DNA of 64,000 bases from Aedes albopictus (Eukaryota; Arthropoda; Insecta; Diptera; Culicidae), in contig NC_085136.1 in assembly GCF_035046485.1 (NCBI RefSeq), positions 223,018,853 through 223,082,852 on the forward strand, given 5' to 3'. The notes below the pieces were generated by a model. That model saw nothing but the letters and a program-made list of their open reading frames with translations. It was not told the origin of the DNA and ran no database searches. Shown in pieces: positions 1 to 64,000 of the stretch. The number at the start of each line of letters is the position of its first letter. Position 1 is the first letter of the stretch. The position numbers were made by a program, and so were the translations under genes.

Positions 1-1660
1 TTCCGCTTGGAAATCCTTCGGAGATTCCTCCCAGAATTCTTTCAGGGGTTCCCCCTGGGATTCCTGTAGGGATTTCTCCTGATATTTCTTCGGGAATTTC
101 TCTGAAATTTCTTCAGGAATTCTTCCAGGAATTTCGTCGGGTATTCCTGCTGGACTTCCTTCAGGGATTTCTCCTGGACCTCGGGAATTCATTTAGAAAT
201 TCCTTCTGGAATTAATTCGAAGATTCCTCCTTAAATTCGTTCGGGTATTTCTTTTAGAGTTACTTCGGAGATTTCTCCTGGAATTCTTTCGGGCATTCCT
301 TCTGAACTTCCTTCGAGGATTCCTCTTGAAATTTGTTCGGGGATTCCTTCTGATACCCCATCGGGGATTCCTCCTGAAATTTCTACGGGAATATCTCTTC
401 GAATTTCTTCGGAGATTTCTCCTGTTGTTCTTTCGGGTTTTCCTCTTGTAACTCCTACGGGAACTTTTCCAAGAATTATTTCAGGGGTTTCTCATGGAAT
501 CCCTACGAGGTTTCCTTCTGGATATTTTTCGATGGTTCCTCCCAGAAATACGTTGAGGATTTCCACGAATTCCTTAAAAAAAATCTGGAATTTCTTCGGG
601 GATTCCTCCTGGCCTTCCTTCATCAAATCCTACTGGGATTTTTTCGGGGATTCCTCTTGTTATTCCGTCGTGGATTGTTCCTGGAATTTCTTTGGTGACT
701 CCTCTTAGATTTCCTTCGCAGATTCTTCCTGATTTTTTTCAAAAATTCCACATGGAATTACTCCAGGATTCCTCCTGGAATTCCTTCTTGAATTTCTTCG
801 GTGATTTCTCCCAGAATTTCTTCGGAAATTTCTCCTGGTATTCGAAGATACATCCTTGAGTTAATTCGAGGGTTCCTTTTTGAATTTCTTCGGAGATTCC
901 TCCCAGAATTCCTTCGGAGGTGCCCTCTGGGATTTTTTCTAGATTTCCTTCGAGGATTTCTCTGAAAATTCATTCGGGGATTCCTCCTGACATTTTGTCA
1001 GGGATTACTCCTGGAATGCCTTGGGATTTCCTCATGAAATTCCTTTGGTGATTTCTCTTCAAATTTCTTCGGAGATTCCTCCTGGAATTCCTTCGGAGAC
1101 CTCCTAGAATTGCAGGGTTTCTTCCTGGAATTCCTTCGGTGATACCTAGAATTTTTCCGGAAATTTATCTTGGAATTCCTTTGAAGATTCCTCTTAGAGA
1201 AATTTAGAGGATTCCTCTTAGAATTCCTCTGCGGGTTATTCCTAGAATTTCCTCGCAGTTTCTTGCTGGAATACATTATGGTATTTCTCCTGGAATTCCT
1301 TCAAGGATTGCTCATGGAATTATTTCGGAAATTCCTCGTAATATTCTCTCATGGATTTTTCCTAGAATTCCTTCAGAGATTCCTTCTCAATATTTTTTGT
1401 TGTTCCCTGTCAGAAATCCTATGGGGATTCCTTCTCGAATTTCTTTAGAAATTCCCGCTGGATTTCTGACGGGGATTTCTCCTGGAATTCCTTTGATAAT
1501 TTCTGCAGTAATTCCCTTGGGATTCCTGGTTGAATTCATTTGGGGAATCCTCCTGGAATTGCTTTCAAAGATTCGTTCTGGATTTCCTTCTGAAATTCCT
1601 CGAAAGCTTCAATCAGGGATTTCTTCAAAATTTTCTGCAGGGATCTCTAAAAGAGATTCT
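1..1660. repeat. GGAATTCC-type minisatellite array (copy A)
   Basis: The stretch is built from degenerate 12-bp half-units pairing into ~24 bp, read on this strand as GATTCCTCCTGGAATTCCTT with CGGGG between units. Unit length is irregular and divergence is high, so the array is old or fast-mutating. Many GAATTC sites occur. The long arginine/asparagine-rich or phenylalanine/leucine-rich frames across it come from the unit length and are not genes. Confidence 0.9.
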
Positions 1661-2379
1661 TGAACCGCCAGAGATTCCTGCAGAATTTTCTTCTACACCA
1701 GTTCCGGCAGAGATTAGTTCAGAATTTTCTGCATGGATTCCTTCAGGAGTTTCATTCAGGTTCCTCCTAACATTCCTTATGAGATTTCTACCTGAAATCA
1801 TTCGGAGATTCCTTAGTGAAAATAGTTTGACCTTATTATCAAATTTGATAGCTTCTGAAGGTTCTGAGAAAAAAACAAAGAACTATAGCAAAATCAGTAT
1901 TTTATTGCCCTACATTTGCAACATCAATTACACTAAGGATTCCGGTAATGTCCCAATATTCCTTTCCAATTATAAATATTTATTATCCCCAACCTCGAAA
2001 CAGCCGCGAGTACTTCGGCTCCCCAATCTAGTATAATATTCAGGCAGTTAAAAATTGAAAAATGTAAACAATGGTTTGTTACTCTTAAGCAAACTTTAGT
2101 TTAAGAAACTGTTATTCAACTAGTTCTGTTTCTTGGGATTTGACGCCCGAGCCTTCCGAATAAACGAATAGGTAAAAAAAAAAATACTCAATAGGTCTAA
2201 TCACTGATGGCCGTGACGGACCCGAACAGAAGTAGAAAAGGTATTCATTTTAACGTAATGTCATCGTTTATGTCGTCAACGGTCATGAAAAAGCCCAGAC
2301 TACAAATTCTAGGGCGTAATGACAACTTGCTTGTTTTGCCAATGTTGAAAATATGGTCAAATTTTGGTTACGCCGATTC

Positions 2380-2492
2380 ACGCCGCCGCCGCCGAAAGCT
2401 GCTACCGGCGTGACGCCGATGACGCCGCCGCCGCCGGCCAAAAATGGCTCTCACGCCGCCGCCGAGCAAAATATAGTCGGCGCACAGGTCTA
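2380..2492. repeat. GCC-rich subterminal repeats with CACGCCG motif (copy A)
   Basis: Several CACGCCG/ACGCCGCC motifs sit just inside the element's right end, as in copy B. Short repeats beside the TIR are typical binding sites for transposases of hAT-type elements; that role is inference here. The sequence AAATATAGTCGG at 2470-2480 is the uninterrupted version of the site that holds the 2.87-kb palindrome in copy B. Confidence 0.7.
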
Positions 2493-3840
2493 CCCCTAAC
2501 GAGAGTGCGAAAAATACTCTTTTCGTTATAACTTTTTTGTTTTTCAATATTGTTCGACCAAATTTCGACACAATAAGCGGATATCCTTCCTATTTAAGGA
2601 TTTGCTAGGGATTGTTGGAATGGCCACCTGGTTCCGGAGTTATTTCGGAATCAAAATGGGTCATTCGATTTGGCCATTTTGGAAAAAGTAAATTTTCGAA
2701 ATGAGAGCCGTTCAGTTTTCAGACCTAAGTGCACTAGAATGATAGAAAAATTTGTCTAGAAGTCCATCCCGGTCACTACGTGCCTTGGAACCCGTTTTAC
2801 GGATGTTCCGGGGAACCGGTTCCGGGGTCAATTTTTGAATATGATTCAATACCATCATGCGACACCTCAAACTTCGTGGTTTTTCAAGATGCATCATTCT
2901 GTGCTGTTTTGGCGTTGTCTGAAATACTGTTGGCCATTTTGGAACCGGTATTCGGAATTCCCGGAAATCGGTTCCGGCGGTTCCGGGGGTCCAATTTTCG
3001 AAAGTAAACAAACACCATCATGCGACATATCAAACTTCATGATTTTGAAAGTTGTGGCATTTTATCATAATGATTGGCCACTTAGGATACATTTGGCCAT
3101 TATGGAATCGGTATACAGATTTTCCGGAATCAAGTTCCGGGACCAAGTTTTGAAAGTGGTTCAATACCGTCATGCGGCATCTCAAACATCAAGATTTTCA
3201 AAATACATCATTCTGGGCTATTATTGCGTTATCTGAAATACTGCTGGCCATTTTGGAACCGGTATTCGGATTTCCCGGAATCGGTTTCAGTGGTTCCGGG
3301 GTCAATTTTTCGAAGTTGAACAAACGCAATCATGCGACATATCAAACTTCTTGTTTTTAAAAGTTATGGCATATTATCGATATGATAGGTCACTTAGAAT
3401 ACACTTGGCCATTTGGTATCATTATATAGATTTTCCGGCATCCAGTTCCGGGGCCAAGTTTTGGAAATGATTCAATACCGTCATGGGGCATATCAAACAC
3501 CGCGGTTTTCAAAATACATCATTCTGTGCTATTTTTACGTTGTCTGAAATGTTTTTGTTCATTTTGGAACCGATATACGGGTTTCCCGGGACCCGGTTCC
3601 AGTGGTTCCGGGTTCCATTTTTCGAAGGTAAACAAACGCCATCATGCGACATATCAAACTTCAAGATTTTTGAAAGGCATTTTATCATAATCATTGATCA
3701 CTTGGGATAAATTTGGTCATGATGGAATCGGTATACAGATTTTACGGAATTCAGTACCTCGGTTAATTTTATAAAACATAATAAGTTTTAATGTTATGGC
3801 ATTTTATCACGATGTTTGAGCATTGCTTACTTTGAGTTTG
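2493..3840. repeat. Left arm: ~300-bp tandem repeats in inverted orientation to the right arm
   Basis: The arm holds successive degenerate repeats of about 300-330 bp. Each contains a CATCATGCGACATATCAAAC-like segment, a GGCCATTTTGGAACCGGT-like segment and a TTCCGGGGTCAATTTT-like segment; starts are near 2838, 3165 and 3475. Similarity to the right arm is almost complete in the outer ~870 bp and decays inward. Open frames here recur as exact mirror copies on the other arm, so they are repeat shadows. Confidence 0.85.
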
Positions 3841-4332
3841 GTATTCCAATTATTAGAACCCAGCCAAACCTTGTGGATTAGATGTTACAAAAATATGAGG
3901 TATTATTATGCGGCTTCAAGTTCTTCTGGCATCTTGGAATCAAATTAGAGAAATTTAGTTGTTGAAGCTGAGCAAAGCACGTATTACTACGCGTGATTGT
4001 TACAGAACTGTACTTCTTTATGGGTTGCAAACAATCGTGAATGTTATGTAGCTATGTAGTATGAATTTATTTTCAAAAACATTATGTTTTTGACATAGAA
4101 AATTAGCTGCTGTTGTTATTGTGATCATTTAGAAATGTTATCCTACTTCAAATTTTATTCCATTTCAAATAATTAAAAATGAATATAAATGTGTTTTGGA
4201 CAAAAAATGTGATTCTCAGAATTGAATTTTTCTGAAAACTGATACGTTAGCTTACACCACCTTCAGCCAGATGTTACACTGGCATAAAACCATGACCACC
4301 AGAAAACGTAATGTATATCTAACTCTCAGAAT

Positions 4333-4440
4333 TATAGTAAAAAAAAATCATCGGCAGAAGCGGGAATCGATCTTACACTAGCTGAGACTAATAACAAAAC
4401 GAGCGACGTCTCTAACCGCACGGCCACGATTTCTAAACCG
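4333..4440 (-). ncRNA. tRNA-like segment (tRNA-derived repeat, not a working tRNA)
   Basis: On the minus strand a stretch reads GTGGCCGTGCGGTTAGAG (A-box-like) followed about 50 bp later by AGATCGATTCCC (B-box-like), then a T-run. This resembles the internal Pol III promoter of a serine/leucine-type tRNA. No full acceptor stem is seen. It lies in the 5' region of the piggyBac-like element, so it probably arrived as a SINE or MITE fragment. Confidence 0.45.
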
Positions 4441-4638
4441 TAAACACGAGTCGATCACAGACATGCATCCTGTGCGCTTCCACTAATACATATGTTTAAT
4501 TTTTATTGACATACACCAATATCTTTCCATGCAAAGGATGCAGTATGTCAGCAGTATATCCGGTAATCGGTGGATGCGGAAGCATTTTCGGTCTGTTCAG
4601 CTAATTGTCTCAAATTTTTGTGAGTTTGTGAGGTAAGA

Positions 4639-6934
4639 ATGATAGATTCATCGGATTCAGAAGTAGAAATTCATTATGCTGACGTGCATGATGAAGACGA
4701 CGAGGAGCTACCTTTCCAAGAAGAATCGGACGACGAAGATTTTGTTGGCAGATCAAGCGATTTCAGATGGAGCACCAAAGAGCCCACCGTGTTAGAGCGC
4801 AATGAGTTCAAAGAATCTGAAGTAGGGTTCCAAACCGATTTTTCTAAAATAAATAGTCCGAAAAATGCTCTTCTTCAATATCTTGATTCATCAACAATCG
4901 AGATGATCTGCAAGTTTACGAATGCGGAAGCCGCATCTCGGGAAACGAATTTTCATCCCCTAGATACTGTTGAGTTCTTGGGGTGGATCAGTATTCTAGT
5001 TCGTGCTGGAGAAACGCATCAAAACAGAACCAACATAAACGTGTTGTGGACCTCGGATGCTGTGTACGGTCAGCCGTGTTTCCCAACTGTTATGTCACGT
5101 ACTCGATACCAGCAAATATTTAAGTATATAAGGTAAATAATTCAGCCTACTAGCAAACATTGTATACATTATAATATTATGGTGTTTTTTTAGATTTGAC
5201 GACTCTGTGGCACGAAAATCTACTCCTAACAAAGTGAATGTTGACCGTCTTGGTTATGTGCGAGATGTAGTGGAGAATCTACGAAGGAATTTCAAACGCC
5301 TTTATAATCCTCCACAATATATCACAATCGACGAACGCATGGTTCGGTTCAGAGGCAGGTGTATTTTTAAAATTTATATGAAATCCAAGCCAGCCCGTTA
5401 TGGACTCAAGATTTGGGCCATTTCTGCGCCAAATGGTTATTTGATTGACTTTGATCTATACACTGGTAATATGGGATTTTATTCAAATTGCACAAATAAA
5501 ACCTTTAAAAAAAAAAAAAAAACTTAAAATTATACTGATAGGGAAAAGCGAAGGAAAATCCGAGTACAACCAAGGATATAGGGTTGTGATGCAGCTGACA
5601 GAGCATCAACACTGGGCGATGCGTTGTATTCGACAATTTTTTCAGCTCTATACCGGTAGCAAAAGACCTCTGTGATAAAGGAACCGTCTGTTTGGGTACC
5701 CTAAGAGCGAACAAGCGCGAGATTCCTCCACATTTCCTCGAATGGAAGAAGCGTGAAATCGGTTCCACTCTATACGGGTTTCACGGAAACCTAATGCTGC
5801 TCTCTTGGGTAGCAAAGAAAAAGAAGCCTGTTCTAATTTTGTCTTCAGACCCACGCGCATATCCTTCATATTCCTCAAATGAGAAACCGTCAGCCCATCG
5901 CATGGAGCGACGTAGTTCGACAAAGCTATCACGGAACATGAAAGTAAGTATTCCACAATTGTCATTTTCAAAATTAGATCTATAATGCTAAGCATTTTTT
6001 ATTGATTTTGATAAAAAATTGTGTGTAGAATCAAGGTATCTTATGTAGAATATTGAATTAAAACTTAAATATAAAATCTACATTTTCTAAGACATTGTAT
6101 TCATATCTACACAAAACTGAACTTTTTTTATTTGTTCAATACATTTTCCAGAAAATCAAGTAAAAAATACTGGCGCTTTCCTTATTTTACAAATTATTTA
6201 AATTACTGTTAAAATCTTTTGTAATTTATTATCTGCCATTATCATAACAGGCTATGCGAACGGCACCGAAAATTCAAAAACCGAATGCAGTACTGCTGTA
6301 CAATATGTACAAAGGATCGGTGGATTTGACCGACCAGATTACAGACGAGTATTCAATCATGCGTACAACGAATAGATGGACACTGGCATTATTCTTCAAC
6401 TTGGTGGACGTTTGCATTCATAATGAATTTTTGCTATTTATTGCGGCAAACCCAACATGGAAAACCAACGATCGCAGCCAAAAACGACTGTTTCTCCAGT
6501 GGTTGGCAAAGGATCTCGCATATAACCAAGTGAGGAGGCGCCAATTATTACCCGGGCTGCAAAATAATGTGAAATCTAAAATCGAAATGTTTTTGGAGAA
6601 CTACGCAGCGATATACGGTAGTGCTGTGAGCTGTGGAATGTGTTCAGAAAATGAAAGTTTGCAGCTCTGTCGGTTATGCAAAAAAGACTTTTGCTCTAAA
6701 CATATTGTATGTTGCTCCTTATTTGTTTGTCCGGATTGTACTGACAAAAAGGAATTGACGATTTTGAGGAGACAGAAGGATCGTAAGCGATGTAGATTTT
6801 GTCGGGTCTCTTTAGACATAAAAACGACCGCTCAGTGCCACAACTGTAACGCATATGTTTGCTCGAAGCACGAGAAACGTAAAAGTGTGGCTTACAATTT
6901 TTGCAGAGAATGCAAACAGTTATATACTTGCTGA
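4639..6934 (+). pseudogene. piggyBac-family transposase, frameshifted, with two introns
   Basis: Exon 1 (4639-5132) carries an acidic N-terminus. A 61-bp intron (5133-5193, GTAAAT...TAG) leads to an exon with ITIDERMVRFRGR and GLKIWAISAPNGY, matching the piggyBac catalytic core. The frame breaks near an A-run (about 5505-5522) and again near 5602, then resumes as VFDNFFSSIPVAKDLCDKG, holding the second catalytic Asp. An intron at 5944-6250 (GTAAGT...CAG) joins RNMK to AMRTAP. The last exon has KGSVDLTDQ (third Asp) and TNRW. The position of the first catalytic Asp reads ISAPNG, so that residue seems lost. The C-terminus has two CxxC/CxxC/CxxH/CxxC modules in tandem (about 6637-6740 and 6796-6930), where piggyBac usually has one. 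Recognition is firm; function is not expected. Confidence 0.85.
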
Positions 6935-7099
6935 TTCAAATCTGAATTGAAGCAAAAAAGCATATTGTTTCACGAGCACAAAGACTCTGAAAATCTTCTC
7001 CACAAATGTAAATTTTTTTTTTCATATACATATAAATCCGAAACGTCAAAACATTTAGAAAATACAAAAAAAAAATCAAAATACTGAAGTTTGATATGT

Positions 7100-8552
7100 T
7101 GCATGAACAAACAACACTCACTAAAAATATTCAACGGAACCGGAACGCAGGAAATCCGTATATCGGGCCAAAGTATTTCAGCACGGATTGAAATGTATCC
7201 ATGATTTAGCTATCAAAACCATGAAGATTTAGGTGTTGCATGACAGTATAGATTTATTTTAAACAAATAACCCCGAAACGTGATTATGGAACATTTGCAT
7301 ACAAATTCCAAAGAGTCTAGCTATATTCTAAACGATAAATCACCGTGATAAAATGCCTTTATTTTCAAACTTATGAAGTTTGATATTATGCTTGAGAATG
7401 TTTGTTTACTTTCGAAAAACTGACCACGGAAGTGCCGGAGCCAGATGTAGGAAAACCTAACTACCAATTCCTAAACGCCAGATATATTTCAGACAATACA
7501 AAAATAGAACAGAATGATAGATCTTGACAAACTGTGACGTTTGATATGTCGCGTGGCGGTATTGAAACATTTTCAAAACATGACAACGGAACTACGTTAC
7601 GGAAAATATGTATTACCGATTCCTAAGAAGCCGAATATATTCTAAGTAACTAAACATCGTGATGAAATGCCATAACTTTGAAAATCATGAAGTTTGATAT
7701 GTCGCATGATGGTGTTTGTTTTTTTTTTTTCGAAAAACGAACCCCGGAACCACCGAAACCGATTCCCGGAAAATTCGAATACCGGTTCCAAAATGGCCAA
7801 CAGTATTTCAGATAGCGCAATAATAGCCCAGAATGATGTATTTTGAAAATCACGATGTTTGAGATGCCGCATGACGGTATTGAACCACTTTCAAAACTTG
7901 GTCCCGGAACTTGATTCCGGAAAATCTGTATACCGATTCCATAATGGCCAAATGTATCCTAAGTGGCCAATCATTATGATAAAATGCCACAACTTTCAAA
8001 ATCATGAAGTTTGATATGTCGCATGATGGTGTTTGTTTACTTTCGAAAATTGGACCCCCGGAACCGCCGGAACCGATTTCCGGGAATTCCGAATACCGGT
8101 TCCAAAATGGCCAACAGTATTTCAGACAACGCCAAAACAGCACAGAATGATGCATCTTGAAAAACCACGAAGTTTGAGGTGTCGCATGATGGTATTGAAT
8201 CATATTCAAAAATTGACCCCGGAACCGGTTCCCCGGAACATCCGTAAAACGGGTTCCAAGGCACGTAGTGACCGGGATGGACTTCTAGACAAATTTTTCT
8301 ATCATTCTAGTGCACTTAGGTCTGAAAACTGAACGGCTCTCATTTCGAAAATTCACTTTTTCCAAAATGGCCAAATCGAATGACCCATTTTGATTCCGGA
8401 ATAACTCCGGAACCAGGTGGCCATTCCAACAATCCCTAGCAAATCCTTAAATAGGAAGGATATCCGCTTATTGTGTCGAAATTTGGTCGAAAAATATTGA
8501 AAAACAAAAAAGTTATAACGAAAAGAGTATTTTTTCGCACTCTCGTTAGGGG
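7100..8552. repeat. Right arm: ~300-bp tandem repeats, inverted to the left arm
   Basis: This arm mirrors 2493-3840. The outer part (about 7670-8552) is nearly identical to the left arm in reverse complement, with a few single-base indels in A/T runs. Inner repeats near 7090-7640 are strongly diverged. It contributes the element's intact right end next to the TTAA target. Confidence 0.85.
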
Positions 8553-8700
8553 GGGTTGGTAACGGAAGGGTTAACCGGCGCCCGTAACCATTGAGAGACT
8601 AGCGCGCACCAGTGAGACACTAATGCTCTGACGGGTGAAGCACAAGCAATGCGACCGGGTGGGAGACTACCGAGTGCTACGATGAGTGGAAAAGTTTTTT

Positions 8701-8823
8701 TTAACCCTCGAACGATCGCGCTGTTGTATTTTGTACAACACGTTGAAAAAATCTCGCTTTTTGTACTCAGCATTAGCGTGGTGCTGACGCAGGTAGTCAA
8801 CCGCGCGAGTTACGGAAGGTTAA
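8701..8823. mobile_element. 123-bp TTAA-flanked MITE, copy 1
   Basis: Bounded by TTAA on both sides. Ends are CCCTCGAACGATCGCGC on the left and GCGCGAGTTACGGAAGG on the right, an imperfect inverted repeat. A same-length copy lies at 51762-51884 with about six substitutions. The terminal CCTTCCGT is shared with the right end of the neighbouring piggyBac-like element, so mobilisation by a piggyBac-type transposase is a reasonable inference. Confidence 0.8.
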
Positions 8824-11203
8824 CGACCGAGTCATTAGAAAAATGTATGAAACACTTGAAGTGACTCATTCAAATGTTGCATGAAAGTGTATCATTGAAA
8901 CGAAATTGTACGCCCCTGGTTATGATGATGCGACAAGACAATCTGCTTCTGGTGAAAAATAAGATGCCTTTCGTTCAACGGGTATTGAACGCAATTTGCA
9001 CATATTCACGTCAACCAGTCCAATAATTATCGTCCGTATCGTATCGATCGACGGCCAAGTCCATTCATAATTAAGGTTCCATTTCAGCTATCAACACAAG
9101 CAAATTTTCGAACCGAAAAACCCCCGATTCCAGAAGCTAGATAAACTTTCAACAGCAGCAAATTAAATTAAATCCAAACCCTTGTCTCCTGTCAGTACCG
9201 CACCGATCTGGCACTCGTTCCGATTATTTGGAAAAGAAAATGGATAATCATCTATTACTGCGCTGTTGGCTGCCAGTGACGATGTGACTTTCTGACTCTC
9301 AATCCTGCCCCCTCGCGCTAACCTCGCCAACCCACCCCAATCTCCACGTGCACCTCCTATTTAGGAGCAAACGCGCCAGCGACAAAACGGCATCGGCTGG
9401 AAATGTAACGAAAGTAATGTTTATTAAATTCAGAAACGTAATCAGCTCGGTTCGGCTGGGAAGCGGACTGATGCCATGCTTCGAGTAAGGATGGCAGGCA
9501 GTCTAGAAATGGTGGTGGTGGTGGGGGGATTGCCTACTTCTGACGCTTCTAGTTAGAATGGTAAATTTATTCTTAGAGACGCCGCCGGTTCTCGCCTCCT
9601 CGCAGCAAGTGCCAAACATTTCACATTTGTTTCCATTCAGGGAAACTTGACTTGAAGGGCTTTTGTTTCATACGGTTGATGATTCTTACTAGGGTATTTG
9701 GATGATATCGTTCGCGCTGAGTAACAACAAGATGATTGAAGGCTCTGTTGAAAAAAAAACTCAGTAACTGTCGACCTCCAATTTTTTTTATAACTGTTCA
9801 TTGCAACATCTCAAATAAATTGAGAAATACATTATTATTTCATAAACTAAAAATATTGACAATTTTCCGACCACTATTGAGCCGCAGGGTAACCTTACAC
9901 GCAATTTTAATTTTCATTTCATTTACATTTGCTTTTTATACCCCTGTTAGGATCAGATGAAATCAAACATTATCGCTGAATATTTGTGAACTGAATAAAA
10001 CTACATGAATATACTGTATAGAAAAGCATACTGAAGCTCATTTGCTAGGAAACCAGTATCAACTGTTGTGCGTCGCAATCCTCCATCATTTGATCTTTTC
10101 GTTAGTGTGAAAAATCGAATTCCATCACCTTTTTTTCCTTCCGCGTATCACAATCATTTGAAGGCGCATTTAGTCCTCCAAATCCGCCCAAATCCATTCA
10201 GCAGTTTAGCACTTCCGTCTGCCAAAACATTCATCCATCTGAGTCCCGTCTGAGGCGCTTTTCCGCTTTGGCAAAATAGAAGCATCTAGTTTGATCCTAG
10301 TTGGAACGAACGGCTTCTGGACCACACGCTCTGGCTGCAGGGCAATAAGCTGAGCATCGGAGAAAAGTCCTCCTGTCTTTCTCTCGTCATTAAAATGGGA
10401 ATCTATCGCGATGGAACCGCGCGCGTTGTTTGATTTTGTGTTCCCCGAGTTTGCCGATGATATTGAAACCCGTTGGCATAAAATGGGCTTTAGAATGGAC
10501 GGCGAATTGCAGTCACCACGTGTTGTGTTCACTGATCGGTATCCTGGACCGACGACCGGACCGTTTCCGCCTAGGACAGATTTAGTTTTATTGGGCTGTT
10601 GATTGGATTGTGATTTGCCGTCGGCTTTGAATGAAGAAATGTACCACGCATAAAAGGAGGATTATCGGGCTTGAATCGAACGGTTCCGATCAATCGGAAT
10701 GCAAAATTTAAGCTGATTGTATGTACGACAGATTGAAATTCACGACGGAATAGGATTTGAGACACGACCAAACCTATCATTGGGAATCGGGTATATTTTT
10801 TTCTCGGTAGTATCCTTTCATGCTCCAATTGATATCAACTGAGAAAACTTACTTTCGAATGATACTTGGACCTAGTTTGAAAAGGACAAATGAAAAATGA
10901 ATAATACTGCTGATGGCACTAACTCATAACAATATTGTTTTTTTTAAATCGGACGACCATGAACTCGAAGAATCACGACAACCACTACTGGAGTATTGGC
11001 AAAATAGATTATGCTTTCTTGATAAATACTAATTCATGGTGTTATGCGGCTTTATGTGTACCATGCATAGGAATGAATCGTTACACAGCAAATAGTTTTG
11101 TATTATCCAGGCGCGTAATTTCTGGCTGTGTAACCAATTTTGGACGTAATTTCACTCGGTTATATCGTTTTCCACAATTATCACACTCACCATGGACATC
11201 CTG
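8824..11203. other. 2.4 kb without a recognisable gene
   Basis: Mixed-composition sequence with several short open frames up to 108 codons (for example on the minus strand at 10206-10532). None has a family signature, splice context or composition I recognise. A short GGTGGTGGTGG run lies near 9510. This may be ordinary intergenic DNA. Confidence 0.5.
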
Positions 11204-11211
11204 GTTGGCAC

Positions 11212-11340
11212 TAGACCTGTACGCCACCGCGCCACGCCGCCGCCGCTGACAGTTTTTGTCCCACGCCGACGCCGACCGAGGTATTGGCGGCGCGCCATAC
11301 GCCGCTGTTTGCCACGCCGCCGATTTTCATTTTTCGCACC
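11212..11340. repeat. GCC-rich left subterminal region of copy B
   Basis: Begins at the TIR TAGACCTGTACGCC and holds repeated CACGCCG motifs (CACGCCGCCGCCG, CACGCCGACGCCG, CACGCCGCCG). The motif is in the same orientation as in the right end at 16020-16125. Open frames here are composition artefacts. Confidence 0.7.
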
Positions 11341-11459
11341 GGTGATCAGTGCACGAACAAAATTTAATGTACGTAAAATTGAGGCAAAAAATCTCACAAT
11401 CACTATCATAAGAGCTTGACAACAATAATTGATATCTTATCAATGATTGTCGCTCCTAG

Positions 11460-12234
11460 ACGTTCCTGCAGGGATTCCTTCTGAAGATCCTTAAGAAATT
11501 CGTACAGGAGTTCTTACAGAAATTAGCCGAAGAGTTTATTTAGAGATTCCTCCAACAGTTTCAGAAATTCCTACAGAAGTTCCTTCAGAAATCTCTCCAG
11601 AAGTTCCTTCATAGAATCTTAGGGTTCAAGGATACATACCTCCAGCAGAATTCAGGGATACTCCCAGAAATATATTAAAGGATTTCTATATAAGAGTTTC
11701 TTCAGGATATCCTTAGGAGATTTTTCGAGAAGTTCCTTTCGCTCCTCGGTTTCTTTCAGATTGTAGGTTGAGATTGAGATTTTTCCAGCAGGACTCAAGA
11801 TGCTTCCATGATTTACATCAGAGATATCTCCAGAAGTTCATTCAGGAATTACTACAGGAGTTTCATAAGGGAATCTTGAAGGAATTCCTTCAATAATTTT
11901 CTTTAGATTATAATCAGTCGTATCTCCAGGATATTTTTGAGGGATCTTTTATGGAGTTTTCACTAGAATTCTTCCAGGATTTCCTTCTGAAATTCCTCCA
12001 AGAATTCTTTAGGGGACACTGCAAATCATACCCTAAAAGATTCCTTTTGGAGATTCTACTGGAAATCCTTCGAGGATCTCGCCTGGAATTCCTTCGGAGA
12101 TTCCTCCCAGAACTCATTCCGGAATTCCTTCGGGGATTCCTCCTGGAATTCCTTCGGGAATTTCTCCTAAACTTCCTTCATGAAATCCTCTTGAAACATT
12201 TTCGGGTATTTCTCCTAATATTCTGCCGTGGATT
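11460..12234. repeat. GGAATTCC-type minisatellite, first block of copy B
   Basis: Degenerate 12/24-bp units with CCTGGAATTCCTTC-like cores. The first ~500 bp are more diverged (TTCCTTCAGAAAT, TCCTACAGAAGTT forms). The block is interrupted at 12235 by the SINE. Confidence 0.85.
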
Positions 12235-12448
12235 AAAAAAAAAAAAAACACGGGGACACGTTCAATGCTTCCAGTGAGCTTTTCGCCCTTTGAAGGAAGC
12301 ACGACACTAGACAACGGACTAGCATGCAACGCCCAGTGGCACAACTGAAAACTTTTCCTGACAGCTGCGGCGGTAATCGAACCCGCGCTCCTCAGCACGA
12401 TGCGACTAAGAGCTTGGTGACCCTAGCCGCACGACCACGGAGCCGCAC
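12235..12448 (-). mobile_element. tRNA-headed SINE inserted in the minisatellite
   Basis: Read on the minus strand it starts near GTGCGGCTCCGTGGTCGTG with an A-box-like GTGGTCGTGCGGCTAG, then a B-box-like GGTTCGATTACC about 55 bp on, a ~120-bp non-tRNA body, and a run of 14 T. The target is visible: CAGCCGTGGATTTGAAATCTC at 12968-12988 is an uninterrupted relative of the flanks CTGCCGTGGATT and AATATCTTCTG. The organisation resembles the Feilai-type SINEs known from Aedes, but the T-run instead of an A-tail is odd. Confidence 0.65.
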
Positions 12449-15400
12449 AATATCTTCTGAAATTCCTTCGGAGTTTCCTCCTAAAATTTCTATGATAATT
12501 CCTCTTAGAATTCTTTCGGAGATTCCTCCTGGATTTCTTACAGGGATTTCTCATGGAATTCCACCAGGAGTGCCATAAGAATTCCTTCGGTGATTTCTCT
12601 TGGAATTTCATCGGGGTTTCCTCTTGAAAATCCTTCGAATATTCAGCTTGGAAATCCTTCGGAGATTCCAACCAGAATTCTGATTTTTCGGGGATCCTCC
12701 TGGGATTCCTGCAGAGATTTCTTCTGTAATTTCGTCGGGGATTTCTCCAGAAATTCCTTCAAGAATTCCTCCTGGAATTCCGTCGTATCCCTTTGGACTT
12801 CTTTCAGGGATTTCTCCTGGAATCAATTAGAAGTTCCTCTAAGAATTCCGCCGGAGATTCCTCCTAGATTTCTTTCGGAAATTCCTCCTTGCATTTTTCT
12901 GGGATTCCTTTTGCAATTTCTTCATGGATTCCTCCTGAAAAAAATTCGGGTATTTCTCATAATTTTCAGCCGTGGATTTGAAATCTCCTGAAATTCCATC
13001 GGAGTTCCTCGAATTTCTTTGATAATTCCTCTTAGAACTATTTCGGAGATTCCTCCTGGATTTCTTACAGGGATTTCTCATGGAATTTCGGCAGGAGTCC
13101 TATAAGAATTCCTTCGGAGATTTCTCTTGGAATTGCATCGGGGTTTCCTCTTGAAAATCCTTTGAATATTCGGCTTGGAAATCCTTCGGAGATTCCAACC
13201 AGAATTCTGATTTTTTTTTTCAGGGGATCCTCCTGAGATTCCTGCAGGGATTTCTACTGTAATTTCTTCGGGGATTTCTCCAGAAATACTTTCAAAAATT
13301 TCTCCTGGAATTCCGTCAAGTCTCTTTGGACTTTCTTTCAAGGGTTCCTCCTGGAATTAATTCTAAGTTTCTCTTAGAATTCCGCCAGAGATTCCTTCTA
13401 GATTTCTTTCGGTTATTCCTCCTTGCATGTCTCTGGGATTTCTTTTGGAATTCCTTCGGGGTTTCTCCTGGAATTCCTTCGGTGATTCCTTCTGGACTTA
13501 CTTCGAGGATTCCTCCTGAAATTTCATCGGCGATTTCTCTCGATATTTCATTGCGGATTCTTCTCGGACATACTGGAATTCATCCTGGAATTGTTGTCTG
13601 AAATTCCTCCTGGAATTACTTCGGAGTTTCCTCTTAGAATTCTTTCGAATTTCATTGGGGATTCCTTCTGGAGTTCTTCGGTGGAGTTGGGTATTCCCTC
13701 TGGACTTCCTTCAGGGACTCCTCCTAGAATAAATATGAAGATTCCTCCTAGAATTTCTTCGGTGATTCCTCCTTGAATTCCTTTTGAAAATCCAAAAGGG
13801 ATTTTTCCTAGAGTTCCTTCGAGGATTACTTCAGGACTTTCTCTGAGGATTCCTCCTGAAATTTCTTCAGGGATTCCTCTCGATATTCCGTCGGGGATTC
13901 CTCCTGGACTTTCTACTAGAATTCGTTCTGGAAATTTTTTTTTCGAAGATTCCTCTTAAAATTCCTTTGGTGATTCCTCTTCGAATTTTTTCGAAGATTC
14001 CTTCTGAAATTCCTTCGGGGATTCCTCATGGATTTCTTCCAAGGATTTCTCTAAGAATTCCTTTGGGGTTTCCTTCTGAATCTTTTTCAGTGATTTTTAT
14101 AGAATTCGTTTCAGGGTTTTCTTCCGGAGGTTCCTCTTGGAATTCCTTCGATGATTCCTCCTTGAATACTCTCAAGGATTCTCAAGGAATTCCTTGAGAG
14201 ATTCCTCATCAAGCCCGTGCGTGGGTTAAACCCCTCCCATTGTCTATGTTTTATACAATAGCCGCCCCTCCGCCCTTTGCCAAAATTAGGAATAACCCCT
14301 CCCCTGTCGCCTTTTATGTGCACGGACCTTTCCTTCTGGGTATTTTTCGTTTATTCTTCCTAGAAATTCTGTCGGCATTCTTTCTCTAATTCCCTTGAAA
14401 ATTCACAATCGAATCATTTTGGGGATTCCTGCTGGAATTTCTTTGTGGATTACTGCTGAAATTCTTTCGGGATTTAGTCTTGAAATTCCTGCGGGGATTC
14501 CTCCTAGAATTATTTGAGGGGTTCCTCATGGATTCCCTTCGTGGATTTCTTCTGGAATTCCTTCGAAGACTCCTCCTGGATGTTTTTTTCATGGTTCCTC
14601 CTAGAAATCCTTTGGGGATTCCTTTTTGAATTCTTTTGAAAATTATTTCTGGAATTTCCTTCTAATTTTCTAAAATTATTTATTGGATTCCTTCCGGAAT
14701 TCCTTCGGGGATTCCTCCTGATATTCCGACGAGGTTTCCTCTTGGAATTCCTACGGAATTTCCTCTGGGAATTCCTTTTTTTTCGGAGAATCCTCCTAGA
14801 ACTCCTTCGAGAATTTCTCTAAGATAGCTTTCGAGGATTCCTCTCGGATTTCTTTTGGGGGTTTCTCCGGTGGGGTTCTTCCTTCGGGGATTTTTTCCTG
14901 ATATTCCTTCAGGGATTCCTTCTAGTATTCCTTCGGGATTCCCGCTGGGAATCCCTTTGGTTATTCATCTTCGATTTTTTTTTCGGAGATTCCTCCTGGA
15001 ATTCCTCCGGGGATTTCCCTTAGAATTCAGTCGGGGATTCTACCTAAAATTCCTTCGGAGGATTCTTGCTGGAATTCCTTCGAGGATTCCTCGTGGAATT
15101 CTTTCGGCAATTCCTGCTTAAGTTCTTTCAGAGATTCCTCCTGGGTATTTTTCGTTGATTCCTCCTGAAAATTTTTCAGGGATACTTTTTTGAATTTCTT
15201 TGGAAATACCCACTGGAATTCTTTTGAGGATTCCTGCTGCAAATTCTTTGAATATTCCTGCATGAATCTCATTGAGATATCTGGATATTTTTTCGTTGAT
15301 TTCTCCTAGAAATTCTTCAGTAATTCCTTCTTCTCGAATTCCTTCAGAAATTCACGCTGGAATTCCTTCGGAGAATCCTTTTGTAATTCCCTTGGGATTT

Positions 15401-15680
15401 CTGCTAAAAATCATTCGGGGAATCCTCCTGGAATTCCTTCGGGGAATCCTCCTGGAATTCCTTCGGGGATTCGTTCTGGATTCTAAAATTCCTCAAAAAA
15501 TACAATCAGGGATTTCATCAGAAGCATCTGCAGGGATCTCTCTAATAGAGATTCTTGAACAACAAGAGATTCCTGCAGACGTTCCCTCAGGGTTTCATAC
15601 AGCAGTTCCTGCAGAGATTAATTTCTTCAAGGCTCCTCTTGGAATTCCTTCTGAAATTCCTCCCTGAAATAATTCGGGGA
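12449..15680. repeat. GGAATTCC-type minisatellite, main block of copy B
   Basis: About 3.2 kb of degenerate 12/24-bp units. A longer period is visible: 12590-12980 and 13095-13430 are near-copies (GAATTCCTTCGG through CAGAATTCTGATTTTT and onward), indicating local duplication of ~510 bp. A ~115-bp non-array insert sits at 14212-14326. Confidence 0.85.
14212..14326. mobile_element. Short insert in the array with GYCCGTGC ends
   Basis: The minisatellite pattern stops for about 115 bp with CCCCTCCC-rich sequence. The insert begins GCCCGTGCG and ends GTGCACGGAC, a short inverted repeat. No clear target duplication is seen, so it may be a small MITE or captured sequence. Confidence 0.35.
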
Positions 15681-17391
15681 TTCCTTAGTGTAGCTAATGC
15701 AACCTTATTATCAAATTTGAAAGATTCTGAAGGTTATATGAGAACAAAACAGAAACTGTAGCAAAATCGATATTGTATTGTCCTTCAGTTGCATTGAAGT
15801 ATACAACATGCACTACACCACGGATATAGGTAACATCACAATAGGTCTAACCACTGGTCTCAGCGACGGACCCGAATAGAAATATAAAAAAGGTATTCAT
15901 TTAATCGTAATAGTTTCTGTTATGCCATCAATGGTTATGAAAACGCTCAGACTACAAATTCTAGAGCGTAATGACAACTTCTTTGCTTTACCAAATGTTG
16001 ACATTATGGTCAAATTTTGGTCACGCCGATACACGCCGCCACCGCCCCCGCCGAAAGCTGTCAACGGCGTCACGCCGATGACGCCGCCGCCGACGGCCAA
16101 AAATGCCTCTCACGCCGCCGCCAAGCAAAATATACAGTCGAGACTCTTATAAGATCACTGGTCGTGGGGCGCAATAGGAATCCGCTTAATAGGAGACTAA
16201 GAGCTTATGGGATTTCGGCATTTTGGGGGTGTGGCCTATTATCTCGGGTGTGTTAAGAGTTAACGCAATGCTTTCTTCGGCAAAGTTTTAGGGCTTGATA
16301 AGATCTACCATTTAGAACTTTGGTTCATATGATTAGTTGGCAATTTGACCGCTAGAGCGACCATCAACAATTTGATGTTAAATTGCACTACGGGAGCCAT
16401 ATCAGGTTGTCAAGCAAACGTTACGATATGCGACAGCTTAAGACCCTGATAATTTAGAAGGATAGTGTCTTCGGGAAAGTTGTTGGGTACGCCAATAACT
16501 TACTGACGATGAGTTGCGAAGTTCGAAATTCCTCCACTGGGCGGCGCTAGTGAGCAAGTAAAATTTCAAAACCTCATATCTCAGAATCCCGATAACTTAG
16601 GAAGTTGGTGTCTTCGGCAAAGTTGATCAGTATAACTTACATAAAAATAAACACTTGTTTCGCAATTCTGCCACTAGGCGGCGCTAGTGAACATGCAAAT
16701 TTCAAAACCTCATATCTCAGAATCCCGATAACTTAGGAAGATGGTGTCTTCGGCAAAGTTGATCAGTATGACATGAACTTACATAAAAATAAACACTTGT
16801 TTCGCAATTCTGCCACTAGGCGGCGCTACTGAACATGCAAATTTTAGAAATCTCATAGCTCAGAATCCTGATAACTTAGAAAGTTGGTGTCTTCGGCAAA
16901 GTTGATCAGAATGACATAAACTTACATAAAAATAAACACTTGTTTTAAAATACTGCCACTAGGAGGCGCTAGTGAACTTGCAAATTTTAGAAATCTCATA
17001 GCTCAGAATTCTGATAACTTAGGAAGTTGGTGTTTTCGGCAAAGTTGATCAGTATGACATAAACTTACATAAAAATAAACATTTGTTTCGCAATTCTGCC
17101 ACTAGGCGGCGTTTACCGGGTTTTTTCGACTTTTATGGACTTTTTTGGCGGTTTTTCGGCTTTGCATGTTCACTAACGCCGCCTAGTGGCAGAATTGCGA
17201 AACAAGTGTTTATTTTTATGTAAGTTTATGTCATTCTGATCAACTTTGCCGAAGACACCAACTTTCTAAGTTGTCAGAATTCTGAGCTATGAGATTTCTA
17301 AAATTTGTATGTTCACTAGCGCCGCCTAGTGGCAGAATTGCGAAACAATTGTTTATTTGCCAAAGACACCATCTTTCTAAGTTAACGGGGG

Positions 17392-17616
17392 GGGCGACAC
17401 CAATGAGAGTATATTACAGGTGGGGAAGAAGAAGAGATGGCTATGTATTAGTAAGAAAAGAAAATGTAAACATAAATAGTGACGTCACTATTTGACACGC
17501 GTTCTTATGGGAGCTCGCTTTGATTGTAGTAGTGACATGTTTTGCACCAGACACGGATCCCACGCACACGAACTATCTTCTTCCCCACCTGTAATATACT
17601 CTCATTGGAGCGACAC
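17392..17616. mobile_element. 207-bp TIR element with 9-bp near-duplication, nested
   Basis: The element is 17401-17607, starting CAATGAGAGTATATTACAGG and ending with its reverse complement; the inverted repeat runs about 33 bp. Flanks are GGGCGACAC (17392-17400) and GAGCGACAC (17608-17616). The related uninterrupted sequence GAGCGACACTAG occurs at 18206-18217 in the same palindrome. A 7-9-bp duplication fits hAT or Mutator-like elements. Confidence 0.65.
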
Positions 17617-17903
17617 ACGGTCAGAAAATTCACTCATTTTCGAGCTAAAGTGGGACAACTCAAAATTGAGTAAATTTTTTTCCCAGCGATAGCGCTGGCC
17701 CAAGTGCAAAAATCTCATCAGTTTAAGCCGTATAATATTCTTGATGATGCGAAGAATATTATACGGCTTAAACCAGTTGGATTTTTGCACTTGGGTCAGC
17801 GCTATCGCTGGAAATGCAATTTACTCATTTTTTGAGCTGTTCCAGTTTAGCTCAGTTTTGTGTGAATCTTACTCATTTTAGAGTAACATTTTCTTAGCGT
17901 GCA
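17614..17903 (+). mobile_element. 286-bp MITE, copy 1
   Basis: The element is 17616-17901, flanked by CA. Ends are CACGGTCAGAAAAT and ATTTTCTTAGCGTG. It contains an inner fold-back around AAGCCGTATAATATTCTT. Reverse-complemented, copy 2 at 19248-19533 appears identical over the full 286 bp by eye. The empty site GCGACACTAG at 18208-18217 supports insertion. Confidence 0.8.
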
Positions 17904-19088
17904 CTAGTTTTGCTGAGCCGAAAAACCGCCAAAAAAATCGAAAAAAGACGAAAAAACCCGGTAAACTCCGCCTAGTGGCAGAATTGCGAAACAAATGTTT
18001 ATTTTTATGTAAGTTTATGTCATACTGACCAACTTTGCCGAAAACACCAACTTCCTTAATTATCAGGATTCTGAGCCATGAGATTTCTAAAATTTGAAAG
18101 TTCACTAGCGCCTCCTAGTGGCAGAATTTTGAACGAAGTGTTTATTTTTATGTAAGTTCTTGTCATTCTGATCAACTTTTCCGAAGACATCAACTTTCTA
18201 AGTTATCGGGGGGAGCGACACTAGTTTTGCCAAGCCGAAAAACAGCCAAAAATATCGAAAAAAGACGAAAAAACCCGGTAAACGCCGCCTAGTGGCAGAA
18301 TTGCGAAACACGTGTTTATTTTTATGTAATTTTATGTTATACTGATCAACTTTGCCGAAGACAGCAACTTTCTAAGTTATCAGGATTCTGAGCTATGAGA
18401 TTTCTAAAATTTGCATGTTCAGTAGCGCCGCCTAGTGGCAGAATTGCGAAACAAGTGTTTATTTTTATGTAAGTTTATGTCACACTGATCAACTTTGCCG
18501 AAGACACCATCTTCCTAAGTTATCGGGATTCTGAGATATGAGGTTTTGAAATTTTACTTGCTAACTAGCGCCGCCCAGTGGAGGAATTTCGAACTTCGCA
18601 ACTCATCGTCAGTAAGTTATTGGCGTACCCAACAACTTTCCCGAAGACACTATCCTTCCAAATTATCAGGGTCTTGAGCTGTCGCATATCGTAACGTTTG
18701 CTTGACAACCTGATATGGCTCCCGTAGTGCAATTTAACATCAAATTGTTGATGGTCCCTCTAGCGGTCAAATTGCCAACTAATCATATGAACCAAAGTTC
18801 TATATGGTAGATCTTATCAAGCCCTAAAACTTTGCCGAAGAAAGTATTGCGTTAACTCTTAACACACCCGAGATAATAGACCACACCCCCAAAATGCCGA
18901 AATCACATAAGCTCTTAGTCTCCTATAACGCTCACCCCTGTCTAGTAGGAGTTCGTTTAATAGGAGTCCGTTTAATAGGAATTCGTTTAGTAAGAGACTC
19001 GACTGTAGTCGGTGCACAGATCTAGTTGGCACCGGAAAGCGTCGACAAACCCGTTCCTACAAAAACCTAGAAGAAGTATCATATTCAT

Positions 19089-19670
19089 GGTCCACCCACC
19101 GACGAACCGACGTGACAGCTAGAACAAATAAATTCAAATTTGTTGTCCCCGACGCCATGATGAAAAATAGCCGAACTCTACCGCCTCCTCTATAACGGTT
19201 CGCGTTGTTTTGATAATAGCTTGACTCAAAACCCCCGTGTATTCATACACGCTAAGAAAATGTTACTCTAAAATGAGTAAGATTCACACAAAACTGAGCT
19301 AAACTGGAACAGCTCAAAAAATGAGTAAATTGCATTTCCAGCGATAGCGCTGACCCAAGTGCAAAAATCCAACTGGTTTAAGCCGTATAATATTCTTCGC
19401 ATCATCAAGAATATTATACGGCTTAAACTGATGAGATTTTTGCACTTGGGCCAGCGCTATCGCTGGGAAAAAAATTTACTCAATTTTGAGTTGTCCCACT
19501 TTAGCTCGAAAATGAGTGAATTTTCTGACCGTGTATAGGAAAAGGTTCGCGCCTGAGCTGATTTGACAGAAGCGTTCGCTCGCTTTGCTGGTCGACCGGT
19601 CGCGACCGTTAAATTTAGGGGGGGACACTTTTGAAACACCACTGTCACGTCGGTTCGTCGGTGGTCCACC
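19089..19670. mobile_element. 566-bp TIR element with 8-bp duplication, host of MITE copy 2
   Basis: GGTCCACC is present at 19089-19096 and 19663-19670. The element begins CACCGACGAACCGACGTGAC and ends with the matching inverted sequence, a TIR of about 22 bp. Without the nested MITE it is about 278 bp. The 8-bp duplication fits a hAT-type MITE, although a run of C leaves the exact boundary uncertain by one base. Confidence 0.7.
19246..19535 (-). mobile_element. 286-bp MITE, copy 2 (TA duplication)
   Basis: The element is 19248-19533, flanked by TA on both sides, in opposite orientation to copy 1. It is nested in the 566-bp element. Identity with copy 1 and the clean TA duplication indicate very recent movement by a Tc1/mariner-like source. 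Confidence 0.85.
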
Positions 19671-19951
19671 TTCTTACTCGGTGAAAAAGCCAAGAGGTAA
19701 GAGATATATCTCACAATCAACGGATCCGTATACGAATCCATGCCAATTTTTTAATTAACCTATATATGGTTCACCTATTGTTCCGCTTCTAGCGATTGCT
19801 AGACCCACTTTAAACAGCCTCCTGGCACGCGGCCATGTTTTTGAGGTCAGCATCAAAATCCAGGAACGATTATTGACTGTGGCTGAATCATATCAATAAC
19901 AATTATAAATTTTATGGAAACTTTATTTCCGTGACGAAGACGAGCTGATAC

Positions 19952-20350
19952 TACACTCAGCGAAAAAATCTAGCGAAATTCATCGAAATACCTTATGAAA
20001 ATTTGCTATAACTAATTCTTATGGATGACATAAGAATACCTTATGAAAATTGATCGTGCTTGCTATGACAAATTTCATAAGATAGACTTATGAAAAGAAC
20101 AAAAAAATCTTAAAATGATGCAGACTGGATTCGATCCTAGAACGTCGGGATCACCGAGCCCGTGTTTTATCCACACGGCTACCGACGCTTGAGAAAACCT
20201 GGTTGCTAAACATGAATAAAAGCTAAGCTGTGAGACGATTTTACGTCATAGAGTGACCTTATGAAATTCATCCGAATCATTATGAATTATTTAAAGGCCG
20301 TTTCATAAGTTGGGCCTTATGGAAATCTTAAGGTTATTTGGCTGAGTGTA
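19952..20350. mobile_element. 395-bp TA-flanked MITE carrying a tRNA-like segment
   Basis: The element is 19954-20348 between two TA. It begins CACTCAGCGAAAAAATC and ends AAGGTTATTTGGCTGAGTG, an imperfect inverted repeat. Subterminal CTTATGAAA/TTTCATAAG motifs recur in both orientations. The centre (about 20118-20195) is tRNA-like on the minus strand. Confidence 0.75.
20118..20195 (-). ncRNA. tRNA-like segment inside the 395-bp MITE
   Basis: On the minus strand GGTAGCCGTGTGGATAAAAC resembles an A box and AGGATCGAATCC matches a B box about 35 bp downstream; ATTTTAAGATTTTTTTG follows as a possible Pol III terminator. No complete cloverleaf with a paired acceptor stem is evident. Confidence 0.45.
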
Positions 20351-20780
20351 ATACAACTTCATTTAAAAAAAAAAAATTACGAAATTTAAAATCATGTTTT
20401 GTTTAAACTAACGATTTTAAGAGGTGAAAAAAAAATTGGTTGTGAAAAAAAGTTTCGCCGCTTTTGATTTTTGCTCTAGAATTATGTTTGTTTACAAACT
20501 ATGCGCTGTCATGGGGAACCAAGCAGCCGAGCCGCCGCTATTGTGTTCAACGAGGCGGCTGGAAGTGGGAACCAGAGATGTTGGCTCGTTATTTTCCTGT
20601 GGGGCAGTATTGCGGTGACAGGAGGCTGACTTTAAAGCTTTGGTGGCTAATTTGCTGCGTGGAAATGATGTAATCTGTGCATCACTTTTCCAACGCGACT
20701 AATGTACAGCGAAAATGATGTGATAGGTGTCACAAGGGGGTCAGGATTATGAAGATGTCGCTAATTAGTTGAAATTTTCA
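20351..20780. other. 430 bp with no recognisable feature
   Basis: A/T-rich start with an A-run near 20368, then unremarkable sequence. Short frames here show no family signature. Confidence 0.4.
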
Positions 20781-20782
20781 CC

Positions 20783-21461
20783 TACCCCGCTGGGTTCGAC
20801 ACGTTTTAATACGACACTTTTTAATTCGTACCCCGCTTATTCGACATATGTCGAATTAAAAGTGTTAAAATGTCATAGCGATGTACACTGTAAATGAAAA
20901 ACAGTTTGATATATCGCTTATACACTTTCAATTTGTGCACATAGTGCCAACGTAAGAACAAACACGACAATCACGAAACGCGACGCGAGATAAGACACGA
21001 CACTTATGGTTTTTACAATCGTCAAAATAATTAATAAAATACCTTTATGGCTCTGACATTAAGGTAATTTTTTTTTTATTATTTTGACTAGTGTAAGAAC
21101 CATAAGTGTCGTGTCTTATCTAGCGTCGCGTTTCGTGATTAATGCACTAATACTCGCACCCACAGAAGCTCCTTTTGCAGCCGCTAATTCCGGAAGTTCT
21201 GAAATGGTGCTATTCGACACCCAAACCGCCTGGAGAGCAAACGGAATGAACTGAGGATGGCAACAATCGTAAAAAGAACGAGTTTTCCATTTGCACCACC
21301 GCAATATTTGTTGAAATTATGTTTCATAACAAATCCGGAAATCAAAACAAAAATAGAATTACCAAATGACAATGAGCATGCTGATGTAGTGTGACCAGTT
21401 TGTCCAATTAAAAGTTTACCCCGGTTACTCGACAACAGTCGGTGTCGTATTAGCAGGGTAA
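20783..21461. mobile_element. Candidate TA-flanked element with nested fold-back
   Basis: The left end is TACCCCGCTGGGTTCGACAC and the right end, reverse-complemented, TACCCTGCTAATACGACAC; both are preceded by TA. An inner inverted repeat pairs about 20969-21030 with 21080-21140 around CGCGACGCGAGATAAGACAC. A second small palindrome ATTCGACATATGTCGAAT lies at 20839-20856. No coding sequence is recognised. Confidence 0.45.
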
Positions 21462-22321
21462 TACGGTATATGGATTCGCATTATACGATTTACACAGTGT
21501 ATTCTGTGTATCCTCGTATTTTCGTTTTCCAATCGATACCGATCTGTTTTATTGTTGCTGTTCTTTTTTTGTGCTGTGATTGTAAAGAGTTCAATCTTGC
21601 TTAGTTTGGGTAGTATAGGGCAGATCAGATATTAACTTGAGAGGCTCCAGCTTCATGTGATACTTAAGTAGTACAGATCTTGGATTATTTAGCATAGGAA
21701 TCTGAAAGAGAGAGTGTTAAACATAACGCTTTGCTGCTGAATGATCCAGCAGGAAAAACCTTTGTACAAATGTTTCCAGTTTGAGTAAGGTAAATCGATT
21801 CAACAAAATCCTTGCCAAATCTAAAGAACTTCGTTCGCCAAATGGCGATTTAGTGCAAACTTTCTCGGATGTGTGGATTTTACATCTGTAGGTGAACTTG
21901 ATGTCTTTTCTTGTAGTTATGATACTTATATCAAGCTTCGTCTCGGAGTATAAAAACTATAGAATTGATTGAGTGGGCACTAAAGCTTTGCTCCTTTCAA
22001 ATCTCCTGGAGTAGATGAGATAAAATATATCCAATTCTGCTTTGGAATGAATTTGATTATTTTAAACAGGTTCAAAAAAACAACTTGCTTGAAGTTTTGC
22101 CGCAGAGATATTCCCAAACCTTGACGGGATATTACTGTAAAGTTTATTCAGAAAGTCAATATAAAGAATCAAAGAAATTCAGAACTATCAGTTTGACCTC
22201 TTTTCTACTGAAATGCTTAGAACGCATTGTCGAACATTACATACGTGATGTTCATCTGGCCAACGTACCTTTTCATGTGAACCAACACGCCTACCAATAT
22301 GGAAAGTTCACTGTGACTATT

Positions 22322-22492
22322 TAGGGGCTGTCCATTAATTACGTAAGGGTTTATGGTGGGAGGGGGAGTTTGAGAAATCTTACGCGCCATACAAAAATGT
22401 TTGGGTTCTCATACAAAAAATCTTACAAGGGGGGGGAGGGGGTGTCAGAAAATCGCAAAAATTGCCTTACGTTATTAATGGACAGCTCCTTA
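22322..22492. mobile_element. 167-bp MITE in the LINE (TA duplication)
   Basis: The element is 22324-22490 between TA and TA. Ends are GGGGCTGTCCATTAATTACG and, inverted, AGGAGCTGTCCATTAATAAC. Removing it joins LINE sequence GTGACTATTTA with ACATCAGGATG in the RT region. Confidence 0.75.
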
Positions 22493-22749
22493 ACATCAGG
22501 ATGTTTACGATAATGAGAAAGCGTTCACTCAAAAGAAACCTTGTCTGGATGTTTTCTTAGATATCGTGGGTGCTTTTGACAACGCGCCTTTTGATGCCAT
22601 ACTGGAAGCCGCTCGGAGTCATGGTATATCTTCAATGATTTTCAATTGGATTAACCAAATGCTCAAACACCGACATCTTCTCTCGAAATTGCGTCTAGCA
22701 GCGATTAGCAAATTGAGAGTTTGTGGAGATCGTCAAAGCTGCTTTTGAA

Positions 22750-24215
22750 GACTGCTTTGAAACTAGTTGTATTAATGTACTTGCACTGATGATTGATTAT
22801 AAGAACTTCATGAAACAAGAATAGCTTGAGGCATGTTGATCTTTTAGCTGTCTTTCTCAAAACTGTCAACAGTGCATAATAAATGAAATCTTTTACCTAA
22901 GCATTATGCAGATGCAAACAAGTTTTGTTTCATGGATGAAATGTTAATTGAACTGCAAATTATTTTTCATCAAATTGAAATGGCTAAAGCATTAAGATTG
23001 CCTGACAGATCATCGATGACAGGGAATCAACATTTTCCGTGCCATACCCACTTTTTCGTTGATATGCCGCCTAAAACATACGAAAATGACAAAGCGCCCC
23101 AAAAATAATATTAATCATTAATATACGAAGACATAAATTTCCTATAAAAACAAAATGCTACGCCACTTTTTCAATTCCATCTAAACATGGCTGCCATTTC
23201 AAGCGAACAAAACTCATGCAGCCGCCATCAATTGTTATTACCTTTAATCCAAACCCCCTCAAAACAATGATGGAACCATGTCACCTTGCATGAAAGCTAC
23301 AGCCTTTATTGAAGATTGTTTATACTAGTTATGATCTTAAGGCAGATTTGTTCGTCTTAAATGAAACTTATTCGTTTTATTCAAGAGTAACAGCCTTTGA
23401 CAATTGTTTGTTTACATTTTCGATGCTAGAAAGTTGTTTCTGTACATTTCGCGATGGTTCGCTTCAAGATGTGCCAATTCTATTTTGTTTCCCAATTAAT
23501 AATGAAGTGAAACTTACTAAAATTACACATTATTTGGCATGAGCATAAGCAGAGTCACAGTAAGTACCCATTTCATTTTCGATTTGCATAGCTGTGGCCT
23601 GTGTGAGGAACTAGTTGAAGGCAGGACGACAGCAGCCAGCTACTAGCATTTTTGATTGGCCGTAAAATCATTATTTCGTTGACATGATTACTTTTTAGCA
23701 CAAGAATGGCTAAATTATCAGTGAGCAAACATGTTTATGTGTTTATATTTGCATGAGAACGCGGTTTTTCAACCAATTTGTTACATTCATTATATGGATT
23801 GAAAAATAGTTCGTTGTTTTATTATTATTTCGCATAGTTCTTGTTCCAGAGTAATGGCTCTAGCTCAAGAATAGAAGGCTTCAAGAAGTTTTTAAAGGAG
23901 AATTAGCCAGATGAAATGCACTTGAATAAACGAAGCATAAACTTATATAAAAAAATATGTTGATGTTATGTATTGAAAATAACTTCAAATACGCCTCAAA
24001 ACTTTTTATAAGATTTAATGCTCTTGTAAATTGAGTTGTTTTATGCACGAATTTCAAAATTAACTTGAAGACAACTTAAAAACCGCAAACGAACGAAGAT
24101 TGTTTTCTCTTGATAAAAACAACTACAAATATTCCATGAATTGGTCATGCTGTGATAAAGCTTCCATAAAAATAATCAAATCTAAAAGGAATTGAAATTG
24201 TTACTTGGGATATGT
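22750..24215. other. 1.46 kb A/T-rich stretch replacing the RT core
   Basis: Between LINE palm sequence (ending near 22745) and LINE sequence resuming with STLFDLMQSALQVVEGWCR near 24220 lies unassigned sequence. It contains no recognisable domain; the 77-codon frame at 23309-23542 has no family signature. It may be an old insertion plus deletion. I could not find clear ends. Confidence 0.45.
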
Positions 24216-24308
24216 GCATCAGCACCCTTTTCGACCTGATGCAAAGCGCCCTTCAGGTAGTTGAGGGTTGGTGTCGCTAATATGGCCTTTTGGTAAATTC
24301 GAGTAAAA

Positions 24309-24525
24309 TAGGGTCTGGGACCATTTGGGCAGGAGCACCTATTTTGGGCAGTTGCTGCTATAACTCAGTCAATTTCAAACCGATTGACTTGAATTTTTGT
24401 ACATCGCTAAATACTGTGCCTAGCTGATCGTGTCTCAAAAATCAAGTCAATCGGTTGAAAATTGACTGAGTTATAGCAGCAAGTGCCCAAAATAGGTGCT
24501 CCTGCCCAAATGGTCCCAGATCCTA
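24309..24525. mobile_element. 213-bp palindromic MITE in the LINE (TA duplication)
   Basis: The element is 24311-24523. It starts GGGTCTGGGACCATTTGGGC and ends with a near-exact inverted copy; the arms are about 90 bp. TA flanks both sides. Confidence 0.8.
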
Positions 24526-24736
24526 TCTATTGTTCTTTTCACGGAAAAGCGAAACCGTAATGGTGTTCGACCTTTACGTCTCTTTGATTCTGAAATCAAT
24601 GTGACTAAACAGGTAAAGTACGTTGGAGTCACTCTTGATTCCAAGCTTTCCTGGACACCTCATGTTGAGTTCAGAATCGAGAAAGCTTGTATGGCCTTCG
24701 GGCAATGCCGGCGAACCTTTGGTACAACTTGGGGTC

Positions 24737-25093
24737 TTAAGGCGAAGCTGGAAACATTTCCTCATTTTTTTTGTTTTTGATTTTTTATTAAATGACGGAG
24801 CAATATTTTCAAAATCGGTTTTCGTGCACATGTAGAGTATGGACCCAGATATCTACTGATTTTTTGAGGTGGAAAATGTTTTCCATTTTTGCAGAAACCA
24901 TTTTTTTGTGGAATTTTGTTCAAAAATGGTTTCTGCAAAAACGAAAAACATTTTCCACCACAAAAAAATCAGAAAATACCTTGATCCATTCTCTACATGT
25001 GCACGAAAACCGATTTTGAAAATATTGCTTCGCTATTTAATAAAAAAAAATCAAAAACCAAAAAGTGAGGAAATGCTTCCAGTTTCGCCTTAA
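24737..25093. mobile_element. 349-bp palindromic MITE in the LINE (TTAA duplication)
   Basis: The element is 24741-25089, flanked by TTAA. Ends are GGCGAAGCTGGAAACATTTC and, inverted, GGCGAAACTGGAAGCATTTC. Excision with one TTAA restores GGGGTCTTAAACCCAAATAT, i.e. the LINE peptide WGLKPKYIK, which proves the boundaries. TTAA targeting indicates piggyBac-type mobilisation. Confidence 0.85.
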
Positions 25094-25888
25094 ACCCAAA
25101 TATATCAAATGAATTTACACAACTGTTGTTCGTCCAATATTGGCTTATGGATGTCTTGTGTGGTGGCAAAAGGGCGAAGTGAGAACGGTCCAATCAAAAT
25201 AAGGCCATCTCCAGAGGATGTGCGATATCTGGAGCGTTCTCTTCAACTCCTACGGCAGCGCTCGAAATGCTCTTTGACGTTGCCCCACTACACATTCATC
25301 TGAAAAAAGAAGCACTTTCTTGCACTTACCGTCTATGGGTACTCGGTTTACTAGAGGAAACTCCTGTGAACTGCAGTTCAACATACACCTCGTTGTTTCC
25401 ACTTTTGGTGAATTGGGACAAAGTTGTCCTTGCTCCAAGTGATCTTACGATTGCTTGTTATTTTCCATATAGGACATTTTCCACGAAATTCCCTTCCCGG
25501 GAAGAGTGGACATCTGGATATCTGGAGAGAAGTATTTCAGACGGCATCGTATGTTACACTGATGACTCCCTTCTCGAAGGTCGAGCAGGTGCTAGCGTTT
25601 TTTCTCGTGAGCTAAGGCTGTATCAGTCTTACTCACTTGGTAGACACTGCACCGTTTTTCAGGCCGAAATCTTTGCTCTTATGTGCGGAGTGCATACATC
25701 ACTTCAGCTACACGTTATGGGCAAAGTAATATACTTCTGTTCAGATAGCCAGGCTGATATTAAAGCACTTGCTTCGGTCAACTCACTAGGTCAAAGTTAG
25801 TTATCGCTTGTCGAACTCAAATCGAGAAGCTGAATTGATCAAACGCTGTTCACTCTGTATGGGTACCTGGCCATTCTTCCATCGCTGG

Positions 25889-26075
25889 AAAGGCAGCATG
25901 CATTTATTACGTAACGCAAAAATCGACATTTTTAGACCACCCCCCCCCCCCCACTCCCCCTTCCGTAACGCTTTTTTGTATGAAAATCCCAAAATTTTTG
26001 TATGGATCGTAACGCTCGGCCGTACTCCCCCCCCCGTCCCCCTAGAGCGTTACGTAATTTGTGGATGGCGCCAAA
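25889..26075. mobile_element. 181-bp MITE in the RNase H region (3-bp duplication AAA)
   Basis: The element is 25892-26072. Ends are GGCAGCATGCATTTATTACG and, inverted, GGCGCCATCCACAAATTACG, both leading into TAACGC. Excision with one AAA restores GGAAATGAAATGGCT, LINE peptide GNEMA. C and G runs fill the middle. 3-bp duplications fit the m3bp class of mosquito MITEs or PIF/Harbinger-like elements. Confidence 0.8.
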
Positions 26076-26383
26076 TGAAATGGCTGATTGGTAAAGCTTC
26101 AAACACAAGCACAAACATTACTGGATTATGTAGTTTTGAATCTTGCCGTCAAACAAAGTTGTGTTGTACAAAGTTGGCGAATATTCAGCAAGCTGATTGA
26201 TTTGTATACGACAGCTGTGAATTCGATTATGAAACGAAACTTTGTATCATTTGATACGTAACTGTCCAGTTTTTGTGCAACTGCCTCTCCGTGTACTCGG
26301 TAAAAACTCATTAAATGAAAATGACTTCAGAAACCTGAGTCTTCAGCAAGTTCTGTTGTTGTTGAGTTGATGTGGTATAGAGC

Positions 26384-26849
26384 TACACTACCCGTCATAA
26401 GCATAGACTCACAAAAAGTATTGTAACAATACCCGATTTTGTCAGCCCCTTTTCGGAACACATTTTTTTGCTCCCCCCAAAAATCTAAACATATATTCAC
26501 ACTTTTTATCCCTCTATGGACTGCCTTTCAGTAGTAGTTCGATGATGATCCTAAATGAATTGGTCAAAGTTTGACCGTTAGATAATGAGAGCAAAAAGTT
26601 CGTCGCAAAATGGGGCTGACAAAATCGGGTCCTTACTGAATTACAATACTGACTCACTCAGGCTGTCGAGCCTAAGAAAACCTACAAAAATGCCACCTTC
26701 AGAAAAGTTGTTGCTTTTGGGCTGTTAAATTAATTTGCTAAAGACTGCATTTTTGTAAGTCCTCATGTTTTGGAAATATCGAGGTGAGTCAATGTGATGC
26801 AATATTGTTGCAATAATTTTGTGAGTCTATACTTTTGACGGGTAGCGTA
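26384..26849. mobile_element. 462-bp MITE near the LINE 3' end (TA duplication)
   Basis: The element is 26386-26847 between TA and TA. Ends are CACTACCCGTCATAAGCATA and, inverted, CGCTACCCGTCAAAAGTATA. Inside, CCCGATTTTGTCAGCCCC (about 26432) is repeated inverted near 26612, suggesting a nested fold-back. Confidence 0.75.
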
Positions 26850-26859
26850 TAGTATATAC

Positions 26860-27105
26860 GCTTTATGCATTATTACAGTGCCCTATTCAGGGCGCTGTTT
26901 GATCCCACGCTTATGGGCACTAACGCCTCTTCTAGGGTGGCGATCCTATTCCCCTGCCTGTCCTTTTACACATTCCATCCTTTATTCCTTTCCCTCTCCC
27001 TCAGGTTGATCATAAATAGGCTCGTGTTCATGGCGATGACACAAATTTCCCAAATGCAGAAGAACGTGCCTCTGAAGCAGACCTACTGATACCTTATACC
27101 AGTAG
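26860..27105 (+). repeat. LINE 3' untranslated tail
   Basis: Non-coding tail starting ACAGTGCCCTATTCAGGGCG and containing GGCGATGACACAAATTTCCC and CGTGCCTCTGAAGCAG. The same sequence is present in reverse at 56853-57125, so it is the 3' end of a repeated family, probably the LOA-like LINE just upstream. Confidence 0.6.
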
Positions 27106-27109
27106 AACG

Positions 27110-27400
27110 GTGTGTCGCGGCGAAGGATGAACCACAAGCTCGCTGCACTCTACGGCGAACCCACAATCCAGAAGGGGCCCAAAGCTGGAAGGATACTTGG
27201 GCAGGTCATGTTATAAGAATGCTGGACATCAATCCTACAAAGTTGGTGATCGCAAGAGATCCGGATGGTACAAGAAGACCTGGAAAGCAGCGTGCGAGAT
27301 GGGTGGCAGAACGATCTGGCACATGTAGGACGTGTTCGAGGAAGGAGAACAGCTGCTACGAACCGAATGTTGTGGCGAGGAAAATATCATTGTTACCCCA
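27110..27400 (+). pseudogene. Non-LTR retrotransposon RT C-terminal fragment
   Basis: Reads GRILGQVML, then NPTKLVIARDPDGTRRPGKQ and RARWV, typical of the end of RTE/CR1-type reverse transcriptases (HV.RM...P..L...RP.GRR.RGR...RW). The upstream part is missing and frames shift around 27310. Confidence 0.55.
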
Positions 27401-29150
27401 TTTTACGATACAATGTGATTCATTAACCAGCCTTAGGTTGACACCCTGCGTTCTTGTCTCTTACACGACTCCTAGCTTTTTTCAATCTAGTGATGTTCTA
27501 TTCAATACATAGAATGAGAAAATTCAAATTGACTATTAACAAATAATTTGCGCATAAAGCACTTCGGCGAATGAAACTTTTGTCTGATCTTTCTAATTTA
27601 TTAGAGCGTTTTTCTCTCTCCACCGCACAATCAGTGACAAGTGTAGATATAAAAGTAAAATCGATCTGATCTAAAATTCAAATAGTCCAGCTTGGTTGCT
27701 GGTAGGTAGTGGGCAAATGGATTACCGATCTCCACATCCATGGCAACCAAACCAATAAAGCTTCCATCTAACAAATGGCTAGCTTCCAGAGAACTCCGTC
27801 GGAATTAAACTCCCATAATGCAATCGAAGTTGGACAAGTGTTAGCTCGCTAACTCGGCTCTTAGAAAGCGCAGTGCCATTTCCATGGAGTGTGAGGATTA
27901 GGATCGTAAAAATTGTTCCGAAGCTAAGCGAATGCTTTAGCAGGAGAATCCTCCATCCTCTTACGACCTTGTGTGGGACAGGGGAGATGAATGAGCGTGG
28001 AATCTACATTTCATTAGACATAAATTACGATAGTATACGCTCCCTCCGGTCGTCCCCGGGCACATAAAGAGCAAGACGAACTACTGTAAAACGAGTAAAT
28101 GTCGGACAGTTTGGCTTTTTCGTGTTCTATTTTGTTTTTGTTTAAACGCAAATCGCTACAATGAAACCAATATAAATATTCAATGAAACATTTTTACCGC
28201 ACCATAACCATCGATCATAAAGAAATTTAGTTTCGGAAAAGTATATTAAGTGTGGAAGTGTGGAAAGATATTCAAACGTTACTGAATGTTGATCTATCAA
28301 ACCCCTTTTTACGGTACCTATTGCGCAGTTTCGCAGTCATGCTGTGGAACCGATTTACGCCTGAACGAATTCTCAGTGGAAAAGATCTCGATATTGCTGG
28401 TGAATCCTTAGGTATCACAAAGGATGCTACTCCGGTTGAATGTATCCACAGAACAAACGTAAGATCTGTAGAAACACTAATGTAAACAATGACCTACTAC
28501 ATAAATAGAATGAAAAATAACACTAACCGAACCGCCTGATTCGGTGAATCAGGACTCACAGAGTCTCACCTTTCCCTAACCGAGCGATACCAGGCGAAGG
28601 AAGAAACCCCCTGGCAAATGTGTGAATATTTTAAGGACAGGGTGTTCAGAGGGAATGATGCTACATCAGCCAGTCAGTGATGCTACAATACCAGCCCAAC
28701 AGTAGATTAGGTTCATTATTCTTGGTTCTATCTGGCAGCCAGCTCATCGAGTTCTTCTGCGTGTGGTTCTTTCATGAGGCGAGAAATTGATATACGGACA
28801 AATAAGGAGGATGAGGCCGACGGATTCTTTATGGCCATCAATCGTTGTTCGCTGCAAACGGAGGAAGGGAGAAGATTATTTCCAGAAATATCGCCTAGAA
28901 ATGCAATTCATGCTAATGGGTGCTATCGCTTAGGCACATCGTAGAAAGTGATTAATTACACTTGTTTTGCTGGACTGGGCGACTGGACACACGAAGGGTT
29001 TTTAGAGGTAATAAATTGCACGTATTTTTTTAAACCCAGGATATCGATAAATTTCTTTTATGAAAGTGGAAGACAACTTTGCAGGCTCGGAGACTCACTT
29101 TTTCCGACCACTTCTCTAAGTGATTAGTAGGTGACATTCAATAGATTAAG
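27401..29150. other. 1.75 kb without a recognisable gene
   Basis: Unremarkable mixed sequence. The plus-strand frame at 28252-28485 has no signature I recognise. AATAACACTAACCGAACCGC near 28517 resembles, inverted, 59435-59455, hinting at a shared repeat. Confidence 0.4.
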
Positions 29151-29199
29151 GCAATAAAAGTGGGGATACTTACTACTTTCAGTCTTCTTTGAACACCCG

Positions 29200-29480
29200 T
29201 TGTGATGCAGTGGACCGAAATAAAAGATTTCTATCCTGAGCTTACCACCGCCTTGACCTGTGGCCAGATATTTTTAATTCCCCCACTTTGCCTCCATGAA
29301 CTTGTTTGCTTCAGCTGCGATGTTCTGCTGATTCTCAGTCTAATACTTGCCCACAGATTACGGTCCCGTCCCTGCGTAGAGTGTTGTCGACCCACCTCCA
29401 CTTGACTAACAGCCTTTTACACTGATTGGGCCTCAGTGACCACAAGATAGGGCCGGCCAGGAGGAAGACGCCCTCTGGAT
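29200..29480 (-). pseudogene. Possible LINE C-terminal remnant
   Basis: On the minus strand WPQVKAVVSSG and SVHCITTGVQRRL resemble WPQVKAMAGNRPGW and SSHCTTMGAQ of the LINE remnant at 51885-52010. The match is short and frame-broken, so this is a weak call. Confidence 0.35.
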
Positions 29481-29511
29481 CAGAGTAGAACTGAAGAAGA
29501 ATGAAAAGAAA

Positions 29512-29606
29512 ACGAAGAAGAAGAAGAAGAAGAAGAAGAAGAAGAAGAAGAAGAAGAAGAAGAAGAAGAAGAAGAAGAAGAAGAAGAAGAAGAAGAAGAA
29601 GAAGAA
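29512..29606 (+). repeat. (GAA)n microsatellite
   Basis: About 30 perfect AAG/GAA triplets. The poly-arginine and poly-leucine frames on either strand are artefacts of the repeat. Confidence 0.95.
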
Positions 29607-30359
29607 CTAGGATAAACTGTAGGAGGTGCAGGAGCGCAGATACACCAAGCCTAAGAAACGTAGGAGAGCAGGTGCCAATCATGAGAAGGACGACACGCAC
29701 GGTATCAAGACTGAACAGTCCAAGTAGGTACTCGTGCAAAGACCTAAATATCCCACACACTCCGATATTAAAAATTTAATTCAAATGATAAAAGTGCATT
29801 TTCGCCCCACACTCCCATAAGAACGGCTGCCCTGCGCCCGGGTGCTTGAATTTTAATTTACGCCAATATCAATGCCCATCGTAACTAACGCGCAAAATTT
29901 CGGCAGCTAGAAAAATCGCACCATACATTACTGACCTGGTTTTATGAATCATCGCTCATGTGACGACGGACGGATGGGCGGCCGGGGCAACGATCGCGCA
30001 GCGATACGTTGTTCATGATCGTACACGTTAGGTCCGGTCGGTGTGATGCAATTTCAATTACGCTTGGGACAACGATGGGTAATAAACCCGAAAGAATGAT
30101 ATGGAACCGCGACATCCTATTGATCGCGCTGGAACAAAGATTGTTTATTTTTGTTTCGAAATCAAGGCGCCGAATTGGCCAGGTAAGGTTCTGAACTCAG
30201 GTGAACCTTAGCTGGAATGTTCTGAAATTGAGACACCGTATTGGCGGCATACGGCGCCGGACTTGTTTTGCACTCGATTTGTTTTGACTTCGAGTAAACT
30301 GAAAGAAAAGAATGTGGGGGTATAATTTCAACCAACATCCGCGGACGGGGCTCTGGCTA

Positions 30360-31265
30360 GGGTTCACTGTGCCCAAGTAAGGTACACTTCAATAACAAAG
30401 CAGGTGCGAATTTGGTGCCAAATTCCAAAGACGATGAGGATGATGATGGTGACGATGATGATGATGGGGAGAATGACAATGACGTCGATGGTGGGGTTCA
30501 ATTCTTTCACACACCCAAGCCTTGTATACGCTCAAGTGAGGCGGGGCTAGAAGATGTAGGCCTTGGTGTAAAGATTCTCAGTAGGTTTTGTGCGAACACG
30601 CCCAAATCAGGCGTGGTTAGGAGATTTAAGTTTTTCGTTGGCATTAATATTCTTGGTAGGGCTTGGGATACGCCCAAGATAGAAGAGTCGTGATGTTTTC
30701 AAGAAGAGAAGGATTTTAATCACGATGAGGACAAGTAGGATAGGTAGAGGTCTAGGTTTTGGACTTATTAGTATTTTCATTTGGTAGGGTTTTGGATACG
30801 CCCAAGTTGGTTCGGGCATTGTTAGGAATTATCATGACATCTTCGGCAAGACGAGAATGATCGTAGGAATTTTAGACACGCCCAAGCTGGTTCGGGTATT
30901 GCTAGGAAATTTAGGCTATAAATACGGAGGCTTTGGCTTCAGTCGGGGCCAGTAGTCGGGGAGTTCGGTGACAACGTTAACGCAGGCAGCACATCGGATA
31001 AGTCTTGAGCTCCCATGTGGGACACCTCTAGATACTGTCCTAAGGCTGTAGGTAGGACTTAGTAGTCGGGTCAAGAAGAAGCTAGAAGTGTCTCTAGATT
31101 GTTAAACTTAGTAGTTCGGTGAAGAAATACAGAAAGGTGATATAAGAAAAAGTGAATCGTTGTAATATAAGTTAAGTGATGGTTTGTGATACTTCAATAT
31201 AGTTATTAAAAAGATATCGTCGGACTGTTATGAAATGAAAGATATCACATTCCGTGTTGTGTTTA
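30360..31265 (+). promoter_or_regulatory. LTR-like region with TATA box and repeated ACGCCCAAG motif
   Basis: GGATACGCCCAAG, ACACGCCCAAG and related motifs recur at about 30510, 30598, 30670, 30795 and 30880, several followed by TTGGTTCGGG. A TATAAATACGG box lies at 30915, followed by CAGTCGGGGCCAGTAGTCGG. This arrangement (upstream repeats, TATA, short leader) looks like a solo LTR or retroelement promoter. Borders and a target duplication are not clear, and no gag-pol is nearby. A GATGAT microsatellite lies at 30428-30465. Confidence 0.35.
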
Positions 31266-31319
31266 ATGCAGCCCCTGGACGGTACAGGGCGCTTCACTCG
31301 GAAGTCTTAGGGTGATGAG

Positions 31320-34300
31320 CAGCGACACCAAGCACGTGTATCTTGGAACCGAAGTGCGCAGTATTAAATGTACTCGGACAGGTGAAACAAAACAGAAAAC
31401 CAAATCGACCACGTTCTAATCGACGGTTAATTTCTCTCGGATATAACCAATGTCCGTGCATACCGCAGTGCGAATATATGTAGATTCGGATCACTACCTA
31501 GATGCTCAAAACTTACGACGGTTATCACCACGCGTCGAATTCGAACGCCGCGGATCAACATCAAACGGCTGTGGAACGTAGAAGTGGCTCAAGACTACGC
31601 ACAGCAGTTACCAGTGGCCCTACCAACGGAAGAGCAGCTTGGCGCAGCTACGCTTGAAGATGACTGGAGGGACATTCGATCCGCTATAGGTAGTATCTCG
31701 GCAGCACTGCAGCAGCACTAGGCTTCGCGACTCCGAATCACAGGAACGACCCAAGTAACACAACTTGTTACATAACAGTTTAAAATTAACATTTAGTACT
31801 TATTCAGTAGTATTTTTCTTGTTATATTTACTTTATATTGAACACCTGTATAATCAAAACAGCGCAAAAAATGGCGGCTTATAGAACATCTTGCAAGTTA
31901 TATAAGATGTATTCTAAAACACTTATCCTACTTAAAATTATGTCCGCGGTACCTTCAATTCTACACTTAAATAGTTATTTGTTATAATTAAGTATTTTGT
32001 CAGCAATAAAAACAAGTGAAATTTCAAAATAATACAATCGAATTAATTAGTTGTAATGTGGTTGCGTGCAAGTTATATAGCTTAGAGAAAACGTTTATGT
32101 TTCATACACTTTGCATGTGTTGAAATTAGGCTATTCGAAAGTGATATAACTCGCTGGAAGCATTTTTATAACAAACTAAATACGAGAATGAATGTGATGC
32201 GGCATAGATAAAATAAAAGCAAAACAAAATTTGTATTTGTAAATACATTTAAATTATACCACACGAAAATAATATCGTCATGAGATGGACTCGATATTTT
32301 TTCTCAAACTAATCAGATAACTAATTCTGAAATGGGATTTATTCAGTGGTGGCAGTGATGTTTTACCTGCGGTTCAAAATTTATGGTGAAACATCTGCTT
32401 CTACTCGATCATAAATTAAGCGCCACTTAATGTGGTGAAAAAACACATCAGAATCAACTTAAACGTAGGGTTTTGCAATGATTTCTTCTGAAGCTACGTG
32501 AGAAAGCAATATGGCTGATTTTTCGAAAGGCTCACAGTGCCGTTCAAAGTATTATATACCTATACAGTTTGATATGAAACTACGACACAAAGTGATTTTT
32601 GGAGTGTTTTTGTTTACGTGTAACAGCCTGTCCAAGTTACCTGAATTGCCCTACCGATATTGAGATTTGAATAAGTAAATTATAACAATGCAACAGCAAC
32701 TGTAGTTTTTTTTTAAACAAAAAATGCGCACCTCTGAAAACAATAACGTTAATGTATGTTTGACCGTTACTGTAAACTGAAGATTTTTTTCTGAAGAATA
32801 CGAAAATTTGTATAGGCTAGGAGTTGAAACTACATTTAAGTTGCATCTTGGCAACTACCCAACAATATATTGTAGATGATGTCTTATTAACGTTTATAAT
32901 ATGAAAAGATAACATATCTTCAACACGCGCGCATCAAACTTTTTGTATTGTTTTACAAGAATCATTGCAACAATTAAAAAATTCAATTATAACTTATTCT
33001 TTGGTGAGCCTAGAACTGTCAAATGTCAATAATCGCGATGTTGGCTTTGTTTACAGTGACAATTCCCTGCAGTTTTTGAGATTATTTGCGAGATGCATTT
33101 CGTACATTCATTGAAAATTAATCCGGTCATGCCTTCGGAACAATCCGCGATTAGATGGTTCGTGAGTAAATACTGGGTAGGGAAAGTTGAACAATTTGGA
33201 ATAAGTTGAATAAGTGGAATAAGTGACGCTATAGGTGACGAAATTGTGCATGCGATCCCTTCGATACGGTTCCGGCGTATTCCACATTTACGGGCGATGA
33301 TTATTTGCAATTCCGCAGTCATCTTCAATCCTCAGCTGAAAATTTAATGATTAAAAGTGGCCGGCAGAACCCAGAGGTGTGGAAAAGAGCCGCAGGAAGG
33401 ATGACAAAGAAGCTGAAGAATTCACGATATATGTAGATGACCTGCATTATTGCTGTAGCGCGGTGCTACTAAAAGGTATTCCATTGAATTTCCTGCGGTA
33501 ACGTAACAGTGACTGGAAATCGTGTTGTGGTGCGAAGGTCACAGACAAGTTCAAACCGCCATTCTAGCCTTGTGGCGGACCAAACTGCTTAAGGCAGCCT
33601 TTGCTATGGATGCCGCTGATACTATCTGGGAAGGGTTTTCTGTTGTATGAAGAGCAATCTGTAATATGTGACATGCGGGATCGAGTGATTTATCAAATGA
33701 TCGATGTTCGAGTAATGTTATAAAATTGTAAAATCAATCATTTTCATACATGATGATGTCGGCAAACGAAAGAAGTAGTATTTTTTGTTGTTTGTTATTC
33801 GCCAACATAATGAGAGCTTGATTACAACATAAGATGTTTTCTGAAACGTATATATAACATTTATAATACATGTTTCGGAATTTTTATTTGTAAAGATGTT
33901 TTCTGTGTTACTTGGGGACTGATACGACGGCTAAAGTGAACAGTTGAAAAAACGAGAAGAATGCAGAATAAGCGAGAATGTTGCAACACCGTACGAGGGC
34001 GAATAAGGCACGTCATAGAAAGGCGCGGAACGGACAGAACTCAGTCTTCCGGAGGAAGAACCACCAGCAGGAAGAACGAGATCGCGAAGCGATGGAAGAG
34101 CTATACCGCGCTAAAAACACACGGAAGCTCTACTAGAAGCTGAACCTTTCGCGCAGAGGCTTTCTGCCACAACCCGACATGTGCCGAGACAATCACGGGA
34201 ATCTTCCCACGAGTGAACCTGACGTGGCGGCAGCATTACGATGAGCACCTCAATGGCGACGTTGCAAGTACTGAAGGGGGCGTGGTAACAGATCTAGGAG

Positions 34301-35235
34301 TATGTACACAGGACGAAAGACTTCCGGCTCCTAACCTCCAAGAGATTGAAGAGAAGGTTGGCCGGATGAAAAACAACAAAGCCACAGGAGCAGATCAACC
34401 ACCAAGCGAGCTTCTAAAATGGAGAAGCACTGGTGAGAGCACTACACAGGACCATTACCAAGATTTGGGGGAGGAAGTATTACCGGAGGAATGGATGAAA
34501 GGTGTCGTGTGTCCCATCTACAAAAAGGGCGACAAGTTGGATTGCGGGAACTATCACGCGATCACACGACTGAACGATGTCGACAACAGACCGTGGGGCA
34601 ATATCAGGGGAGAACGCGCTACAACGGAGCAGATGTTCGCCATCCATCAGGTGTTGCAGAAATGCCGCGAATACAACGTGCCCACACATTACTTGTTTAT
34701 CGTTTTTTTATCGGCGTATGATACAATCGATCGAGACCAGCTATGGCAGATTATACACGAATACGGATTACCGGATAAACTGATAAATTGATCAGATGAT
34801 GGAGCGAGTGATTTGCGAAGTTCGAGTATCAGGCACACTCTCGAGACCCTTCGTATCTCACAGAGGGTTACGACAATGTGAAGGTCTTTCGTGCTTGCTG
34901 TTCAACGTTGCTCTAGAGGGTGCAAAAAAGAGTGGGGATAAACACGAGTGGAACGGTTATCACGAAGTCTGTTCAGCTGCTTGGTTTCGATATGATGATA
35001 TTGATATTATAGCTCGGAAATTTGAGACGATGGTGGAAACGTAAATCCGACTAAAGAATGAAGCCAGGCGAATCAGATTAGACATTAATGTGTCGAATAC
35101 AAAGTGCATGATGGCAAAGGGCTCCAGGGAGGAATCAGCCCGCCACCTCGAATTTCTGTCGACGGTGATGAAATCGAGGCGGTTGAAGAATTGGTGTACT
35201 AGGACCGCCGACAACAACATCAGTAGAGAAATCCC
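31320..35235 (+). pseudogene. Degenerate RTE (JAM-like) non-LTR retrotransposon, split by an insertion
   Basis: The end of an AP endonuclease (NQIDHVLID then YRSANI near 31400-31480) leads to a linker (PRINIKRLWNVEVAQDYAQQ, TEEQLGAATLEDDWRDIRSA). After the insertion it resumes as RRKNHQQEERDREAMEELYR, NNKATGADQPPSELLKW, LPEEWMKGVVCPIYKKGDKL, CGNYHAIT, then jumps to TTEQMFAIHQVLQKCREYNV, DRDQLWQIIHEYG, CEVRVSGTLSRPF and YDDIDIIARKFETMVE (FADD box decayed to YDD). About 35 residues between motifs are deleted near 34580. Multiple stops and shifts make it non-functional. RTE assignment rests on the motif order. Confidence 0.8.
31748..33918. mobile_element. 2.17-kb TIR insertion inside the RTE LINE
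   Basis: The insert is 31750-33916. It begins CCCAAGTAACACA and ends TGTGTTACTTGGG, a perfect 13-bp inverted repeat. LINE coding sequence continues on either side. The bases GA flank both ends (31748-31749, 33917-33918), a possible 2-bp duplication. The interior is A/T-rich and holds no recognisable transposase. Confidence 0.6.
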
Positions 35236-36575
35236 AAGTTCTTTTTCATCGCAAGGGTTGTCACCAGAACTGGTTCGCTGGTTGGCATTTTCTCTAGTTG
35301 TCTGTTCACTGCTTGTGGTTTTACGACTGACTCATAGGACCCGACACCAACTCACTTTGCCAGGGAACTACACCGTCCTCATCCTGTCTGCAATCCTCTA
35401 TCTAATGGGTGGAAAAAATCTCATTACTTGTGGTTCGATGGCTTATAGCCTGATGCCTTTCTATCCGTTCGATGTCGGTGATTGGTCGGATGAAGTATGG
35501 AATTGACTATAAAAAAAAAAGAAAAACGAAATCTGCGTGTGCTTTTTCTCGCTTCGGAGATAATTTCTTCCCGCTGATGGCGACGCCTGGAATGGTTAGA
35601 GATAGCGTATCCTAACGCACCTCGCCCCCTCAACAACGCAAATAAGTAACTGGAGAATGCTCATCACCAGCATCATTGCGGTCTGTTGGTTGGTTCGATT
35701 GGTTTGAAGAGCCGACGTTGCTCCATTCAGCACGTTCAGCAAGGGATGATTATAATTATTATAATTATTGTGTGGCTCCAGATGATGGTTTCTGATTGAG
35801 ATTGAAATTCGAAAGAGTATGAGGTGATGCTCATTTAAACGCGTCAAGTGGAAAGGAATTGATTTTGGAGCTGAAAGGCAACCAAAGCCATCATTAGAAC
35901 AAATCAGGTTGTGGCAACACAATGCAACGGTTGTTTATAAAGAAAATAATTAAAATTGGAGAAATCTGATGCAAAATAATACTACTACTACTAATATCTG
36001 TTTATCTGGGAAATGCTTAAATCAAATTCATCTTCTACACTCATAAAGGAAATTCTAATCAAAAGTCAATGTATCCCACGACTCACCTTTTGGAACGCCC
36101 TGGTGCACCCATTTGATGGCATCGAAGACGCTGCATACAACAGCAGAGTAAGCAATTTCATGGATTATTTATTTAGATAATTGTGAGAAGATTTAACTAA
36201 CGGCGACAGCTAACGCCGCTACGGGCGTGCGGCTAGCAATCACTTCAAGTAGTATTTTTCCCAGTGGAGTGATTTTCTTCCGGCAGGGGAAAACGAGATG
36301 GAATAATCCATCATGAGGTAAGATCTTTTTTGAATAAGGAAATTCTTTAAAATAATAGTCCTGTACAAAACTATGACTGACACATAAACAAATAGAAAGG
36401 CTTATTGAATTCCGAATGCACTGGCTGATATTGCTACAAACTCAGCGCTTCTGTTTTATGCAGTCTAGTGACACATTTCAGTATTTACACAATTGTCGAG
36501 CTGGGGCGACTGACACAACCGGATGTCCCCTCAGAATATAGGCATCGTACACACATTAAGTAGCGTTATAGGGGG
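35236..36575. other. 1.3 kb without a recognisable gene
   Basis: Ordinary mixed sequence with an ATAATTATTATAATTATT run near 35750. Short open frames lack domain signatures. Confidence 0.4.
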
Positions 36576-36639
36576 AGGAGGAGCACTAGCGTGCACAGGG
36601 GGGGGGCAAGGGGGGGGGGGCACTTGCCCCCCCTTCTAT

Positions 36640-39370
36640 AAAAAAAATTCTATGCACCATTTTTGCAATTCTTGCACCTTGGATCTTACCACGCAATGTT
36701 GAGAATCATTGAGCTATGGTGCACCATTAAAATATACAATTTCTTACGCACCATCTTCTAACTAATCAGTGATGTCAGCACCACATTTGAAAAACATGCA
36801 CCATTTTGGCATTTCATATTCCAAAACTGTATTCCATGTACGTGAACCATGGTGACTTCAGCACCACATTGAAATCTAAGCACCATTTTTGCAATTCGTG
36901 CACCATGCCATACAAAACAACGAGTATCACTGAATAACAGTGACGACTAATACAGCACACTAACATCATGCACCTTCTTCAAAGCTTTCAATGCACCATC
37001 ATGATGTCCACAGAATGATCTAGGTATCCACGTATTATGATGATCGCATGAAATGTCTTTTTATCAATTAAGTATCTAATACCTTATACTGGTAAGCACC
37101 ATCATGAAATTTCATGCACCATCACAGCTCTTCAAGCACCATGTCAGCGTTTATCATATCATCTAGGCATCTAAAGCACCGTAATGCCGTGAGCATCACA
37201 TGATATACATTTTTGTGTATGCTATGCACCATTTTTGCAATTCGTGCACCTAACCATATTGATAAGCTTTGAAAAACGGTGACAACTAATGCATCATCTA
37301 GTATCATGCACCTTCTTCAAAGCTTTCCAACCACCATTTTGGCATTCACTATATCATCTAGGCATCTTATGCACTATTATGATGTGGTTCACAAGTGAAT
37401 TTGATGCACCATTTTGGCATTTCGCATACAAAATAGCATTCATTGTACCTGGACTATGTTGATTTCTGTGCCGTATTGAGTTTCCTTCACCATTTTTGCA
37501 TTTCGTGCACCTACATATGGAATTTGTTGAGTATAACTGAATCATGGTAAAACTAATGCACCATACAGACATCATGTAGCTCCTTTGCATTCCATGCACC
37601 ACCATGATGATCACATAAATATCTAAGCACCATCTCACGCGTCATCTAAGCACACATTTGAATTTCATAAGCTCCATTTTGCCATATCGTACACTCAATT
37701 GTATTTCATGTACCTGATCCATGTTGACTTCCGCACCACATTAAATTATATACATCATTTTTGCAATTCTTGCATTTTGGATCTAACCACCCAATGTTGA
37801 GAATCACTGAATCATGGTGGCAACAAATGCACCCCTGATACATACAATTTCTTGTATCTCATGCACACCCATGATGTTCTCAGAATCATTTTTAGGCTAA
37901 TCTCACGCACCATCTTTTAACTAATCAGTGATGTCAGCACCATAATCGAATAACATGCACCATTTTGGCATTCCGTATTCCAAAACTGTAATACATGTAC
38001 GTGAATCATGGTGACTTCGGCACCACATTGAATTCCAAGCACCATTTTTGCAATTCGTACACTTAGCCATACACAATGGCAAATGTCGCTGAATAACGGT
38101 GACAACGAATACAGCACACTAACATCATGTACCTTCTTCAAAGCGTCCACAGAATGAACTAGGTATCCATGCATTATGCTGATCTCATGAATTATCTTTT
38201 AATCAACTAGAAATCTAATGTATCATACTGATATGCATCATCATTAAATTTCATGCACCATCACAGCTTTCCAAGCACCATTTCAGCGTTTATTATATCA
38301 TCTAGGCATCTGATGCACCATTATGTTGTGAGCATCACATAAAATATTTTTATTTTGTATTCTATGCACCATTTTTGCAATTCGTGCATCTAACCATGCA
38401 ACATGTTGATAATCTTTGAATAACGGCGACAACTAATGCAGCACACTAGCATCATATGCCTTCTTCAAAGCTTTCCATGCACCATTTTGGCATTCATTAT
38501 ACCACCTATCTTATGCATCATTGTGATGTGGTTTACATTTGAATTTGATGCACCATTTTGGCATTTCGCATACAAAATAGTATTCCACGTACCAGGAACA
38601 TGTTGATTTCTGTGCCACATTGAGTTTCCTGCACTTTTGCACGAATTGCATGTGCAGCTTAATATGGAACATGACGAGTATAACAGAATCATGGTGAAGC
38701 TAATGCACCATACAGACATCATGCACCACCATGATGTTCACAGAATCATCTAGGCAACATCTCACGCACCATCTTTGAATCAAATATGTGTGTAATTGCG
38801 AAATAATGCACCATCCTTAAATTTCATGCATTTCTAAAGCTTTTAATGCGTAATCGTGGCGTTCACTATATCATCTAGGCATCTATTGCACCATTTTTAT
38901 TGTATGAAGTTTCGTACATCGAAATACCATTTCTTGTACGATGCCAACTCTAATGTATCATACTGACATCAAGCACCATCTTTGAATGACATGCTCCATA
39001 TTAGCATTCAATGCACCATACCAATGAACTCAGTGTTATCAGAAGATCCTATACACCACGGTGACATCATGCACCTTTATTGCCTCACGCAATTTGATTT
39101 TTATGCAGCACCAACATTTTTATGTTTACACCATCTCCAAATCTCATGTTTTATCTTAGCATTCTATAGATCAAATGGCAATTACTTGCCACGCATGCAT
39201 TATCTCGACGTACCCTTGATCATTAGGGTATATAATGAACCATACTCACATCACACACCTTTTTAAAATTCTAAACACCTTCTTGGTGTTCATTGTATCA
39301 TCCACAATTGAATTTTATATACCATTTAGTGATTCGCGCATCAAAATAGCATTCCGTGGATCATTTTGAG
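36640..39370. repeat. GCACCAT-motif repeats with ~1.15-kb higher-order period
   Basis: ATGCACCATTTTTGCAATTC and GCACCATTTTGGCATT recur every 30-60 bp. A longer unit is visible: 36760-37190 aligns with 37912-38340, and 37310 onward with 38460 onward, a shift of about 1152 bp. The motif keeps one orientation throughout. Confidence 0.85.
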
Positions 39371-39399
39371 AATCACTTTACCAGCTCGAGAAATATTTG

Positions 39400-42300
39400 G
39401 AGTAATCCGTGGAGGCATTCTAGGAGAAATCCCTTGAAAAATTTCAGGGGGAATCCTTGAAGGACTTTCTGGAGGAATCCCTGAAGGCATTACTAAAGAA
39501 GTGCTTGAAAGAATTCTTGAAAGAAGCTCTCAAAAACTGGAAGAAGAGTCTAGAAATTCCTGTAGAATTTGCAGGAGGAACTACTAAAAGAATTGCTGGA
39601 AAAATTATTGAAGGAATTCCCTGGAGGCATTCCTAAAGGAATCCTTGAAGAATCCGTAGAGGAATTCGTGAAAGAATTCATAGAGGAATTTGTGGAGAAA
39701 TATTTCGAAAAACTCCTGGACAAATTTCCTGAAGAGTTCCAGCAGGGGTCATTGACGAACCCCTGGAGGATTTCCTGGAGTAAACTCTGGAGGCATTCCT
39801 GGAAGAAACCCTGGAGGAATTCTTAGAAGAATTTCTGGAGGAGTCTCTGAAGGCATTCCTGAAGGAATCCTTGGAAGAATGCCTGGAGGTTTCCTTGTAA
39901 GAATTCCTGGAGGAACTTCTGGAAGAATGTCCGGAGGAATTTCTGCTGGAATCCCTGAGGAAATTTCTGGAGGGACATTTGGAGGAGTTTCTAGAAGAAT
40001 TCCTGGAAGAAGCTATGAGAAATTTCTGGAGAAATCCTTGATGTAATCCCCGGAGGAATTTTTGAAGGAATTACAGGATGAAACACTGGAGGGGTAACAG
40101 AAGGAATTCATGAAGGAATCCATGGAATAATTCATGGAGGAATTGCAGGAGGAATTGCTGGAGGAATTCCTGAAGGATTATTTGAAAAAAAAAAAAAATG
40201 CTGCATGAATTTGTGGAAGAATTACTCGAAATTCAATGACGAATCCTTGCAGAAATTACTGGAGAAATCTCTGGAGGAATTTGTGGAGCAATTCCTGAAG
40301 GAATTTTTGGAAGAATCCGTGAATAAAATCTTGAAAGAATTTCTGGAGGCATTCTTTCGAGAATTATTGGAAGAATTTCTGGAGGATTTTCAGGAGGAAT
40401 GCTTGGCTGAATCCCTGGAGACACTCATAGAGGAAATCCTAGAAAATGCTTTGGAAAATTCCTGGAGAAATCCCTGCTGAAATCCTAGGAGGAATTCTTG
40501 AAGGAATCCGTAAAGGAATTCAAGGATGAATCCCTGGAGAATTACTAGAGAAACTTCTGGAACAATCACTAGAGTAGGAAATCCTGGAAGAATTTCTGGA
40601 GGATTTCCTGAAGGAATTCTTTGAAAATATTCTGGAAAAATATTTGCGGCTTCCTGGAATGATTAAACGAACTCCTCGAGCAAAAGAATTCCTAGAGGGA
40701 TTTTTGAGGAACTCCTGAAGAAATTCTTGGAGAAATTCCTGGCGAAATCCATGGAGGAATACCCGAAAAAATTTTCGAGGAATTCCTGGAACAGTTCCAG
40801 GAGAGTTTTTTTTTTTCTGGAGAAATTCATGGATAAATTCTAGAGGAATTCTTGGAGGAATCTATGAAGAATTTTTTAGATGATTTTCTGGAGCAATTAA
40901 TAGAGAAATAAGAGAAATCCGAGCAGGAATTCCTTTAGGAGTCGTTGCAGAAATTCCTTGAGGAATCTCTGTAGAAATTCCCGGAGGTATTCAAGATGGA
41001 ATTAACGAAGGAATTTTTGAAGGAATAATGGAGGAATTCCTGGAGCAATTTCCGAAAGAATTCTTAGAGGTATATTTTTGCGAAACATTCCTGGAAGATT
41101 TTCTTGAAAAATCTTTGGAGAAATTCCTGGAGGAATCCATGTTTGCATTCCGGGAGGTATTTCTGGATAAATTCCTGAAGAATTTTGTGGTGGAATAACT
41201 AGAGAAATTCCTGGATGAATTCTTTAAGGAATTTTTGGACAAATATTTAAGGCTTCTTGGAGGAATGTCTAGAGGAACTCCTCGAGAAATTTGTAAAGGA
41301 TTTTTTTTGAGTAATTTCTGAAGAAACTCATGGATGAACTCCTGGATGAATTCCCGAAGAAATTCCTGGAGGAATCCATGGAGAAATCCCTAAAGGAATT
41401 CCTAGAGAAATACCCAGAAAAGATCTGGGAAAATCCCTGCTGTATTCCTAGGAGGGATTCCTGAAGGAAACTGTGAAGGAATTCAAGGATAAATCCCTGG
41501 AGAATTCCTACAGAAATTTCTGGAAGAATCCTTAAAGATTTTTCTGGAGAAATTCCTGAAAAATGAAGGAATTCCTGGAAAAAATTCTGCAGGATTTCCT
41601 GAAGGAATTCTTTGAAGAATTTCAGGAAAATTTTTGCGGCTTCCTGGAGGAATGATTTAAAGAACTCCTCGAGCAATTTCTGAAAGATTTCCTAGAGAGA
41701 TTTTTGAGGAATATCTGAAAAAAATCATTGATGGAATTCCTGGCGAAATCCAAGGAGGAATCCCTGGAGAAATTTTTCGAGGAATTCCTTGAGGAATTCC
41801 TGGAACAGTTCCGGGAGAAGTTTTTTTCTGGAGAAATCCGTGGATAAACTCTTGGAGGAATACCTAGAGGAATTCTTGGGGGTATCCATGAAGATTTTTT
41901 TTAGGACTTTCTGGAGCAAAATCTACAGAATTTTTTATAGTTGTCCCAGGAGAAATTTCTGGAGAGATTCTTGGAAAATTTCCAGAAAAGAAAATTCTGT
42001 AGAAATCCCTGGAAAAAGCTCTCGAGGAATTCCTGGAAGAGTTCCGGGAGAAATTTCTTCAGGATTTTCTGGAGAAATCCGAGCAGGAATTCCTTAAGGT
42101 ATCCTTTCAGAAATTCCTGGAGGAATCCCTGTAGAGATTCAAGATGGAATTACTGAATAAATTTTTGAAGGAATGAATGGAGGAATTCCCGAAAGAATTC
42201 TTTGAGGTATTTTTTGCGAAACATTCCTGGAGGAATTCCTGGAGAAATTCCTGGATGATTTTCTTCGGGAATCTCTGGAGAAATTTCTGGAAGAATCCAT

Positions 42301-45300
42301 GTTTGCATTCCGGGAGGTATTTCTGGATAAATTCCTCCAGATTTTTTTGGAGGAATTCATTTATGAATTCTTAGAGGAATAACTAGAGAAATTCCTGAAT
42401 GAATTCTTTAAGGCATTTCAGGACAAATATTTAAAGCTTCCTGGAGGAATGTCAGGAGGAACTCCTCGAGGAATTAATAAAGGATTTTTTTAGCAATTTC
42501 TGAAGAAACTCATGGATTAATTCCCGAAGAAATTTCGGAGGAATCCATGAAGAAATCTCTGGATGAATTCCTAGAGAAATTTCCGGAAAACATCCGGGAA
42601 AAATTCTTTTAGGATTTTCTGGAGAAATTAGTCGAGGAATTTCTGGAAGAATTCCTGGAGACAATATTGGAGGAATTCTGGCAGAAATTCTTAGAGAATT
42701 TTCTGTAGGAATTCCGGCAGCAATCCCTGGAGGTATTTCATGAGGATTCCATGAAAGTATCCCTGGAGGTATTCCTAGAAGAGTTCTGGGAGAAATTGAT
42801 TGAGGATTATGTGGAGGATTCCGTGAAGGATTTCCTGGAAAAATCCCTGGATGAATGCCTTGAGAAATTTCTGGTGGAATCCATGGAGGGAGGAATTTCT
42901 GAAAGAATTCCTGGAGAAATTCCTGGAGGAATCCATGGAGGTATCCCTGAAGGAATTCTTGGAAGGGTTCCGGGAGACATTTCTTTAAGATTGTCTGGAG
43001 GAATTCTGACAGAAATTCCTAGAGGATTTTCTGGAGTAATTCCTGGAGGTATTTCTGGATGAATTTTTGAAGAAATGAATGAATCCCTGAAGAAATCCTT
43101 GAGAATTTCCTGTAGAATTTCCTGGAGGAATCCATGGATGAATTGCTCGAGAAATTCCAGGAGGAAATCCTGGAAGAGTTACGGGAGAAATTCCTTTATG
43201 ATTTTCTGGAGGAATCTGTAGAGCAATTCCTTGAAGCAATTCCTGGAGGAAATATTGAAGAAATTCTGGCAGACATTCCTAGAGGATTTTCTCTAGAAGA
43301 AATTTCATGAGGAATCTCTGGAGGATTTCCTGGAGGTAATTCTGAAGAAATTTCTGGAGTATTTACTTGTCCTTGATAATTTCCTGTAGAATTTCCTGGA
43401 GGAATCCATGGAAGAATTGCTCTAGAAATTCCAGGGGGAAATCCTGGAAGAGTTACGGGAGAAATTCCTTTATGATTTTCTGGAGAAATCTGTAGAAGAG
43501 CAATTCCTTAAAGAATCCCTGGAGGAAATATTGAAGAAATTCTGGCAGTCATTCCTAGAGGATTTTTTCTAGAAGAAATTTCATTAGGAATCTCTGAAGG
43601 AATTCCTGGGGGTAATTCTGGAGGAATTCCTGGAGGTAATTCTGAAAAAATTCTGGAGTATTTACTGCAGGAATTCCTGGAGGAATTATTTGGGGAAATT
43701 CTGGAGAAACATATGAGGCTTCATGGAGAAATTTCTGAAGGAACTCCTCGAGGAATTTTTGAAGGAATTTCTGGAGGAATTTCTGCAGGATTTTTTTAAA
43801 GAATTTCTGAAGAAATTTTTCAACGAATCCCTGCAGGAACTCCTTGAGAAACTCCTAGAAAAAGTTCTGGAGGAATACTTTGAGGAATGCAATGAGAAAT
43901 CCCTGTAGTTTTGGTGAAAATTCCCAGAGGATTTTTTAGTGGAATCCCTGGAGGAGTTCCTGGTAGAATTTCTGGCGCTCTTCCTTAAGAAATTTCTGAA
44001 AGAATTCCCGGAGGAATTTTTGCGGAATTTCTGAAGCAATGCCTCGAGAATTTCCTGGAGGAATCCATGGGGGATTTTTCGAGGAATTCTAGGAGGAATT
44101 CCTGAAAGAGTTCCGTTAAAAATTCATCTAGGATTATCTGGAGGAATGCGAGGATCAATTCTTAGAGAAATCCCTAGGAGAAATATTGTAGAAATTCTGA
44201 CAGTCATTCCTAAAAGAAAATTTCAGGCGGAATCTGTGGAGGAGTTATTGGAGTATTTACCAGAGGAATTATTTGAGGAATTTCTGGTGAAATATATGAG
44301 GCTTCCTGGAAAATTAATGGAGGAATGTCTGAAGGAACTTCTCGAGGAATTTCTGAAGGAATATCTGGAGGAATTTCTGAAGACATTCATCATTACATTC
44401 CTGGAGGAATTCCTGAAGAAATTTCAGGAAACAATCCTGGAGAAATTCCTAGGGGAGGATTCCCTGGTGGAATTTCTCGCGGACTCATTCAAGGAACTCC
44501 TGAAAAAATTCCTGGAAGAGTTTCGGGTGAAATTACTTTAGGATTTTCTGGTGGAGTTCATGGATGAATTTCGGGGAGAAATCCCTGGAGGCATCTCGGA
44601 GGAATTTCTGGAGGAATGTCTGAAGGAACTACTCGAGCAAATTGTAAAGGAATACCTGGAGGAGTTTTTTGAGGAATTTCTGAAGAAATTTATGAATGAA
44701 TTCCAGCAGGAATTCTTGGATAAATTGCTGGAAAAAATCCTGAAGAAATTCCTGAAGGAATCCGTGGAGGATTTCCTGGACAAATTCCTTGCGTAATTCC
44801 TCGAGGAATTCTTGGAAGGGTTCCGGGAGACATTCTTGGGGAACTCAGGCAGACATTCCTAGAGGATTTTGTGGAGGAATTTCAGGAGTTCTTCCTCGAC
44901 AAATTTCTGAAAGAATTCCTGGTGGAATTTCTGGAGGATTTTTTGTGGAATTTCTGAAGAAATCCATGGAGGAATTTCTGATGAAATTGTTTGAGAATTG
45001 CCTGGAGGAATCCATGGAAAAATCCTTAAAGAAACTTCTGGAGGAACACCTGGAAGAATTCCGTGAGAAATTCCTTTAGTATGTTATGGAGGAATCCGTG
45101 GAGGAAATATTGGGGGAATTCTGAGAGACAGACATTCAGGATTTTTCCTAGAAAAATGTCAGGAGGGATCTCTGGAGGAATTTTAGGAGTATTTACTGGA
45201 GGAATTCCTGGAGGATTTATTTGAGGAATTTCTGGAGAAATATATGAGGCTTCCTGGAGAAATGTCTGAAAGAACTCCTCGAGGAATTTCTGAAGAAATT

Positions 45301-46300
45301 CAGTAATGAATCCCTGGAGAAATTCCTTGAGAAATTTCTGGAAAAAATCCTAAAGAAATTCCTGGAGGATTGCCTGGAGGTATTCCTGGAAGAGTTTTGG
45401 AAGAAATTCCTTTAGGATTTTCTGCAGGAATCCGTGGAGGGATTCCTGAAAGAAATCACTGGTTGCATATTGGAGGAATTTCTAAAGAAATGTCTGAGGG
45501 AACCCCTCGAGGAATTCATAAAGGAATATCTGGAGGAATTTCTGAAGAAATTCATTATTGAATCCCTGAAGGAATTCCTGAAAAAAATCCTGGAAAAAAT
45601 TCTGAAGAAATTACTAGAGGGATCTGTGGATGATTTCCTGTAGAGGTTTCTGGCGAAATTTTTGGAAGAGTTCCGGGAGACATTCTTTTAGGATTCTCTG
45701 GAGAAATTCTGGCAGAAATTTCTAGAGGATTTTCTGGAAAAATCCCAGAGGAATTCCATGAGGAATTCTTGGAGGATTTTTTTTTGATGAATTCATGTAG
45801 GAATTTCTAGCGTTATTTTTCGTGAAATTTCTGAAGGAATTTCTGGAGGAATTTGTTGAGGAATTTAAGGATTTTTTTTAAATCATTCATGGATGAATCC
45901 CTGAAGGAATTTCTGAAGAAATTCGTTGAGCATTTCCTGGATAATTTTCTAAAGGAACTCCTGGAGGAATTTCTCGAGAAATTCCAGGAAGATATTCTTT
46001 AGAAATTCCTTTAGGATTTCCTGGGGGATTCCGTGGAGCAACTCTGGCAGACATTTCTAGAGGATTTTTCCTAGAAGAAATTTCAGGAAGAATTCCTGAA
46101 GGGAATTTTGGAAGAATTCCTGGAGTATTTGCTGGAGGAATTCCTGGAAGAATTATTTGAGGAATTTCTGGGGAAATATATGAGACTTCCTGGAGGAATT
46201 TCTGAAGGAATTATTGGAAGATTTTTGGGGGAATTCTTGGAGGAACTCATGCACGAATCTTTGGAGAAATCCTGGAGGAATCTCTGTAGATTGCAACAAG
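39400..46300. repeat. 6.9-kb GGAATTCC-type minisatellite (reverse orientation to copies A and B)
   Basis: Degenerate 12-bp units CTGGAGGAATTC and CTGAAGGAATTT alternate over 6.9 kb. A marker AAATATATGAGGCTTCCTGG or close variant recurs at about 40648, 41252, 41635, 42427, 43710, 44299, 45241 and 46170, showing irregular higher-order units of roughly 0.4-1.3 kb. The leucine/glutamate-rich frames (EEFLKEFLEE) exist because the 12-bp unit is a multiple of three and lacks stops; they have no conserved start or flanking signals. Confidence 0.9.
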
Positions 46301-46713
46301 GATTCGATCAAAATGTTCTATCTAGGAGTTCTGATATTCTCTAATTCTAGCATCACTAATTGTCTAGGATCAAAATTCTTTCACAACGACAATTTTTTTT
46401 TTCTATAATTGATAATTTTCTAGATATTCTCCATTGTATTTGATACGTTTATAAAATTTTATAAGAGTCGAGATAATGACTTCATATTAAAGTTTCGTAT
46501 TGCCTTGAAATCATCACCATCCAAAGCCTTCTCCAGAATCCCAATATGAAGTACTTGGCGATGTTAGCACCACAACATGTTGAAACCCCTACTTGGGAAT
46601 TCATATTGCGTGTAACACCATCGTTCTATTTTGCACCATGATCATGCATATATTGCACCATTATTATAGTGCCCCCCCTAAGCAAGAATCCTGCGCACGC
46701 TAGTGAGGAGGAG

Positions 46714-47106
46714 TCCAGCATAGCATTACGACCCACACAAACAATTTTAGGCTTTTAAACATAAAGTGTTACATATAGGGGGGATAGGTTTTGAAATTAC
46801 CGATTTTAGCGTTACGTAATTTGTGAACCATTCCATACTATATAATCTCCAGACAGCGTTTTCGAATGAGCGCGAGTTCCATGAGGCCCCTCTAGAGGGC
46901 TGCTGGAGTGCAGTTAAAGAAGCCATCAACGACGCATCCGAGAGCAGCATCGGGTAGGTACATGGAACGGAGTCAAAATGTGCACATTAAGGTGTCCCAA
47001 AAGAAAAAAAAAGTCAAAAGTTAACTTGCTCACCCCTAAAATGATAGATTATGGTCTAAGAAACAATAGCTACATCCACAAAAACTCAATAGTTATTTAT
47101 GTAATA
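46714..47106. other. Flank with a short m3bp-like MITE remnant
   Basis: TAGCGTTACGTAATTTGTGA at 46807-46826 matches the end of the 181-bp MITE at 25892-26072, without a second end nearby. GGCTTTTAAACATAAAG and other sequence around it show nothing else recognisable. Confidence 0.4.
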
Positions 47107-47763
47107 CAGCGTAACAAAAATTAACTTTTGGTCTGTCTCAAGAGCAAACTTATGTGTCTCCAAAGGATTTTGGGCCGCTGAATCCGAATCCGGGCTCAGA
47201 TATGCTCCAACACGTCATAATTTTGAGCTATACCTCAATTTATAGGGCAAAATATGCTATTTCGGGCTTTTTTGACTGCAAGCCATTTAGCATGCAAATA
47301 CTTATTTTAAGCAATCAAAAGGTTATTTGGTCAACTGACATATGAATTAACGACTGATGCAAAATGTTTCGTTTTACCAAATCGAATTTGATATTTTTAA
47401 GCGATTTATGTTAGGTACGATATTTCCCATACAAGTCATCTTCCAAAAGTTGCATGCAAGTTTTCATACTAACATAAAATGCTTAAATCTATCAAATTTG
47501 ATTAGGTAAAACGAAATATTTTGCATCAGTCGTTTAGATGTTAATTGACCAATTAACCTTTTGATTGCTTGAAAAAAATATTTCCATGCTTAATGGCTAG
47601 CAGTCAAAAAAGCCCAAAATCGCATATTTTGCCCTATAAATTGAGGTATGACACAAAATTGTGACGTGTTGGAGCAAATCTGAGCCCGGATTCGGATTCA
47701 GCGGCCCAAAATCCTTCGGAGACACATAAGTTTGCTCTTGAGACAAAAAAAAATGTTGCACTG
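47107..47763. mobile_element. 657-bp palindromic element
   Basis: Two arms of about 300 bp (47128-47420 and 47440-47745) are inverted copies; both contain CAAGAGCAAACTTATGTGTC and GCCGCTGAATCCGAATCC. Ends are CAGCGTAACA and, inverted, CAGTGCAACA. TA precedes the left end; a matching right TA is not clear. Confidence 0.65.
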
Positions 47764-47804
47764 TGTAATGAGTTGCAAAAAGTAGATATTTTCAGCACGA
47801 GTCG

Positions 47805-48728
47805 TACAGGGGATACTCAAAATAACTGGGACAGGTAAAATTTTCATTTTTCAAGAGATGTTCAAATCGCTGTAACTTTTCGAAAAGGGCATCAAATATT
47901 CTCAAATTTTTACTGTAAGTTCATCAACTAGTTGTGTATCAGTGGTTAAAATTTGGGACGGATCGGGCCATTCTACACAAAGTCATAAAGATTCTAGAAA
48001 AAGGTATAATTTTCCGATAGCCAATTTTGAGCTGTTATATCTCCGGATTCAATAAACCGAATGCAATGAAATTTTGATCATTTATGACTCATATAATGAG
48101 CTATTAAAAACATTTGACTAAACTTAAATTCTTCACATGAAAGAAAATTATTTCGATTAGATTATTTTTCTAATATAACACAATTTTTTCCAAAACTTCA
48201 TCATTGTTTCAAAATTCGAGATAGTAATTATAGTTCATTTAAATTCCCTCTAATTGAATTGAATATATTTATGTTTCAAAGAAAAGCAACCAAATAGCAT
48301 TCATTAAATTGGAAAAGTAATGGGATGCATATGAAAAATAGATGAATTTACTGAAAAACCATGGAATAAACGAAATCGCCATAACTTTTTTTCTTATTAA
48401 TAATTTCAAATTAAGTCAACTGTTTTTCAAAGTTCATTATTTAAGTCATAAATGATCAAAATTTCATTGCATTCAGTTCATTGAATCCGGAGATATAGCA
48501 GCTCAAAATTGGCTATCGGATAATTATACCTTTTTCTAGAACCTTTATAACTTCGTGTAGAATAGCCCGATCTTTTCAAAAATTGGGCCACTAATACACA
48601 ACTAGTTGATGAGCTTACAGTAAAAATTTGAGAATATTTGATGCCCTTTTCGAAAAGTTACAGCGAGTTGAACATTTTTTGAAAAGTGAAAATTTTGCCT
48701 GTCCCAGTTATTTTGAGTATCCCCTGTA
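47805..48728. mobile_element. 920-bp palindromic element with TA duplication
   Basis: The element is 47807-48726 between TA and TA. It starts CAGGGGATACTCAAAATAAC and ends with its exact reverse complement. Arms of about 270 bp pair across an A/T-rich centre. CAGGG-type ends with TA targets fit pogo/Tc1-mariner relatives. The flanks CACGAGTCGTA and TACATTTATCC are one interrupted sequence. Confidence 0.8.
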
Positions 48729-48749
48729 CATTTATCCAACGAGGCTTGC

Positions 48750-49055
48750 CGAGTTCATTGGCTTACAAAAAAGCTTTTGACCGTCTCAATCATGAAAACA
48801 TGTGGGAAGCTGCACAAGGGTGTCTTGTCCGATCCCATCCGGGACGTTGCTGGTGTGAGGCAAGGATGTATGCTATCACCGCTACTGTTCCTCATCGTAA
48901 TCGACGAGATCTTGGTAAGGTGCGATTAATCGTGAACAAAATTGCTTTGGCAGCTCATTACCATGGAGCACCTAAATACTCTCCTAGCTCAACGGCGCTC
49001 TGATATGCAGAGCAAGCACGATGATCTTGCCGATCGCTCCTCAACGGTACTCAAG
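48750..49055 (+). pseudogene. Non-LTR retrotransposon RT fragment
   Basis: AYKKAFDRLNHENMWEA is an RT palm signature, followed after a shift by a VRQGCMLSPLLFLIVIDEIL-like trace and AHYHGAPKYSP, then QRRSDMQSK. Three frames are needed and the middle is deleted. It may belong with the C-terminal remnant at 51597. Confidence 0.55.
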
Positions 49056-49092
49056 TAACCAAAAATTCCACTTTCCATGACAAAATACACTT

Positions 49093-49265
49093 TCAAGTTC
49101 CGCGAAGTTCAGATAAAGTTCCAAATGGAACTTTTGGGCTGCTTAAGAGGCTAACGATGAACCTTGCTGGAACTTCGATCACAAACTCCGGCAAGGCTCA
49201 ATGTTAGCCTCTTAAGTAGCCAGAAAGTTCCATGCGGAACTTTATCTGAACTTCGCCGAACTTTA
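49093..49265. mobile_element. Short fold-back repeat rich in AAAGTTCC/GGAACTTT
   Basis: GTTCAGATAAAGTTCC near 49107 is matched inverted by GGAACTTTATCTGAAC near 49235. TTAAGAGGCTAAC pairs with GTTAGCCTCTTAA inside. Target duplication is not evident. Similar GGAACTTTCAAGTTC motifs follow to 49340. Confidence 0.5.
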
Positions 49266-49340
49266 AAGCTGCTTAAGATGCTACTGGCTACTCGGAACTT
49301 TCAAGTTCATAGAAGTTTGTAACGAACTTTCAGTTCGTTG

Positions 49341-51596
49341 CATTTTTGTAAATATTTAAATATAAATTTAGCTTAAGTAAAATGAATTCTTTAAAAATAA
49401 TTAGAAATATCCTAAAGTTCCACCATCACTTGTACCGCGAATTCAAGCTTTTTCGCTCTGCGCTCAAGCACTCAAGCACATGGATGTCTCACATGGATTA
49501 GATGAGTGCTAAAGAAAGTTGTAACATGTGACCGCAAATGCAAGCGCATGTGATCACATCACAGCGTTGGTTGGTGGCCATCGACCTGTGGGAAACCTTT
49601 TCAGGATTTGTTGACCCCGGGAATTCGTTAATGAGAATTCTCTCCGATATTCTGATGCGCTCGGCTGGTGAAATCGTTGCAATACGAAGTATCTAATTTC
49701 TCTTGGACACAATAGACTGTTAGACTGAGTAAAGGGAATTTAGAGACTTCGTCAAGTCAAATCCGGTAGCGAAGATCGTGGAAAATATTTGCGCTTTATC
49801 TGAGGGTTTCTGGCTGTGACTCGTTCACTTCGATCTGCATTGTGGAAGAGGCAGGACTAGTTTAGCTTGTGTTTCGCGTCGTGAGGTGTTAGTCCAGGTG
49901 AATTATAGTGACATGAAGCCTTTTTGAAATTACTAATTTTAGTTCAAATCTCTCTTAGATTGCCAAAGATCAAACCATTGAGGCTAGTAAATCGTGTTAA
50001 GCTATTGCAAGAAAACCGTGCTAGTGCTAGGAAGTGTGCGAGTGTGGAAAACCAACCAGGTAAATCATGTGCTCAAGTTGTGCGAATATGCTAAGTGGTA
50101 ATGGATTGTGCGTGGGTGGTTTCTTTAACAGATTTGTGGCAAGCGTGCCAAGCCCGCCACCTCACCATTTCCGTTGAGACTATTCCTGACCCCACTCTGC
50201 AGCTTCGAAGATCCCGGCCAGTGCAACACGTGGCCGAAGGGGGCCGCGCCCGTCAATTCCGCGCCCCAGACAGGGCAAAAGGCAGCAGCGAACAGCAACA
50301 GTTTTTCCTGCTTACGGTGACGACCGCGAGTGAAAGTAGAAGCCCACAAAATCGTTTGTGAGGCGCCGACGGCGCCTGAAAGTAGCGTGAAGCGTAGACG
50401 TCCGTTGTCCGACAGGAAAGCGCGCACGCGTGCCAGAAATGTGCTGCAGGTAAGCGACGACCGAATCAACCCGCCAGTGTCGTAAGTCAGCAGCGTCCCC
50501 CGACGCGCCGCACCTCAGCACCGTAGAACCCACCCACCGTTTCGCAGCGTCGGCCCAAACCACCGAAAAGCCGCAGCGTCCCTCGACGCGCGCCCCGACA
50601 ACAGCGTCCACAGCGTCGGTGAGCCGAGCAGAGTCATCGTCTGACGATCATCCGTCCCCGTCGTGCTGATATGGTACCGTGAGTAAATGCATGCAAATCA
50701 GTGAAAGTCCCATGCGCATGGTGTAGTTTTTTTGCCCGCTCCCGATTGTTAGTTCGAGACGCGTGGCGGCGGCTATTTTTGGCTTGACCATAGTCGGAGT
50801 TAAAGTAAATGCCCACACCGCACAAGAGCACGTGTTAGGAGAGAAATAGGAAGATAGAATAACAAATTGGAGAGTATGTACATATAGAGTAAGAGAAGGA
50901 GAGAGAAAGTTTAATGTCGGTAAAGTAGGCCTACGAATTAAATATAGGAATGAATTTGCATAAGTGGAGATGAGTGTCTTTTGAATAAAACAGCAGGGGT
51001 ACCACAGACAAACCGACCTGTGTTTGAGTTTTTTGAGCGAGAAGAGGTAATGTAGGGGAGGTATTCATGTTACTCGGTGTCGTTTTGTAGTTTGTTCCTT
51101 TAATTTATTTTACTGGGGAGGTTGGCTCCGAATCCAACCAAGGACTTCTCCCTAATCTTCCCGAAATCAGTGAGGGGTTTACGTGTACAGCCAGCCAGTG
51201 ATGAGAACAGGCGTAAAGGTGGTCTAGACTATCGGCTAGGTTGTCTTTATTTAGTTTAACAGTCTGGAGTAAAATCCAAGGGAGGGTCTTGGTGTTGCAA
51301 CGACGTAGCCAGACGTGATTCGTGCTTTCTGTCCAGTAATTGGACCCAAAAATCCTTTCCCTCGAGAGGTCTCAGGCCGGGCAACCCTGAAAACAGGTAG
51401 ATGGTTACCGGAACGTTACCGGAAAGCACGTTCGAACGAACGGTTACAAGTTCATAACTTGATGATTTTTGTGGCTATATCGGTCTCTTTCTACTCATAG
51501 TAGAATACGGTCGATAAATCAGCATATGGTTACAAGTTCAGTTCAGTAGCATTGTGTTTCAATGAAGATTAAATTATTTCTTTTACAGAAAACAAC
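49341..51596. other. 2.3 kb without a recognisable gene; possible retroelement end
   Basis: A GC-rich stretch (50170-50640) with CCCCGACGCGCCGC-like motifs has frames on both strands, but none has a domain signature. TTTTGAATAAAACAGCAGGGGTACC near 50980 could be a polyadenylation region of an old LTR or LINE; no partner repeat is seen. Confidence 0.35.
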
Positions 51597-52010
51597 TGTT
51601 TGAGCAAAAGCCGATAGCTACAGAAATTCTGGAGCGAAGGTGCAGGTGGGTCGGCCACATTCTACGCAGGGGCGGGAATGAAATCTTCAAACAAGCGTTA
51701 GATTGGAACCCAGCAGGACATCGCAGCAGGGGCAGACCCAAAGGCTCATGGCGGCGCAGCCTTAACCCTCGAGCGATCGCGCTGTTGTATTTTGTACAAC
51801 ACGTTGAAAAAATCACGCTTTTTGTACTCAGCACCAGTGTGGTGCTGACCCAGGTAGTCAACCGCGCGAGTTACGGAAGGTTAACAAGAAAATAATAGAA
51901 GTCGACAGAAATTTGACCTGGCCACAGGTCAAGGCGATGGCTGGCAACCGCCCAGGATGGAGATTCTTCAATTCGTCCCATTGCACCACCATGGGTGCTC
52001 AGGACTGAAA
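51597..52010 (+). pseudogene. Non-LTR retrotransposon C-terminal fragment, interrupted by a TTAA MITE
   Basis: Reads RRCRWVGHILRRGGNEIFKQ, then ALDWNPAGHRSRGRPKGSWR, then after the MITE DRNLTWPQVKAMAGNRPGW and SSHCTTMGAQD, ending in a stop. This arrangement is the standard C-terminus of several CR1-related LINE proteins. Removing the MITE with one TTAA keeps the two parts contiguous. Confidence 0.7.
51762..51884. mobile_element. 123-bp TTAA-flanked MITE, copy 2
   Basis: Same ends and length as 8701-8823 (CCCTCGAGCGATCGCGC ... GCGCGAGTTACGGAAGG), inserted at TTAA within LINE coding sequence. Two independent copies with the same limits fix the boundaries. Confidence 0.85.
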
Positions 52011-53651
52011 GTAATTAAGTCGTTCGTTCTTTGGAGGGTCCCCTCATTTTGCACACAATTCAGGTGCTCATCGAAGTGCTGTTTCTACCTTTCGATCACC
52101 TCACCACCGTCCGATCCGTTAAAAAGCACTTGTCCTTATCTCTGCATATTCCGCTTCCTCCAGGTTGCGTTTTTCTCCCGTCTGTCGTTTTTGCTTCTGT
52201 TTTTATCTTTCCACGATCAGTCAAATTCATTGCTGCAGCGTTACGTTCTTCTCCTCCAAAATCGGTCTGCACTCCTAGTTGAACCATTCCTTCCGTTGAC
52301 TCCTTTCCGCGTACCCGGCCGCGTCGTTGATGACTGCTTTAACCGTTGTCCAGCAGACCACTAGAGGGGCCACATCTAGCTCGCCCTCGTCTAGTAACGC
52401 TGCTTCGAGGGCGCAGTTTTACCAATACCAGATACATCACCAGATACACCAGATACATCAGAACGTGGTCGATTTGCGATTCCGTGTGATGGGGTGATCT
52501 TCAGGTGTAGCGATAAGGGAAGTTGAAGAATCGGTCCTTGATCTTCAACCTGCACATTCTTTCGTCAATCGGCTCACCAACCGATCACGCGCCTCTGTAC
52601 ATCGCACATCACGATGAAAGCTGTTCTAGTAGATGGTATGATAACCTCTTTACGTTCGCGACATGGATCCTGTCAAATACACCGAATGTGCGATCCTTCA
52701 GTACAATGGCGAGTATGCGGGGGCTCCCAATGAAATTGGGAGATCGGTAATTCCACGTATCGGGTTTCCATTCGCAAGACTCTTTGTTCTATGAGGTTAT
52801 CTCAAGCAAAACAAATGTCAACTTTTATTACGGCAGCCCATGTGTTGGTTGTTACTGTGACGTCACTTTGCTATGGTGTGTCGGTAACAGGGAATAACGT
52901 GAACAGTTCAATCTACAAAATTCATTTCAGGTTATAATACAGAGTCGACAATGATTAGAAATTCCATACAAAACGTACCTTGGCAGACTGGAATTTTCAC
53001 TTATTGTGCAGTCAGCCCCGCAAGAACTACCGGATGGCTCAGCGCCATCAACCGTTCTGCGATTAAGCCGGGTGCATTTAAAACTGTAAAACGCGGAATC
53101 GACGTCACGGTACTCCCGTTTGCGTTACCCAATTTGCTAGCAGCGGCATCATAATATACAATAGTATATAAGACACGGGCGACACCTCCTCCGGATGGAG
53201 AAGCGCTAACTTTCTAACTATTGAGTTTCACAAAACACAAAATAGTTTTACACACGCGGAAGAACTTTCAGGATGGCGTAGCACCGGTCAAATCATCAGT
53301 GGAATTGCGAAAAAAAAGTTAGCGAACACGAAAGAAGTGTGACAAGCAGTTCAAAACACGTCTGATCGCCGCAACGCCTACTGCACTATTCCAATCCTGC
53401 ACTTCTCAGTTACAGCAAACAGCAATAAGCTTTTTTGAAGTATTTACCTACAAATGACGTAAATGTTGTGCTAATTTTTGTTTACCTGGTGCAGCTTTTT
53501 ATTTCTTTCTAGGCAGCACCCCATGCAACGCAGTTCTTCAAAACCTCCCCGAGTCCTTGTCAAGCGAATAATTGTTGATCTCCATTTGAGCAATCAGAAT
53601 GCAGCCCTACACTTTAGTTCCAGGGCTTTCTCGCTGAGATTATGTTATCCG
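52011..53651. other. 1.6 kb without a recognisable gene
   Basis: No domain or repeat that I recognise. CCAATGAAATTGGGAG at 52726-52741 is a small palindrome. Confidence 0.4.
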
Positions 53652-53860
53652 TTAAGGTGAAGATATGACGAAGCCACAGCTCAAATTTTCAAGAGCACAA
53701 ATCTGAAGAACCGAATGTCGTATTGCGCTGAAAAGTTGATCGATTGGTCACCACCAGCGGGTAACCAATCGATCAACTTTTCAGCGCAATCCGACGTTTG
53801 GTTCTTCAGATTTGTGCTTTTGAAAATTTGAGCTGTGGCTTCGTCATATCTTCACCTTAA
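53652..53860. mobile_element. 209-bp near-perfect fold-back with TTAA ends
   Basis: TTAAGGTGAAGATATGACGA at the left is matched inverted at the right end; arms of about 95 bp pair with very few mismatches around a short CACCAGCGGG loop. TTAA at both ends could be a duplication or part of the TIR. Confidence 0.7.
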
Positions 53861-54340
53861 ACCATTATACATTTGATAAGTCATTTATTTTTGCATCATT
53901 GGCTCACATGTTTATGCTGCTTTCAATTAGAATAGAACCTGGAGATGTAGTCTACATCACGTAGATACATACGGTTGGATCATCGCTTTACGATAACCAA
54001 ACGAAAAAGTATCTGTTCTGTGATGATCTTTGCTTTGTACACAGCTCAATAAATATTCAAACATTCTTATTTGACACATAATGAACGAAAAAAAAAAAAT
54101 AAATAAAAAACACTGTCCTACGGCTATTACGAAATGCTAATTATTGACTAATCCCTAGAACGTTCGGACACGACGCCTTAACTTAGGGGCCAGCTGGAGC
54201 AACAAAAATATGCTCCTTCGCCCTCGAATAACTTGGAATTGACACCTATCTCTCGGGCTAAAATCAGTCCTTTCTCCCTACATTCTCGCGCATTCATCAA
54301 TCCACTAGCACACTCACGTCTCTAAATGCTGTGGTACGTT
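53861..54340. other. 3' flank of the endoplasmin pseudogene
   Basis: On the minus strand this follows the stop codon. No minus-strand poly(A) tail is visible; the A-run at 54087-54098 is on the plus strand. This argues against a processed retrocopy. Confidence 0.4.
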
Positions 54341-55595
54341 TTACAGTTCGTCATGCTCGGCATCTTCGTCGGCGTTAACTTCTTCTTGCTCATCCTTGGA
54401 GTCCGCGCCGGTGTCCTCCTCGACGAACTCCTTCGGTTCCGGTTGTTCGTCCTGCGAGACGACCAAGGTCTGGCGCATCATCCGCTCGATGCTGTCGGCA
54501 AAGTTGGCCGTTTCTGGCAGCTGGAATCCGGACCGCAGGGTGGCGGTGTTCAACATCAGGACGGCCATATCCTTGGCCACAACGTCATCGGAATCGGCTT
54601 CTACTCGACAGAGCAGCTCGCGCATCAGCGGATGCCGGGGGTTGATTTCGAGGGTCTTGCGCTGGTTCAGGTAGTACTGCCGTTGTGGGTCATCAGTCTT
54701 CTGGTGGCCATTGGCCAGAGCCAGACGTTCCATGTTGCCGGTCCAGCCAAACATGGAAGCAACCAGGGCACAAGGCGAGTTGGATAGACGTTCCGAGACC
54801 AGGGCCTTGGCTATCTTGTCCTTGAGGGCGACATCGTTCCAACACTTCAGCAGCGGTTCGAATTCGGTCTTCAGTTCGTCAAAGTTGGCCTTGGCTTCCT
54901 CGGACTCGTTCAGGATGAAGCCTTCCTTGGAACTTCTTGCCGTCGAACTCGGGCAGAGCGGAAATGGAGTACTCGTCAACGGCTTCAACCAGGCACAGGG
55001 CTTCGTAGCCACGTGAGAGCAGGCGTTCGGCGAAGCGAGTCTTCTCGACTTCGGCACAGCAAGATCCGGCAATGAAGTAGATGTGTTCCTGCTTGGGCTT
55101 CATCCGAGAGACGTAATCGGCCAGAATGGTGTACTCCTTGGAGCTCTTGCTGTTGGACTACTGGAACCGGAGCAGCTTGGCCAGACGGGACCGATTGCTG
55201 GGGTCTTCCATGATTCCCAGCTTGGCGTTGGTGGAGAATTCCTTCCAGAGCTTGTCGTACGTTTCCTTCTCCAGCTTCTTGATTATGTCGAGCGCCTTGC
55301 GGACGAGCTTCTTCTTGATGACCTTGATCAGCTTGTGCTGCTGGAGGGTTTCACGGGAAACGTTCAGCGGCAGATCGTCCGAGTCGACGACACCCCGGAA
55401 GAAGTTCAGATAGTTGGGCATCATGTCGTTGAACTCATCGGTGATGAACACCCGGCGGACAAACAGCTTGATGTTGTCCGACTTGGTACCGTACTTGTTG
55501 AAACTCTCCGATGGCTGAACCTTCGGGATGAACAGCAGCGACTTTAAGGTCACTTCACCTTCAGCGACGAAGTCAGTGTTGCCGGTAACACTATA
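54341..55595 (-). pseudogene. Gp93: Endoplasmin (GRP94/Gp93-like ER Hsp90), 5'-truncated and broken
   Basis: The product would be the ER-resident Hsp90 chaperone. Visible are the late middle domain ([59 protein letters not shown]), the C-terminal dimerisation domain ([46 protein letters not shown]) and an acidic tail ending in the retention signal HDEL. The ATP-binding N-terminal half is absent. Two lesions break it: an in-frame TAG at 55158-55160 (after LLRFQ, before SNSKSSKEY) and a frameshift near 54929 where a few bases between KKFQ and KEGF are missing. Upstream of about 55570 the similarity stops; ATTTATAG at about 55589-55596 could be an old splice acceptor. Only ~405 of about 790 residues are represented. 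Sequencing error could explain a lesion, but two plus truncation favour a duplicated pseudogene. Confidence 0.85.
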
Positions 55596-56396
55596 AATAC
55601 TTCAAATTTACTTTTGTACAACTAAAACTTCTATTGCTATTCTCAATTAAGCCATAATGAATGTACATAGAGTGGAAGTACACAAGTTAATTTAGAATAC
55701 TAAATTCAAAAAGGCTGGTTCCAGAAAGAACGTAGAGATAGAAAGAGGAAGAAAGAAGACACACTATCACAACAACGGTGCATTTTTACCGTCATCCCCT
55801 TCTGATCGTTCCATCGCTAACCACTCGGCACGAACAATCTCATTTTTCCATTCTAGGAAGGAATGTGTTCTGATAAGTACAAGCACAATCCCTGCTCCCT
55901 GTCATTTCTGTGCCACAACACGCGCACAGATGGAATGCAAACACAGTGCAGTGTGACCTGATGATACGACAAAGCTCTATACCAACGACGATGACGACGA
56001 AGTCCCTGGCTGGTTGACAACCGCCTTCACATTGCGCCACAAACGTCGTCGCACTATCCATCCCGTTCAACCAAACTCTGCACGTTTTAGATGGATCATG
56101 GATATCGCACCGCGTGCCAGTCCATGCCGCTGATCTCATTTACCACTTTGCTGATTTCGATCTGATTGCCGGCGAATGTTCACTCAATGTTGGTCGGGAA
56201 AACTGGTAAGTGCAATGCTTTTGGAAATGATTTGATCACGTTTGCGAATATGTAGATGTTTTGGGGACTTTTAGAGATGCTAGAAGTACCCTTTCAAATT
56301 CAAATACTCTTGGTGCAAAAAGTGTAAAGCTACCTTTCTTTTTAATAGTAATAAAATTGAATAGGGTATATGTGCCATCAGTAATCTCACGCTCCC
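55596..56396. other. 800 bp without a recognisable gene
   Basis: No recognisable domain, repeat or remaining endoplasmin exon on either strand. Confidence 0.4.
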
Positions 56397-56850
56397 AAAT
56401 TCATCCTATTCAAAAACAAGCGATTACGAGACCGATTGATTCCGTTCTTTTTGTTTTCGTGGGTGCTCACTTCTAACAAAAAATACTAAAATAAGAAACA
56501 AAACAAACAGCGCTCCAATCCAATCCAATTTCGTAGAATGAAAATGGGAGCCACATGATTAATAAGGGAACCAATACCCTACAATAAGTTTCGGAGAATA
56601 TGTAATTGTGCTGTATGTTAATAAATTATTGTATCATATAAATATGGATTATAGATTTAATCTGTACTTTACAAAATATCATCTAGTTTAAAAATCATAA
56701 ATATAATATTTGATTAAAATACAAATAAAAAGTAAAATATGCCACTATTATCTATGTTACTTTTCTGTATTTGGAAGAACTAAGTGTTCACATTATTATA
56801 AATGCCAGTTTACGTTGAGTGCACACAATCTATCCCCATCCAAAACGGAG
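56397..56850. repeat. 454-bp direct duplicate, copy 1
   Basis: Matches 59563-60016 in the same orientation at a constant offset of 3166 bp with no indels. I see only two substitutions (AAACAAACAG versus AAACTAACAG, and TTATCTATG versus TTATCCATG). Contents are A/T-rich and non-coding. Confidence 0.9.
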
Positions 56851-56852
56851 GT

Positions 56853-57125
56853 CAGGTATCAGAAGGCCGGCTCCAGAGGCACGTTATCCTCCATTTGGGA
56901 CATTTGTGCCATCGCCATACATATAAGCCTATTTCATCATTTACCTGAGTGAGAATGGGACAAGGGATGGAATGGGATTAGGAAAGGGAATGGTGATGAA
57001 ATAGGAAGGGGTACCCTAGAAGAGGGAATGAACGCATAAGCGCAATGAGAGCTCTTAGCCCATACCACAATGGGTTTATTCAGTGCCCTGAAAAGGACAC
57101 TGTAAAACGCATAAGCGTAAAGAGA
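56853..57125 (-). repeat. LINE 3' tail, minus orientation
   Basis: Reverse complement of the tail at 26860-27105 (shared AGGCACGTT, ATTTGGGA, GTGCCATCGCCAT, CAGTGCCCTGAAAAGG). It begins directly after the first 454-bp duplicate ends. Confidence 0.6.
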
Positions 57126-57459
57126 GCCTATAGCTCATTGGAGGTAGCTTGTGACGTCATGCGACTTTCAATATGAGATTGAAAGGCACGTCATCGAAAG
57201 CATCCTCAATATTCAAGAAATTACCGCAAAACCTACGATTGAGCGAGTACTTTCTTGAAAACATATACAACTTTGTGTAAAAGAGTCACTGTGGACATCC
57301 CAAATGGGGAGGCATGTGAGTTCACATGAGTACACAGTTCGAAAAAAACCTGTAAAATTATGACGGATCGAATGTAACAAAAGGACCCCGTCATATGTGA
57401 TGGAAATTTTTGTGCGATCTTAAAATTACATTGCAGATATTTGTTAGAAAATATAAAGC

Positions 57460-57545
57460 AAAATTGAGCTCCGAGCGAGAATTGAACTCAGATCCTTGGG
57501 GTGTGAGTAGCACGCCCGAGCTCTCTCGGCTTTCTCAGATTGTTG
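57460..57545 (-). ncRNA. tRNA-like segment, valine-type look
   Basis: On the minus strand GAGAGAGCTCGGGCGTGCTA leads to ACTCACACCCCAAGGAT and a B-box-like TGAGTTCAATTCTC, followed by ATTTTGC. The middle resembles a CAC anticodon loop. The stems are not fully paired, so this is more likely tRNA-derived than a gene. Confidence 0.35.
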
Positions 57546-58204
57546 AAGAGCAGACAGCCAAAGTTAAACTGTTTCTACCATAATGCACGCATTCCCGACA
57601 TGCTCTGGCTGCTGCAGAGAGTGCTGAGAGAGACAACGGGGAAACCGCCACAGCTGCGAGCAGCCGTTCTTTAGCTGACGACGGAGAGTGGCTGGCATGG
57701 TTTATAGCAGATGCATGTAAATTTAAAGCGAATATGCTTTAAAATCTGTAAACAAGCCGTCTGGCCAGCAGCGGGCTACTCGGCTGACGTTAACTGTTGG
57801 TGATTTACATTTTTCTACCGCAAATTTCAGTTGATCTTCAATTTACGTGCTGTTTAACTTTCATATTTTTTTGCTGTGTAGGCATGTCAGCCAGACGAAC
57901 ATCACTGATGTGATAATCGACAATGCGTTTCAAGCATTTCAGAAAGAACGAGGTAACCAGATAAATCTGAAACTCATTCCATCTTTATACAACGCACGCA
58001 CCCTTTCGGGATATAACTACAGAGTAATTTCACGCCATGAAAAAACCCCATAGAAAACTACAAGAGTTCAAAACATGTTTGAAATACTCAAATCCCTCTG
58101 CAGAAAAATAGGACAAAACCCCATTTCCTCCTGAAGATTTGAATTAAGCAGAGCGTTTTAGGGCCCACTAAGTCGATTATATAGCTATAATTCTCAAGCG
58201 GAAG
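57546..58204. other. 660 bp without a recognisable gene
   Basis: Short frames only; nothing with a family signature. Confidence 0.35.
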
Positions 58205-58610
58205 CTAGAGATTCGTAACTATACAAAAGAATGGTTTATCCGAAGATATTTTGAACTTGAACAGATCAGAGTTCCATTCAGGAATACCTCTTGCAGTCCG
58301 CACAGACTGCAGAGGGCAAGCTTCTTTCAAAGCAATAGTTATGGTATGCCACAATGGAGGGCGTTGTAGGTACAAAACCACAATGAAACTCTCTTGGAGT
58401 AGCAATGGAAGCGAGTTATCCACAAAATGTGGTCGCAACCAATTAGTACAGGTTTCCTAATTCGTTGAGCAGGGACGCCTGAATACGCTAATTTTGCGAA
58501 GGAACACTCAAAAGTGCAAAGAAGGTCAAATGGAGACTCGTCATCTGACACATGCCAATCAGTCAACTCATGACAAATTCTGCTCATGCAGAGATTGGTT
58601 AGGTGCAATT
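58205..58610 (-). pseudogene. Possible LOA-like LINE linker remnant
   Basis: On the minus strand TDWHVSDDESPFD is followed, in another frame, by ALKEACPLQSVRTARGIPEW and NSDL. These fit the region between endonuclease and RT of LOA/Jockey-type LINEs. Orientation agrees with the LINE tail at 56853-57125, so both may be parts of one decayed minus-strand copy. Confidence 0.45.
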
Positions 58611-59075
58611 CTATGTTAAGTTATCCATGAACTGTACTACCTAAGTATTCCATCAAACTGAAGCATCTCAAATTAACGTTTGAGCTACTTCAGATGATGT
58701 AATCATCGTAGATTCGTAGCAATACTGCCAAATATCAACGAAAAATGCTGAATACAAGAGCTTGCTTGAAGGCATCCATAAGGAAAGGTTGAAACATACT
58801 GTTAACGTTATTTTAAGATATAGTATGCTCGAGGCACGACACTTCATTTATAATGAAAGAAGCAAAACTGGGTTCACAAGGTAACCTACACAGAAGTTAC
58901 CCTATGAAAATGAACTTTTTGAAGTAGAGCCACTTGGGCCACGCACGCTTTTTACGCTGAAAATTGATCTGAGGTTTCCTAGCCGTAGCCACTACCCAAA
59001 CTAGACAGGATTACACTCTTCACAATCACAGCACAAAAAGGAAACATCAACGACAAACCAAATCGGTGTCAATTG

Positions 59076-59096
59076 AAAAAAAAAAAAAAAAAAAAA
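59076..59096 (+). repeat. (A)21 run
   Basis: Twenty-one consecutive A. It could be the tail of a plus-strand retroposed fragment, but nothing upstream is recognisable. Confidence 0.8.
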
Positions 59097-59562
59097 CGCC
59101 AATGGCGAAAACGCATTTAGCGAAACCGTATAGGTAGTAATGTAAGCTAATTTACAACATTTGAATAATCTCGCCCTTATTTAGCCTCAAATTTGAGACT
59201 TAAGAAGGGCAACTGATTATCTCGGAGAAACGCAAGGTCTACTGCACTATTGCTCCGGTTAGCGCAGTAAGGGCGTAATACTGTGGAGGACGCCCTAATT
59301 CTCCACAGGCTCCGTTTGTGGTTAGGTTTTTATTAGACCCCCCTAACCATTCATTCCTTGGCACGGTAAGCATAAAGCCGCATAACACCATGAATCCTAA
59401 TTCACCTGTTTAGTGGACTCTTACCACTGGATCAGGCGGTCCGTAGTGTTATTCTTAGCCAATTAAGACAATCGCTACCGACACTACACAGCTATCTAGG
59501 CTGATCGGGAAAAGAAGTTAACATTGATGGCTAACTTCCGAACAAGCCCGAACAGCCGGAAA
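59097..59562. other. Unassigned sequence with a motif shared with 28.5 kb
   Basis: Inverted, GAATAACACTACGGACCGCC (59434-59453 on this strand) resembles 28517-28540. The shared stretch suggests remnants of one repeat family, otherwise unrecognised. Confidence 0.3.
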
Positions 59563-60016
59563 AAATTCATCCTATTCAAAAACAAGCGATTACGAGACCG
59601 ATTGATTCCGTTCTTTTTGTTTTCGTGGGTGCTCACTTCTAACAAAAAATACTAAAATAAGAAACAAAACTAACAGCGCTCCAATCCAATCCAATTTCGT
59701 AGAATGAAAATGGGAGCCACATGATTAATAAGGGAACCAATACCCTACAATAAGTTTCGGAGAATATGTAATTGTGCTGTATGTTAATAAATTATTGTAT
59801 CATATAAATATGGATTATAGATTTAATCTGTACTTTACAAAATATCATCTAGTTTAAAAATCATAAATATAATATTTGATTAAAATACAAATAAAAAGTA
59901 AAATATGCCACTATTATCCATGTTACTTTTCTGTATTTGGAAGAACTAAGTGTTCACATTATTATAAATGCCAGTTTACGTTGAGTGCACACAATCTATC
60001 CCCATCCAAAACGGAG
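59563..60016. repeat. 454-bp direct duplicate, copy 2
   Basis: See 56397-56850. Beyond both ends the two copies diverge abruptly (GCTCCC versus CCGGAA before; GTCAGG versus ACCCCA after). Confidence 0.9.
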
Positions 60017-61200
60017 ACCCCAGGAGCAAGAAATGGCAAATGGAATTTGCAACTGCAGTGACAGCGAAAAGTTTGCTCGAGAATTCGGAGCTGATAAAAG
60101 CAAGCAAGCAAGCAAGCAAGCAAGCGTTCGTTCGGAAATTGCTGCTGGGATTGTTTTCCGCAGATTTGCAGCTCATGATTGCTGGATTTGTTTGAACCTT
60201 AGGTACATGGATGGACAATGCATGGCGGCAGGGCCGCTAGCAGAAGGGTCTTGTGGACGATAGGTATGGGATCAAAACTGTTGCAACCAACTCAATTAGC
60301 TCTTCTTGCACTTCCAAAAGTAGCAATTTCATCGGAAGTGGGCAGCTCGTCGTCACCATACGGCATGACAGTATCAGTAAAGCCCTTCGGCAACACAGCT
60401 AGTTCAATCATCCTTTCGAGCGACAGCTGGTTCGCGAAACTTTTATCAGGAATTTATATGAATTTTCGATGCGGTAGTGAGAATGTTTTCACTCATAGAA
60501 AAAGTAGGCCAACTTCGGTTATGTGGGAGGATACTTGGGAATGAAAATTTCATATTAATTCGTACTGTGCCTTAGGGAAGAGAAAATCAATTCGTGGCGT
60601 AACTGTTAATAATTGCAAATAGAAGATTAAAATGTGTTAAAGTTGACGAAGTCGTCATTGATCATTGATTATTATTGAACATTGAAAAATAGTTTTCTCA
60701 TTCAGAACTAGAAAGTACCGTAAAACGGGGTAACTTTGATAGTTTTTCAGAAAATTTTCTCAATATTTTTCCATGAGACAGTATTTCTCTTAGTTTAATA
60801 TTTTTAAAACAATTACTGGGGTATCAGTCATAGATTGCAATCAGAAGAATCGATAGTTTTAAATGTTTTTGGTGATTTTCAATTTTTCATATAAGCGAGA
60901 ATCACATTTTTATTTTGGGGTTATTTTGATAGTGCCCTGAAAAACACGCCAAATCTTAAAAAATAATCACTGATTGAATTCTTCGGAGTATAAACATGAT
61001 GAGAGAGGTCTTGTGGAATATATCAGATTGATTTTTTATACAAAACATTTTTTTTTACAAAATTCTACACATAAAAAGAGTTTGTGGAGTACTGAGTGAT
61101 AAACACAGTGAGTTTAGCTCACTAAAATCATTATTTATGTGAAAATATACTTTTAACGATACTTCCACATATGATTACACGCTATTCTAGGAGTCTAGTA
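60017..61200. other. 1.2 kb without a recognisable gene
   Basis: Contains a (CAAG)n microsatellite (60098-60125, about seven units). GTACCGTAAAACGGGGTAAC at 60716-60735 resembles the end of a MITE; GGGTTATTTTGATAGTGCCC near 60918 could belong to it, but no proper inverted end is found. Frames on both strands are overlapping shadows. Confidence 0.4.
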
Positions 61201-61416
61201 CGAGCCACCTTTGAGTTCGGACGCGCTTTGTAGCGCTCAGCGTGTATTTTTACTTTTTAGCTTAAACATTTTTTTTTTTGCATACACGCTTTTTTTGACC
61301 CCGGGTCCGCGCGCGCGAACCTGTGTAAGTTTATTTTTTGTTTTTATCTTTCGTCGTCGTCGCGTAGTGTACTTTTTTTTTATCGTATTGACAAAGCCGC
61401 GCGTTTATAGTGAATC

Positions 61417-63033
61417 ATGCGGTGCAGCGTAACATCGTGCAGCAACAAAGACGACCACTTCTTATGGAAGTGCGAATTTTGCGAAAAGCCCTACCATGCA
61501 GCTTGTATCGGAGTCCAGCGGAACCAAGAATACTTTATTAGAGCATTCATGGTACTACTATGTGACAACTGTCAAGAACATTTAAACGCTGGAATCGACA
61601 TGCGGAAGCTGCTTTGCAAGCAGGAAAGTCTATTGGAATCAATCCAAAAACAAACGGATGCATACCATAGAATTGCTGACGGTCTAAAAAAGATGTCAAT
61701 GGTAGGCGACATCGTTGATAATTTAGATCATCTTCTTGTCAAGACGGAGCAATCGTTAATTGCCAACTCCGCGAAAAATGGCAAACTTCAGAAAGATTTA
61801 GTCCAGCACATGCAATCATGCGAAAAAATCTTCAACCAAGCTGTAAAAGACGTTAACGATGCAAATACAACAAGTGCTGAATCACTAAACAAACAACTGT
61901 TGAGCCTGAAAAATGAGCTGTCTCAGTTGACTCCAATAACGGAACCAAACTCAGCTACCCCCAATACAAAAATGCTGGAGGAAATATTCGTAGAGATCAA
62001 ATCGGTTGCAGATGCGGTCTCGAACATTAACAGCAAGACAAAAAATCACCCTCCAGGAAAGAACCTTACCTTAGCTGAAGAATTAGCTGAACAAGCAGAA
62101 TCGACTGGCAAGCAACGCGAACAACTAAAACATGATCACTATTCTCCTGGTTGGCGATTTTTAGGCAATAAATGGCGTTGGCGTCAAAGTTGGTCGAAAT
62201 ATGATGCCACCCTCGGAAACACAACTAAGAAGGTGACACGAAATAAAAAGCATCGAAAGCAAAATGTACACCAAGACTACAATAACAATGCGACCAACAA
62301 ACCTACAGATAAACAACTTTTGGTAATGGCAAAAAATCAATTCTCTGGCCCACCGGAATCTACTGAGCATCCAATTGCAGGACTTTCAACGACTGCTGCA
62401 AAATCAAGTTTCATCACTTTTAAAAAGGGTGAAACGATCAACCCTTATCGAATCCAACAAACACAACAACTGCAGCAAAACATACCAAATCATGCTCAAC
62501 TTCAACCCCAAAACAACCAACAACAACAGAACCAAAAACAAGGAACCTTGCAAAAACAGCAGCATCAACAGCAACAACAACAACAGCAGCAGCAACAAGT
62601 TCAACAGCAACATGATAGTGAAATGCAGCTCGACCCAATGCGCCCACCCATCGTCCGCCTTACTGAACAATCTGCTGAGGGCGACGGTCGCTTCTTAAGG
62701 GCAAGGCTACGTGATCCTGGTATTATGAGGGTTGTTCGGTTGTTCCTTGCATATATGAAAGATCAGCCAGCAACTGTCTGTATTGATGGGATGACAACCA
62801 CTAGTATTCGCATACTGCTAGCGTCTGAAGGTTTACCTACGGATCCTACGCACCTTCTACGTATCTTCAACGATGTTCATCAGGAGTACGGAGTTGGTCC
62901 AGCTGAAACCGCATCGGACTTATTGTCGTATCGACAATATCTCTCCAGCGAACGCACGCACCGATTGCAACAATTACGGGAGAGTGCTAACAAGTTCTAT
63001 TCCCCCTCTACTGGACGAAATTTTCCGAAGTAA
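61417..63033 (+). CDS. LINE ORF1 protein with PHD-like finger and poly-Q (538 aa)
   Basis: ORF1 proteins of CR1-group LINEs bind nucleic acid and assist reverse transcription in the RNP. Residues 3-52 show a Cys/His pattern (CSVTSC, WKCEFCEKPYHAACI, LLCDNCQ) of PHD type. Residues about 60-210 look coiled-coil-like (regular leucines, many Gln, Glu and Lys). Residues about 245-300 are basic. A glutamine-rich tract (residues about 350-405, coded by CAA/CAG repeats at 62510-62620) separates these from a C-terminal domain with DGRFLRARLRDPGIMRVV and DPTHLLRIFNDVHQEYGVGP. The ATG at 61417 is the first long-frame start and precedes the finger by two residues. It ends with TAA at 63031-63033, overlapping the frame of the endonuclease ORF. 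Confidence 0.8.
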   Translation: MRCSVTSCSNKDDHFLWKCEFCEKPYHAACIGVQRNQEYFIRAFMVLLCDNCQEHLNAGIDMRKLLCKQESLLESIQKQTDAYHRIADGLKKMSMVGDIVDNLDHLLVKTEQSLIANSAKNGKLQKDLVQHMQSCEKIFNQAVKDVNDANTTSAESLNKQLLSLKNELSQLTPITEPNSATPNTKMLEEIFVEIKSVADAVSNINSKTKNHPPGKNLTLAEELAEQAESTGKQREQLKHDHYSPGWRFLGNKWRWRQSWSKYDATLGNTTKKVTRNKKHRKQNVHQDYNNNATNKPTDKQLLVMAKNQFSGPPESTEHPIAGLSTTAAKSSFITFKKGETINPYRIQQTQQLQQNIPNHAQLQPQNNQQQQNQKQGTLQKQQHQQQQQQQQQQQVQQQHDSEMQLDPMRPPIVRLTEQSAEGDGRFLRARLRDPGIMRVVRLFLAYMKDQPATVCIDGMTTTSIRILLASEGLPTDPTHLLRIFNDVHQEYGVGPAETASDLLSYRQYLSSERTHRLQQLRESANKFYSPSTGRNFPK

Positions 63034-63038
63034 GGACG

Positions 63039-64000
63039 CCTTCTTCTTCGGAAGAAAATAGCTTTAATTCCCCAACCAACATTCTTCCGGAAATCTCTTC
63101 GCAGTTCAAACAGAATGCATTTGAAATTTTGGTGTACTGTCAAAATTTCAACCGCATGAAAAGCCCAGCAAAAATGAAGGAAATACATAAAAAAATTATT
63201 AGTTCATCCTTTTCGATACTTTTGGCAACTGAAACTAGCTGGGATGAAAGCGTGAGAAGCGAAGAAATTTTCGGAAATAGCTTTAATGTATACAGAGATG
63301 ACCGAGACTTTCTCGAGTCTGGAAAAAAGTCTGGAGGTGGAGTTCTTGTTGCTATTTCGACAAAATTTAATTCTGAACTTCTACACTCTACAAAAAATAA
63401 TGCATTTGAACATGTTTGGGTGAAAACATACATTGCAGGTGAAACTCATGTTTTTGCCTCTGTATATTTTCCCCCAGACCGCACTATCAAAAGCAGTTAT
63501 GAAAATTTCTTTGAAATGGCTGGAAAAATATTATCAGAACTTCCACCGGAGGTTAAAGTTCACATTTATGGGGACTTTAACCAACGAAACGTCGATTTTA
63601 TCCATGACTCAGAAAATGATCAAATTCTACTTCCAATCGTTGGTGAAAACGAAACATTGCAATTAATTTTTGACAGATCTGCTGGTTTATCTTTGAATCA
63701 AATTAATCATATAAAAAATGAACAAAATTGCTATCTTGATTTTCTTCTCACGAATATTCAGGAAGATTTCTGTGTTGCTGCTTCATTACAACCTCTATGG
63801 AAGAATGAAGCATTTCACACAGCAATCGAATACTCATTGTTTGTTCATGAAAATCATAGACCCAACGATTGTGAGTACGAGGAAGTCTTTGAATACCATA
63901 AAGCAAACTACGATAACATTAGACATAAACTTAATAGTATAAATTGGCAACTATTGTTAAAGAATGAAGGATGCGTCGATACTGCAGTTGAATTATTTTA
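63039..64000 (+). CDS. LINE ORF2, endonuclease part (partial, runs off the window)
   Basis: ORF2 encodes AP endonuclease plus reverse transcriptase; only the endonuclease is in view. In the frame with codon starts divisible by three: ILVYCQNFNRMKSPAKMKEI, ILLATETSWDESV (the ET pair), SGGGVLVAI, VFASVYFPPD, VHIYGDFNQRNVDF (GDFN box), YLDFLLTN, and AFHTAIEYSLF in place of the usual SDHY-type end. The frame is open upstream into ORF1 with no ATG near the domain start, so initiation may depend on reinitiation or a frameshift at the overlap; the start given is nominal. Confidence 0.75.

Follow-up and report, generated by a model that had tools for sequence, protein, structure and literature searches.

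A high-copy, very probably hAT-type DNA transposon with a mostly satellite body in Aedes albopictus

Non-autonomous transposons with tandem repeats in their interior have been described before (PMC4079207, PMC12628747, PMC9659126, PMC8978399). In Drosophila virilis, Tetris/DAIBAM is described as an apparently non-autonomous element with terminal inverted repeats (TIRs), whose internal tandem repeats feed satellite DNA (PMC4079207). The miDNA4 element of Xenopus and the MITEs of Donax trunculus are non-autonomous class II elements that contain a tandem array of changeable copy number (PMC12628747), and Jozin, a CACTA-like element of Chenopodium, is a DNA transposon that has acquired a satellite array and that has subterminal repeats (PMC8978399).

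Here we describe a likewise non-autonomous, array-bearing element (element A) in a stretch of 64,000 nucleotides of the Aedes albopictus genome, which we call the window. Very probably the region is a single member of a hAT-type DNA transposon family that is non-autonomous, present in high copy number, about 9-10 kb long and mostly satellite in its body. It differs from the described systems in several respects. The Tetris repeats of ~220 bp are placed within the TIRs in the account of PMC4079207, whereas here the TIRs measure 16 bp and the interior is occupied by the arrays, which lie almost entirely on one strand. The elements treated in PMC12628747 are MITEs and MITE-derived arrays, while the intact unit here is ~9.4 kb and the window copy is 68% minisatellite. 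In Jozin the array was added near the 3' end, the element was located by its transposase domain and the target-site duplication (TSD) is 3 bp (PMC8978399), compared with 8 bp here.

We also liken the element to Hermes and hobo, for which an 8-bp TSD with a preference for nTnnnnAn, short, imperfect and unlike TIRs, and asymmetric subterminal repeats are described (PMC10368747, PMC2803484). However, Hermes is ~3 kb long and encodes a transposase according to the same sources, whereas the window copy is three times longer, and a Pfam scan of 10 of the 29 open reading frames (ORFs) of at least 90 aa that overlap it gave no match, to a transposase or otherwise. As a high-copy unit of ~9 kb that consists mostly of satellite, the element is an unusual variant of the tandem-repeat-bearing transposons. 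Our literature search, with TEfam and Repbase outside its scope, found no description of a ~9-kb, mostly satellite family with hundreds of ends; an entry in such a library is possible.

Two kinds of match to the TIR were set aside. Papers that matched an 11-mer of it concerned, by their titles and among the matches listed, mycotoxins and oat. Three exact matches in IMG/VR are taken as chance, since the inner sequence is unrelated and there is no exact inverted partner in the stretches examined, two of which are parts of longer contigs.

The window copy and its boundaries

The element spans positions 36584-46705, that is 10,122 bp, and its 16-bp TIRs are identical at 15 of 16 positions. Directly outside both of them stands the same direct flank, AGGAGGAG. 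The original prediction had named identical flanks and a 16-bp TIR with one mismatch, and both were recovered; its interval, 36576..46713, corresponds to the element plus both TSDs. When the window is scanned for the TIR motif with up to 3 mismatches, the sole two places found are the TIRs of this element. All features are collected in Table 1.

Table 1. Features of element A and of the neighbouring elements in the window
Feature	Position	Strand	Remarks
TSD, left copy AGGAGGAG	36576..36583	.	8 bp by family
Left TIR CACTAGCGTGCACAGG, A-form	36584..36599	+	motif scan
G-tract / GC-rich subterminal stretch	36600..36636	+	GGGGGGGCA common to right end; end-to-end alignment
Degenerate GCACCAT-rich region	36650..39390	+	~2.7 kb, 27% of element; commonest spacing 20 bp
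GGAATTCC-type minisatellite	about 39398..46290	+	12-bp unit CCTGGAGGAATT; ~6.9 kb; 57% matches; Tandem Repeats Finder
Right-hand non-array sequence	46290..46560	+	
Two GCACCAT motifs	46633..46661	+	73 and 51 bp from right end
Right TIR CACTAGCGTGCGCAGG, G-form	46690..46705	-	motif scan
TSD, right copy AGGAGGAG	46706..46713	.	8 bp by family
Predicted empty-site string of window copy			GGGGGAGGAGGAGTCC..., uninterrupted
B1, right end	2476-2492		left end outside window
C	about 2493-8552		inverted arms of ~312-bp repeats; putative piggyBac-like
B2	11212-19024		imperfect TIRs TAGAYCTGTRCRCC, which differ from the B1 end at 3 and 2 of 17 positions
D	16135-19005		inverted-arm element, 143-bp repeats, TA TSD; interrupts B2

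The two ends of the element can be aligned over the 16 bp and the G-tract only. A Foldback element, with long TIRs built of tandem repeats, was considered and rejected on this ground and because the arrays are almost entirely in one orientation.

The purine flank of the window copy is a short, periodic AGG tract, and therefore the length of its duplication is ambiguous: readings of 2, 5 or 8 bp all fit. The duplications of the other copies settle the reading at 8 bp. The same ambiguity gives some room to the view that an inverted match of 16 bp and a purine-rich flank bracket a satellite block by coincidence. In an exhaustive scan of the window for 16-bp inverted pairs, 0.15-20 kb apart and with an abutting 8-bp direct flank, 13 pairs have at most one mismatch. 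Of these, 12 are by-products of long inverted arms: they are located within such arms and their "flanks" are palindromic throughout (11 pairs with no mismatch, 1 with a single one). The pair of element A is the sole exception. Local dinucleotide shuffles (n=100) produced no pair with at most one mismatch and 3 pairs with two, and from base composition 0.0014 TIR matches are expected, given the 73,270 direct 8-mer pairs actually present. Against these figures, and against the ends and duplications found elsewhere in the genome (see below), the probability of chance is close to vanishing.

The interior is also as had been foreseen in its main parts: 2.7 kb of GCACCAT-rich sequence and 6.9 kb of minisatellite lie between the TIRs and make up 27% and 68% of the element. 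The statement that it is almost nothing but satellite holds for the 68% of 12-bp minisatellite but not fully for the other 27%, as the GCACCAT-rich region is weakly periodic (0.348 at lag 20; median 0.269) and goes unreported by Tandem Repeats Finder. For these two reasons the word satellite is strictly apt for the minisatellite. The GCACCAT-rich region has 30 exact motifs on the + strand and 1 on the opposite strand, and 33 of the 36 GCACCAT in the window are within the element. In addition, a block of ~0.8-0.9 kb in this region is duplicated at an offset of 1,159 bp (36742-37647 and 37901-38774, with about 80.6-82% identity), and there are higher-order duplications within the minisatellite as well. 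Before the right TIR there are ~370 bp of non-array sequence, which include the two further GCACCAT motifs.

Copies in the genome, their target sites and their arrays

The terminus CACTAGCGTGCRCAGG has 667 exact matches (342 + 325) in the species' own assembly of 1.34 Gb, while the reversed CACTAGCGTGCRCAGG, used as a control, has none. Pairing was analysed for 100 listed ends of the 667, all on one contig (C1). Among them 78 form 39 convergent pairs and 22 are unpaired, compared with a mean of 0.47 pairs, and a maximum of 4 in 1,000 trials, under random placement. No neighbour arrangement other than convergent was found within 30 kb among the listed ends. The 39 pairs have a median length of 9,379 bp, and 32 of them measure 7.9-12.5 kb; the shortest, 2,489 bp, is an internally deleted copy. 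Classification as a MITE, with a size of hundreds of bp, was rejected on these lengths. If the pairing rate of the one contig is applied to all 667 ends, a rough extrapolation, paired elements occupy ~2.4 Mb genome-wide.

In every one of the 39 pairs the A-form stands at one end and the G-form at the opposite end, so the single TIR mismatch of the window copy is a fixed difference between the ends. Copies were fetched whole for 20 of the 23 listed pairs of at most 9.6 kb, which fit in a 10-kb stretch. The A-form marks the end with the GCACCAT-rich region in these 20 and in the copy of the window. In 21/21 copies, 53-75 bp separate the left end from the first GCACCAT, and the last one begins 50-58 bp away from the right end.

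To read the target sites, flanking sequences were compared for the window copy and for every one of the 39 listed pairs (n=40). An exact 8-bp duplication is present in 34, a 7/8 match in 1, and in 5 pairs (L012, L021, L027, C1:110797250 and C1:154004790) no 8-bp duplication abuts the ends, L027 having similar but shifted flanks (partial). When left and right flanks are exchanged between copies, 0 of 1,560 combinations match. A 3-bp match is seen in 1 of the 40 pairs, the same pair that also matches at 8 bp. Since other copies have duplications that are not purine tracts, the chance explanation of the window flank, which the original prediction had itself raised, is already refuted. Its remaining expectations, namely that the ends elsewhere come as inverted pairs with 8-bp duplications, agree with the counts above.

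Empty sites had been proposed as a further check, and a paralogous, reciprocal pair of them was found for two other copies. A host repeat has been hit in two of its copies, by L020 and by L026, at points 51 bp apart. The flanks of L020, joined over one TSD, match the uninterrupted left flank of L026 at 145 of 150 bases, and the joined flanks of L026 match the right flank of L020 at 145 of 150 bases. These reciprocal empty sites show the precise insertion of complete units of 9.3 kb and 8.6 kb.

An alternative is that satellite blocks with MITEs at their edges were dispersed by segmental duplication or ectopic recombination, and the 22 unpaired ends of the 100 listed, as well as the 5 of 40 pairs without abutting duplications, could be taken in its favour. 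However, segmental duplication would bring the flanks along too, whereas 34 of the 40 pairs have an 8-bp duplication of their own, and the insertion of L020 and L026 into paralogous copies of one sequence was precise and reciprocal. We give dispersal of this kind next to no probability.

The order of the array was compared by cutting the window array into 57 windows of 120 bp and locating their best matches in the 20 fetched copies. In 14 of the 20 the order is the same as in the window copy: at least 28 of the 57 windows are matched at 80% or more, with rho of at least 0.96 among these, and rho over all 57 windows is 0.79-0.98. The median number of matched bases of 120 is 104-111 (87-93%) in 13 of these collinear copies and 95 (79%) in L013, while the best non-self match inside the window array is 86 of 120 (72%). 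The arrays are therefore block-for-block homologous, which indicates that the array was copied along with the element and not regrown.

The other 6 of the 20 copies do not follow the array of the window copy. Three of them (L015, L023 and L026) have another array version, L023 and L026 being mutually collinear; L012 and L022 have large internal deletions, and L018 contains mostly other sequence between the family ends. In 17 of the 20, half or more of the windows sampled show a 12-bp periodicity. Outside the minisatellite, the left 1.76 kb has a median pairwise identity of 94% in 11 copies, the window's included, that were chosen for alignable left ends. For the right ends of all 21 copies the median is 88%; towards the window copy some values fall as low as 58%, perhaps owing to alignment across indels.

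The varying array lengths and the three copies with a different array version would be in line with each copy having inserted as a short element and grown its own satellite afterwards. Such growth would have had to produce one and the same order in 14 of the 20, and to do so with matches well above the 72% seen within the array itself in 13 of them and at 79% in L013, and we regard it as extremely unlikely. The data rather fit the claim that the satellite block is one transposition unit, bounded by TIRs, flanked by 8-bp TSDs and internally collinear between copies. At 10,122 bp in the window and with the median pair length given above, the description as an unusually large non-autonomous TIR element with tandem-repeat cargo is supported too.

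Superfamily and mode of movement

According to PMC3942097, hAT elements have TIRs of 10-25 bp, 8-bp TSDs and a size of 2.5-5 kb. The TIR length of 16 bp is inside the range given there, while the size of the element is above it, which counts against a hAT assignment. The target preference of Hermes is nTnnnnAn (PMC10368747), and in the 34 exact duplications T2 or A7 occurs in 30 of 68 half-sites; the bias is modest and uneven (T2 in 11/34, A7 in 19/34), with P 0.0005 against a background of 25% and 0.0096 against 30%. The call as hAT-type is based on the length of the duplication, the length of the TIR and this modest nTnnnnAn-like bias.

The hAT dimerisation domain PF05699 has at least 138 matches in the genome, with 150 of 194 candidates scored. 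None of the 14 matches on the listed part of C1 falls within the 39 pairs, and the family TIR was not found, at up to 3 mismatches, within ~1.5 kb on each side of the best 30 of the 138 loci. In the interior of L018, a Pfam scan of 10 of the 15 ORFs of at least 80 aa gave no transposase; one ORF matched DUF2838 below the curated cut-off.

The terminus starts with CACTA, and CACTAGCG is present at all 40 left ends examined, although these were selected by the search pattern. Further, the element has subterminal repeated motifs, which are typical of CACTA (CMC/EnSpm) elements, and in Chenopodium satellite arrays captured by CACTA-like elements have been reported (PMC8978399). A CACTA origin would, however, predict 3-bp duplications, the length given in the same source, whereas here 34 of 40 pairs are exact at 8 bp and a single one is also exact at 3 bp. 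To the extent that a superfamily is defined by the length of its target site, this refutes a CACTA assignment, which we consider very improbable.

It is also conceivable, although unlikely, that the element is mobilised by a different superfamily that gives 8-bp duplications, such as P, Merlin or one yet to be described. Merlin and P have target duplications near 8 bp, and the searches of the pairs and of the best 30 PF05699 loci tied no transposase to these TIRs. On the other side stand the nTnnnnAn-like bias and the TIR, which we take to resemble hAT termini of the CAGNGGCGTAGC..AGG kind.

For a hAT-type element, movement could proceed as follows. A hAT transposase encoded elsewhere would act in trans on the TIRs and the subterminal sequence, cut out the satellite-bearing unit and paste it into a new site. 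The arrays would be copied passively at each transposition and would have changed mainly in the lineages of source copies, in the form of higher-order duplications and at least two array lineages.

The presence of GCACCAT at the distances from both ends given above would suit a subterminal binding repeat. A role as a selected "antenna" for binding of the transposase was nevertheless rejected: differences from the majority base amount to 4.06% in the motif and 4.15% in the spacers, and 809 of 1,739 circular shifts are as low or lower (in the 11 chosen left-end copies, window included). Since GCACCAT is no better conserved than its surroundings, we treat the arrays as passengers. Selection on GCACCAT in the source lineage alone may be compatible with this result.

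Neighbouring elements and the spread of satellite blocks

Element A is not the sole satellite-bearing element in the window (Table 1). Family B has the sequence label TAGACCTGTGCGCCGAC, and the right end of B1 has 544 matches genome-wide and 0 in the control. B2 is flanked on both sides by GTTGGCAC, the duplication of family B being 8 bp, and has, on the opposite strand, a 24-bp minisatellite related to that of element A. Inverted pairs with 5 mismatches number 197 in the window, against an average of 13 in shuffles; the call of B2 depends on the comparison with B1 and the number of family ends, since a pair with 5 mismatches would not stand out by sequence. The empty site of D is visible in B1, with a single TA. 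Between its inverted arms, C contains pieces of a piggyBac-type transposase (DDE_Tnp_1_7).

All 7 rows of at least 500 bp that Tandem Repeats Finder reports in the window are inside A, B, C or D, and families A and B have more than 500 exact ends each, genome-wide. From this one window of 64,000 nt we tentatively put forward, as a possibility somewhat short of even, that the dispersed multi-kb satellite blocks of the genome are largely bodies of DNA transposons, and that several unrelated TIR families spread intact arrays by cut-and-paste.

How satellite blocks move between places is an old open question. The family of element A offers a case in which an array of several kb was moved as the cargo of a transposon, with an order that lends itself to comparison between individual copies. 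It also shows that a size of ~9 kb and an interior of mostly tandem repeat do not keep a transposon from spreading. Repeat annotation would probably split such arrays into "simple repeat" and a few MITE-like ends.

A second TIR family and its neighbours

The cargo of B2, a copy of a second TIR family in the window, is a 24-bp repeat related to the minisatellite of the main element (family A), and the element is flanked by an exact 8-bp TSD, GTTGGCAC. B1, its relative, has a right end found at 544 places in the genome. Within B2, TA is duplicated at the insertion point of D, and the corresponding empty site is present in B1, which ends at 2492.

In the piggyBac-type element C, DDE_Tnp_1_7 matches are found in four separate ORFs. 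The inverted arms, of about 1.2 kb, are built from roughly 312-bp tandem repeats and show complementarity of up to 99%.

Features of the window
Feature	Position	Strand	Description
B2	11212-19024		TIR element; ends TAGAYCTGTRCRCC
D	16135-19005		Element with inverted arms and tandem repeats of 143 bp; lies within B2
C	2493-8552		piggyBac-type transposase pieces flanked by inverted arms
HSP90 gene	54341-55601	minus	Two ORFs match
Direct duplication, 454 bp	56397-56850 vs 59563-60016		99.6% identity; 3,166-bp offset

Flanks of a further family A copy

The flanks of another genomic copy of family A, L030, match the GGAATTCC-type minisatellite in the opposite orientation. Because of this sequence match, satellite may here have become nested in satellite through transposition.
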